DNA from: Lunularia cruciata | Lineage: Eukaryota > Streptophyta > Marchantiopsida > Lunulariales > Lunulariaceae | Assembly (NCBI GenBank): GCA_948567375.1 | Contig: OX419756.1 | Span: forward strand, 28,472,333 to 28,536,332 | Direction of reading: 5' to 3' | Length of the DNA: 64,000 nucleotides | Shown here: positions 1-64,000 of the stretch, one piece after another | Numbering within the stretch: position 1 is the first letter of the stretch | How the letters are laid out: every line of letters begins with the position of its first letter | Made by a program: the position numbers and the translations under genes | Notes under the pieces: generated by a model | Told to the model about the DNA's origin: nothing | Database searches by the model: none | Seen by the model: the letters and a program-made list of their open reading frames with translations, nothing else

Positions 1-3000
1 TCACTGGGATAGCCGCTGAGGTTCCACCGACGTGGTCGCGAGGTCAAACGCTGCCCACTCGGAAGGAAGCCGAGAAGCTGAACCTTGGAAGTGAAACTAG
101 CGGTGGTGAGGCTCTACCGGCATGGTCTAGGGGCCAGATGATTTCAGCTCGGAAGGAGGATGCCAATGCCAGTATAGAGACTGTTAGCCCTACAAATGAC
201 ATACTTCCTACATGGTCTCGGGGGCAAAGCACTCCTGCTCGAACAGATCTAGAGCAACTTAATTTTGGAGGAGAGTCTGCGAGTGGCGCCAACGAAATCA
301 TGCCTTCATGGTCACGAGGGCAAAGCACAGGTAGTCGTAAGGAGGCAGAGCGTCTCAATCCTGGTGAAGAAACTAGCAGTGACGCCAATGAGGTTGTACC
401 CACTTGGTCGAGAGCACAGATTCCAACTGGACGGAAAGAGTTGGATCAGCTTAAGCTGGGATCGGAAACCAACATCAGTAGTAATGAGGCCGTCGGGACT
501 TGGTCTCGTGGGCAGAACACATCATCCAGGAAAGACGCTGACCTAATGAACTTGGGCGAGGAGGCGATCACTTCCACGAGCTCTGCAAGGAAGGTATGGT
601 GAGATGGGAATTGACAGTACTTAACGACCATGTGTATGCCTTTTGACTTTGACATGAGGTATAGATCTTGTAGGCCCATTACTCAAGCATAAAGGCCCTC
701 TGATTCGCAGGCGATAGGATCTAGGCATAGCCCCTGTTGTTGCACCTGAATAAACAACAACGAAATGGCCAGAATCCGATTGTTTGAAGTTGGCTCTTCT
801 TATTCTGTTCGAAACACTATCAGGTCTTTCGAGTAGATGAACGAAACGTGCAGAAAGCAATTCGTTTAAGTCTGCCTCTACGGTTGTACGCGAACCTCTA
901 CCAGTTTTTTGAGAGGAACATTCCAACTAAGTTTCGTGCAGCACTGACCCTTATCAAATGGCAAATGATGGCATATGTAATGCGTAGTAATCATTATTAG
1001 AAGGAAGATCACATATTTGTTGCGAGTAGTAGTTGTAACGTGGAGTAATTAGAGTTTACTAAGTGTGAAGAGATTAAGCACAGGTTTGTAGGTCTCTATT
1101 ATTCTCAGGCCAATCAGTAATTTGTTGTCCACTCTTAAGTCGGTATTGAACCGTGTTCCATCGAACGGGTTCTATTTTCATACACTCGATAGACCTAAAA
1201 GGTCTTGACTGGACCTCATGTTTGCTCTAACAGTTGATATATAGACCAGGTACAGAGGTAGATTAGGTGATGAGGGGATCTAGGAGAGAATCGAGTTTGT
1301 GCCTGCTGGAACGTTATTTGGACTTTTGTCTCAACCTTTCTGGCATCTTTCATGGTGGGTATCCAGGATTCTCTGAACAGCAGACTTGATGGTGAAAAGA
1401 GATCTCAAGAAGAAATGACCTTTCTTGAAGCGGCCACTGTTAGAGATTCCAATACCCTAGCATCTTCAGTACCTTCTCCGGATGGAAATATTTTTGCTGT
1501 GAAACAGAAGAGTGAAACGAAAGTATCTCCTCTGTCAAGGTATGCTGTTCTACCCTTTTAGTTACTTCCTCGGAATTGATTTACTCATATTTATGTCCTT
1601 CGTGTAATGGGGTCCGTATCGACCGGTCTTTTAGCTAGATAGACTGGTTAATTTGAAGCACCTAAAAGGAACTGCCTGCGCAAATAATTTGAAATTCAAC
1701 CGTTGCTGGTAAACTTTTACGGTTAGTAACAGATCATTGGTTATCTAGTGAGTTCCGAAATACCGGACATATTGCTACGACATCAACTACTACAATTCTT
1801 CTTGTCATAGTCTGTTTTGATTTGTCGTGAATAAAGCTTCTACAACAGACAAATGAAGACTGATTAGATATCGAGATTACTGATTCCTCCTACTATAATG
1901 ATATGAATATTCTACCTGTCATCAGAATTATAACTAAATACAACAGAGTCGAAATTCTACTTGCTAAAAGTTGAAGCGTAGAGATAATTTATACCAGCAT
2001 GAAGCAGAAGAATATGTCATATATACTGAATCAATCACTAGATGGCAGTTACACGAAAGGATACCACTCAGTATAGACCGTTCTAGCTCATCAAGTTGCT
2101 CATCACATTATGTTCAAGCTAGCATGTGATTTTATACCCATCAGCTCGAAACTTCTATTGCTCAGTCTACAAAGAGTATCTTCATAACAATGGGATTCGG
2201 CTTTTCATTGATGGCTCTATTTCACCCTGTTTGGATTCTCAATCTATTGTTCTATCGATGTTAGTCTGTTCTCTTCGATCTTTTCAGCCGATTGGAATTT
2301 ATGTACTTATGAAACCGTTCATATCCTTAGTCTAACTGTAACTGTATCCATATCAGCCGTTCTTTTAGGATTTCGGCAGCGAGAGTCGCACTATGTGAAA
2401 TATCTATCTACGTGGTCCCACACTGCCCTCTGCCCTTCTCCTTCACAGTACCCGAGGTCCCTCAAAGCACCCGAGGCACTCCTGCCGAAAATCCCCCTCC
2501 CCATTCCACCCCCTTACTGATCCCCTTTTTCTTCTTTGGGTTATTGTTTTCGTTCCACCTTTGGTTGCTGCTCGCTCTGTTTTACTCTATGAACTTTCGG
2601 CCCCCTTTTTTGTGGCAAATGACCAGCTCTTTCCCGGTCTCTTTGGACTCGCTCCCTACTGTTTCTTTGGGTGTCAAACGACTTGCTCCTTCCCGTGCCT
2701 CCTAACTCAGCTCTTTACTGTTTCTTCGATGATATCTCACTCAGTTAATTTACCACCTTCTTCATGAGTTTGCATCATCGCGTAGTTTTGCTAGTTTTTA
2801 CTTGCTTTCGATACTAATATTTGTTTCCTTTCAGGCTTTAGACAGGTATGTCGCGAGTCCCTCACCTTCTCCTGCTCATGATTTCATATTCTTTCTTTGG
2901 ATGCTGATTTATTTGCATTGCAGTGTCATTGTGCTTATTACTGTTGCTACCCTTTGTTTGGATTTTAAGCTTCATACGTTACAGCTTTTCCCTTACCCTG

Positions 3001-6000
3001 AGCGGCACTGTTGGAAGCAACCGAGTTTTCCTTGGCACTCATGAGTTTTCGAGCAGAAACTCGGTACGAGGGGTACTGAGACTGCTCAGATACTTCGGCA
3101 CTGATGAAGTCGCTTGTGCTTTCGTGGAGGTTTACCATGGCCGCCTTCTCCCTCCCTCAGTTGTTTAGTGCCTCAGGACTCAAGCGTCCATAGCGCTTGC
3201 TGTGATATACTATACTTGGTATAGTATATCACAGCAAGCGTTTGGAGTTTTCTCGTTCTCTGAGCGAGATCATACGTTCAGGCTGACTCACAGATCTTCC
3301 TCGAGTTTTCTTCCCTTTGTCCTCTGTGCGATCTCACATTTTCATGCTCTCATTCGTTGCGGGCTGACTCTAGGTTCTTCCTCGACTTGCGTTTGCCTGG
3401 CTTCTACATGGTTTTTCTACTTGGGGCTATATGAATCTTTCTCTTCTGGCTCATCAAGTCGATTTTATTTCTCTACTGGCACGATTTGTTCTGTTTCCGC
3501 TGTGCAAATTCAGGTTATTGGTATATAGGTTTTACTCTTCACAGGTTTTCCAGGTTAGGTTTATATCTGCTATCGTTCGATCAGAGGTCTGCCATATTGC
3601 TTATTTTACGTATCCTGTATATTTTACACACCTTGCACCTCATTTACATTTAATGAATTCTGGATCCCCCGTTCGAGGAACTGCATCTGTCCTCATTTCT
3701 TTATATCCAGTACTCTGATGCTCGCTCCTTCTCAGCCTAGAGACCTTCCACCTTCCACTCTCTTCCCACTTCGCTCCAACTCACATTTGTTGATCTGTTT
3801 CATGGTTCCCATACAGGTTTTCTGTCCAGTCTGCCAATTTCAGTTCTCTTCATTAGTTTAGTTTGGGCTCGTTGGTCTTCAATTACATCTTGTCTATTTT
3901 GTTACATGCTTTGCTTAGCGCTGATCGATTACATGATGAATATCTGTTTCTCTACTGTTGTTGATTAGGATATAGTGATATTTCGTTTGTGCGTAACCTT
4001 ACATTTAATTTATAGTTGCATTAGATCTATTTATCCGCACTCCATTTGCATGTAATGAGTTCTGGATCCCCCATTCTTCGAACGGCTTCTGCTGTCAATG
4101 TCCGGATATTGAAATATCTACCAAGCTATAACTGGTATACTATGGTGCAGGAGTACGCTTGAGCTTCTTAGTAAGCCAGAAGAACCCGATGAAAGCGGGT
4201 CGATGAATGATGAAGATGAAGAAGATGAAGAAATGGACCATGAGGATAGTGGAGCCAATGCCTCAAGCATATCTTTGGCTCACCTACGGCGTAATCAAGC
4301 CTCCGGACCTCTATCACCTCAGGGTTTCGGACTACGTTTGGCGCCTCCATCGCATCTGACACAAAACTCACAGTCAGGAAGTCTTTCGAGACCTGGAAGC
4401 GCGTCATTTAGCCACGGAGGGGATGCAAGTCGGCCTGCACCTCCACAGACGAAAGAGCAGCAGCAAGGATCCGCCACTGGTGCTACTGAACAAAATCAAA
4501 GTCATCGACTTGTAAACAGAGTCGATAGTATGGGAACTACTGCCCCAACTGAGGCCATCACTTCAGGTCATCAGTCAGGAGTAACGGCACCCAGTACCGG
4601 CCCCTCATTTGAGTCAACCTACTATCGTTCCATAGAACAACCACAATTAGGTGATGTAGTAGATTGTACGACGGATCTTCCAGATGTGAATTCTAGCCAG
4701 CCTGCGGCATCCAGTGGTTTGAACACCAAAAGCAATGCTGGTCAATCCTTTTTAGGGGCAACTCGCGGGTTAGAGAACCGTCAGCCAAGTGCCGGTTTGA
4801 TCACTAGTTCTTCGCAGGGTGCGGATGCTTCCAGCAACAGAGCCCATGAAGATGTTCATGGCAGCACATACAGCTCAACGCCGTCCAATATGCCAGGTCA
4901 TTTCACAACTGGTGCTCAACAGAAGACGCAGCAATTTAGCTCAAATCCAGCAGGTACTCAGTCTAGTCCCCCACAGACTGCTGCTTTCTCGAAGTTACTC
5001 TCCACTTTCAAGGATTCTCTGGGTGGGCAGTCGAAGCAAGCTACTGCACAGCAGCAACAACAGCAGGCGGGAGCTGAAAAAGGTAGTAGTGAAAGAGGGA
5101 TTGGCGGCGTGTATGAAGCACTTAGACAAGCCCAAGCTGGCAAACTACACAACGGATTGCAAGCTAGTCAGTGGTCAGTGGATCCTGCACAAATGTCCAA
5201 TTCTATGAAAGCTGAGGTTTTTAAAAGACTAGCGGCCGCTCAAGCCCAAGCTCAAGCCCAGAGCAAGGTAAATCAGGCACCGTCTGTGCAGATGACTCCC
5301 AACCAATCTGGTCAGACTACCACTGCTAGTCAATCAGCACAGGGATATTCAGCAGGACAGGCTGCTTCTGGGCAGCCAGCATCCGGTGGTCATCTGGATT
5401 CCATACAGACCTATGCGCACGGTTCAACCCTTCCAGGTGACGGAGCTAATATTGGGCAGGCCTACTCAGGACAACTACAAAGCTCAGGTCATGTGCTCTC
5501 AGGTAAAGGTTCCTCTGGGCAAGCTTACGTGCAGGGGCTTACACTCTCAGGACAATTGGGTGCCTCCGAGCAAGCGTCGCAAAAGCATGTTCAGAATTAC
5601 GGATCAACAGCACATATTAACAGTTCTGCCCAAATGCATGGGCATAATGCTAATCAGGGGTTTGGATCTTCAACTGTACCTGCTTTTCAGGGGCAATCTC
5701 CTGGGTCCGGCGCGAGTCTCGGGCTTCCTGGTCATTTGACTCCGGCGCAAACTCTATCAAGTCAAGTAGTTTCGCCCGGTATGACTAGCAAACAAAACAA
5801 GCCACAACAGCGTGGTAAGTTCCCCTTGAAGACAGGATTAGAAGCTGATCAGGCTAATGTACAAAAAGTAGATCGAGGATTTTCACCTCAGCAGGCTTCG
5901 GGTTTACCTGGTAATCATTCCTCGGTGTTCCAGTCACAACAAGCAGGGCGGGTACAGAGCAATGTTGCGCAGTCCACGTTTGGTCAGGGGACTCCCCAGA

Positions 6001-9000
6001 AGGAGGGTCCATCAAGATCTCAGGCTTCTCAAGAGGAGTTACCCTCGCCATCAGAGGGTTTCAATGGACCTGCAGCGTCACCAGAATCGATGAGTCAGAA
6101 GGATGGAAGTGCACCGAGTAGTCAAGTCTTTGGGGAAAAGGAGAAATTTTCTGCTACTGCGGAAAACATGAATGGAAGCCTCAATATGCAGGTTCCTGCA
6201 ACACGCGCCAACCATGACCAATATGCAGCCCGTCATGACAATCAACATAACTCATTGCAACCAGGATCTCGGCAAGATACGCAGGTTAGCTTGGAACAAC
6301 AGGGAGTGACGCCAGATAATAAGTTAAGCACACAGCAGCATGGAGTCAGACAAGACAACCAAGGTAATCTACAACATCATGTTTTTAGGCAGGACCATCA
6401 AAGTAGTCTACAACATGGAGTTAGGCAAGACAACCAAGGCTATATGCAACAACATGGAGCTAGGCAGGACAACCTTGGTCATTCTCAGCAGCATGGAGCT
6501 AGGCAGGACATCCAAAGTCATGCGCAACAGCATGGAGCTAGACAGGAAAGCCAGGGCCACCTGTCACAACATGGAGCTAGGCAAGAGACCCAAGGTCACG
6601 CTCAACAGCTTGGAGGTCGGCAAGATTTTCACGGGAGTATGCAGCAGCAGTGGCAGAACTTACAGTCTTTAGACTCCTCTCAACTAAGCGATTATCAGTT
6701 CCAGAGGTTATTGGAGTCTCAACCTTCAATAAGTGCAGCTCTTAATCAGTACAAAACGGACCCTCGTCTTTATCAGCTTGCTGTATCCCAACTTCGTGCT
6801 TCACTAGGTCAGCAACAGCAGCAGATGGCAAGGCAGCAAATAGGACAATTTCAGCAGCAGCAGGGAAGAGATCAATCAGGAGCAGCAGCAACTACGGCTA
6901 TGCCATCCACGGACAATTTTGTTTCTGCCACTGCCGCTCAGGCTGCTCACCTGCAGGTTGCCCAAATGCAGGCAGTTCAAGCAGCACAGCTTCAGGCTGC
7001 TCAAGTCCATCATGCACAAGCTGCTCAAGTCCATCATGCACAAGCTGCTCAAGTACAGGCTGCTCAGGCTGCACAAGCCCAGGCAGCTCAAGTCGCGCAA
7101 GCTCAAGCTGCTCAGGCGGCCCAAGTAGCACAAGCTGTGCAAGCAGTTCAAGCTGCACAGGTTGTACAAGCAGCCCAAGCAGTCCAAGCAGCCCAGGCCG
7201 TTCAAGCAGCGCAGGCGGCACAAGCCGCTCAGTCTGGGCAGGTTGGTCAATCTGCCCAAGCAGTCCAAGCTGCTCAAGCAGTTCAAGCGGCGCAAGCAGC
7301 TCAGGTAGCTATCACCAATAAGAATGCAAGTACTGCTGCTCGACTGCACTTCCTAAGTCAGCTCGCACAGCGGGGTGGCCATAGTACGAATGGTCTTGCC
7401 CAATGGTACTCTGGGATGGCCGGAAGGCCTGGCAATGCTGCTGCTCTTTATGCATCGAGGATGGGAGAAGGTAAAGGTCCAGGACCTGCATCCGGTAGTG
7501 TATCTCCTGCCTCTGTCAATGAGAGACCAGGCACAGACCAGCTTGTTGCCAACAGATACTACCAGAATGCAGGTGTTGCACCTCCACCTCCTAAGAAGCG
7601 AAAGAAGGAATACCCACCACTAATTCCTTGGCGTGAAGCTGTCTCACAAGCAGGCGGTTATGTTTCCTCCACAAGGTTGGATATATCTTGGAATTTAGGC
7701 CTTAACATTGGAAGTAGATTTCTGAAGAGGATGTCTCTTTACTGAATGGGCTGTTCAGGGCTTTTGTTTATATAGCTTAGGCTTGTTGATATTTCCCGGA
7801 TTAGATAACCAAAATTGTTGTGGAGTGCCGCGAGTTCTAATAGTTTCATGTGGAAGGTGGCTGCTTCTAACATACTTCCTAGTATTATTCGCTGCAGAAA
7901 CCCGTCTAGTATGCCCCGATAATCAATCACATATCAAATAATGCATGTAACCAAAACTAACTGGTTTTATGTTTGCCTATATTCTCTGACCAACATTGGT
8001 TCAGTAGTCTCGATTGGATTATGTTCCTAATTGAAGGAAGAATCAATCAAGTAACAACAAAAAATCAAGTATAGCTTGAGCTACGTTCTGAAATGTACAT
8101 TCTCAAATGTTATGTAATCCTGTTAAAGGGAAGAGCTGAAGTGGATCAAGATTTTCTCTTTTAAAGAAGAAAAAATTCTCCCTAGGCTGACAGGTTGCTT
8201 TGATATTTTTAGCGGTGCTGAGCTAGAATGGGCAGCTGCGACGAATCGCATACCTGACAAGGTAAGCAAATCCCAAGAGAAGCAATTTTGGATTGATAAC
8301 GCTATTCTTTTGAGCGGTGGAGAGTGTTGGGCTTGTAATGCGAATAATTTAAAACACGAATTTTGATGTTGACAAAAGTTCTCTGCCTGAGATATGACCC
8401 AGTACAAGGAGACGTTTTTAGACGAAAAGTTGTATGTGCGTGTGCTAAAGCTAAAGAGTCTGGATACGTCATCTTATTTGCTTCTTATTTGCGTCTGTTT
8501 CCAGGAACCCTATGAGGAGGTGGTTGACATGAGTGATTCAAGGTCTGTGGTTCAAGTACGAGCCAGGAGAAGGCTGAGACTAACTACTCACTTAATGCAA
8601 CAAATCATACCTCCGGTAGCAGCCATCCATATGAAGAGCACATCCATTGAGGATCGTGTCGGTGCCACGTATACAGTGGCAAAGCTCTCGTTGGCAGAAG
8701 CTTGTCGCATAGCATCGATTGCTCGCCGCATCAAGGAAGTAGCAGCTGCGAGAGATGCAGAAGAAAGTAGGATAGAGAAAGAAAGAGAATTGTGAGTTTT
8801 GTCCTTCTGTCTTTTGTTCTTTATGTACATGTGCCGTGGTTTGAATGTTGCTCTTCTTCAGTTTAATCTTCTAGAGCAGATTGCTAAAACCCTTGGATTT
8901 ACGTTGGATAGATTCCTAAGACTATTGCTGTTTAGTAGACAGAGTTACTGTATTGTATCCAGGTGAACAACCCATGTCACAAAGAGCATATTGTTCCTCT

Positions 9001-9209
9001 GATGTGCCAGAACGATTCTCAGTACTGATTTAGTGAACAGTTTAAGAATATATCATGAAGTCAAACTATCTTCCTCCTCCTTTATCTCACTTCGGTGAGT
9101 TGCGATCTTCAGCCTTAAAGCTGATCTTTTGTTTAGGGAGAAGAGGTTCTGGTATAGGCCACTCGACAATCGTGTGTTCGTCTACTCTGCGCTCACGGGA
9201 TTTTGCTGT

Positions 9210-9266
<57 letters not shown>

Positions 9267-10478
9267 GAGTTTCAGTTTGTTGAGTCTATACAGAGATCCA
9301 GAGAAGCAAGATTCTTATTTGAGAGCTCTAATTAGACATGCTAGGGGTGCAGTTTAACGAGTACTGACATGCCATTTTCCTTCATTCGACAGGGCACTGA
9401 AGGAGCAAGAGAGAACTGGTGAAGTCCACTTGGGAATATCTCTGCCTCTCAACCTTGCTGACAGGTTCAAGCTGCGTGTGAAGCACCTGGAGGGCGATTT
9501 GCAAAGGTATGTATGACAAGCCGTGAAGGGGATTCAGTTCAAGGATTCTCGAGGTTGTTGCTACTTCCTCATCCTGCACTACGTAGTTTCAACTTGCTAT
9601 ATTAATACCTTAACTGGAAGACTCCCCTGAGATCATAGTCCTCTTAAAGTTTTGAGATTGTATCGGATAGCACGTCGTAATTCTCATTCGAGTTGATGAG
9701 AGAACGTAAGGATCCTATCCGAGCCTGTTAGAATGAAAAGCTTCGTAACAAGATATAGAGCCTGCATCACATCTGACCCACACAATGAAGAAGAGAAACA
9801 TCAACCTAGATATTGCTGTTCCAGTTTGACGTTTCTGGGCATTTGGAGTTCGAATCGCAGACAAATCTTGATATTCATCTATTTTCGCATTACGAAGTGG
9901 ACCACTCTGTCGTTCCTTTCAGACGTTGTCGACAAAACAGTACGCTGATCTTGTAAATCTAGTTAGGGTTTCCTGTCCATGAAGCCCACCTTAATCGAAC
10001 TCTTGCTTCAAGGGTTGACTGAAAAGTTGGTAAAAGTTGGTAAACCGATAGATATCGTCCTCTGCCCTAATCCCTTATTTGCTGGGTAAATGATATATTT
10101 GGCATGTGTACAACGAAGTTTGTCTGGTAAAGATTTAGAAGTTCGGTCTTTTGAGAAGTAGGTAGCCATTACGTTTCGAACGAACTTTTACATGTTCTTT
10201 GTCACAGTTGTATTAAATTTCTAGAGTTCTGTCTGAAGTCTGACGTAGTTCCTGGTGGCTCTACTTGCAGGTTGGAAAGTTCACCATCAGCTACGGAGCT
10301 TATGAAGGAAATGCACGAAATTGATAGACTTGGTCTCGTTAATAGATTAGCAGTTCATCAGACTGCTTTGTACTCGCTTTCTGATTCCATACACAGCAGA
10401 GCAGTTCCCCAGAAGTACGTAACCACTGTGCAGATGCCTAATAAGCTACCGGAAGGGCTCACGTGTGTATCATTGTGA
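1..10478 (+). CDS. Dentin-sialophosphoprotein-like plant nuclear protein (At5g07980-type), 5' end missing
   Basis: Seven exons join in consistent phase: <1-593, 1367-1539, 4151-7675, 8213-8261, 8505-8791, 9393-9506 and 10271-10478 (stop TGA), giving about 1648 visible residues. All introns are GT-AG. The C-terminal quarter carries the family hallmarks as I remember them: a basic patch followed by a PW motif (PPKKRKKEYPPLIPW), an AELEWA segment, RRRLRLTTHLMQQIIPP, an AKLSLAEAC segment, and the end block QKYVTTVQMPNKLPEGLTC. Plant homologues have equivalent blocks (LILTTQLMQQLL, RYVTALPMPRNLP). The middle is low-complexity, rich in Q, S, G and A. The N-terminal exon holds WSRGQ repeats. The KKRKK patch suggests a nuclear location. 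No enzyme motif is seen and the molecular role is unknown to me. The true start lies upstream of the window. Family call is fairly sure; attachment of the first two exons rests on phase and splice sites. Confidence 0.8.
3..593 (+). repeat. WSRGQ protein repeats in first visible exon
   Basis: The exon encodes at least six copies of a unit of about 28-32 residues. Each has a conserved core P-x-W-S-R-G-Q followed by x-R-K-(E/D)-A/L-(D/E), a short leucine/asparagine segment (LNLG), and an acidic S/T/N-rich spacer. Copies begin near nt 27, 111, 207, 303, 399 and 492. The repeats vary between copies but keep the tryptophan and the following S-R. This looks like a short linear motif array for multivalent binding. 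I know of no named domain that matches. Confidence 0.75.
1540..4150 (+). other. Large 2.6-kb intron with repeats, CT-rich
   Basis: The intron runs from donor GT at 1540 to acceptor AG at 4149-4150 and joins a phase-2 exon end to a matching start. It is several times longer than the other introns of the gene. It is pyrimidine-rich from about 2400 to 3900, holds a perfect 22-bp stem hairpin at 3194-3240, and contains a decayed direct repeat (around 3630-3695 and 4040-4105) sharing TTCTGGATCCCCC. No convincing additional exon is seen, although a small one cannot be excluded. Confidence 0.6.
3194..3240. repeat. Perfect 22-bp inverted repeat with 3-nt loop
   Basis: Arms 3194-3215 and 3219-3240 are exact reverse complements separated by TTG. 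It lies inside the large intron of the flanking gene. The perfection of the arms implies recent origin. Confidence 0.9.
6330..6640 (+). repeat. QHGARQD-type coding repeat
   Basis: About nine imperfect copies of a 13-15-residue unit, consensus Q-Q-H-G-A-R-Q-D-N-Q-G-H-x, are encoded here inside the large exon. Neighbouring copies are similar at DNA level (ATGGAGCTAGGCAGGAC), which points to slippage or unequal crossing-over. The segment is predicted disordered. Confidence 0.8.
6936..7312 (+). repeat. Ala-Gln (QAAQ/VQAAQ) coding repeat
   Basis: The large exon encodes a long run built from A-Q-A-A-Q-V and V-Q-A-A-Q-A units, with two identical VHHAQAAQ steps near 7003-7044. It follows shorter poly-Q stretches at about 6810-6880. 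Regular A/Q spacing could form an amphipathic helix or a prion-like tract. The tract makes long open frames on the other strand, which I regard as artefacts. Confidence 0.85.
9214..9263 (+). repeat. (GA)25 microsatellite in intron
   Basis: An uninterrupted run of 25 GA units lies in the intron between 8792 and 9392 of the large gene. It is likely polymorphic. GA runs can also bind plant GAGA-binding proteins, but nothing here shows that. Confidence 0.95.
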
Positions 10479-10669
10479 GTCGTATGTACCATATTCTGCG
10501 AGCGTTGACTTGTACTCTATTTACTCAGTATTAGATCTCATGGAGATGTAAAAATGTACACTCCAAATACTCGTAGCATTGATAGTCTCTCAGGGAATCA
10601 GTTTAGTAATTATATTCCCCCAAGTGTGAAAGCCTCTGCGAATGGATTTCGCAAATCTTTTTACTAAAT

Positions 10670-10691
10670 GGGCCCGGTGAGAAACGGGCCC
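10670..10691. repeat. GC hairpin in probable 3' UTR
   Basis: GGGCCCG and CGGGCCC form a perfect 7-bp stem around an 8-nt loop, followed by a T run. It lies about 190 bp past the stop codon of the large gene. It resembles a bacterial terminator but plant polymerase II does not use these, so a role in mRNA stability is the most that could be guessed. Confidence 0.55.
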
Positions 10692-11255
10692 TATTTTTGG
10701 GCACGCAGTCTCATGACAATGCTATTGAATGTGGCAGATTTCTTGGCTCCTTCGAACATATGCCTGAAACCCTACTTGCTCATTTGGGGAATTCTCAAAT
10801 TCTGAACCTCCTAAAGTACACTAAATTTAAGGAACGCATGCAATAAGAATCACCGCACCTTGTCAACTGTCATTCATATCATTAGTTCGAGCGAAGAATC
10901 ATGGCTGGTTAGCCTCCAGCGAAATACGAGCCTACTACAGCACGAGACAGATCTATATCCTTGGGTAGTTTGAAGAACTGAAACCAGCACTACTCCGAGT
11001 TCAAAGTATTCGACAAAGTCGATGTCACAAATTACCCTGAAGGAGTGGCGGAAGGCTAAGACAAAGCGTAATCTTGGACCTAGAAGGTGCTGCATTGAAA
11101 ACGCGTGCAATGGAAGGGGACGACGTGTGAACGGAGGATTGGTCCTCACCACACGCGCTGGGAAAGAACTGGGTTTTCCAGTTTTCATGAATAGGAATAA
11201 CTGAGCACAACATAGCTTTCAAGTCAGTTACAGCACTCAATAGGAGTCAGAGTGC

Positions 11256-11700
11256 TCGTTAACTATGCACGGCATGACTTAGAAGTACCTTGAACCAGGA
11301 CATTTCGCCTGCAATGCAATTTCGGAAGCCCTGCGACAAAAAAGCTCTTTTCGTTGTCAACGTATTCCTTAACTATGCTGCGCATGACTTAGGGACACCT
11401 TGAACAAGATATTTCGCCTGCAACGCAATATTGTAAGCTGGGCGACAAAATAACCCTCGTAGTTGTCAAAGTATTCCTTGACCATGCAGCGTATGACTTG
11501 GAAACACCTTGAACAAGACATTTCTTGTATCTTCCTTCTTGTATTCCTACCCGGTCGCCTTTCTTCCTTGCAATGCAATATCAAAAGCTTTGCGGCAAAG
11601 AAGCACTCTTAGTGACCAAAGTGGTCCTCTGCTATGCAGCGCATGACTTAAGGAACACTTTGAACAAGACATTTCGCCGCAATGCAATTTCAAGAGGTAT
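11256..11700. repeat. Decayed tandem array, ~110-bp unit, four copies
   Basis: Four copies of a unit with core ATGCAGCGCATGACTT, then CACCTTGAACAAGACATTTC and GCAATGCAAT, start near 11260, 11370, 11480 and 11630. The first three are spaced 109-110 bp. The third-to-fourth step is about 40 bp longer owing to a pyrimidine-rich insertion. The copies differ by several substitutions each. There is no coding potential; it looks like a small satellite-type array. Confidence 0.8.
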
Positions 11701-12548
11701 GAGAACGGGAAAGAAAAGAGTAATTTTTGTATGGAGATGCTGTAACTTAATATTTCATAGAATGGAAGAGTATATGTTATTATCTATGTATATCACCGTT
11801 GTTATCTAATATATTACCTTGCATTTGCAAGATGGCAGGGGAGATTGTGACATCCTTTTCTTGTGCGAACGAATCTCCAGAGGTTAGAGCGAGTTTTCAG
11901 TATCCTATGAAACCGACTGATTCTAAGACTTGCTAGGAGGTACTTTTCACTTTTGCTTCAAAGATAATCAAAACGACCAAAGATTCTCTATTCTTTTACT
12001 AATCATTTGTACTATTCCCAATTTTCCTCAGCTATCTGCTGCATAACAAAATTTTCAGAAATTTATTTTATTGTCTTTTATTGGTGTTTATCGTTTTTTA
12101 TTAGTTCTGGTCAACCATTTAGAGTTAATAATATTTCTAGAAAATAAATTAAGAAAAACAAAAGATCCAAGAATAAAAATTATTATTTGCTGAATGATTT
12201 ATTTTCAATTTAAAGTTACAGTAAAATGCAGGTAATATACATTTTTATCCAAAGTATGTGTTCCAAATTTATGATTTGGAGTTTTCCCAAAGCCTTACTT
12301 CACAATAATAGCCTCAAACTATTATTCACCTCAAGAGGAGTTCTAAGTGAGCTCTAATATATTATTTTTCTACAATATAATGATAATTTAATTAAAATAA
12401 AATATATTATGTATGTATTTTAATCTGGAAAACCGTACCATAACCGAAAGGGATCATAGCCCAAGCACAAAAAGCCAGTATAAACGTCAGAACAGGTGCC
12501 ACTAGAAATATTGCCTCCTTTGGAATCGTTTATTGAACTCGGTTCCAT

Positions 12549-12783
12549 TCTTGCATAATGAGTATAGATATGAATTAATGAATTATTGAATCTTCATCAA
12601 AATCTTGTTCTTTTGATAAGGTTTAAACGCTCTACTTCATAAAACTAAAAATTAAAAATCAAGCTTTCTTGCATAATGAGTATAGATATGAATTAATGAA
12701 TTATTGAATCTTCATCAAAATCTTGTTCTTTTGATAAGGTTTAAACGCTCTACTTCATAAAATTAAAAATTAAAATTCAAGCA
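12549..12783. repeat. Recent 118-bp tandem duplication
   Basis: A 118-bp AT-rich segment beginning TTCTTGCATAATGAGTATAG occurs twice head to tail. The two copies differ at only about two positions, so the duplication is young compared with the surrounding sequence. Confidence 0.9.
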
Positions 12784-13553
12784 TCTAAAAAAAATAAAAA
12801 TATATATATACAGGATGCAATATAAATGCTTTTCAATCAACGAATTAGACTTTTAATTAGTACTTCTATAAAATATTTGCTCTTAGATTGATTCTTGAGA
12901 AATTCGATTTAATTAATGCCTCTATGGTCCTTATATTTCTAGATTTTCTAACTACCAGTTCCAAATGACCTTCCGATTGAATAGTAAGCCACTACATTGC
13001 ACGTGATTATCAAGGGATAAATTTATATCATTTTTAACATATACATATTAACATCTATACAATCTTTTAAGATGCAATCCTACTATTCAATTGAAAGGTA
13101 ATTTGTAATTAGTAAATAAAATATGCAGAAGCCTCCAAAAACTAGACTAAATAATCGACAACAAAAATAAAATTTGGTTTCCCAACAATTGGATTAAATA
13201 ATTAATAACAATGAAGAAATTTCCAAAATACCTTACTTTAAAAAAAAGCATTCTGCAAAATACTTTATTTTCATCTTAAAATTTTCACCCCACACTATGT
13301 TCCTTTCTCCACACATGTCCCCCACACACAACAAGGAGGAGGAATACCACCCTTCACCAGTACAAAGTAGAAACGAATTTCGTTCACTGCATATCACACA
13401 ACATGTGAAAATCGCGTATGCTGGCACTCATGTTGCTCGGCGTGTCGATTGGGCGAAGATACTATTGTGGTGTTGCTGCGTGAGTGGAGATTGAAGCGAG
13501 CGAAGAGGGGATTCTGGTAATAACTTTGGTTTGCATGGTGCATTTTTGGGGTA

Positions 13554-13578
13554 TACTTCTTCTTTTGAAGAAGAAGTA
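13554..13578. repeat. Perfect 11-bp stem hairpin, TTG loop
   Basis: Arms TACTTCTTCTT and AAGAAGAAGTA flank TTG. It has the same 3-nt loop as the intronic hairpin at 3194-3240. It is short enough that chance in a simple-sequence context is possible. Confidence 0.7.
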
Positions 13579-13930
13579 GGTTGTTTTGGAAAAAGAGGAA
13601 AACTTCAATTTCATCAAATTATATAGAATAACCTGTATAAAACATTCTTAAACGACCACCTTACACATTTTATTTTATTTCTTAAATGAACACCTTAAAA
13701 GAACAGTACTATTTTCATAGGAAATTTAGAATTAAAATTAAGAAGGACTTGGAACCACCCTCAGAGTCCTTTCCACCTACGACAGAGGGCTCTGGAAACA
13801 CCTCAACTTAAGGCAACAGATACTATGGTCAAGTGCAGGTTCCCCCAACCATGGTCTTCTCAACGACCAAACTTGTCTTGAGTTGGACAGTGACTTGGTT
13901 ACAAGTATAACACTGGTTTAGAATGCATTC

Positions 13931-13961
13931 CATCGTCATCATCATCATCATCATCATCCAT
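13931..13961. repeat. CAT microsatellite
   Basis: About eight to ten CAT units in a row with one interruption. No gene context. Confidence 0.9.
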
Positions 13962-14344
13962 GCACTCCATCATCTGGAGCACAACGACTACTGATCTTGA
14001 TGTCCATGTCCAAAATCCGGATCTCCCCCCACCACATTCCATTGGGAGGACTGATCTGGTCATTCCAACAGATGCATATTGCTGGTGTAGAAGTGCCTCA
14101 CGAACTCCCCTGCTCTCTGACAGAAAAAATATCTTTTGTCGATAGACTTGACACCTGGTGCACGGGGAATAATACTGTACTTTGCATGAAGGTATGTATA
14201 CTACGAGGAGGAGGAGTAACTAACCTACTAAGGAAGGTGTGAGAAAAATATATCTCAAGTCCCCCTAGGACAGCCTGTCGCTTTGTGAAGATTTTCTCTT
14301 TTATTTCAGATTTACAATACAAGAGACTATGGTGCATCCAATTC

Positions 14345-14370
14345 TTACTTTACAACGCTTTGTAAAGTAA
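14345..14370. repeat. Perfect 10-bp stem hairpin
   Basis: TTACTTTACA and TGTAAAGTAA flank a 6-nt loop in AT-rich intergenic DNA. Short arms make this a minor feature. Confidence 0.6.
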
Positions 14371-16359
14371 AGAAATGTTTGAAATTAAGAGAACTCATAA
14401 CGAAATAATTCAGGTATCACTTTTAGCGCGGATGGGAACTGCAAGTAAGTGAAGTATCTTTAAAAGAGAAGGAAAAATAAAAAAGGTTACCTTAATGACC
14501 AGGATGGCCTTATAGCTGTGTCTCTATTTTCAAGTCTATCTAGACCTTCACAACAAATATTGCACACGAAAATGGTAGGTTTACTTTTGCAATACAAAAT
14601 GAAATATATGTATAGTAGTGTTTCAGATTCCCCACATGGCCTAACCGACAAATTTGGACTTTGAAGAGGACTTAAATGAAGGACCATCAACTTATCGTTT
14701 ATGGGGTATTCTAAAGAGATGTTCAATTGTTTGAACTCAGGTTTTAGTGGAAGTGGTACCTACACTATGATTCTTCCAATATAAGTTAGGTTCTCCTGGT
14801 GTCCTCTTGCGAGGAAGTCACGACAAAGGACAGCTAATTCATGGTCTTTTAAAGTTAAAAGTGGATGGAGACACTCCCCCACAAGTCACTCCGTATATAA
14901 CACTTTAGCAAGTGTGCGAGTCTTGTAGGGTCTTTACAGCAAATAGTTGTTGCATATTTGAACTATAGTGCATGAGTGGTCTAGGTGTCTTGATTGATCT
15001 CGCAGATGAATCTGGTATGAAACAAATAGAAGATTTATATTTGTAGCTGTCAAAGAGAGATATCATGCAGAAGATGAATATCAAGTCTTCCCTCTCATCT
15101 TATGTGTAACAAGATACTAAAAACAAGTATTGGAAGAACCTTCTCCGCATTGGATTTTGTTCTGAAGGACTGATGCTTTTCATGCTTTTTTATTCATTTT
15201 TTTAAATTTTTTTTAAAATTGTTGGATACAGCTTCTGGAGGACAAACAACTAGTCGATACGAAGACCTTCGACAACATTAGCCTTGTTGTCTTCCTGTTC
15301 GATCCTTGTGATGTATATGCGATTCTTCCAGGCTACTTCATGACATTTGGGTAAATTAAGTAAGTCGTTGTTTCAAAGAAATCACGTGAATGAAGAGTGT
15401 TTATCATGTGAGGTACATTGGACAAAGCGGATTAGGAAAATCTAGATCCACTCCTGTTTTATTTAGAATATTGCCAGAGTTCGAAGTACCCACCGGATTT
15501 TGGGTCCGAATGAGGTTTTATGAATAAAAGGTTTGCATTATCTTTCATATATCAATCAGAACAGATTTTAACACCATGAATTAATACCAAAGAAATCAGG
15601 AGAAGTCAGTGTATAAAGGTGTCAGTTTTATATCCACATGAGAATGTATAGTGATATTTACAGGCTTAGAAAAGAGATCATGATATAACGTGTGAACAAA
15701 CTCAAAGAAAGAGATAGACGAGGTTATTATTGGCATTTATTTAGTCGAAGATTACTACAAAAAAAGTTGACCTGAAGTATCGAATATAATATTATCTCAA
15801 TTTAATGAAGGGATATTGCCATTTTGGATGAGTGAAGATAGGCACCTCGCTTTCCAACTACAGATTCTGCACATATAGAAGCTGGAAAAGAATTATAAAA
15901 ATAAAAATAAAAGTAACATAAAAATTTCAACACGTGGTTCACTTCCTTCTCTGGTGCTAATCTGTACAATAGGAAGGGCCTCTGTCCACCACTCTCTTAT
16001 TTGAGAGGTTGCTACCTGATCCGAACCTATGAGATCCACTTAAGTATAGTACTTTTTTAGATTATAAATATTAAGTATTTAATTTAGACAAGTGAAGAGA
16101 GTATTTTACTACTTTGTCTATTTAAAAAATAAAATTGAAATATTTTTTTTTCGTTCTTTCAAATAATACACATAATATAAAAAAGATCTCCCATTATTCA
16201 TAAGTATCTTGTACATAATATAAACAGATTTTCCTGTGTTTTTTCTTAAATTATTGAGATTATTTTTATAGTCTTAAGACCGACATGTGGGAAAAACTAC
16301 TCTACAACTAATCCTTCTTGACATATACGGTAAAAAGAAAACAAGTAAAGGGCAAATGC

Positions 16360-16410
16360 CTAAAAAAGGATATTATATTAGCCTATTGGCTGATATAATA
16401 TCCTTTTTAG
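16360..16410. repeat. Near-perfect 23-bp inverted repeat, TATT loop
   Basis: Arms 16360-16383 and 16388-16410 pair with one extra A and one mismatch around the loop TATT. It is AT-rich with GCC/GGC at the loop side. It resembles the other snap-back hairpins of the window. Confidence 0.85.
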
Positions 16411-16989
16411 AATGGGAATGAAAATGATAATGCATGTGGGAAAACATCAACAGCTTAACAAAACCTACATTGATAGCACCATGCAAATTGCCACTTCGAC
16501 ACCACCACGCAGAGGAAGATAAGCTTAGATTGACATAGCGCTCGTGGGCATAAAATGAAATGATTAGTTAAATTTCACGTGTTTGAGGTGAAGTCTTTGT
16601 ATATTCATCTCCCACCACCACTCCACTTTCGCCAACATTTCTGCCCAGGAAACTTGAACTTCCTTCCTATACTTTGTCTTCCTAAGTCATATTAGCGACT
16701 AATTTGAAATGAAAATACTACCACTTTCATATGTGAAATTTTTTTGGCTCTTAAGATCCAACTTCCCTTCCTCCACGGTGAGATTTAAGTGCTTGTTCGA
16801 AATTTCTACAACTTGACTGGCGACTCAGATAATAATGATATTTTTTTTCAAAGAATTTTAACAATAGCAAATATGAGCTATGTATCCCATCCATTTGAGA
16901 TAAAAGTAAAGATTGAGAATATCAATCACAACCAACAAAGAAGGAGTGATATAAAGAAAAACACAACCTATGATACTAAACATAAACAT

Positions 16990-19250
16990 CAGATGGACTG
17001 CTATTGGAGAGATCTTTTTGCGCTTGGTTAGCTGTACCATTGTGTCCTTCAAGATCAATCTCAATTCCGAAAGCACCTCAATCCACATCACTTTGGAGTA
17101 GCTACACCTAGAGGTTGTGAGGCTATTTCCCTAGGCATTCAAGCACTCCTAAGTATCCATCCAGGAGTGTGTTGTCCTACAAGTGGATGCTGAGAATGCT
17201 TTTAATAGCATTTCTCAATATCCATCTTTAGAGAGCTTAGGGAGGCCAATGGATCCTTGGAAAATCTCATTATTTTTGTGTGGTTATTCTATTACACTCC
17301 TAGTTCCCTTTACTACCAACATGAGTGGTCATAGGAGGGAGTTATCATCTTGGATTCAATTGTCAATACACGATAGGGAGATCCTTTAGGGAGATCTTTG
17401 TTTGCCATGGCTCACTTTAGAGCTCTTTTATCTACTACTTTGGCCATGCAAGTTTGTGTATTTCACTCCTTAGCAGAAAATACACAGATTGTGGATGAAG
17501 TATATCAGATTAGGCCTGCCTTTGATCACTTGACTACCGAGCTACATCTTGTAGGCTTGAGAGTCAAGGTGTCAAAGTGTAGAGCATGGTCTCCTTCAAG
17601 TATCTCTCCTCACCTTGAGCTTCTAGTGGGGTGTGTCACATCTACATAAGGACTACATATTCTTGGAGTACTTATAGAATCCAAGGATTTTGTCACATGT
17701 TTCTTAGACGCTACCCGTGCAAAGGAGGTTCTCCAGGTGGATGACCTTCCTCTACTAGGAGATATGTAGGTGGCATTTGGTAAACTCTCCTCTATTATTG
17801 CACATCAACCGACTTACCTTCTCCATACCGTTCCCCCTTTCCTTAACTTTTCTTTCAAGTCTAAGAGCTTTTGATATGAGGATTATGGGAGTCTTTGGTG
17901 ATATCATTGGACCAGGGACATTTGAGTGTGTGACGGGGGATTTGGCAGATAGACAAATATCTCTATTGATCTTGTGCAGCGGGGTAGGCCTATTATCTAT
18001 GGAGGAGATGACACTTATAGCATTTTGGGGTAGTTGGGCTTTCTTGGCACCCCTACTTTCTTCACATTTTGTGGTTGTTGATAGGCCAATTTTGGAGACA
18101 TATGTGACCAAGGTGGAGGAGGGATCCTTTTCACTCCAAGTGTTATTGTGGTAGACAAGAGATGGTCTATCCCAATAGGCATGAGAGGACCTTCCATCCT
18201 TTGCTTCACTATTGTCAAATTGGACAAGAGGTTTGCAGTCTTCCTTGACGGAGTGTAACTATATGCTACATTCTCTCTTAGTTGACTCATCCATTCCTCA
18301 AGCCACTAGAGCACATCTTTGCTCTTGCTCCAACAAGGGTGTAGGCTCTTGGATCCTAGCTTGACTATGCATTAGTGCATTCTGACTCGCGCCAACCACC
18401 TTCTCTACAACAATGAGGTTCCACCTAGGTTTGGTCCACCCATCTATATCTTCGTTACTCACTTGTGAGTGTGGTTCTACACTAGATGCAATAGCAGTCC
18501 ATATGACACAATGTCCTTTTTGGAGGACAAAAGATAGCTACCCATGATGCCATAAGGGATGTAGTGTTTGCTATGGCACAAGAGAGTGGATACCTTGCTT
18601 GGAGGGAGTGTTCATATTCTTTGTAGACCACATATGTCAGAGCAGACTTATACTTGGTCCGAGATGATCCGGTGATAATGGCGGATGTTGTGGTTACAGA
18701 CCCTATGCATGATGCAATTTTGGAAGGAGTGATTACTCATCCTCATGGATGGGTGGTGAGCGGAGCAGCAACATGCAAGATCTCCAAGTACAGGGGTTTG
18801 CAGCAAGGTCACCTCTTTGTTCCTCTAGCCTTGGAGTTATATGGAGTGATGGACACGGTGTTCCACACATTTGTCAAGGAGCGCACAAGAGCTTATCATA
18901 TTAGATGCCAAGGGTACCACTCTCTCTCTCATACTTTGTATCATACTTTAGACAACGTGTGTCCATTGCTCTACAGAGAACATTGGCCGGTGCAATCCAT
19001 AAGAAAGCAATCACTCTAGGTGATACTTCTTTGGATGCTCCAATCATTTGTAGACCTTGTAATTTGCATAGCTCTTGGGTGCGGTGGTGCAGATTTCTCA
19101 TATTAATACTATTGGAGCCTAACCCCATTTTCTCTCTTTTTGTCTCTCCCTTGATGGGGTCTTCCCATCCTTCATGTGTTCTATGTTGTAGCCTTTTTCC
19201 CATCTTTGATACATATAGGCTTATATTCCCAAGACCTGAACCATGAACAA
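16990..19250 (+). mobile_element. Non-LTR-type retrotransposon relic (RT plus endonuclease-like end)
   Basis: Fragments in several plus-strand frames match a reverse transcriptase family that I associate with non-LTR elements: an AIGEIFLRLVS start (~16995), HFGVATPRG (~17087), DAENAFNSIS (motif A, ~17186), GDPLG followed by LFAMAHFRAL (motif B, ~17380), the degraded catalytic block near CVFHSLAENTQIV, and KVSKCRAWSP. DDLPLLGD follows at ~17740. Further on are a VVVTDP...GVITHPHG segment (~18680), which resembles a PD-(D/E)XK-type endonuclease region, then LFVPLALELYG and FRQRVSIALQR. The copy has several in-frame stops and frame changes and cannot make protein. The catalytic aspartate pair of motif C appears lost. 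Assignment to a clade is not possible by eye. Confidence 0.7.
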
Positions 19251-21982
19251 GTTAAAATACACTAATACTAAAGACTTAAGGTAATGAATAGACAAGCTTG
19301 AAATTTAGCGGTTTACTTTGATCCAAAGCCAAACCGCCAAATCTAGGAAATACCTCGGCTAGAGTTTCAGGTCTTGGATATGATTTTAGCCTATTTGAGA
19401 CATCAGGTTTCTTGTGGTTCTTTCTTTAGTATGGATAAAAGGGAGAAAGAACTGGTGATTATCAATCGGCATTAGGGTGTTTGGACAGCTAAGTTAAGCA
19501 GCGGTACTCCAATGAGAACCAAGTTCTAGATACGGAAGAGGAGTAGATTGAGGAACACGTGGATATTCTCGGAAAAGTACACTTTCAAATACATGTGGAG
19601 ATAAAAAGGGGAAAGGCAGGGAGGGCAGGCCGGGGCCTCTGGAGGATAAGACTGAAGGGAAGGTTAGGGAAGGTTAGGGCAAAGAAGGGGAGAGCAAGGA
19701 GTTGGAGAAAAGCGAAAGAGAAGATGACAGGACAGAGGAGGACAGGGTGTCATTGACGACAAGGGACGACAGGGCATCCTGCGAATCGTAGCTAAGGTTA
19801 AGGGAAGATCTGGCGAGGGAGGTAGTTTAGCGGAAGGGTTGGGCAGGGTTGGGAGGAAGCAAGGAGAGGGAGCCGGTGGAGGTATTATTAGGGTGCGGTG
19901 TACGCGATGGGGAATGGACGACAGCTGGGAACGGGAGGGCACCAGCCATGTGTCATGCTTGTGACAGTCGGCCAGCCTGGCCCTTTCCCGGGTGTATGGC
20001 CTGGCCTGGCCTGGCCGTCCGTCCCCCACTCCTTCTGCCCGCCCGCCCCCCCGCCAGCCTTCTTCTTCCTCTCCTTGCCCATGCCCGCCAGTAAACAGCC
20101 TTTCATTGGTTCTACCGAGCTGGTAGGAATTGTCCGTCTGAACCACGGCGAGGAGCAGAACCTAGAGATATTACGTACCGGAGCTGTGCTCGGGTACCCG
20201 GCCCGGAAGTGTTTTACTACCGGGAAAAGCATGAACTTACCGAATTGATTTGAACTTCGGGATGTTTTCAAGGTATAGTCGACATTTTTGAAGAAGATTC
20301 CTAGAATAACAACCTTCTTGCTTTTCAGACATACCTCTTCAGGGACCTGCCGGGACGAATTCCACTATAGCTGGGATTTAAATTTGCCGAGTACTACAAT
20401 ACCGGACCCTGCAAGGTTCACCAGGACATCGTGGTACAGCACTGTATTCACATCAACCAAATCTACTCAACTGGGCCTAGGAACAAGTTACCGGTAAGCC
20501 AAACGTGATATCACAGTTAAGGCATTCAGCCAAACGCAAAACCAGCGGTACAAACCATACACATTACAACCTCTACACATTTCTTGTTGGACAAATTTTA
20601 AATTCGAATGAAGGCGTTTACCGACACGGTGGCACTTTCTATCTTCTTACTCAGTTGTAAGTTTCGGTGGATCTCCAATAAGGCTGGCGCGGTCCAGTAT
20701 CTAACTGCGGTCAAGTTTATCGAGGAAAGCTCGCCGCCAATCTGCCCTGCGCCAACCTCATCCCGTCCCGTTCTACTATACTATTACGTCCATAGCCTTT
20801 CGGTCCGTCCTCACCCTATCGATGACTGAAGGGAAACTGTACCACAGTACATGTGACGATAAGGACCCGCCAGGCTTGCAGTTCGCTTCTCTTCGTTTCT
20901 CTTACAGAAGGACGGATGTAGATGTTGCTTATTTCACCATTACTATCACCTGTGTACTTTTTGCCTGGCTGCCTGGCTTGATTGACGACTCGCATCACAA
21001 GACAGGCAAGATCGGATTTGTTTTGTGAGCGAGGATGAGTTGTATGGCGGATTGGAACATAGGGTGCAAGCTCACTCGCACTACGTACTAAGACGACGAC
21101 TGTCTGGCGCTAGCTACAATGCATCGCGGCTAATCTATCTTTAATTTGTCTCATTTCGGATTGACCTCCTACTCTGCGCTTGCATCCTGTCTGGCATCTC
21201 TCCACTCCAGTAAAGCGCCCGCTCGCTTTGTTCGCTGGTGGGGGGGCGGGGTCTCTTGCTTTGCTTAGTACGTAGTCGTCACTCTCGGGCAATCTCCTCC
21301 CCTTCATTCCACTCCACTTCCCTTGCTACCTCTGCCTCTTCTTCCCCTGCCCTCTACCAACCAGTGGGATATAGTTCCCCTCTTCCTCCTTGCTCTGGTG
21401 TCCATCCCGGCTGTCCAGTTCCCTCCGCCTCACTTGCGTCTTTCATGTCAATGCGGGCTCCCACCCGTCGAGTCTAGTAGAGCAGAGGTTGCCCTGCCTG
21501 TGGCTTACTACTTCTTACACACATTGAGTGCTTGTTGATTCAAGGTCGTTGAGCGAAGTTGCTAGGGAGTGAAGTATCGCATAGATCGTGTCAACTTTCC
21601 TTGATCGCACGGGATAGCGCTGTTTTTTGCGACACTTTCATTGCCGTGAGTGACCTTGGGAGCGTATAGGCTCTTGGAGGGATATGGCTACCAGTTTGGT
21701 GTGACATGGAGTGCCCTACGATTTCTTCATTTCTTCCAGCTGCTGCACGGGCGGCTTGCAATTCGTCGTCATCTTTGAGACCATAAGCAAAAGGACGAGG
21801 GCTGTCATTTTCTGCTGCGAGCATTTGGGCCCGCGGGATGCTTGCGAGTGTCGGAGGTTTCTGATATGTTTCTGGAGCAGAGGAGTAGTTGCGATTCGAC
21901 TCGGATCAAATGATTGTTTATGTGACTTGAGGAGGTCTGGTTTTAGTGCAGAGGGCATCCGGGGGGTGTTACTCAGGTTGTA
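19251..21982. other. Intergenic and probable 5' region of the DUF1005 gene
   Basis: There is a purine-rich block (19590-19780), a GC-rich block with C runs around 19980-20070, and a G-run at 21239-21249. The last ~900 bp before the ATG at 21983 are mixed sequence with pyrimidine tracts and may include promoter and 5' UTR. Open frames on both strands in the GC-rich block overlap each other and resemble nothing I know. Confidence 0.5.
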
Positions 21983-23853
21983 ATGGAACCGCGGGCTTTT
22001 CTCAAGCTGTCTGTAGGAGGGCTAGGGCTGAGAATTCCAGTGGCCTCGAAAGCGTCTAGAACAGGAGTACATGCTGCTTCCTCTCCATGTTTTTGCGAAA
22101 TAAGTTTGACGAACTTCCCTGTACAAACGGTACCGGTCACTCTTCTGTCTCCTACTACTGTGGATGTGGACACCCATACCCTTGCGGCAAGCTTTTATTT
22201 GGATGAGCCTGCTCTCCAGAAACTCCTGGCTATCTCATGCTGCAATGCTTCACCGTCCTATCTGAAAGTAGTAGTGTTCTCTGGGCGTCAGGGGTCTTGC
22301 TGTGGTGTTCGGACAGGGAAGAAACTTGGCACTTTCAAGATACCTGTAGCATATGAATGGTCGGAGCGTAAGTCGGTTCAACTTCATACTGGTTGGACCA
22401 GCATCGGGAGGAGTAAGGGCGAGGGTAGAAGGCCCGGGGCGGAGTTACATGTGAATGTGAAGGTTGAACCTGATCCCAGATATATCTTTGAGTTCGATGG
22501 TGAGCCTGCGTTGAGTCCTCAGATTGTACAAGTACAGGGCAACATGCGGCAACCCATTTTCAGTTGCAAGTTTAGTCGCGACAGAAGTTCACGTTCACGG
22601 TGAGCATTCCTGTCTCTTCTACTGCTTCACATCCATGTCGCATGCACATATGAGTCTGTCATTTAGGAGTAACATGTTTCTGAAATTTGAACTCCATGTT
22701 GTCATTGGGTTGCCTGTTCTTTCTGTATTCCTCGACTGAGCCCTCAAGTCATTTATGTCGTTACTCGTTTTGCCACTACAGTAGCATGGGTTAAGGCCTT
22801 CTCTCTTTCATACAGGGAGTCCTTGGATAATTGCTTTAGAAGTTATGGCGCTAATTATAAGTTGCATTTATCGTTGATTCTTTTACTTTCTGGGCACTAT
22901 ATTGTTTTTTGTTTCCCCTTTGAAGCCAGCATTTTTCCAACAACCCCCCGGATTTTGCACTTTCGGATGGGCGGTATCGTCTTTTCGTGTAGGGAGATGT
23001 GTGACCTCGATGGCCTAGTGAAAGTTCAGTCATCTTCACAACTTCTAAACGATTAACCCCTCTAGCGGGTCATGCGAATCCTCGCCGTTCCTCAGTGAAA
23101 TGGGAGGGACTCTAACGCCATTTATTCCGTATTATCAGGTTGGGCTCAGTTGATGTATCAGCCGGGAACGGGTGGTCGGGCTCTGGCAACGGAGACGGCA
23201 ACAAGGAGAGGAAGGAGCGAAAAGGATGGCTGGTGATGATTCATGACTTGTCAGGTTCACCCGTGGCTGCAGCGTCAATGATCACACCATTTGTACCGTC
23301 GGCAGGTTCCGATCTTGTCAGTCGGTCGAACCCTGGAGTGTGGTTGATATTGAGACCGGAGCCTTCTGGTGTCGATAGCTGGAGACCGTGGGGGAGGCTG
23401 GAGGCATGGAGAGAGCGTGGCCGAGGTTCTATAGGTTGTAAATTTACTTTGAATCAGGAGGGTGGTGGAGTGGCGGGTGTCAGCTCGGGGGTACTGATAG
23501 CGGAAGCAAATTTGAGTGTTCAAAACGGTGGAGAGTTTATGATCGATACAGGGAGACTAAGACCGGAAGGATCATCTCCCAATTCACCAATCCAGAGCCC
23601 GAAGAGCAGTGGAGAATTTTCTTTCACTCATGTGCTTCCGTCAGTTGGAGGCTTCGTCATGAAATGCAACGTCAAAGGTGAAAAGGGTGGCATCAAGCCG
23701 GTGATCCAACTTGCAATGCGACATGTAAGTTGTGTGGAAGACGCAGCTGTTTTTATGGCCCTTGCTGCTGCTGTAAATCTAAGTGTGGATGCTTGCCAGC
23801 CTTTCTCGAGAAAGCTAAGAACCGAACTCTCTCATCCGTCAGTACCGTCATAG
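21983..23853 (+). CDS. DUF1005 family protein
   Basis: There are two exons, 21983-22599 and 23139-23853 (stop TAG). The intron is GT-AG and the join is in phase (CG|G), giving 443 residues. The start fits the family: MEPRAFLKLSVGGLGLRIP resembles the usual MDPQ-F-RL-VGSL-L. The second exon has the most conserved block, KGWLVMIHDLSGSPVAAAS then TPFVPS-GSD-VSRSNPG-WLILRP and WGRLEAWRERG, and near the end HVSCVEDAAVFMALAAAVNL. DUF1005 proteins are plant-specific. One Arabidopsis member is known as a stress-induced gene (ASG1), but the biochemical function is unknown to me. No signal peptide or membrane span is evident. Length agrees with full-length family members, so the gene looks intact. Confidence 0.92.
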
Positions 23854-26800
23854 GCATTCGAGCAAATCTATTGGGTGCCATTGCAGTACGGTCCTATCCT
23901 CATTATAATGCTCACTTTATGAAATTACGGACGTCCTCGACCAATTACCACGAGGCTAGCTAAAGATCATATCAGATCACGGACGCGGGTATAGAGTATG
24001 AAAAGTTATCGTAGAAAGGCATGCTAGCCTCTATCCTTTGCTCGTTCTCGTTATTATTCTCGAGGATGGCGGGTGACTTTGGATAGAGCTGGATTATACC
24101 GCGAAAGCTGCTAGACGTTACCTTTCACGCCACAATCATGGTTAACGCAGCTGTTTAAATCAGTTACTGTATTCTATCACCTGTATTGTAGGAGGGTGCA
24201 TCGAAACACCCTGCGCACTGTACCATATAACTAGAGAAGAACGACGTTGTTGAGTGATTAGATGTAGCTTAAGATCTTCCGTTCTGATACTGTGGCAAGT
24301 ATTATGCCTGTACACATCTTGTGCAGCAGTGCCTGCCTGCCGACATCAACTATTTTCCTGTAGTTTTCATGATCACGAAAGAAGGGTTTTGTGTTACATA
24401 TTTTCGGCCCGCCCATTACTCGTGCCTGGTTTCACGCTCATTGTGGTCCCGAATACTGTCTGAACACCTCACTTACACCACTCATCCCCGTTGTCACCAT
24501 GTCACCGTATGGTCACGACATTCTTGTGTTCAGTAACTCCCGATGTCTTCACTTTCATCTAAACCCAGCCCAACTGTCCCTCTTTGAACTTGCGAACGGA
24601 GCTGAACTCGGAGCTAATACACTCGCAGCAGGAGGCCAATAAATCAAATGTACAACGTTATGAAGACACGACCTGAACTGGCAGACGACAACACACAACA
24701 ACCGCGACACTGGGTTAGAAGTGTCTCCATCCAAACTGCATCTTTACAGTGAGTTCTCCGCTGTAAAGTTTTTTCTATTGAAACGGCACATCAATCCTTC
24801 CCCATTCAGCCTGTCTGTCCTCAGTACTCCTTACAGCGAAACCGTCGTTTTCAATCACGCGGAACGCCGGTACATCGGCCCCGCCCAGCCCAGTGACGTC
24901 GATGCCGGGAAATCGAACCATACAAGCTGTATACAACTCAGCCTTTTCGAATCATCCTGCTGTCTGGGAAACACTGTTTGTCGTTGTTGGCTGGAAAGAC
25001 GTAAACCCTAATGCTCCAGTGCAGTGTGTGACGTGACGATCGTACCAACTTCCGTGACGACGACATGTATCTACTGTATGTCTTTACAAAAGTCTTTGCC
25101 ACACTGTCAATGGGGGGCCAACCCCGCTGGCGCCAGCCAGCTCCCATGTGCTTGCCTTGTTCTTGTGAACATTCTTTCCTCCCTAAGAAACGAACAAGTT
25201 TTCCTTCCCCTGTCCCCTGCTACCACTCTGCTGGTGGGATAACTTCAAGAAAAGGGCACAGATTTGTCAAGATTTCCCTACAACCACGGTTGAATGGTCG
25301 ATTGGCTCCTCCCGAGCTTGCTCAGGGAATCTGAAAGTGAAGATTTGTGTCTAGGGGTTCCCTCCCGGTTGGAAATTCTGGAATCTGGCTGTGTAAACTC
25401 TGATTCAGAACCTTCACCTTTCAAGCAAGCAGCACGATGACAATATTACGAAGAGATTATCCGATCAAAAGCCTAGACTACAACCATCTGTGTCACAATG
25501 CAGTTTGTGGTCTTATACCAACTTGTCAAACGCAAGTTTCATGGTATGACCTTGCAGTTCAAATTCTCCAGAAGTAACATGCTGCATAGGAGGTATCTTC
25601 CTTCACGCTCTGTAGTTTTACATCCATATTCACTACTAAAGCTACAATGCCCGCTGCTAGAAATAAAAAGCTATGCCGAACGACCAACATATCACCTATT
25701 TACATCCATTCATGGTGCATAGATAAATCTTGTGAGATCACAACACGTCAACTCAAAACTGACTTTGCACCTGGTAGAGTTCAAAGGCAGTTAACCAGGT
25801 GCAAAGTCAGCAGCTACCACTCGAGTAACCCACAACATCCTGATGAAAAGGCGGAAAAATTCAGTGCACTTTTACGAAGTGGAAAAGTTATACTGCCCAA
25901 ACACGGTATCGGAAGTGAAGAGACACTAGAGGAATGGAGTCTTCACATTAATTTTCACCAGTGGATGTATGTGGATATCTGCGCATCGATCTATGATCTA
26001 TTTTGAGGCAGAGTGGTGGAATAGTGATAGTCTCTTTTCTACATTGGAATGTACTTCTAAGAAGTTGGAAAGAAAGAGAGGAAACTGAACTTTTCAACGT
26101 TTTTGTTTCTAGCGAAAAGGGTTCATGCACGTGAGTGTATATTAAACTTCTTGACTCCTGAACCTTGTCCTTGCAAAGTAATTTTCCGCCAGGTCAAGGA
26201 CAAACAAAGACAGAAAGATAAGGCGAGATGCATGTCCATTATTCTCCTTTGACTCGTGTTTGCAGAAAAATTTCACCTAATGAACTTGACAAGAGAAGGA
26301 GAGAAGGGAAGCTTTACTTCTTCTCCTCTTTCTTCTACTGTGACTTTTATACCATGAATTTCCACACGGGGAGAAATGTTGACCTTGTACAATAGAAAGC
26401 ATTAGGTAGGCCGAAGAAACAGAAAACCGTTGGAGATAGTTACTTCTTCGAGTATGAAAGAAGGAGGAAAGTAGAGTCAATTATTTCCACATACATGTAA
26501 CTTTGTTATAAGCTTGTGAGCTTTTCCACCCTGGGCTCTTATAAATAGATACTACCGACCTAAGTTGGTACATACCTGTAACCTTTGTCGATGACTATGA
26601 GGTGAAAGCCAACCAAAAATTGAAACGCAAATGTGTAGAACGTGGTGTGGTGTGTTGTGGTGTGTTGCGTAGATGATAGATTTGTTCGTTTTGAAACTGA
26701 CGTAACTCTGTAGATGTTGTTGTGTATTATCATGCAAACTTGCCTCTTAACACATGGATGCAATTATAAATAATCCCATGAAAATGTGCTTGATGGATCG

Positions 26801-26900
26801 ATGCTGATGAATTTCTACTCAAGAAAATTTGTGAGGTTAGTTGATAAAGGAGAAGTTATGAGGATATCGTCCAACATTTATTACACTTTTACTCTAGTGC
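23854..26900. other. Intergenic, no recognisable gene
   Basis: This follows the DUF1005 stop. It probably contains its 3' UTR. Apart from the 17-bp inverted repeat at 25759-25810 and a TATAAATA at about 26540, I see no supported feature. Confidence 0.5.
25759..25810. repeat. Perfect 17-bp inverted repeat, 18-nt loop
   Basis: Arms 25759-25775 (CTGACTTTGCACCTGGT) and 25794-25810 are exact reverse complements. Folding gives a short clean hairpin. No coding context. Confidence 0.85.
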
Positions 26901-27343
26901 ATCGTTAAGTATTGGTCATGATACTTAGAGGTAGGGATTGATTAAGACCAAATCAGTGGGAACCTGAGAACTTTCAGTCGGTACCTTAGGAAAGAATACT
27001 TTAACCTTGATTGAGTTTGATCTTCAAAGGTAATAATCTTCTTATGGATACATAAAAGAATAAAAAATAAATTTCTATTTTATTTATAATATAAGTTATA
27101 GATTATAAATATATAACATGCTGTCATAGATCCTTAAGAGCTTAGAAATTACGTCTTGGAAATCATAGGAAGAGATGTATCTGTTTTATGAGCGTTAGTC
27201 AATAGTAAAGACTCGAAGATTGAAGTAGAAAATGGTTCTGGTCAGACTTGGATAATAGGAAGAGAATTATCAATTTTATAAGAGTTAAACAATAATAACA
27301 ATTCAAAATTTGAGCTGGTAAACAGATTTTTCAGACTGTCAAA

Positions 27344-27432
<89 letters not shown>

Positions 27433-30352
27433 TTTTGACAGTCTGAAAAATCTGTTTCAGATGAACCAGCAAGTATATGGAAAAGTTAAACATTAGAAAA
27501 AAACAAAAAAAGAAAACTCAAAATATTTTAGATTGAGAATAAGGAAGAATAAAAAATCATTATAAAATTGCTAGCAAGAAGAGCTGTTATAACAAATAGA
27601 AAATTGAAACTTATGTAGCACATGATATTTCATAATTACAATCAATTGAAAGAAACTAAGGAAAAACGCAGAGTAATAAAATAGAAGCCAAGATAATCAA
27701 GGGCTGATTTCATAATGATAGGTTTGTGACTTAAAATTAACCTATTCACAACTTAATTTATTAGATTTGAAACTATGGCAACTAGATTTAGACCATTAAG
27801 TTGGAGAAGGTTGAAGTCCAAACTTTTGTAATCAAACATGTAAGATGTACAAAATATATTTAAAACCATTATAGTCAAAATTTCAAAATTTATAATATGA
27901 TTTAATTTTGGAGTTTTATTATGGTATTTCTAAGCTCTTCAAATTTGACTTCCTATACGTTTAGCAAGAAAAAAAATTAGAGTTAAGATATGAAAGTTAT
28001 AGGGAAAAGGAAAATTTTGATTCTTTTAATATTGCTACTCTCAAACTTAAGAATGCTAAATGTAGAATGAAATTTTCTTGTAAAGTAGTTGTGTGCTAAA
28101 GGGTTGATTTACTTTTATGTTGATTTAATAGGCTCTCTAAAAGAAATTTCTAAGAAGAAATTGAAAATTGAAAATAATAATAAATAAAAAAAATAAAATC
28201 TATAAGTAGATTAAGAAAGTTAATTTTAGGATAAATTGGTGCAAGAATATATAGATACTAGACAACTTTGTAAAAATTGCCAAAGGTTGATTACAAATTT
28301 CAAAGACAATAATCCAATAACAACAAATAAACAAAGTGCAAAGGTGGAATAAAACAAAGACAAACATAAGCAGATTGTTCATATTTTGCTCAACATATTT
28401 TGTTCTAAAATTTTACATCCCATCCTTTGTTCAAGAGAAGCTATGTTTCATCAAAAAGTACTTGTTGAGAAACACCCCCAAATTAATGTGTGTTAGTGCA
28501 AATAATACCAATAAGAATCTAAGAGTGCTTATACTATATATACCTTGCTTGGAAAGCTTTTTATTTTTTTAAAGTTTAGTTTAGAAGGCTCTTATAAAAA
28601 ATTAATGCAACCAAGAAAAAAAAGGGATAGTTATCCAAGTAATCTCCTAGTAGGACTAGATAACTTTATAGATAGAATTCAAAGATAGGTAGACTTAATG
28701 TTAGAGTAGAATGGTACAGGAACCAATTCAGAATATAAATATAATTATAAACTAAAAATTATGCAAGCAAATAATCCTATGGCAATACTTCTAAAAAGCA
28801 TGAGTTATTATTGCATGGGGTATGGCTGCCTAAGACTAAGCACAACTTCAGCAATACAAAAATATTGTTAAACTTCAGCAATACAAAAATATTGTTAAAG
28901 AATTGAACATTGGCATGAAAATTGTAACAATGCTTAAATGTTACTATTTACAAATGATCATTTTCAAAAGCCAAACAAAGCATGAAGTGGAAATAATACT
29001 ATCATCATATCAAGAGAAATAATTGATAATTCAAATTATATTTTGAAATATAACTTGAGATTGTTATCTCATTCAAAAGGATTAATGTTCCATTATAAAG
29101 AAGTCTTATAAAAACATCCAACTAACATAAGTTTTCCCCAAGCTACTTGTTGTAATCCATTCAAACTATGTTTGTTTGAGATACAATTTCCAAAGACCAA
29201 AGAGTGAAGGTTTTAAGAATAGTTATATAATAGTTATATTTCTTAGAAAGGTGCTCATTGAGACCTTTCAAACTAAGCTAAGTTTGGCCTAAGGTACTTA
29301 CTAATCCTTTCAAACTAAATTTGTTTGAAATATAAAAATAAAATGATGGAGGATTTCTAAAAATAGAAAGCTACATCTAAAGGAGATAGCAACTCAAGTG
29401 ACTTTTGGATATGAGCATAACCTAAGTAACTTTTGAGAGTTAATTAACAAAGCGTGAGTTGGAGATTAATGGAAATATTGAATGGTTAGCTATGGACATA
29501 ACTATAAGTTGGACACATATGAAGTTAAATCATGGACCTAAATCTTTTGCTAAAATTATGTAGTACTATGAGATGCAATTGAGGTCCTCAATTGACTCTT
29601 TTGATAGTTAGGCCATTAGGTGAGAGGTTTCTCAGTGAAGATCATAAACTATTAAGTGAATCCATCCCAAGTCATAATAAGCTTTCTCATATAATCTATT
29701 TTTCTCTTGGGTTTATAGCTAAAGAAAATTTTCCAAAATAAAATAAAATGAAAAATAAACTATGAAATCCTTAGATTATCCAGTAGTATGTGAAAATCTT
29801 AAAACTTATGATGATCTTTACTTTTAATTTACAACTTCAGTTTTTTTTGTTTATATATATATGACCCTAACATACAATAATACTATATGGATAAAAAGTC
29901 ATTACATTAAGAATTTTTCATCCATACACCATGACCATTAATAATATATAATTACAATTCATATGATCAGGTGGAAGAGAACAAAAGATAAGGGATTTCA
30001 TTATTTAAGACTAATTATAAGAATGGATTGTTAATATGGAAAATTGTAATTTTGAAGAGAACCAAGGTTTAAAAAATTAAAATTTTGATAAATAATCTTG
30101 AAGTAACAAGATATGTACATATATGATTACATGAAAAATATATTATACAAGAAATCTAGATTTATTTCTTTATCTAAACTTGATTACATGATTAAGCTAT
30201 TTTTTGGTTGAATATGAAGAAGAGAAGCACAAAGCAATTCAATTTGGTATGTAAAAAAAAGGCGAGATAAGAAGAATAAAATTCATCACTTTTGCAAGAA
30301 TAAAATTAATGATACAAACCTTAAACTCTCCATCAAAATCTTTCAGACAAGG
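26900..30352. other. AT-rich gene-free stretch left of the gypsy element
   Basis: The sequence is strongly AT-rich with only short open frames. It includes the (AT)40 fold-back at 27314-27470 and a small 27-bp tandem duplication (about 28844-28897). It probably consists of old, unrecognisable repeats and served as the insertion site of the LTR element. Confidence 0.55.
27314..27470. repeat. Fold-back: inverted repeat around (AT)40
   Basis: An 80-bp AT run (27347-27426) is bracketed by inverted arms: AACAGATTTTTCAGACTGTC on the left and its exact complement on the right. With a small indel the pairing extends to GCTGGT/ACCAGC at the outer ends. The whole can fold into one long hairpin. It is either a MITE-like fold-back or a snap-back duplication followed by AT expansion. 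Confidence 0.85.
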
Positions 30353-30804
30353 TGTCACGCCATTTGTAGTTCCGCATCTAGTTGCTCGGACACGGGAGTT
30401 CCAGTGATAGTACTTAGAGTTATTCTAGTAGTTTCTCAGGGACTACTTTTCGACAGTCTGATTTGGTGTTTGGGGTACTGACTTCACGGTGGGGCCCACC
30501 GTCACTTTGCACCGTTCGCACCGTCAAGTGTGCCATCAGCGGGACCGTTAGGGTTCCAGTGCTAGCTCGAGTCCAGGGAGGTATAGTTTCGAAGTGAGCT
30601 CCAGAGAGCTCACTTCTATGATGTTGAGCCTTCGAGTTCCTGGCTATGGTAGACAGAGGCCGGCTAGCGTCACCTGGATTCTCTATGCTTGAGTGGGTGT
30701 GGCTTGACTGTAATCAGTGCCTAGTTGTTGGCAGTTTATAGAGTGACAGATCAAGTATTGATCTGAGTTGAGTTGAGTTGAAAGTGTTAAGTAATCTGAT
30801 TACA
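30353..30804 (+). repeat. Left LTR copy of the gypsy element
   Basis: It begins TGTCACGCCATTTGTAG and ends around GATTACA. It aligns along its full length with 39625-40074. It lacks the ~107-bp block that precedes and follows the right copy. Confidence 0.85.
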
Positions 30805-31440
30805 TTAGAGAAGTGAAGTCAGGGGAAATCGGGTGCAGGAACGTTGAGTGTTGGTGGTATCTCCAAGCTCGGTGGATCGTGGTAGCTCGATTCAAGTTCT
30901 GTGTTTCCCTAGTGTGAAGAAGCTCGTTCAAGTGATTCAAATTTGGCAGTTAGGCAGACGGTGTGAGGAAGCGCTGGCCAAATTTCGAGCAAAGAAGGAG
31001 CAATTTTTGAGCAGTGTTGTGATTTTGAGCTCAGGAGGTGAAGGCATGACCAATTTGCTGTGAGTTGGGCTCAGAAAGTGAAATTGAAGGTGGAGTTGGG
31101 AAGCTCTTCTCATGAAATTGTAATTTGGAAAAACCCATTTTTTCAATTTGGCACGAGTGGAAAGTTAGCGGGGGATTTGGCGGACAGCCATCTTTAGGGT
31201 TTACATCAGATTTGGAGGAGTTTTTGCTGTTTGGCCAGATTTGGAGGAGTTTTGCTAGTTTGGAGGACTTTCACAGATTTGGAGAAGTAGAGGCTTCGAG
31301 GCATAGGGCTGTGGGCTATGAGAGGCTACGAAGGCCTCAAAAGGCCAGAAAAGCCAGATTGTTGGCGTGAGGCTAGCTAGTTTAGAGTAGATCTTGGTCA
31401 TTGGTTGGCAAAATCTGCCTTTCTTGCTAGATTGTGCGCA

Positions 31441-31510
31441 ACAGGGTTTGACCCCTAGATCTCTTGTTCCTAGACTGGTGCCCTAGCCAACAGGTCCACC
31501 CTCACTTGTT
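31441..31510 (-). repeat. tRNA-like or SINE-like segment in gypsy leader
   Basis: On the minus strand this reads GTTGGCTAGGGCACCAGTC, then ~20 nt, then GGGGTCAAACCC, which recalls the spaced internal promoter boxes of tRNA-derived repeats. The B-box-like part lacks one base of the consensus and no complete cloverleaf can be drawn. It is weakly supported. Confidence 0.3.
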
Positions 31511-32239
31511 GTCCTAGTGACTGCACCACTATTATCTATACACATGTAACTTTGGCTAGGAGAGGCAGTTTGATCCCATTCTTGGTGATCCTGGTAGTTT
31601 AGGACTTAGATACGAACTGCTCTTATGTCAAATGCCAAATGGTGGCAGAGTCAGTCCCGTGTTGTGTTATTAGATGGAGGGTTTTCGTTTAGATTTCTTG
31701 TGATTGGATCCCCTCCATTCTCTGCTTCCTATTTGTGCACCATGTTTGTGTGAGGTGCCTTGACTTTTGAGCGTTGGTGCTCTGGTGTGCTCTCGGTGGT
31801 GAGGCTGGAGTGATGACCAGTCAGACTACTTGTGTTTCTCTCCGGTGAGGCAGGAAGTGATGACCTGCAGACCGTGAGAGTACTTGTTATGATGGCAGGT
31901 TACAGGTTGCCCTTTCCCCTAGTGTAGTTATCTCGGTTAGAGTTACATTAGTGGGTGGTGTTTAGTTGGTGTTGGCACTTGGTGGGGTACTTGCGGTTGC
32001 GACTTGCGGTTGCAGTTGGTGGTTCGGGTTTGTTGGTGTGGTTACTTTGTCACGACGGAGTTCTTTGGAGATTCCAGAGGAGTTAGCCCTGCAGTACGCA
32101 GTGGGTTTACTCGGAGTGGTGCTCGGTATCAACCTGTATCTCAGGTCCCAGTGAAGGAGGAGATTGACTCTGAGTTGGAGTTTGACATATGAGCTGATTC
32201 AGTTGAGAGTGCACTTGGTGTGTCCGCACCGTTGTTGTG

Positions 32240-33330
32240 GGACATGGACGAGATTTATGGGGCCTCCAAAGGCCCTAGGCGTTACTCTGGTACAGTGGGT
32301 ACCATTGAGTTGGATGACTTCATCCAAGAGTTCGATAGTTGGTGTGATCTGCAGCAGATGTGGAACCCGACTTTGTTCACACCCTTCATGGCATGGAAGG
32401 GGTTGTTTCAGCATCTGGAGGGTCCGCCGATGGATGATTACCATGAGTTTAGGAGAGCTCATTTGGAGGAGATTGAGTTATGGAGACAGTATTGGTCTCC
32501 ACACTATGTCTCCATCACTTCAGGCTCGGTGGCCAGGAGTAGATCGGCTGTACCCACAAGTTCTAGCTCGAGTAGTGTTGGTGGAGCTAGTGGAGGTGCA
32601 CTAGCTGGAGATAGTGCTACTACGCGTGGAGGTACCACTGCAGGAGGTGGTGTGGTACAGGGGTTTAACCCCATGGTTGAGTTCTTCCTATGTTTGAGGC
32701 AAAACTACCAGGGAGTGCGGACTGACAAGCTGAGGAGCTTGCAAGAGTTCCAGCGGAAGGCTGGAGAGAGCCTACGCGAGGCATACACTTGCATGAGGCA
32801 GCTGATCAGTTTCACTCAGAGAGTTACTGAGGCCCAAGCAGTCCAGTTTTGGTATGGGATACTGGACAGGGAGTTGCGACGTAGAGTTCGTGATGCTACG
32901 TTGTTGCAGGCTACTTTGCCCAGTTTGGCAGTAGTCTTTGGTTTGGCTGAGCGTATTGAGCTCAACATGGTGGAGGAGAGAGTGGTGACAGCTAGATTTG
33001 GTAGAGAGACCTCATCCACGGGTGTGACTTCTTCTAGAGTGCAGTAGAGTGCACCACGCCCAGTTGGTTTTTGAGGACAGGGTGGACAGCCCAGATCCTA
33101 TGGAGCGAGTGGAGGGCCTAGTGGAGTTAGACCCTTACCCTCATTTTTGGGTCAGCAGCAGCCAGTGAGTGGTGGTGTTGCTTGTTGGACTTGTGGTGGA
33201 CCTCACCATAGGAGAGAGTGTACTTAGGGCAGCGGACTTGATAGCTCTGGTGCATCACAGCCAGCACAGAGGCAGTGTGAGCACTGCCATAGATTTGGTC
33301 ACACTAGTGACCGGTGTTTTGACCTACACC
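32240..33330 (+). mobile_element. gag region of the gypsy fossil
   Basis: It contains a retrotransposon gag-type helical segment (LRSLQEFQRKAGESLREAY and WYGILDRELRRRV) followed by two CCHC-type zinc knuckles (CWTCGGPHHRREC, and CEHCHRFGHTSDRC with the canonical CX2CX4HX4C spacing). Part of the fossil; broken. Confidence 0.8.
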
Positions 33331-34209
33331 CGGAGTTACGGAGTGGTAGGGCTGCTATGGCAGGTAGTAGAGGAGCTCCAATTCATGGAGGACGAGGTGG
33401 TAGAGGTGGTGGTAGAGGATCTACACCTAGTAGGGGTGCAGTACATGCCCTTACTTCTGACATAGCTATGGCTACTCGGATTGAGCAGTTGGAGCAGAGA
33501 TTGGCTAGTATGGCTATTGCTCAGAGGAGATCAGATTCGGGTGCTGAGGCTTCCACCTCATATGCTGGTGATAGAGATGCTTTGGACTTCATGTGCGGAG
33601 CAACACAGGTGGATGCATCTGCAGCAGTGACTAGGAGTGCAGTACGTGCTCCAGAGCCTAGAGGAGCATCAGTGGAGTTGGACCCATAGAGAGGAGAGGT
33701 TGGGAGACAGGTCAGACTTCCCTAGTCTTTCACGCTATCTGAGGCATTGCAGACGACATCCATGGTTCCTAGACGTCCTAGTGTAGGTGTGGTAGGTGGT
33801 GATGGAGTACATGATGGACTACCTGCTAGTCAGCCACTTGCTACTACAAAGACTGAGTCTAGCATGATGTTGGGGGCGGCTTAGCTGATTATGCGGCATC
33901 CTTTATTTTCAGCCAGTGACATGTTTACATTGGAAGTTGACCCAGCCCCAGTGTTCCGGTTGGCTGCCACCTTGTGTGAAAGTAGGGATGGTGCAGTTCC
34001 TACTACTAGAGCAGAGGTGGTTGGTAGTGGAGCTGACTTGGTTGAGGAGCATGGGATCCATTCAGCGACCAGTGGTTTATGGCAGGCAGCAGCGGCTACA
34101 CTGGAGGAGTTGCCAGCTAGACCGGCCTTTGAGAGAGCACGGTTTACACCTGATGTTGTCCTATTGGATAACTAGAGGGGGATCTTTCATTTGGTGGGAC
34201 CTTCAAGGA

Positions 34210-34550
34210 AGGTCTATACACCACAGAGAGTCTTGTTAGACTCTGGTGCGCAACCTCTTATGTTGGGGAAGGCTGCAATTGTCGGTCTAGAGTTATGGAA
34301 GACCAATGTGGAGAGGTGTCCATTTCAGATCCAGACATCTCTTGGTGGTGGTTCGACACAGTACATCACACATGGAGAGCTTGTTGTCCAGGTTCAGCCT
34401 GGTCATCCGACTGATAGCTCAATGGTGAGAGCTCAAGCTATTGCGACGATAGCTGAGTCATATGATGTGCTAGTTGGGGGAGCAGTGTTATACCCTATGG
34501 GTTTCAGCATTGACTATTGGGAGGAGACAACCTCTTATAGACCTGGTTGG
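34210..34550 (+). mobile_element. Aspartic protease region of the gypsy fossil
   Basis: The motif LLDSGAQPLMLG fits the D-S/T-G-A active-site loop of retropepsins. It lies between gag and the methyltransferase segment. Confidence 0.75.
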
Positions 34551-34929
34551 CAGTTTGGTGAGGGACAGGTATGTCGCCTACCAGTACGCTTCAGTAGTGG
34601 CAGTCTTGGCTCACTACAGTCCGGGACCATGGCAGCATCAGTTTTGGCTTTCAGCGGTGCAGTTACTTGGCCTGGTGACTTGTTGGAGGGGAACGCCCAT
34701 GCAGAGGATACTCCAGTACCAGAGGAGATCACTCGGCTTTGGAGTACGAGTGGGATTGTTCCATCCACCTTGGATGTTCCATTGTGGAGTTTAGAGGAGG
34801 CATTGCAGCAACATGCAGATCAGTTGGTGCAGTAGGCTTGGAGTGGAGCCTTCGTACCATCAGGGGATGAGTGTGAGGATGAGCCTCCAGAGGCGATTGC
34901 TTTGACACCTCTGGATACCACACTCATTG

Positions 34930-35910
34930 CTTGGCAGTATCCAGTAGAGGGGATATGTCTATTGGAGTTGTTTGGTGGGATCAACACCGGACTAGCTGCG
35001 GTGTTACAAGCGGGTATACGAGTACAGAGGTACTTGTATGTAGAGAGAGATGAGACTGCTAGGCGAGTCTCTCTACATCATGTGGCACACTTGGCTTATT
35101 GGTATCCGGAGTTATTACCAATGTCAACAGTCAGAGGTTACCAGAAGGCCTTACCAGGAGACATTTCCTTACTGGGGGCGCATGACCTAGAGAGACATGG
35201 GCCTATTCACTTGGTGATTTCTAGATGGCCATGTCAGGGACATACACGTGCGGGCCGCGGTTTGGGTCTTCAGGATCCTCGTTCTGGTGTGTTTTGGGAG
35301 ATGTTATGGATACTACGACATCTCCAGGTTCATCAGTCAGTTTCTCCAGCTTACCTTTTGGAGAACGTTCCTTTGATGGGTGATTCTCGCACTAGAGTGG
35401 TGGCAAGTACACATTAGGTCCATTCTTGGATGGGACCTAATGTATTGTTAGATGCAGCCAGAGTGGGATCACGGGCTCATCGTCTTCATCTTTGGTGGAC
35501 GAACCTCTTACCCAAAGAGGTTCTACAGCATAGTTATGATGGGATTCAGCGACTAGACCACATTCTTGTTGATGATATCTTGGATGCTGGACGTCAGTCT
35601 CAGATAGTGGTAGTGGCTGATAGGTCACCTATGGCAGTGGTGAACCTAGTTGGATAGCCTAGAGCTGCATTTCCCACACTCATGAGTTTCCTAGGCTCTC
35701 ATGCTTTTTGAGAGGGAGGACCTGGACTTGTTTGGGACTCACAGTTACAACAGTTGGTGGAGCCCAATGCTGATGAGAGAGAGCGGGCAATGGGTTTTCG
35801 CACCGGTATTACCGCTGTTCCAGTAGTGTCAGAGGCATCCAGGCATCAGGTGTTAGGTCAGGCTATGGACCTGAACTGTTTGACCTAGATTGTGAGCCTT
35901 GGCTTGGCAG
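34930..35910 (+). mobile_element. Cytosine-5 DNA methyltransferase domain inside the gypsy fossil
   Basis: The segment shows the ordered C5-methyltransferase motifs: LLELFGGINTGLAAVLQAGI (motif I, SAM binding), WPCQGHTRAGRGLGLQDPRS (motif IV with the catalytic PCQ), LLENVP (motif VI, ENV), an R-rich segment near SRAHRLHLWWTN (like motif VIII), and a terminal GQAMDLN block (like motifs IX-X). The D-x-R-S after the PCQG helix recalls DNMT3-type or retrotransposon-borne enzymes rather than MET1 or CMT. It sits between protease and reverse transcriptase, in the same orientation. It is part of the fossil and broken. That it belonged to the element rather than being a chance insertion is inferred from strand, position and coding flow. 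Confidence 0.85.
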
Positions 35911-36349
35911 AGCAGTGTAGGATGCGCTTGATAGGCATCACCACTCGGACACTTGTGAGCCCTGTGCCTATCGAGACAATTCAGGCACATGCTGGGGGCG
36001 ATGGACCGAGTGGACATGGTATTCTTGGGACACATCCAGTAGCTACTAGGGAGAGTGGTCTAGTTGGAGTCCATCCAGGTGAGCGTGGGCTACTTGGATT
36101 ACACCCTTGGTCCACATGGGATGCAGCTAGAGGATGTGTGGAGCTTGCAGCCAGAGTGGAGGGATTTTTCGCATAGAGGTTGGGACCTCTAGTGGTCGGG
36201 AGCATGACACTATTGCTCCCAAGGGCCCAGTGTAGCAGCCAGTCAGTACGTCTTCCACTCCTACTACAGTTACAGAGGATACTTGGGAGCCAGATCTTGG
36301 ACCCAAGCTTACTAGAAAGGAAAAATAGAGGGTTTGGAGGTTCTTGAGG

Positions 36350-37260
36350 AGTCACACGAGTTGTTTTGCCTTCAGTATGAAGGATTTGGGTGCTCTGAAG
36401 GGACATGGTATACGGATTGAGCTGACTAGCGACACACCAATTTTCCGACGTCCTTATCAATATAGTGATATGGAGAGGACATTGATTCAGAGCCGGAGTA
36501 GTGACCTTTTGAGGCTGGTTTGGTGGAGATTTCACATGGAGAGTATGCATCAGCGACAGTGATGCCAGCCAAGAAGGATATGCATGGCAACTATACAGAT
36601 AGGCGGATGTGTGGAGATTACCGTCCTATCAACCGACAGACCAGGGCTGATCGGTATGCCATGCCTACACCGGAGGAGATTTTTGATGCGATTGGGCATG
36701 CAAAGGTCTTCAGTACTTTGGATCTTCGAGTGGGATATCATCAGTTGCCAATCAAGGAGGAGGATAAGTCCAAGACAACATTTTGGGCTATTGATCCTCA
36801 TGGCAAGGATGTGTTATATCAGTGGAGGTTCTTACCATTTGGGTTGAAGAACGCTCCTGGTGAGTTCCAGAGGGTCATGGATAGGATCCTAGCTGGATTG
36901 GATTTTTCTTGGTGTTATATTGATGACATTTTGGTCTATAGCACTACTGTGGAGGAGCATGAGAGACAGTTGTTGGAGGTGTTTGAGAGGTTGAGATCTC
37001 ATGGACTCAAACTACATCCTGGGAAGTGTAGGTTCTTCCACGAGCAGGTTGAGTATTTGGGTCACACTATCTACCCCGGAGGACTTGGTGTTCAGTAGAC
37101 CAAGGTGGAGGCTATTGCACGTATTCCTCGGCCTATGGATGTGAGCAGAGTGCAAGCATTCCTTGGGTTGGCAAACTTCTATCGCCGCTATGTTAGAGGA
37201 TTTAGTGCCATTGCCAAGGCCTTGACAAAGCTGACCAAGCTTACATAGGAGTGGTGTTGG
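36350..37260 (+). mobile_element. Reverse transcriptase region of the gypsy fossil
   Basis: It shows RMCGDYRPINRQT, FSTLDLRVGYHQ, WRFLPFGLKNAPGEFQRVM and the catalytic CYIDDILVYS, then the thumb (YLGHTI and later FLGLANFYRRYV). These are typical Ty3/gypsy RT blocks. Confidence 0.92.
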
Positions 37261-37289
37261 GGAGATGAGCAGGAGAGAGCTTTTGTAGA

Positions 37290-37720
37290 GCTCAAGGAGA
37301 GGTTGACATCAGCTCCTATTTTGAGGAGACCGATCAAGGGACGACCATTTCAGGTTCATACTGATTGGAGTATGTTGGGGCTTGGAGCAATGCTCACCCA
37401 ACATGATGATGAGGAGAAGGAGTTTGTGGTGGCCTATGCTAGTCGCTCCAACAATTCAGCGGAGGCAAAGTATAGTTCATATAAGGGAGAGTGCTTGGCA
37501 GCAGTTTGGGCAGTAGCACATTTCCAATGTTACCTATTTGGTAACCCCTTCACTCTCATCACTGATCATCAGCCATTGAAGTGGTTGATGGAGTCCGACA
37601 AGCTTCAGGGAAGCTTGCACGATGGGCTCTGATTTTACAGGAGTATGATTTCACGGTTGTTCACGGACCTGGAGTGGTGAACCGTGATGCAGATGGGTTG
37701 AGTAGAAACCCATGTCCCAG
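37290..37720 (+). mobile_element. RNase H region of the gypsy fossil
   Basis: Blocks HTDWSMLGLGAMLTQ, AEAKYSSYKGECLAAVWA, and FTLITDHQPLKWLM are typical of the RNase H of Ty3/gypsy elements, directly after the RT. Confidence 0.85.
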
Positions 37721-38089
37721 CCAGAAGGATCAGACCGGAGCACGTTGGCATGGTGAAACAGATGAGGAGATGGTGCCAGGTTGGCATGCATCGGCCTTTC
37801 TGTGTATATTTGCAGAGACTTTGGTGGTATCTCTCTCAGCGCATACAGGAGGAGTTATTGAGGTCACAAATCCAGAGAGTGAAGATATTGGTACAGTTCA
37901 GCGAGACATTCATGATGATGTCTTAGTGATGGACTATCTTCACACTGGTGTTGTGGGTGGCATAGTTGGGGCCAAGGAGAGAGAACGTGTTCTTCAGCAA
38001 GCCAGACGGTTCAAATTGGAGGGTAGACACCTTTTGCGTGTATGGGAGGATGGTAGAGTGCGAGTAGTACCACTTCCATCATAGAGACC

Positions 38090-39180
38090 ATAGTTGGTCC
38101 GTCATGCTCATGAGGAGCTAAGACATTTTGGAGTAAAGCATACATATAGCTTACTTTAGAGTCATTATTGGTGGCGCGGTATGCAGACCGAGGTGCAGCA
38201 ATTTGTTGCCAGATGTGTGGTTTGTGACCGAGTTAGAGCATCATTCAATGTTCCTACGCCACAGTTACACCCATTACCTATCATGGGATTGGGTTACCGT
38301 TGGAGTTTGGACTTTGCCGGACCTTTACCGCTGATTGTGAGACATCATCGGTATGTTTTGGTGATGGTGGAGCACTTCTCCAAGTGGATTGAGTTGGTGG
38401 CACTTCCTGACAAGTCTAGTGAAGGGACAGCTTACTCGTCCCTAGATCGAGTTCTTAGTCATTTTGGTGCACCAGCTGAGGTTTTGACTGATCAAGGTAC
38501 AGAGTTCTTGGGAGAGTTTCAGGTCTTGTGTGACAAGGCTTTGATTGATCATCGTACTACATCCCGAGATCACCCTGAGGCAAATGGCTTAGCAGAGAGA
38601 GTGGTTCAGACGGTGAAGAGAGGATTGCAAAAGTATGGTTTGCAGAGAAGCCACTTGGGAGATTGGGATCTCCAGTTACCTTGGTTGGCCATGGGCTATC
38701 AGTTCAGCCGGCAAGCCTCCTTAGCATCCTTCTCTCCATACTTTCTACTCTATGGACGAGATCCAGATTTACCTGCAGCCATTCGTCAAGATGCTATTGT
38801 AGTTTTGGACTTGGATGACCTCAATGTATGGATGAGCGCATGTTCTCAGTGGGCAGAGATCTTTCAGAGAGTGATGCCGATGGCCTTTGAGAACTTGGCG
38901 ATTGCTCAGCATAGAGATACTTTACGCTATGCTACCATTCGAGGAGGAGGTTATAGACCCCTCGATCCGTCGATTTCATCTAGGTGACTATGTATATCTA
39001 CAACAGACAGCACCGACGACACTTGATGTTTCTTCAGGCCGCACTATCTTGAGAGTGCACGAGGTTTTGCCATCTAGAGTCCTTGTGTTAGAAGGACGTG
39101 ATGGTGTTGTTTGGAAGGATCATGTGCGCAATTGTGCGCCATGCCACCTTCCAAACATTGATGGTACTATGGACCCAAGC
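38090..39180 (+). mobile_element. Integrase region of the gypsy fossil
   Basis: It contains an HHCC-type zinc segment (ending CVVCDRVRA), the catalytic core (WSLDFAGPLPL, VLTDQGTEFLGEF, DHPEANGLAERVVQ) with the D,D,E triad, and a C-terminal part ending in a small beta-rich domain (VHEVLPSRVLVLEGRDG). Confidence 0.88.
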
Positions 39181-39199
39181 TTGGCACTTGTACGTGCAG

Positions 39200-39350
39200 G
39201 CTTGAGGTGTATGTTTTGTGGCTCTTCTGGTGGAGCTGCCACTATGTTAGTGTGTGATAGCTGTTCGAGAGGATGGCATATGGCATGTATGACTCCTCCC
39301 CTCACGGTGGTTCCTCAAGGACAATGGTTATGTCCTAGATGTACTTGACC
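39200..39350 (+). mobile_element. PHD finger at the end of the gypsy pol
   Basis: The last ~50 residues contain a C4HC3 zinc finger: CMFCG, then VCDSC, GWHMAC and WLCPRC, followed at once by a stop. The W two residues before the last cysteine pair is typical of PHD fingers. It stands where many plant gypsy elements have a chromodomain, so a chromatin-targeting role is a reasonable inference. Confidence 0.85.
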
Positions 39351-39503
39351 TGTAGCTAGTTCATTCTTTATATGGTATAGATTGCAGACAAGCGACTAAC
39401 GATGGGGCTCCATAGCACCCGGCCTCCTGATCTTTGCCCATTAGAGGGTATACCATATACTTAGAGTAGATGGCTATCTGGAGTTAGAGGGACCTAACCG
39501 CCA

Positions 39504-39517
39504 GCTAGGGGGGCGAT
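39504..39517 (+). other. Polypurine tract of the gypsy fossil
   Basis: CTAGGGGGGCGA directly precedes TTGTGGCACTTTAG, the expected place for a plus-strand primer and the start of the 3' LTR. Confidence 0.65.
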
Positions 39518-40180
39518 TGTGGCACTTTAGAGTCTATGTATGACTTATGTGTGAGTTGTGCTTCTATAGTGTATGATGTTGACAGCAATGTATGTTGTGT
39601 AGCGATGTATATACGCACGATAGTTGTCACGCCATTTGTAGTTCTGCATCTAGTTGCTCGGACACTAGAGTTCCAATGATAGTAGTTAGAGTTATTCTAG
39701 TAGTTTCTTAGGGACTACTTTCCGACAGTCTGATTTGGTGTTTGGGGTACTGACTTCACGGTGGGGCCCACCGTCACTTTGCACCGTTTGCACCGTCGAG
39801 TGTGCCATCAGCAGGACCGTTAGGGTTCCAGTGCTAGCTCGAGTCCAAGGGGGTATAGTTTTGAAGTGAGCTCCAGAGAGCTCACTTCTCTGATGTTGAG
39901 CCTTCGAGTTCCTGGCTATGGTGGACAGAGGCCGGCGAGTGTCACCTGGATTCTCTATGCTTGAGTGGGTGTGGCTTGACTGTAATCAATGCCTAGTTGT
40001 TGGCAGTTTATAGAGTGACAGATCAAGTACTGATCTGAGTTGAGTTGAGTTGAAAGTGTTAAGCAATCTGATTATTGTGGCACTTTAGAGTCTATGTATG
40101 ACTTATGTGTGAGTTGTGCTTCTATAGTGTATGATGTTGACAGCGATGTATGTTGTGTAGCGATGTATATACGCACGACA
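39518..40180 (+). repeat. Right LTR region of the gypsy fossil, with a duplicated ~107-bp block
   Basis: A ~107-bp block (TGTGGCACTTTAGAGTC to ACGCACGA) at 39518-39624 is followed by the main LTR copy (39625-40074, starting TGTCACGCC) and then a second copy of the same block (40076-40180). The two blocks are almost identical. The left end of the element has no such block. Confidence 0.85.
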
Positions 40181-40184
40181 AAGG

Positions 40185-40588
40185 AGAGGTGGTCAACCAT
40201 CACCATGATCTTCTCCACTGTCCTTCCCAAGGTGCTTAAACAAAAAAGTATACAATTAGTAAAAAGTGAACTCAAGTGTTTGACGTAGGCTTCAATGAGA
40301 GCTATTGAATTTTGATTTGCATTTATTATTGCTAAGGACATTGATTACTTTATGTTATGATTCCTTCAAAACATTTTGACATCTCTTTAGAACATGGTTA
40401 ATAATAAAAAGATGAAAATGTAATTCTTTAAATTGATTACGTAACTTAAAAAGACAAAATTGAAGAAGCAATCCAAAAGAAAAAGATATTGTATCAAGAA
40501 GGAACTAATGGAAAATTGCTATAAAAATGCTTACTTGGATAAATATGCTTTAGTCTAACTTTCAACCAAGTTAAAGATAAGCAAAAAG
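40185..40588. other. AT-rich spacer between gypsy and copia fossils
   Basis: About 400 bp of AT-rich sequence resembling that left of 30352. No gene or repeat is recognised. Confidence 0.5.
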
Positions 40589-40838
40589 TGTCGAGAATCA
40601 AAGGAGAGTCAGAGCAACCTTCACACACCCAGCATATTGATAGGAATTATAAATCATACCAAAGGTACGTGGTTCACCTCCACAAGAAAGCATCAGAGTC
40701 CCCGCTTTACTCACTCAAGCTCCTATCCATATGCCAGTCCAGTACTCCGACAGTCTCACAGTCCATCCTTACTCTTCACCTGTGAGTCAGCTATCTCAAA
40801 TCCAGCATAACCTTGAGGCCTAAGAGAAAACCCTAACA
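40589..40838 (-). repeat. 3' LTR of the copia fossil
   Basis: About 250 bp, reading TGTTAGGG to TCGACA on the minus strand. It aligns to 47315-47580 apart from a short deletion. A purine-rich tract (AAGGGGAAG on the minus strand) lies just inside it. Confidence 0.85.
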
Positions 40839-41049
40839 AACTTCCCCTTGACTCTTGTCTTGGAGCTAGTAACCTTGCAACAATTTATCACTCAGCGGGA
40901 GGTTCTAGACAAGCAGCCAATCATTGGACCCCTCCTTTAAACTAGGACAAACTAGAACTTATAACCGTAGCCCATACAGGGATAGAGTAACAAAAACAGC
41001 CAAGGTTACCTCCAATGCTAGGTCATCCTACTCATGCTCCACTTGCACA

Positions 41050-42960
41050 ACCTACAGGCTAGCATGATGCCTAGAGAAACTTTCTAAAGGTATGACTTTG
41101 GTAAAGGCATAAGCCGGGTTGAGCTTACCATCAATCTTGACTAGATCAAACATTTTCTCACACACAACTTGCCTAAGAAAGTGATATCTGATGTCTATAT
41201 GCTTAACCCTACTATCCATCACCTGATTTTTAGCTAAGTGTAAAGCACTTTGACTGTCACAGTGAAGCATTACATTACCATGCATTAGCCCATTGCCATG
41301 CATTAGCCCATCTCAGCAATACATTACCATGCATTAGCCCATCTCAGCAACAAGTCTATCCAATCAAATTGCCTCCTTTGCTACCACATACTCAGCTTTT
41401 ATAGTAGACTGTGCAATGCACTTTTGCAAGGTAGATCTCCAACTAATGCACCCACCACCAACTGTGAATACATACCCCATTTTTGACCTCTGCTTGTCCA
41501 AATCTTGTCCATAATCAGCATCTACATAGCCATCTAGTGATGCGGCATTAATTGATCTTCTATCAAATAAGAGCCCATAGTCTAGTGTACCTCACAAATA
41601 CCTAAGAATCCACTTAACTGCTTCCCAATGTGTCCTTCTTGGATTTGGCATATACCTGCACACCTTACCCATTGCTATGGCAAGATAAGGTCTAGTGCAA
41701 GTCATGAAGTACACAAGACTCCCAACAGCCTTCTCATAAGGAATATTAGACATCATATCCTTCTCCATGGCATCTATAGGACAACATGCCATTGAAATCT
41801 TGAAATGAGAAGCTAGAGGAGTACTTATTGGTTTACAATTCTCCATGTTGAACCTAGTAAATGCCTTCCTATTATACTTACCCTGTGTCAACCACAACTG
41901 ACCAATGCCCAAGTTCTTCTTGATCTCCATGCCTAATATCCTTGTGGCCAACCCTAGATTCTTCATCCTGAACTCCAAACTCAAGAGCGCCTTGATCTTG
42001 TTCACTTCAGATCTATCCTTGGCAGCTATCAACATATCATCCTCATACAACACAAGAATTATGAAACCAAAGGTCTTATTACTCACTGGTTTCATGTATA
42101 CACAAGGATAAACAAATTCCTATTGAAACCTTGAGTGTGCATAAACACATCAAACCTCTTGTTCCATTGGCGAGGTGCTTGTTTCAATCCATACAAGGAC
42201 TTCAACAATTTGAATACCTTGTCCTCCTGGCCTTTCTTCACAAACCCCACAGGTTGTCTCATGAGGATCCTCTCATCCAAGGTGCTATAGAGAAATGCTA
42301 TAACAATATCCATTTGATCTAAAGTAAGACCAAACAATGCAACAAGCATACATAATAGACATATTGCCGAAGACTTTGCAACAAGAGAAAGGACCTCATT
42401 ATAGTCCACCCCCTTCTCTTGAGTGAACCCCTTTGCTACCAACCTAGCCTTGTAGACCTTTGATCCCTCCTTAGGACCCTCCTTCAACTTGTAGATCCAC
42501 TTGCAATCTATCTCTTGTTGATCCTTAGGTAACCTAACTAGCTCCCAAGTCTTGTTATCTCTCAAGGATTCTATCTCCCTTTCCATAGAACCAAACCACT
42601 CATCCTTTTCACTAGAAAAACATGCTTCCCTGTAGGATGAGTTTTTACCTTCTTCCAAGACCAAAGCATGAGCATCATCCTCATAAGTCAAGTCATCATC
42701 CAACAACTTTGTTGAATCAATCCACGTACCATATCTATTTGGAGCTCGACTAGCACGCCTTGTTGACCTCATGGATGAACTCTTTGCTTGATCTCCATGT
42801 GTAGGTCCAATGTAAGACTGACCTAGCATATTTTGTTGCTCACCAGCAACTACTTGTTCCACTTGTTCTTGCTCCTCAAGAACTTGCTCTACTATAGGAG
42901 CACCTCCTTCCTCCTCATCACTTAAGTGATCAATCTCCCCCTCAACTAGATCCAAGGTGG
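41050..42960 (-). mobile_element. Reverse transcriptase and RNase H region of the copia fossil
   Basis: Minus-strand blocks include WIYKLKEGPKEG, ARLVAKGFTQEKGVDYNE, LYGLKQAPRQWNKRFD, ILVLYEDDMLIAA (the copia-type Y-x-DD site) and the RNase H end HGNVMLHCDSQSALHLAKN...VKHIDIRYHFLR. These are typical of plant copia pol. Confidence 0.9.
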
Positions 42961-43870
42961 GATACTACTTGCCTTTGTTAGTATAGGGAGCCTGAGCATT
43001 CTCCCTCCTCCTTGAATGATCTGGATTCATTAAAGAAACATCCCTACTAACCACAACCTTACACGCTATTGAATCCCATAACCTATAAGCTTTCACTCCA
43101 CTTGCATAGCCAAGAAAAACATATTTCTTTGACTTAGCATCCAACTTGGACCTATTCTCCTTAGGTGTGAGTGAACATGCATCACAACCAAATATCTGCA
43201 ATCTACCATAATCAGCTGGTCGCTTGTGCCTCAACTCATATGGCATCTTGAAGTTTATTGCGATGGAGAAATATTTACCACATATGTTGCTGTGTTGAAA
43301 AATCTGCCCAAAACTTATGTGGCAACTTTTTTTTGCTCAATATATCCGTGCATGTTCCAACAATGTCTAGTTGAGCCGCTCAACAACACCGTTCTATTGC
43401 GGAGTGTAAATTGTGGTAAGGTGGCAAGTTATTTCCTATTCTGTGCAGTACGCCTAAAACTCTCCAGAGAAATACTCCCTTCCACTTTCTGATCTCAGAC
43501 ACCTCACCTTCTTCCCAATCTGAGTCTCCACTTGGGTATTCCACTTCTTGAAATTGGCAAAGACTTTAGACTTGTGGTGCATGAAATAAGTACACAAAAA
43601 CCTTGAGTAATCATCAATAAATGTTACATAGTAAATTTTTCCAGAGCATGAGGGTGTAGGATATGGTCCCCACACATCACTATGTACATACTTGAGTAGA
43701 CTCTTGGAACTATGGGTCTCCACTCCAAAAACAGATCTGTTTTGTTTTCCAAAGATACAATGCTCACAAAAATCCAACTTCATAGTCTTCAAGCCATATA
43801 GCAAGCCATTTCTTTTCAAGACAGCCAAACCTTCTCACTCAAATGACCTAGCCGTGAATGCCATACAATT
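42960..43870 (-). mobile_element. Integrase region of the copia fossil
   Basis: It shows the GAG-pre-integrase zinc end (CEHCIFGKQNR), HSDVWGP, YYVTFIDDYSRF, and LRSESGREYFSGEF, followed by the DAKSKKYVFLGYASGVKAYRLWD block. These are hallmarks of copia integrase. Confidence 0.88.
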
Positions 43871-44299
43871 TTCATCCCATATTGAGACCTACTTACATTG
43901 GCTTCTCCACGCACTGTAGTGCACTCCAATACAAATAGATTCTTTTGAAAGTTACCTTGCAAGATAACCTTTCCACCAGAAGTGACTCAAAGTACCCCAT
44001 CACCAACACTCCATTGATGATCTTTGGCATGCAATACTCCAAGGAAATCAGGTTCTTCTTCATGTCAGGTATGAACCAAACATCATTGAACGTTTGCATA
44101 GCTCCATCAAACATTCAAATCCTTATGGATCCAATACACTCAATCCGACAAGGTTGATCATTCTCCATCAGAACTGAACCATTTGATGTTCAAAATGAAT
44201 AGAAGAACTCCTTGATATAGCATATATGGTACAAGAAAGCACAATCTAGAATCCACTCATCATCCATACTAGGAGATGAGGCACAAAGGGCATACCCAC

Positions 44300-45240
44300 A
44301 ACATCACAAATCATATTGATCATCCAACAGATCAATATCCTCCTCAACATAAGCTATGTTTGCTGAAGATCCTTCATCTGACTTTCTTTTGCCCTTAGTT
44401 TTACACTCCTTCACATGGCCTACTCTGCCACATCCCCAACAAGTCACCTGTTTCTTCTCCTTGGACTTGCCTCTAGACTTAGACCTGGACATGGCCTTGC
44501 TTTTCTCCTTCTCACAATCATTAGTCCTCCACTGAGGTCTCCCACGTTGGACAACCAAAGCATTTCCTGGAGTAAAAGATGACACCGAGGTTGCAACAAA
44601 GTTTTTGTTGCAAGTTATCTATAAGTAGAGCTGCTATGACTTCTTAAGAGGTAATGGTTTTCTTCTCACGGTGTAATAAAACTGGTGAAAGTGACTAATA
44701 GGATGGTGGTAAGGAGCACACCAAGTGCAATGCCTTCCATTCCTCATTCAAGTCCTCTTGCAAATTAGTCAATTCTACCACTAATTCACAAAATGCATCC
44801 ACATGGTCTCTAATATTGGTCCTTGGTTTCATCTTGAATGTGATTAGTTTGAGATTGGTGTACAATCTATTTGACATTTCATTCTGATGATACTTGCTTT
44901 GAAGTGCATCAAAAAAGGAGGTACAATCAGAATGCTCTGCCACTTGCTTGATCACATGGGACTGAAGGTGAAGCAAAACAGTATTCACAGCTTGCTCTTG
45001 CATATCATCCCAATCACTTTGTCTCACATCTCTAGGTTTATCTATCAAGAGCTTACCCAAACCAGTTGCACACAATACTCCTTTCACCTACCGTTCCCAC
45101 AACAAGTAGTCCATGCGGCCATCAAACTTTGCCACATCAAACTTAGGTCCACCAAGCTTCAAAGTACCCATCTTGACTTTCTTTTGCTCCACAAGTACTA
45201 CTGAGGCTATTGCTGCACTTAGAGAGACTCTTCTTGAGTC
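44300..45240 (-). mobile_element. gag region of the copia fossil
   Basis: It contains a UBN2/gag-like segment (ALQSKYHQNEMSNRLY, KPRTNIRDHVDAF) and a zinc knuckle CWGCGRVGHVKECK. It begins near a KFDGRMDYLLW segment typical of plant copia gag. Confidence 0.85.
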
Positions 45241-45872
45241 CTTGAACCTTCCACCTTAAAACTCCAATACTTAGGAGAGTGGGTCATAAAACATATTTTT
45301 TTTTACAGAAGCTTCTTCAATACTCAAAGTCAACATCTAGTTGCATCAACTTTTAACCTTGAAGATAAGCGTTCTAATGCACTAAACAGATTATTCAATT
45401 GAGTCTCGAGTCAAAAGTTATGAACTGAATTCCAAGGGGGGTTAAAACCTTGGATTCTATACCACATTCACCATCCAATGGCTTCTATTTCCTCAAGATT
45501 TCAGCTCCTACTTTCCACCAACTGGTTCTTCATTCTAGGTCAATCTTCATGACCAAAATGAGGACGAGAAGCAATTGCTTGAGATTTGGTGCGCTTTGCT
45601 ATGAGAGAGAGAAAGGACAACAAAGGAGAAGGTGTGGGATGTGGATTGGGAGAAAGAAAGTGAATTGAGACAAGACTTTGAAAAGAGGAGCCCAGTAGAG
45701 GATGGCATTGGCTATACATCAGCTGATCAGAGTTGAACAAAGTCCAGGTTGATACTGCATGGGTTTAGCAAATGGAAATTTGCTCCCTCTGTTGATTCTT
45801 TTACTACACAAGAACAAACAAGCAACTCCCTCTCATTCACCTCCCCGAACTATAGCGAGAAGCTTATTTGGG

Positions 45873-46910
45873 ATGGCTGAAGAAGACAGTCAAAATTTAC
45901 AAGGTAATAAGAGCAGCAAGATTGTCCATGTGAGTAGTGATTCTCCAGCTAAAGATGCCTCATGGGCAAGTGGTGGTCATACCTTGTTAAGAACATCTTC
46001 TTTGGGTAGTGGGCCAGGTCAAGGATGTGCATTTGCAAGACTTTGACCGTCTCCAACTCTTCTTCCTTTCACTCGTATCTGCAATCATTCACTGACTGAT
46101 TGATTTTTTGGGTTACCTTCTTCACCTAGTTCTGCTCAAGTGAGTACTTGACCAAATCAGTTTTCCTTTGACTTACACCTGCACCTATACTTGCAATTCT
46201 GGATCACTTTGGACAAAAATCTCACAAAGTTACTAAATCTAGAACTAGGTCTGATGTTAGTAAGAGAACTGCTGTAGGTAGTGAGATTTTTTCAACCAGA
46301 CCGGCTTCCTTAGAGAGCTATTGTCTCATGAGGTATCCCTCAAGACAAGACCTCTTCTGCCTCAATAATGACTAGAACTCCAAAATGCTCATCTCAGTTA
46401 GACATTAACCGTTGCCCTTCACCTCCCTAGATCATAAAAAATTCAAGCAAATTGGTCTACCTCCAAAGGACAGTAGTATCCTTCAAAATCTAAGATGAAA
46501 CTCTTATAAAAAATGCAGACTTGATTGTCTAACAGCAAGGATGGATGGATTGGTCTTCAAGAGCTCCAAACTCCCAATCTTAGTATGTCATTCTTGCCAT
46601 TGGTGAAGCATTCATCTATCCTGTGCAGCTTGATTTTTTCTACAGCAAAGCTCCGGACAGCATGCATTCTCTGGGCACTACGCTGATGTTCTGCACTATC
46701 TTAGTGGGGTACTTCTCTAGTAGTGTTATTGTTTCAATTGTCCACAATGGGACAAGCCGCAGCAAATTGGCGGTTGGCTTTAGGTTAACATTAACAAGAG
46801 TTGACTGGACAACTACTATTTGCTTTTGGCTGTCCTTGCAACCATCAAATTTTCTTTTACCTTTTGGTTGCCAAATTGCATACTTACAAACAGGTGAGCA
46901 CTGTTAGCAA
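45873..46910 (+). pseudogene. NPF/PTR (nitrate/peptide) transporter gene fragment
   Basis: The part from about 46590 to 46910 encodes, on the plus strand, the C-terminal signature of NPF/POT transporters: AIGEAFIYPVQLDFFYSKAP, MHSLGTTL, and then in another frame LDNYYLLLAVLATIKF and FYLLVAK-HTYKQ. Typical members read GEAF-Y-GQLEFFYDQAPD-MRSL and LDYYYWLLA-L. An ATG at 45873 opens a frame beginning MAEEDSQNLQGNKSSK that could be a start region, but this is weaker. Frames change and stops occur, and most transmembrane segments are missing, so it is a broken gene piece. It lies antisense inside the leader of the copia fossil. Confidence 0.6.
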
Positions 46911-47168
46911 CATGCATGTAAAACTTCCTCATCCAGATCAGGTTGTACAAGACCCATGTACTGATTTCAAAACCTCCAAAATTTTCCTCCTCAAGGAACC
47001 ATTGGAGAAATAGATGACAACATGCACTTGAATTAGGCGCGTTGTGCTCCAATTACACGTGTAACGCTAATTAGATTGATTACGACAGATTTTTAATTAG
47101 TTTGTTGGTTCTACCGCCTACCACAATCCCAGAAGCTGGCAGCTCTCTTTTTCTCAAGAAAGTACAAA

Positions 47169-47202
47169 GCGCGGGGAATGGTCAATTGACCATTCCCCGC
47201 GC
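47169..47202. repeat. Perfect 34-bp palindrome
   Basis: GCGCGGGGAATGGTCAA is followed directly by its exact reverse complement with no loop. It sits in the foreign DNA in the leader of the copia fossil. Confidence 0.95.
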
Positions 47203-47301
47203 CTCAGGTTCAGCCTTTAGTAAGAACTGCTTCATACATCAGCTCCATTGAGCCACCACTTCTCTCAATTTCTTGCTGCTTCCATCATCAACATCAACCA
47301 G

Positions 47302-47313
47302 CTCTGATACCAA
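47302..47313 (-). other. Copia primer-binding site
   Basis: The minus strand reads TGGTATCAGAGC just inside the 5' LTR, complementary to the 3' end of initiator-methionine tRNA, as usual in plant copia elements. Confidence 0.85.
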
Positions 47314-47314
47314 T

Positions 47315-47580
47315 TGTCAAGAATTAGAGGAGAGTCAGAGCATCTTCACACACCAAGCATAGTGATAGGAATTCATACATCATACTGAAGATGCGTGGTT
47401 CACCTCTACGTGAGGCTACCTCCATGAGAAAGCATCAGAGTCCATGCTTTACTCACTCAAGCTCCTATCCATATGCCAATCCAGTCATTTGACAGTCTCA
47501 CAGTCCATCCTTACTCTTCACCTACAAATCAACTATCCCAAATCCAACATAACCGTGGGGCCTAAGATTAAACCCTAACA
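47315..47580 (-). repeat. 5' LTR of the copia fossil
   Basis: About 266 bp, minus-strand ends TGTTAGGG and TTGACA. It matches 40589-40838 with roughly 10 percent difference and one extra short stretch. Confidence 0.85.
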
Positions 47581-50500
47581 AAAATGTGAAAGAAATGGTT
47601 TGCAAGCAAATTCTCAGCAAAGGAATAAAAAAAAGAAGGAAGAATTTTTTTTAGGAATTAGATTATCTACTGTATTTATGCCTTAAAAATATTTATGCCT
47701 TTAAAGAAGCACCATATCAGCCTAAGAAGAGTTTTATGAAAAGGAAGAAATTAGGTAGGTGAAATCTTTATCTTTTGATAAAAGAGAAGATAAATTTTAA
47801 ATATTAAATAATCATTGATTGATAGGTGATAAAAGCTGTTCCCACCTTCATAACTCAAATAGTGAATACAAATTATTTGTTAAATATATATATATTTATA
47901 AAGAAGTATTGTCTATATTTCTAACTATCAAGCAATGGAAGTTAGAAATAAAATAAGTAAATACACGGATATTAATTATTAATGACTTTGTAAAGACTTG
48001 CATGAAATGTCCGCAAAAGGTATGTACTACATATCTTATCTTTGTAAGGCATTTATGACAAGTGTTTGAATATAATTGTAATCTCCTCAAGAGTAAATTA
48101 TAAGATGTGAGATGTTTAATTTGAGATAAAATTTAATAAAAATAAGGTACTTATAATTTATTGATGAATTTTTGAATATAAAGAGACTAGATTTAGTACA
48201 AAAGATGACAAATGTATCTTCTAGACTTAAGGAAAAGATAAATACATCTACAAGCAACATACTACTAATAAATATCACTACAAGCCCTATAGAGTAATCA
48301 CTTATAACTACTAATTGGAGTAGAGTTACATCTCAAAAAAGGCCAACTAGCAATAAAACTTATTTTCTATATTAGCTAAAAAAGAATAAAACAAGAGGAT
48401 ATTGATATGAAAGATTAGTTATTCTCTTTGTCAATTCTATTGAGAGAAGTGATAGACAAGAGGAGAGAATTTTGAAAGACTAATATTACACTTAACTAGA
48501 AGCTAAAAATATGAAGGCATTCAAAACACTCATCAATGAAGATCTAGTTTTGTTTCTCTTGATAGAGGAATAAGTGAAGTATAGATTATTGAGGATGATA
48601 AAAATGAGTGAAAAGTCATATAGTAATATAAGTAATTTTATGCATGACCTTTTATGTGGTTTTAATATCTAAGGATATATTCAACAATAAATAATTTGAT
48701 TTTGAAGGCTAGTTTTTTCTCCTACTAAGTGCAAAGAAGGGAAGACTGTCCATTAGTGTAATGGATATTAGGAGCTTCTTCCATTTCTTTTATAAGAGCA
48801 AAAAAGATGTAATGCAATGACAGATTGAGATAAATGATATGCTTTGTTTTTATTATGCTATTTTTCAGTTTATGCTTATTTTTTCCTTTACATGGATTCT
48901 GAATAATCATGCTATTACAAAGTACAAGATTATGCAATAACATAGGATTTATTCATATCAAGGAACCAAATGTCAATAAAAATCTTTTAAAAGAAAAAAA
49001 ATATAACATCATGTATTCTTCCTCATCCTTTTTCATATTCTCAAAATATTAATCAAGAGAATTATGCAATACATTTCATCATTAAAGACCATGTATATAG
49101 CTGAAATTATTAAATTTATATTACATAAAAATATATAGAAAAGGTACATTTGTATTCCTTTATCTATGTAATACACTAGTATCACATCCATAAATTTATT
49201 TCAAAATTCTGATTTTATTTTCCTCCAGTCATGTTTTGGTTAAATGCTTTTTCATCATAAACACAAACATAAGTTCCCACGGTCTTTGACAAGATCTGAT
49301 TGTTGTATTTTGGATGGAATAATCTTACATTCACAATTGATATCTTTCAAGAGTAAAATAACCTTTCCAAAGAGTCGAATTACCTCCAAAATGATAACAG
49401 TTAGTAAACACTATATTCCTCATATATTTCTGACTTTAAAGTTCTTTATCATAGTGAAATCAATTGTCGGCATGATCGATAACTTGATCATGCTGGCTAT
49501 TGATTCACTATGATAAAAGAACTTTAAACTATCGATCAAGTTATCAATCATGCTGGCAATTGATAACCTGCGTACCTTGTAATTTCAAAAGCATATGGAC
49601 AATATTATATCAATTAAGAGTAGTAACCTACAAACTCAAATTTTCTATAACAAGTAGTTACTTTCTGGGTTCGAAAGCTAGTGCAATCTGCTTTATCACT
49701 CGACAAATTGAAAGGACTAAATGCACACTTATCTGTTGTAAACAGCAACGACTTGATTGATATTTATTCCTTCGGGCATAAGATCTTCAGATAATTTGTG
49801 CAGAAGCTTCGTGGACAGAAGATATTCTTCACAGGAAAAGCTTCCTAAACCCCTACATAAGTTGTAAATTAGTTTCATGCACAAATGATGGTGAACGTAC
49901 AAGCAATTCAAGTCTCGGAGGAGTCAGTCAAATGCAAAGATGTACCCACCACTTGGGTCTCGCTCGATGGACTCTTCAGATATGGTGAAAACCCAGTTTT
50001 ACATATAGGGGTGGAAGCTCAGTCTGACAGATAGGGATGGACGCATCGTGCTCCAATTAGTGCGCAAATTACTCGGATCTTGTACAACGTGACTTTTCGT
50101 ACTTGGCCCTTCCTGGCCCAAACCTTTTGACACATTCAAGACTTCAATGCAGAAAGATTGGATTGTCTTCTCTTAGCCTTGAGCATTCTTCAAGAACCAT
50201 TCTCAGCTGCTCAAACCCATAATACATCACACCTCCCTCGCCTGCACAACCGAGCAATTTCACCCACGAATGTCTGGTCCGCCTTCTCTGCAATGGATCT
50301 CCTTTTCAAGTATTTTATGCCAGAGTCGGTTAGAGTTGGACCTTTAACGTCGTTTTTCATAATCATTGTGAGAGTAAAGACCCACAAGCATATTATGCAT
50401 GTCCCGTAACACACAAGATTACTTTTAGAAACCGCATTGAACCATTTTAGCCGTTTAACGGAAGTTAATTACTAATGGTTATCATCTCCGCCTCTTCAAG

Positions 50501-51834
50501 GGAAGCATGTAGAAGTCCTGTCAATATGGGTTTTTATTTCTTAACAAGCACAATCTCAACACAGGAACTGAGGCATGTCAAGCCCTGTTAGCGGAGGCCC
50601 ACGCCTGTTGGCAGAAAGGAGACACCACTTCTTGCTACAAATTAGAATTCTCACGTTCATCAGTGCCTTTCGTAAGGCCTTGGAATCCAGTTGACAGAAA
50701 TGAACGCCTCGGATATACTGATAGTCTATGTGCAAGTCACAGAGGATATTATCCTGTTTGGCATCCCAAACATATCCGAGACATGTAAGGGAAACAGAAA
50801 GAAACAAGGCATTTATAATGTCCGAGGATAAATCCATCGGACGCAAGAGTCACCGGTAGTAGTACTGTATCTAGAGAATTGAAAGGCAGAGATCTTGAAA
50901 CAAGATCCTGGTTTCCCTTGAATGAACAGGGGGAATGAAGGACAAGTATACTCTCCAGGTTTATCTCCAAAAGAAGTATAAAGTCCACAAAAGTGAGACA
51001 ATTTGCACAGAAATTCTTGATGAAATAGGGCAAATAAGTTCAACGATGGAATTACGCTTCCAACCATACTCCATCCACAACAGCCATGAGATCTACTACT
51101 TGGTGTAACAAGTTATCTACGAGTCTGGAAATGTTGAACCCCTGAAAGCGGTTGGTGACTTTGATTCTAGTTTATCCAACGAGAATCTTCACAAGATCTC
51201 TGTGCATCTCTACTAGTTCTGCGTGTACACGTATATCCTTAAACTTGTGCGACGCCATTTAATTCCGAACAAGATATCGTGTGGTTAGCATCAAAGAATA
51301 ACGAGAAACTGTAGATTGCACAGCTAGAGCTCTGGAATTGCAGTCATATCACCTCCATCGTTGCTGAATCCCCCGGACAATACAGATGTTAAACTGAATA
51401 AACAAACCCTAAACTATAGAGTTCCCTGCCTACATATTCTTGGGACATACCTGATGTTGCACACTGCACGCTGTTACTAGCGGTGTCATCCCTGAACTGT
51501 GTACATAGTCTAAACTGAAAGCACCGATGCAGATGTTGCGCAACTTGTGACCAGCAAAGAGAAGCTCTGTTTTGCAAATTGCTTGTCACCTAAAAAGCCT
51601 TCATGTCCCAATCTTTTCCTCGTTGGTTGCGATGTTGAATCCATGTCTACAGATCTGCACACCGTCCTTAACATAGCCCTCTATCAAATACATCCTAATG
51701 CCAACGACTACCTCGTGTGCCAATTTCCAGAGAGGATATGTTGGGCTCGGAGGCCCGTCCTCCTGGGTTGTCTACTTTACAGACGTCTAGCGTCTCTGTC
51801 TTCCAGAATGCCAAATTCATGCAACCGGATGAAG
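47581..51834. other. Gene-free stretch, AT-rich then mixed
   Basis: AT-rich to about 49.7 kb, then of normal composition towards the DUF2921 gene, whose 3' UTR probably lies at the right end. The only structure that I can support is the nested inverted repeat near 49435-49565. Open frames are short. Confidence 0.5.
49435..49565. repeat. Nested inverted repeat, ~32-bp arms
   Basis: TTTAAAGTTCTTT-ATCATAGTG... (49435-49466) pairs with 49497-49528, allowing two single-base bulges and one mismatch. The loop holds a smaller hairpin (CATGATC...GATCATG). Just after the right arm, parts of the loop recur (ATCAAGTTATC, CATGCTGGC, AATTGAT). The stem could resemble a small-RNA precursor, but no conserved miRNA is recognised. 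Confidence 0.75.
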
Positions 51835-54800
51835 CTATTCATCATCTTCCGGTATGGGGGGTAGAGGCGTTCGCCCATGGTTTTGCACAAGCTCAGTCTC
51901 ATTCATTTTAGAACTGAGTGGTTGATACAGGAACCTCGAAGGAAACCGCAGAAAGTTCTTCCATCTTTGTTGAATGTAGACCAACACGGCAAGAATTAAG
52001 GCCAAAACGGGTATCAATACATTGCCTAGGTTGGTGTAAAAGTCAAAACTGGGGTTTGCGTACATATCCAAGCTGAAGCCATCCAATCCATGCGCGCGAA
52101 AAGAATCATAGACATGCGGCACTATTTGCAGGAGAGTCAATCCAACAAAGTAGATCTTCCGCAGTGGCTTTCCCTGTATATCCCACAGGCTGAAAGCAAT
52201 AGCCTGTGGAAGCAAGAAGAGATCCTCAACCAGCCCTGCATATTCCTGCAAAATCAACTTCCAGACTGGCCCCTTGTTGACATCATACCAATCTGCTACC
52301 AATTCATCCGGTTGAACAACAACCGGCTTCTGGTAAGGAACATAATTAGCGAACGTAGATTTTTGACTGTGAAGGGCCACCACTGAGATGAATCCTAGTG
52401 CGTGTATGATGAGGCACATGACTGCTACACCTCGCTCACGTGGCACTCTGGCTGCTTCCTGCACCATAGCTCGGCTTCTCCATACCACCTCAAATACACG
52501 AACCATAAGCAAAAATGCAACCAAGGTCAAAAGTTTGTCCAGATAAACGATCATCCGTGCCCACCCGCCCTCTTGGAAAAATGAATCTCTTCTGTAGTCA
52601 AATTTTCTTGTCAACAAAGCCTCTGCGCCGGTCACCAAGGGAATGGCGTATCCCATAGCTTGGATGGCTATCATGACAAGAGAGATATAAGGACTAGAGT
52701 CGGCTTGCTGACCAATATAAAGCAGCTGACTAATGATGGATGCCAGAATGAGGCTGAGAGTTAAAACACTCAGAGCTCCTTCCACACTCCTTTGAGACAC
52801 AAGCTGCACTCTCTGGCTTCTGTACAAAATGGGGGCTGTCTGTATCTTGATCTCGGCGAAGTGGAATGGGCTGTCCTCAGTGCGCTGACTACTCACGATT
52901 ACTTGCACCGATGGGTTTGTAACCCATGAAGCAAATGTCGCAGGATATACGAAGACCACCTCGATAGCGCAGTCCATACCTTCATCCAGCGCCCAGCTGT
53001 TTTCTTGAATGACCTCCCAAGGAAGTGTGACCTTCCTGCACCCTACCATGTACATCTTCCCGTCCTTTGGGTTGTACATACCTTCAGTCGAAAGTTCCAA
53101 CAACGAGTTCCCCTGAGACGAGACTAGTGACAGACTACCAGCAACATTAAGATACTGTCGAGTTTCTTTGAGACGATGCGTTTGATTTGGATCGGTCTGA
53201 GTCTGGATAGTGTCGTTATTCGACATGAAAAGGCCGGTTTCGACGGAACCTGACGATACAAATGGGAGATAGTCATCTATCGCTGTCAAGGAAAATCGAG
53301 CGAAAGAGAATTCTTGCGACTTGTGACTTTCCAATGCATAGTTCAAGGTAAGGTCCTCAACCAGATCTCTATACCGATGGAGATTATCTCCAATCAGCTT
53401 AGGATAGCTCAACCAAGATGTATGAAAAGTATTGAGTTGTGGTTCATACTTGGACACGATGGAGTTAGCCTCCTCCAGCTTAGAGTAATTGTAGTGGTAT
53501 TGAGAACTCAACCTCCAGGGAAGCACCTGATTGTAGGCTAACTTGGCGCGGAACGAAAGCGGGTAAAATGGACTTTTGGCTTGGGTACTGGATATAGTGC
53601 CCTCAAAAATGTTCCGGTGCTTGATTGACAAAGTGAGAGGTATGCTAAGACAGACTCTCATATCGCAGAGGTCGGCCTGACCAGTGTTGTCGTTCAAAGA
53701 ACATCCGACCATGCACAGGTGGTCAGATCCATTCTTCCAGTAACCTTCAGTCACAATCGTTTGGCCATCCAAGGCCGATCGTAGACGGGCAAGATTCCTC
53801 GTCTCGTCTGCAGGTACTAGACGGAAAACAGCACTTACAGAAAACTCTGTCTCTTCCTCATAAAAGCACGGAGATCGGAAGCTTTGAATCACTATCTCGG
53901 CCCTGCTTGAATTGTAATCACTCTGCTCAATCTGATGGCTACGCTCTGAGTACGGGAGAAAGGGCCCTAACTTCCCACAGTATTCGGAAGTACCAGTGCA
54001 GTTCCAATTGGTATCAACATCCAGCCACCCAATCTTGAGATACTGATGTGCTAGCCTGCAGAACTCCAATCCGATCGCTCTGTAAGAATCAACATACTTT
54101 AAACCTGAATCCTCCGAGTCACAAACCGAAGAGACAAGACCTTTGGCTGTACTTTCGTAAACTATCGCCGCCGTGACCGCCGAAGATAATGAGATTGGCG
54201 GAAAGTAAAAAGCTTGATCCGGGGACTTTAAACTTGTGATCTGCCCGCGAATAACCCGCGACGTGAGATTGAAATTGAGAGGGTAGTGCAGCTGAATCAT
54301 TATCTCACAATCCTTGACGGACTTGACAGTCCCGGGAGAAATCTGCTCTTCTTCCCAATTGCCGCCAACGACTGGCAAATAAGTACATCCAAGCATACAC
54401 AGGACGTCCTCGTTTTTAGCCTGTTGGTAGATTCCCTCAACCTCAATCCTCAGAGAAGAGAATCCCGGATTCATAAGAAACGGGTTCGAATCCCCTGACG
54501 GCGAATTGACGACACCAGTGCTGATAGGTCGAAGGACCTTATCTTCGTTCCTATGAGCGTAGCGATTCGTGATCACAAGCTCCACCATGCCAGCCACATT
54601 CCGCACAGGCTTTTGATTTTTCGTAACATCTGTAACCCAGAACGATCCAACCTGAGTTTTGGCAAGAACCTTGTAATCTGTCGCCGAGGAATTTTCCAGT
54701 TGGATAAATGGCATTATCGGACGAGCTCCATCCTTCTGCTCCCAATCCCCATTGCTGAAGGATAATCGTTGCATCAGTGGTCTCCGCCGCTTAGTTCTCG

Positions 54801-55050
54801 TAGGAGGTTCCTCTGTCCTCAATGTCAACTTTGGACATTTTGCCGTCACTTCTTTTTCACGAGTGTACTTCATTTCCTTTGGCTGACCAAGACTTACGTC
54901 TCCAACCCTGCCACCCGAATCACCTCCGCTCCATGCCCATGCCGTTGATACGCCTTGGTTACCGACTTCTTCTTCGACCCACGCACTACTGTACTGCATA
55001 CCCAATGCTAAAAGCAAAACTTGTAACACCGCTACTTTCAGCGTGGCCAT
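51835..55050 (-). CDS. DUF2921 multi-pass membrane protein (FLY-like family)
   Basis: Single-exon gene of 1071 residues. I choose the ATG at 55050, because MATLKVAVLQVLLLALGMQYSSA then forms a clear signal peptide; the frame stays open upstream with another ATG at 55203. Residues ~60-740 are a large luminal or extracellular part with paired repeats: cysteine-containing MVGC/MLGC blocks (EGIYQQAKNEDVLCMLGCTY; GYWKNGSDHLCMVGCS; EGMYNPKDGKMYMVGCRKV) typical of DUF2921. Residues ~750-1045 hold about six to seven hydrophobic segments, and the segment PLRKIYFVGLTLLQIVPHVYD with PSFDFYTNLGNVLIPVLA is characteristic. Arabidopsis relatives include FLYING SAUCER membrane E3 ligases acting in pectin methylesterification. 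I see no RING finger in this protein, so ligase activity is not supported. It looks intact. Confidence 0.88.
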   Translation of the reverse strand: MATLKVAVLQVLLLALGMQYSSAWVEEEVGNQGVSTAWAWSGGDSGGRVGDVSLGQPKEMKYTREKEVTAKCPKLTLRTEEPPTRTKRRRPLMQRLSFSNGDWEQKDGARPIMPFIQLENSSATDYKVLAKTQVGSFWVTDVTKNQKPVRNVAGMVELVITNRYAHRNEDKVLRPISTGVVNSPSGDSNPFLMNPGFSSLRIEVEGIYQQAKNEDVLCMLGCTYLPVVGGNWEEEQISPGTVKSVKDCEIMIQLHYPLNFNLTSRVIRGQITSLKSPDQAFYFPPISLSSAVTAAIVYESTAKGLVSSVCDSEDSGLKYVDSYRAIGLEFCRLAHQYLKIGWLDVDTNWNCTGTSEYCGKLGPFLPYSERSHQIEQSDYNSSRAEIVIQSFRSPCFYEEETEFSVSAVFRLVPADETRNLARLRSALDGQTIVTEGYWKNGSDHLCMVGCSLNDNTGQADLCDMRVCLSIPLTLSIKHRNIFEGTISSTQAKSPFYPLSFRAKLAYNQVLPWRLSSQYHYNYSKLEEANSIVSKYEPQLNTFHTSWLSYPKLIGDNLHRYRDLVEDLTLNYALESHKSQEFSFARFSLTAIDDYLPFVSSGSVETGLFMSNNDTIQTQTDPNQTHRLKETRQYLNVAGSLSLVSSQGNSLLELSTEGMYNPKDGKMYMVGCRKVTLPWEVIQENSWALDEGMDCAIEVVFVYPATFASWVTNPSVQVIVSSQRTEDSPFHFAEIKIQTAPILYRSQRVQLVSQRSVEGALSVLTLSLILASIISQLLYIGQQADSSPYISLVMIAIQAMGYAIPLVTGAEALLTRKFDYRRDSFFQEGGWARMIVYLDKLLTLVAFLLMVRVFEVVWRSRAMVQEAARVPRERGVAVMCLIIHALGFISVVALHSQKSTFANYVPYQKPVVVQPDELVADWYDVNKGPVWKLILQEYAGLVEDLFLLPQAIAFSLWDIQGKPLRKIYFVGLTLLQIVPHVYDSFRAHGLDGFSLDMYANPSFDFYTNLGNVLIPVLALILAVLVYIQQRWKNFLRFPSRFLYQPLSSKMNETELVQNHGRTPLPPIPEDDE

Positions 55051-58000
55051 ACTTGCGGTTGCTGTTCTTGCCCGATCTCTAATCTCTTTATTCTCTCCAG
55101 AATAAGGGCCCTCGTCTGAGTGGCATGCTATTCGAAGGACATACCCCCTCCTTAAGCTTCCCGAGGTGTTGCTACAGGTGCTGAAAGCGGATGAGGTGAA
55201 CATCGTTAATGGCAATCTTCACGTATTGGTGACAGCAGGCAGACAAGCAAGCAGACTTCACGAGACTTCTGTTGCAAAAAAAGACGATAGACCATAAAAG
55301 CTACTCCAACTTCATAGCTAGCGAGCTTATTGAAATCCAGGTAATCTGGGAGGCTGATAGTGACTTCAATTGATATACAACGCAATGAAATGCCTCAAAT
55401 TAGGAACGTGAATAGAGGAAGCAAGTTCAACAGTGAGAAGTGTACAGTTTAGATAGGCGACTGTCTAACTTGAAAAGTTACTGAATCGGATGTGCCGTTC
55501 AACAATCTCGTGCATCTCTCGTGCACTCTTATCACCTCACCAATGTCAAACGAGTATTCCCGGACACGTACTCCTGCTTCTCGCAGTCCAGCTTCGGAGC
55601 CTGATCTTTCTATTATCAGGCAGGGAATCTTCACTCCTGCTCCTGCCAACCGACCTCATCTACAAACATGGGCATTGACATAATTGAGTCCAAAAATACG
55701 ATATCGATGACAGTCAGAGAAATAGAGATCAGCAGCAGTACAGAAAACCGTAGAGAATGTTCGAGAACAAATCCGACAAACGGATCCCTAGCATTCCTCA
55801 GTACCTATCAAACTTGCTAGGAGGAGTACGAGCAGTATAGATTACATCAAGACCTTCAAGCCGCTCTCGTGTCTCTCTCCCCTTATCTAGTTAGTCCACA
55901 AATACAACATTCAGTCTCAATCGTGCATTACATATCGGGCGAGCAAGACGACAATCCTCACGGAGCAAGATCTGCGGATGTATCCACCCACCGTACTTGA
56001 GCCCACTCTCTTCCGACACGATCAACACCACAACGCATTTGGGAGTTGAAATGCTGGTCGTCTCCCTTCTCTGCGCTGCTGCAGCTAGCTCGCTGGCTGC
56101 CTTCGTACACACACATGGGTGCTACTTGCATTGCTATCTTCAGCTCTCTACATACAACAACTTGGGAAACTCCGCCTGCATTTCAGGCACATCCTGCGAG
56201 CCCGATTGCAGCAGTGATTGGACACAGCTGCCGATGATGCTCTTCTTCCTCTTCCTCCTCACTCGGGTCAATCAATACTCACTCAATTGACGTCCTCTTC
56301 TCCTCTAGCAAATCTGGATTCTTTCTTTCTCCTCGTGCTCCCTGTGCTTCTTCTTCCTTGCTTGCTTCCCATCATTCAAAAGCATCCGCCTTGCTCTGTA
56401 TACCAATCCTGCAGATTCGCCATAACTTCGCTTCCTTTCTAGATGGCTTTCAGACCCATTTCGGGATTCTTTCGGGATCTTCGCGATCGGATGGTGCCCG
56501 CCTCCTCTTTTCAACCTCTTCCGCTCTTTGCGGGTTATTTCGGGCTTCTTCGGGATTACCTGCTCTCTTTCGGTTTGCTTTTTGTGTCTTTTGCGGGCTT
56601 CTTTCAGGTGTGACTGCTGCCTCTACGTAGACCTATTCCTGTTCTACATAATACTTAGTGTTACCACTAATTATTGTGTGGAAATATTCTCTTTTCCTTT
56701 CTCCATGAAGACTTTATTTTATTTTATATAGCTTCATCAGATCCCATAGCCTTCTTCGCTACTGCATGTTGTCTTTTGTTTTGTCATTACTTCCGTAGAA
56801 AAGGGATGCGTGACACAACGCTTAAGTTCTAAAAATTAAATATTTACAACGTAAGTACATTATGTATACTCTTTAGGGACCGACATTCAACTTATGTGAC
56901 TTCTATGGTATTTTGGTTTGTCGGAAAGGTCCAGTCGAAGAAATTTCTTGGGTCCGGAGAGTACCTCTTTAGTATATACTTTATTACCATTCAGTGACAA
57001 AAATGCGAGTGTTGCAAATGGTGTTAGATGGCCATACTACGAGTAAAATTAAAAGATTTTCTCCATCCATTAGGAATACCTTGGTTCCAAAAGTAAGTCC
57101 CACTAATGCTTCGTTTTTTTCAATTATTTATCGGCATCCTACAAACTTCTCGGGCATCTTATGTTTAATACCGCAATAGACTTCAAATTTACGTTTCCTC
57201 GAATACTAAATCAACAAAGAAATAAAGAAGTAATCTCGTAAGATTCGTTGGGACTTGAGATAAATATTGCCCATCAAGTCCTCCACAGATGATTATGGCT
57301 TCAAATTGAAGAATTATCGCATGTTGATCTTGATGCCGAAAGCTTAAATAGTCAGGAGAAAAGTATAATCTCTCCACGTGTACTGAGAAAACCCATTAGT
57401 CTCGTTTACGACCATCTTCGGCCCCAACGCTTGAACTTGACGATTATTTCACGAGAATCAGTCATAGTTCTCTGACTCGAAAGTGACGAACGATACTTTT
57501 CTTTATGCATGCGACAAAGACCTCCAACCAAGTCCACAGTTTTGTTGCATGCGATAATGCCTATCCTACCGGACCGAATGAAATGTAATATCGATTCCGC
57601 CGTCCTACTTTTTACAGCAAGACTTGCTCAAGCTTGCGGTTAGGGAGTCCTTGTATTTTCTACCAGCGTGCATACAAGGTTGTGAAACAACTCTCTAATG
57701 GTGTTTTGGGCTTGGTTATAGTTGCCTTCTGTTGACCTTTCCTTGGTGTCAAGAGTGTTGATGTTGACTATTTGGTACTGTAGAGGAAACCCGAGCTGTA
57801 ATCGACTGAGGACAATGGGAAGGCCCTTTCTCCTGTCAGTGGAAGTATCGCTCAAAAGATCTTTTATGCTGGGTTCACCTTTTCTGCAACAATAATGCAA
57901 ATAACCTGCAAGTTCTTTACACCCCACATGTGCACCACCTAGGATGATGAGCTAGGAGAGCTAAACTCCTGAAAATGTACTTGAAAGTTTTGCATCCAGT

Positions 58001-61000
58001 TCATTTGTTGATCCGCTTTTTACTGGTGGAAATCTCAAGATGTTTTGATCAGAAAGTTCAACCTCATGCAGGGAGAATTCTTCTGAATTCAATAATTCAT
58101 TTGGATTTAGATTGGACCAAACCAGCACTGCGGTAGAATCTCATTAGTCAGTTATTAAGAGCCGAGTGACAGTGGACTGCTTAGGAGAACCTTGTGTGGT
58201 AGTAGCTCCTTATGTTCTCCCTGAATTCTTCCTCTGCACTTGAGGAGATGTTTAAAGGGTTGACGTGTGATTCCCACAGCCTGTCAGCCTGTCTTCCCCC
58301 GAATATATACAGAAGCATACATTTGACAGTCTATAGCATAGATTCTACAGTCAAATTATCCTCGAATTCCATTTTTACAATGTGTAGATCTTCTGGTAAA
58401 CCACTTGTTCAATTACTATGGAAGTTGCCAATATGACACATACTCAAAGTTGAACATGGACTGATGTGATATCTCTTCGAGTACAGGCCATTGTTCAAGC
58501 AGGAAATAAGCAGTTGTAAATATGTCGTAGAGCTCTCATGGACCTCATTCTTGTAGATAAGACAAAGTATTGTCGGATTTCAAAACAGCATTTCCTGCTC
58601 TAATTGTTCGCAACCGCTGCTCATTTTTTCTTTTTTCGAACCACAAGTTGACACGAACTAAAGGGTTAAGGATTTACTAGACGATCGGGTCTGTTTCTAG
58701 TTAGAAACAACTACCTACGATAGGTAGGCCCACCTACTGGTAGTGCCCTCCCCAAGAGTATGAGCTAGACCTCAAGCAGTTCAATCATAAACGTACAGAT
58801 GCAGCATTCAAGCCGGGAACTTGGAAATACACCAGATTCTAAAACGTACAAGCCAAGGAAAGGCTCATCCAAGGATGATTCTCCGCACCTTATAATGCAG
58901 TGATTCCGGCACGAATCCCAGAAGACAATCCACTGATTCAAGAAGGGAACCCGAAACTTCGACCTTTAAACTCGACGACTGAGACTCTTTTCACTGCTCC
59001 TGAGAGATCCAGTCCGGGGAAGGAGGTTCAAGCAGATTCTGGCTGTCGGGTGTCCTAATGCTGGTAGGTAAACTGCACATGAGAAAATTATCCGATGCGT
59101 TCTTGGAGAAGGATACTAGTTGCCATTCTGAACGGCATTATTTTCTTGTGCACTTGAGTTTTCGAGAAAGAGCGATGAAAGATTCAACATTCTCGCCGAT
59201 GGCCATAGGTCCTGTGAGAAAATCCATAGTGCACTAGTGTGCAGGGGACCGTGGACGTGCCTACATGTTCTTAAAATCTTTAGTTAGGATCACTTATCAT
59301 ATATCAGGGCGATATATCTTCTATGGTGGACAACTTTGTTCGGTACTAAATCAAGCATTGTATCATCTTCGACAAAAGCAGCTGAGGACGTGAGAAGATC
59401 AGGGTTGCGGGACACCTGCTTGTATACCGGAATCATCCCGATCACGCATATCAAATATGGAAACGCCCAGAAAGACGAATCTCGTTAGTGAACTATTAAC
59501 TGGGGGCAGAAGAAATCGAAGTGGGATTAATACGGATATCATACCGAAAGTTCTGGCACTAGAATTAGGTCATCTGCTGCAATCGCTGAGGTCCAAACCC
59601 TGAACGGTAGCTCTATACCAATAACCAATCAAGTGAGAAATTTTTCAATTTCAGTTAATGGAACTGATTATAGTGCCAGAACTTTCGGTTCTGGCACTGT
59701 AATCATTCTGTATGTTGTATGCTGTATGTGATTATATCCTGTATGAGACAGAGCATTGATCTTGTGAGCCGTGACTGTCAAAATGCCCTGTCAGCGCGTA
59801 GGCTAGTAGATTTAAGTTGGCAACTTTTAGGAGGAAATGAGCCTTGCAAGAAAGTAACATGAGTAGGTCGATACGCACAGTCGGATGACATACTACAGGT
59901 CTGAGACCGGTCAGCAGTAGTCCTGCCTAGAGTACCGAACTTCCCTGCAGTGACCTCATCTCAACAGGGAAAGTAAGTGCTCACCAGTCGTAAATCGTCA
60001 ATATAATATGTTGTAGCACGTACAGGAAAAAAAACTAATAATTTTCCCTGTTGTAAGCGTGAGGGGCATCTCATGACTTTTGGGAAAGACCAAAAACACA
60101 CCTTCAATTTCATCTAACATTCACCAAATATCCAGACCAATATGGTGGTAAGAGAGCACTTTCGGTGAAGATAAAGACAAAACCGTGGAAAAGATGTGTG
60201 AAGGAAAACCGGAAATGAACGACGACCTAATGTTCATTTACATAGATGCAATCAACCGACATATGCCTTCTACAACCCGATGACTTCCGGTAATCCACCT
60301 GAATAGTAGTTAAAGGCAATCGACCAAAAACATGGTGCTATTATTCAATGTATATCAGTGCTAACATTGAAAGAGGAAGGCCACCGCTCCTAAACAGTAT
60401 ACTTCTATGAATAATAACTTCGTTAAATCTACACTGTTTTCAGAATGTGCCACACGATAGTGGTTAACTAAGCATACATTACCTCCCACTCGAAACACAA
60501 TGTTTGTACGTGAGTCGACAGAGCCAGTTCTTCATACTGACAACAACAAAGGTCAGAGAATTGTCACACAGATCACCTCTTTTCTAATCTGAAACCAGGA
60601 AGTACGATTCCAAGCAATCAACACAAACAGATCAAGACTTGCGTTGAAAATAAATAAAGGCTTCAGCTAATAGGCCGGCCAAACAGTAACGTGTTCTTCT
60701 TCTGCTGAGGTGAGATCCAAAAGGCTAGTTTTGTACTCTCGTGTTCTCAGCACGGGACCAATTCAAAATCAATTTTTACACAATGGTGCTTCGATAACAA
60801 GGTTGCTACGGCTTCACAAGTAAGAACGGCAGCTAGATTGGGAAAGTATAACGGTACACAACAGACATCTTCGCACCTAGTAGGAGGAGGAGCACTACAT
60901 ATTACACAATTCTCCTCACGAAGAAATAGCTATACGCACTACAAGTAACACGTTTCCAGGTTATCTTTACAGTACCATGGCACTATTTAAGTAAGGGATT

Positions 61001-61165
61001 GCCGAGATCATATAATCGGGCCCTACAATCCTCCCAGCGAAATCCACATCAACTTCAATAATCTAATCAAACTCTACCATAAATAACAATATGAAGGATT
61101 AAATTTGGTCCGATTTTGATTTGTCATGGTTGCAAGATAACATGGGTTGAGAAAAAGTAGTCAAT
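55051..61165. other. Long stretch without recognisable genes
   Basis: It starts with the promoter and 5' UTR side of the DUF2921 gene and ends with the 3' UTR side of the L18a-like gene. Between them are a TTCGGG-rich patch (56450-56610), an inverted repeat (59543-59689), and otherwise mixed sequence with short frames on both strands. Nothing resembles a known protein or RNA gene. A long non-coding RNA cannot be excluded. Confidence 0.5.
59543..59689. repeat. Perfect 18-bp inverted repeat, ~110-nt loop
   Basis: ACCGAAAGTTCTGGCACT (59543-59560) is exactly complementary to 59672-59689. TTCTGGCACTGTAATC follows at once as a partial extra copy of the arm. Longer loop than the other hairpins, so it could be a small-RNA precursor or a transposon relic. 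Confidence 0.8.
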
Positions 61166-61651
61166 TCACCACATCTGACCGGCTTTGGAGCCACCAGCAA
61201 GGAAACAGACAAGAGCTGCGATGGTGCATGCGAGGAGGCCAGTGTGTTCTCTGTGATCATAAGCCAGGCAGAAGAAGATCACAGTGCCGATGTACCACGG
61301 AATTACGCAAATGAATCCAAAGATGAACAAAAACCATCCAAATCCTAGGCCACAAAACGGCAGAGGACCCTCTCTGTCATGCTCTCGATATCCTCCAAGG
61401 AGAGGACCAGACTCCCGAGCCGATTGGTCAGCGCGGCTGTTATGGTCATGAACGTAATGCGGACCCTGGCTGGGAGGAACTGGCTGCGGCCACCCCGTTA
61501 CTGGCTCCTGCTGGTTCCCTTGAAATGTTCCGTAGTAATGAGGAGGAGGATACTGCTGTGGTTGCTGCTGCCACTGCTGTTGTTGCCACTGAGGCTGCTG
61601 CTGCTGCTGCTGCTGCTCCCCGTGCTCGACATCAGGCTTTGAGCTTCCCAT
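61166..61651 (-). CDS. 60S ribosomal protein L18a-like membrane protein
   Basis: Single-exon frame of 161 residues from ATG at 61651 (MGSSKPDVEHG) to TGA at 61166. The N-terminal half is a poly-Q and Q/P/W-rich tail (residues ~13-55) with HYYGTFQG. The C-terminal half carries the family signature: PLPFCGLGFGWFLFIFGFIC, IPWYIGT, YDHREHTGLLACTIAAL, and the end GGSKAGQMW, with two to three hydrophobic segments. Despite the name, these plant proteins are not the ribosomal subunit L18a but small membrane proteins; some are reported as stress-related partners. The sequence just upstream (61840-61880) is CT/GA-rich, a likely 5' UTR. A frame extension upstream to a TTG is not used. Confidence 0.88.
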   Translation of the reverse strand: MGSSKPDVEHGEQQQQQQQPQWQQQQWQQQPQQYPPPHYYGTFQGNQQEPVTGWPQPVPPSQGPHYVHDHNSRADQSARESGPLLGGYREHDREGPLPFCGLGFGWFLFIFGFICVIPWYIGTVIFFCLAYDHREHTGLLACTIAALVCFLAGGSKAGQMW

Positions 61652-64000
61652 CGTTTTCCTCGTCAATCAACGTGGCAACAAACAATCCTAATATTTTCCC
61701 TCCTTCGTTCTCCTGCTCCCCAAACCAACTGGAGTTTCAATTCCTTCTCCCGCTAGACAAAGTTTCTTCTCCTCAATAAATTCGTGAAACTCTGCCTCGT
61801 CTTCCGACTCCGGTGCCCTGATCCTGTTTCTCTTGCCCCTCACTCTTCTCTTCTCTTCTCTCCTCTCCTGCACACAACGCATACGTGTAGATCTACGACT
61901 TCCTGATATCACTAATCGGAGTTCATGAGCTCATAACCACATAAGACAAGATTAGCAGGTGTACGTTTCCTTTAGAGGCCTCGCCGGACACGCCACCTGT
62001 CATGTCTTTTCCTGGAATATTACAGCAGCTAGAAGCCACGCCAGCTCTATTTGTACTGCAAAAGGTTTGCAATCACTGCATTCTCGGTTTCTCGACTTAT
62101 ATATCTAAACCAGAGTTTAATCCTTCTTACGGATCATGTCAATCTTGGAAACTGACTCAAATCAAATCCTAATGGTTATGTGATGACTGAATCATGGATA
62201 TCGCTTAAATTATGTGTCGTCTTTTGAGAACCTCGAGCCTACTATGTAAACCGCCATTTATATATTCATATATATGTAAACATAGTGTGGACAGGAGTAC
62301 AAGGAACAACCAAGTGCAAAAGGGAAAAAAACACCAAAGCTGAATAGTCCCTAACTACCAAGAAAGAAACAAAAACATGTCCTGAGAGCACAGATGGGGC
62401 AAAAGTACACCAACAACACGCACCAAAGAAGCTAAGAAGGAGGTTGTATACTCCTCAATTATGTGGTAAAAGTCCTCTAAGACTATGTTTAGTGATTGGA
62501 GAGGGAGGACCCTAGCCATGCTGGAAGGTGTTGTTATGGCAGCATATGCTGCTTTCCTCCACAAGGAACCTCGTGCTGCCTCCCTAAGGAGACCATCAAA
62601 GTGGTGATGTAGGTGTCCATACCTCTCAATTGCTAAGGGACAAAGGTATCCAAGGATAGTCATGTGTGTAGTGGTCCTCCTTGCCCCTAAAGGCAATGGT
62701 TGTTGTTGCTCATGCATGTATGCTTGCCTATGCCAATGACTCTGCTCATAGGAGGTTTGCCACCACCATGTCATGCAATGAATAATAAGAATATGTGAAA
62801 GTAACAATATTTTCTTTACAATATTTGCCTAAAGGATAGGTGGTCCTAGTAGATCTAAACACCTCTCATCTTGAACTTGGGCCTATGTATCTGAGCCACT
62901 ATACCACTCATTGCATCATGGATTCTAGTGGGCTCTCTACTAATTGCACATTGTAAAGAGTCAATGCCCTATATGTCATATGGGAAGCCACATGTTCATT
63001 GGTCAAGAAGCACTATGAGAGCTAGATGTGGGAGACTCAACCTCAAACTTAGAGTTGTAGTAAACTCACTATAAATAAATCAGAAATTGTCAATCAAGTG
63101 AGAAGCTTGGAGCTAAGCTCCATAACGTCTCTCACCTCTCACTGCAAGAGAGAATCCTAGCTCTACTATCAAGTATAGGTGTATTAGTGAGAATGTTGGT
63201 AAGTGTGTGAGGATTGGTATGCTCACTAAGATCCACTTGAATCTTCCTAGAGTTTAGGGATACAAAGTTGATAAACTTGGGAACTGGCATGTGTGCAAGG
63301 CTTGGCAATAGGTTACAAGCCAAACATACCTATGATTGGAAGGCGTAAGTGCCTAAATCCATTATCATGATAGGTCCCAACAAGACAGGATGCCCCTTGT
63401 GTAAGAACTTGTCTACTAAACTAAGGACCACTAGAGAACATGCTCTATTTTATGGTATTGGTGTTGTGGCCTCTTGCACTATGAGGCCATATCCACCCAT
63501 GACTATGGGTAGAGCTATTTGCTACCAACATCACTCATCTTATAGTTATGGGAGTATGCATGGCCCTAATATAGTGGAGAAAGTATGGAGGATAGTATTA
63601 TCAAACCTCCACAAAAATGGCAAAGGTGCTTCTATAAGCAAGAAAGTCTATGCCAAATATGAGGCCTTAGGGAGGTAGCACCGTGTGAGAATAAAATAAT
63701 CCATTTAGGTATTCTTTAATTGGGGAAATATGTGAGCATGGATTGTGGCTTATACTAGGGTGTCCAAGATGAACAAACTACAAAAATCCTCCTATTTCAT
63801 AAGAGAGCACAAAACTCTCAAACAACCTATGGGAAAGTAGAATCTTGGTGGAAGATCAAATGGAGTGAGTACCATGCATGGGCTCCAAACCTTACATTTA
63901 TAAGTCTAGACTTATACAATTCTAGACTTGTAACCTAAGGCCTCTAAGTTTAGTCTGAAAATAGACACTTCTCTAACTACATCCTCTAAAAGGCCCATAA
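61652..64000. other. Right edge: 5' region of the L18a-like gene, then repeat-like DNA
   Basis: The first ~400 bp probably hold the promoter and 5' UTR of the L18a-like gene. From about 62350 the sequence changes character, with a possible retrotransposon relic on the minus strand (62355-62807) and an open frame of 109 residues at 63349-63678 (+) that I do not recognise. Confidence 0.45.
62355..62807 (-). mobile_element. Possible second non-LTR relic (C-terminal piece)
   Basis: A 150-residue minus-strand frame contains ILGYLCPLAIERYGHLHHHF, which parallels LFVPLALELYG in the relic at 17-19 kb and the F-(V/I)-P-(L/F)-A-(L/I)-E-x-Y-G block near the C-terminus of that reverse-transcriptase family. 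No RT domain is seen here, so this would be only an end fragment. The assignment rests on one motif. Confidence 0.35.

Follow-up and report, generated by a model that had tools for sequence, protein, structure and literature searches.

A DNMT3-type methyltransferase in a gypsy retrotransposon family of Lunularia cruciata with split repeats and 4-bp target duplications

Introduction

A 64-kb stretch of a 566-Mb Lunularia cruciata assembly (contig positions 28472333-28536332), hereafter called the window, received an initial annotation in which a DNA cytosine methyltransferase lies between the protease and the reverse transcriptase of a Ty3/gypsy fossil. Such a placement raises the question of whether the enzyme belongs to the element, which methyltransferase it derives from, and how an element built in this way would replicate. 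The precedents named at that stage, in charophyte algae and dinoflagellates, are real (de Mendoza et al. 2018, PMC5890265; statements from this paper refer to the available part of its text). Retrotransposon-embedded DNMT3 in streptophytes is also mentioned in the available part of a 2025 paper that cites the 2018 work (PMC12344493). No land-plant gypsy element with a methyltransferase was found in the available parts of the open-licence literature, including PMC6453930, PMC12344493, PMC9516144, PMC8566409, PMC6317226, PMC2774666 and PMC5890265.

Results

Structure of the element

Window positions 30353-40180 (+) form a single 9,828-bp retrotransposon with Ty3/gypsy domains and the bases AAGG on either side. 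Along the + strand the order is A1, primer site, leader, Gag, protease (PR), methyltransferase, UAG, reverse transcriptase (RT), RNase H (RH), integrase (IN), PHD finger, polypurine tract (PPT) and B1-A2-B2, where A and B denote two repeat units. The coordinates are presented in Table 1.

Table 1. Coordinates of the element's features within the window.
Feature	Position	Strand	Remarks
Target site duplication AAGG, left	30349..30352	.	Equal to 40181-40184
Repeat A1	30353..30801	+	449 bp; abuts host DNA at left, no B ahead
TATA-like box (TATAG) and putative transcript start/self-primer 28 nt on	30582..30624	+	1 substitution in window copy
Putative primer-binding site	30802..30816	+	Directly 3' of A1; 1 substitution in window copy
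Untranslated leader	Between primer site and Gag	+	
Gag region	32244..33700	+	Start codon inferred; stop-broken
CCHC knuckle CEHCHRFGHTSDRC in Gag	About 33276-33317	+	
Aspartic protease region	34095..34829	+	DSGA motif about 34239; motif and homologous block in relatives
DNMT3-type C5-methyltransferase	About 34947..35909	+	Ordinary motif order; 4 in-frame stops
UAG CAG CCA stop	36233..36241	+	In-frame stop that separates ORF1 (Gag-PR-DNMT) from ORF2; consistent with UAG-CAR-YYA
Reverse transcriptase	36416..37224	+	RVT_1
RNase H	37258..37658	+	RT_RNaseH
Integrase	38039..39106	+	H2C2 zinc finger and rve core; Pfam
PHD finger	39208..39343	+	C-terminus of integrase frame; PF00628 1e-11
Polypurine tract AGGGGGGCG	39507..39515	+	
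Repeat B1	39516..39622	+	
Internal B1/A2 junction	39619..39628	.	GATAGTTGTC in window copy
Repeat A2	39625..40073	+	95.5% identical to A1
Repeat B2	40074..40180	+	Right element end (GACA)
Target site duplication AAGG, right	40181..40184	.	

The PR-RT-RH-IN order with an rve integrase is that of Ty3/gypsy elements (Metaviridae), the protease being assigned by motif and homology only, with no Pfam match in its region. The Retrotrans_gag match in an open copy is weak (E 0.07, below the Pfam cut-off), and the solved fingers nearest to the PHD finger include CHD4, KMT2D, KDM5B, PHF21A, DPF3 and ATXR5. The initial annotation located the methyltransferase correctly: it lies inside the gypsy-type element between protease and RT, on the same strand as the RVT_1, RNase H and rve domains downstream, and its motifs stand where they had been placed (LFGG about 34968, PCQG 35229, ENV 35361 and GQAMDLN 35856). 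Compared with the open frames of other copies, ORF1 of the window copy is interrupted by 13 in-frame stops, including four within the methyltransferase, and ORF2 by 6, and four one-base gaps are also present, so the copy is dead. The description of the locus as a fossil therefore holds for this copy but not for its family, which has open frames elsewhere. The PHD finger, the split repeats, the in-frame UAG at 36233 and the putative self-priming signal are additions to the initial annotation.

Several other features occur in the window. A Ty1/copia reverse transcriptase fossil (41592-42964, -; RVT_2, E 1.5e-42) lies near the right end of the element, between the two copies of a 165-nt direct repeat that are 88% identical and 6.7 kb apart (40676-40840 and 47418-47582); given the fossil between them, these copies are perhaps the ends of another LTR element. 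The + strand also holds a 1,210-aa open frame with no Pfam match at E 0.001 (4113-7745) and two frames jointly covering nearly all of DUF1005 (21947-23853), and the - strand a 1,127-aa frame with DUF2921 lipocalin-like and transmembrane domains (51835-55218).

The methyltransferase domain

The initial annotation had named a search with the Pfam DNA_methylase profile as a check, and the search returned a match, so the claim does not fall for want of a hit. PF00145 matches the broken frame of the window at 34836-35417 with E 5.1e-5 and 23.3 bits, against a cut-off of 22, and the same segment of the open copy L009 with E 1.9e-7. A seven-row profile of the element domain, built from L009 and six relatives, was run against solved structures. 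Its best relatives are DNMT3A, 3B and 3C (DNMT3A 9e-21), followed by DRM2 (6e-13), with HaeIII, HhaI and DNMT2 far behind at 4e-7 to 1e-6 and no DNMT1/CMT entry among the matches. A chance run of methyltransferase motifs, rejected by the PF00145 match, is ruled out by that match together with the profile matches to DNMT3A and DRM2. An origin from DRM, DNMT2 or bacterial enzymes is rejected on the profile ranking, in which DNMT3A comes first. The motif order in L009 is unpermuted, unlike the rearranged order of DRM. By profile ranking and unpermuted motifs, the window methyltransferase is classified as DNMT3-type.

Among 12 selected proteins there is no variation at the catalytic Cys, the Glu-Asn pair or two Arg of motif VIII. 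Outside this selection, P0042 and Klebsormidium P0212 have lost the Asn of ENV, and ECQ replaces PCQ in many relatives. An AlphaFold2 model of the methyltransferase has a mean pLDDT of 81 and a pTM of 0.86.

Family copies, reading frames and selection

The PF00145 search of the genome yielded at least 123 places, a lower bound obtained by scoring the best candidates; the window copy itself falls outside this set. Thirty of these places were inspected, of which 26 belong to the element family and four are native-looking; judged by eye, L001 and L004 are DNMT3-like, L002 is DRM and L003 is CMT/DNMT1-like. The same genome as the element thus holds two native-looking DNMT3-like gene pieces, L001 and L004. 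All 22 copies fetched at length hold the methyltransferase because every one was picked from the PF00145 methyltransferase matches. Two of the copies depart from the common structure: the methyltransferase of L026 is broken up by about 700 bp of foreign sequence (3780-4477, +), and in L022 the element begins mid-Gag, adjoining a 799-aa open stretch without a match to the element.

L009 and L010 have an uninterrupted ORF1 (Gag-PR-DNMT) of 1,428 codons; L013 and L014 have an uninterrupted ORF2 (RT-RH-IN-PHD) of 1,037 codons, which begins directly after the UAG. The two ORFs lie in the same frame and are divided by UAG followed by CAR-YYA, the tobacco-mosaic-type readthrough context, in 23 of 23 copies, including that of the window. 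ORF1 ends 103 aa past the methyltransferase domain; eight predicted Gag-PR-DNMT relatives end 82-127 aa past it, as read at the protein level. Given a split located 3' of the DNMT, the methyltransferase of this clade should be made together with Gag and protease rather than with the scarcer Pol, and a leaky UAG would set its production at the Gag level.

Variants in the 23 copies were divided into those seen once, in exactly two copies, and in three or more, and their N:S counts were compared. Amino-acid changes are relatively fewer among the shared variants: over seven domains pooled, N:S is 470:222 for variants seen once and 75:96 for those in at least three copies (p 7e-9), in a test that leaves out all exactly-two-copy variants and the stretch after the methyltransferase. 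The corresponding values are 58:28 and 10:19 for RT, 133:70 and 11:23 for Gag, and 85:43 and 21:22 for the methyltransferase (p 0.03), whose single-copy variants are close to neutral and whose variants in exactly two copies look neutral as well (28:14). PR (p 0.10), RNase H and PHD present no significant difference between the two classes, and the stretch after the methyltransferase has 34:11 and 5:4. The methyltransferase thus seems to have been retained during replication, with a modest N:S signal of its own.

Repeat organization and target duplications

The order A-internal-B-A-B holds for all 17 two-ended copies, with A1 shortened in L010. None of them has identical LTRs at its two ends, the left end being A and the right end A-B throughout. 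The four bases outside A1 equal the four outside B2 in 16 of the 17, and none match as 5-mers; under equal base use, the chance of 16 of 17 matching 4-mers is 5e-38. The exception, L013, sits inside another copy, has sides that map to different element parts, and looks recombined. Ordinary LTRs are rejected on the repeat order and the 4-bp duplications. Three of 20 examined insertions (L013, L026 and L027) lie inside copies of their own family. A diverged piece of repeat A (77%) stands in reverse orientation 205 bp to the left of copy L015 (L015 1-209, +).

The internal B/A junctions, of which 21 are distinct, all read GACA-NN-TGTC or transitions thereof, with GACAGCTGTC at 13 of them. Their spacer is 2 nt in 21 of 21 cases (GC 14, GT 3, AC 3, AT 1), and these two bases are absent from both outer element ends. 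The A/B junctions are identical in 21 of 21 distinct places, namely 20 right ends and one place at the left of L026.

The A-internal-B-A-B order, the junctions and the duplications are not expected from linear DNA with ordinary LTRs. The observed ends would arise from a circle with two B-A repeats if the integrase cut GACAGCTGTC with a 2-base stagger between the strands, which suggests that a DDE integrase opens a circle at the internal palindrome. Given that a symmetric two-repeat circle has two equivalent junctions, half of the insertions should take the form A-B-A-internal-B, yet this form is seen in none of the 17 two-ended copies. The damaged copies L022 and L026 might be its remnants: the left side of L026 consists of A, part of B, part of A and internal sequence, and the right side of L022 stops after B1.

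Self-priming signal

Directly after A1 stands ACATCAGAGAAGTGA, which is matched in 16 of 18 copies and differs by a single change in each of the remaining two. Repeat A contains the exact complement of this site, TCACTTCTCTGATGT, 28 nt below a TATAG found in most copies. A search for the complement with at most two mismatches returned 67 matches, 54 of them exact, a count that takes in the complementary site itself and overlapping sequence stretches. The window's A2 has 15 matching bases against the common form of the site, compared with a maximum of 11 in 300 block shuffles of A. From these signals we infer Tf1-like self-priming, with a predicted RNA 5' end. Priming by tRNA was rejected on a comparison by eye with the end of the initiator tRNA, which shares only 7 bases; within the window, ARAGORN reports no tRNA. 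Among plant gypsy elements, self-priming is known from the Tcn1 clade, and plant elements have 4- or 5-bp duplications (PMC6317226, in the available part of its text, where the terms "PHD" and "methyltransferase" are absent).

Age and CpG/CHG content

The comparison of A1 with A2 covers 15 pairs, L010, L013, L023, L047 and L048 being omitted as they have no full or trustworthy pair. The difference ranges from 0.7% (L014 and L017) to 10% (L016), with 4.5% in the window copy. Transitions account for 156 of the 175 mismatches, and the changes amount to 56 at 34 CG sites (1.65), 47 at 47 CHG sites (1.0) and 53 at 137 CHH sites (0.39). This excess of transitions at CG and CHG is a mark of host CG/CHG methylation, and such changes are expected from the host whatever the element itself does. 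Eight copies with A1/A2 identity of 97-99% have observed/expected values of 0.43-0.48 for CpG and 1.14-1.18 for CHG; the old copy L016 has 0.33 and 0.88, and the CpG values of the window flanks are 0.73 and 0.26, so one flank is scarcer in CpG than the element copies. The CpG scarcity of young copies, measured in this one family and set against the window flanks, could come from CG methylation of the replicating form.

Relatives and phylogeny

Related methyltransferases occur in Marchantia polymorpha, M. paleacea, Riccia sorocarpa, Calypogeia fissa, three Sphagnum species, Closterium and Klebsormidium nitens. For Riccia, Calypogeia and M. paleacea, met among the best 120 of 158 matches, the evidence concerns the methyltransferase only; gypsy surroundings are present in M. 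polymorpha, S. fallax, Closterium and K. nitens. The M. polymorpha methyltransferase is up to 72% identical to that of the window family. In the M. polymorpha protein P0008 the identity is 69% for the methyltransferase and 70% for RT, and in P0016 it is 64% and 79%. K. nitens P0212 has the order PR-DNMT-RT-RH-IN, with 43% (methyltransferase) and 56% (integrase) identity to the window family, and K. nitens P0205 comprises PR-DNMT. No PHD finger follows IN in Closterium P0171 and P0195, and P0212 stops short of this position. One locus, L049, came from a scan of viral contigs; its best segment has 32% identity.

Maximum-likelihood trees of the methyltransferase and of RT-RH-IN were built for 16 proteins chosen from those at hand. 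The same four clades appear in both, with support of 100/100 for the bryophytes, 100/100 for Closterium, 100/100 for Klebsormidium P0212 and P0207, and 94/100 for a group with the order RT-RH-DNMT-IN; the branching order among them is poorly resolved. Larger trees, of 99 methyltransferases plus two outgroups and of 30 pol sequences, agree on the bryophyte and Closterium groups and place Klebsormidium P0205 apart from P0212. Given that the outgroups are short stretches only (L001, about 107 aa of native DNMT3-like sequence, and the DRM stretch L002), a single clade of element enzymes, distinct from native DNMT3, is a weak claim.

The recovery of the same four clades from methyltransferase and pol favours a single old capture of DNMT3. 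In three of the clades the methyltransferase is placed between PR and RT, but the fourth has it between RNase H and IN; at least one move, of the domain or of its neighbours, must have occurred. The 2018 paper treats the Klebsormidium DNMT3 as an acquisition in that lineage (PMC5890265); the present data fit an older, shared capture, and horizontal transfer between hosts is possible. The window copy is no land-plant oddity: its family forms a branch within a streptophyte lineage to which a Klebsormidium element also belongs.

Comparison with known systems

Split-direct-repeat elements of the DIRS, Ngaro and Kangaroo kinds have the repeat order A-coding-B-A-B, and DIRS/tyrosine-recombinase elements are not known to make target duplications. 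The window family differs from them in its rve integrase and 4-bp duplications, and Pfam finds no tyrosine recombinase in its two open frames. Membership of DIRS is rejected on integrase type and target duplication. Tf1/sushi and Tcn1-clade gypsy elements carry a chromodomain and ordinary LTRs, whereas the window family has split repeats and, with no Pfam chromodomain match in its open frames, a PHD finger at the integrase C-terminus instead. The likeness to these elements lies in the self-priming signature (PMC6317226). The RT-RH-DNMT-IN-PHD relatives (among P0025-P0046) share the methyltransferase group and the PHD finger with the window family, but have a single frame in which the methyltransferase follows RNase H and precedes the integrase.

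The closest published system is KnitGypsy-Dnmt3 of Klebsormidium nitens, to which P0212 and P0205 probably correspond, judging by species and domains. It shares gypsy domains, a DNMT3 within the polyprotein and DIRS-like repeats (PMC5890265, Fig. 4 legend for the repeats) and, taking P0212 as this element, the same gene order and one DNMT3 plus gypsy pol lineage. The window family differs in its stop after the DNMT; it also has a PHD finger, at a position that P0212 does not reach. Target duplications, a palindrome and a self-primer are not met in the available part of the KnitGypsy-Dnmt3 description (PMC5890265). The dinoflagellate SymbioDIRS-Dnmt3 and SymbioLINE-Dnmt also carry a cytosine methyltransferase (DNMT3 in the DIRS case), and SymbioDIRS has the repeat order A-coding-B-A-B; as described, they are set apart by tyrosine recombinase or LINE machinery in place of a DDE integrase (PMC5890265).

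Discussion

Taken as a whole, the locus is best explained as a dead copy of an old streptophyte DNMT3-gypsy family with the life cycle proposed here, an explanation towards which we lean slightly. Transcription would start in repeat A, below the TATA-like box, and the RNA 5' end would fold back onto the site after A1 and prime reverse transcription, as in Tf1. Synthesis would lead to DNA with two B-A repeats and joined ends, the invariant A/B junction representing that join. The integrase would then open the circle at GACA-GC-TGTC with loss of the two spacer bases, and the opened circle would insert with a 4-bp duplication, giving A-internal-B-A-B. Transcription from A, self-priming, joined two-repeat DNA and integrase opening at the palindrome seem, jointly, reasonably probable.

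That the repeat layout is secondary, produced when tandem or nested copies recombined and thereby reshuffled ordinary B-A LTRs, is very improbable. Nested copies do exist and L013 looks recombined, but such rearrangement is at odds with 4-bp duplications exactly outside A1 and B2 in 16 of the 17 two-ended copies, with A/B junctions that are identical throughout, and with the DIRS-like repeats also described for the Klebsormidium elements (PMC5890265). Independent capture of DNMT3 in the Klebsormidium and bryophyte elements, or passage between hosts, is unlikely. The poorly resolved clade order, two Klebsormidium proteins left ungrouped in the larger tree and the published view for the K. nitens lineage (PMC5890265) speak for it; the PR-DNMT-RT-RH-IN order shared by P0212 and the assignment of the methyltransferases to the same four clades as pol speak against it.

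As to the enzyme, its most likely role would be to methylate the element's own DNA in the particle, with PHD guidance to inactive chromatin. A leaky UAG would yield little Pol and much Gag-PR-DNMT, so that the methyltransferase would enter the particle and methylate new element DNA there; the PHD finger of the integrase would steer insertion to chromatin lacking H3K4 methylation, and new copies would thus arrive already quiet and be less harmful. The three insertions within own-family copies would fit such guidance, with a weight that depends on how much of the genome the family occupies. We regard the leaky stop, in-particle methylation and PHD-steered quiet insertion, taken jointly, as tentative and on the doubtful side. 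Self-silencing or heterochromatin upkeep, as initially suggested, would be one of several readings. Somewhat less probable than in-particle methylation with quiet insertion is a protective role, in which the methyltransferase would shield or conceal the cDNA, be it from nucleases of the host or from systems that sense unmethylated foreign DNA, instead of silencing the copy once inserted. The same arguments of location and stoichiometry apply to it, and cDNA protection was offered by de Mendoza et al. for the dinoflagellate elements, with the caveat that retrotransposons without a DNMT also move in these genomes (PMC5890265); nothing in the present data separates shielding from silencing of the inserted copy. 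We consider it quite improbable that RNA is the enzyme's methylation substrate in the particle, or that the enzyme is a structural nucleic-acid-binding domain. It is encoded with Gag, 5' of the UAG, some relatives miss a catalytic-motif letter, and the Klebsormidium domain was without activity in yeast, a result its authors called inconclusive (PMC5890265); however, its nearest solved relatives are DNMT3A/B and not DNMT2, and the 12-protein set is uniform at the catalytic Cys, the Glu-Asn pair and the motif VIII Arg.

The new anatomy consists of A-internal-B-A-B repeats together with exact 4-bp duplications. Whether these copies represent a gypsy lineage with its own cycle (a self-primed circle opened by a DDE integrase at GACAGCTGTC) and with a Gag-level DNMT3 and PHD kit that predates land plants is, in our judgement, evenly balanced. 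If so, there would be a DDE-integrase route from a circle, which has long been held unproductive as an integration route for retroviruses, and one element would carry both a writer of chromatin state (DNMT3) and its presumed reader (PHD). The DNMT3-carrying kind of element, known from one alga and dinoflagellates, looks old and widespread. Retrotransposon-borne DNA methylation would then be an old trait of streptophyte elements, reaching beyond that alga and the dinoflagellates, and would be present in Marchantia polymorpha and Sphagnum, where it is open to genetic testing.
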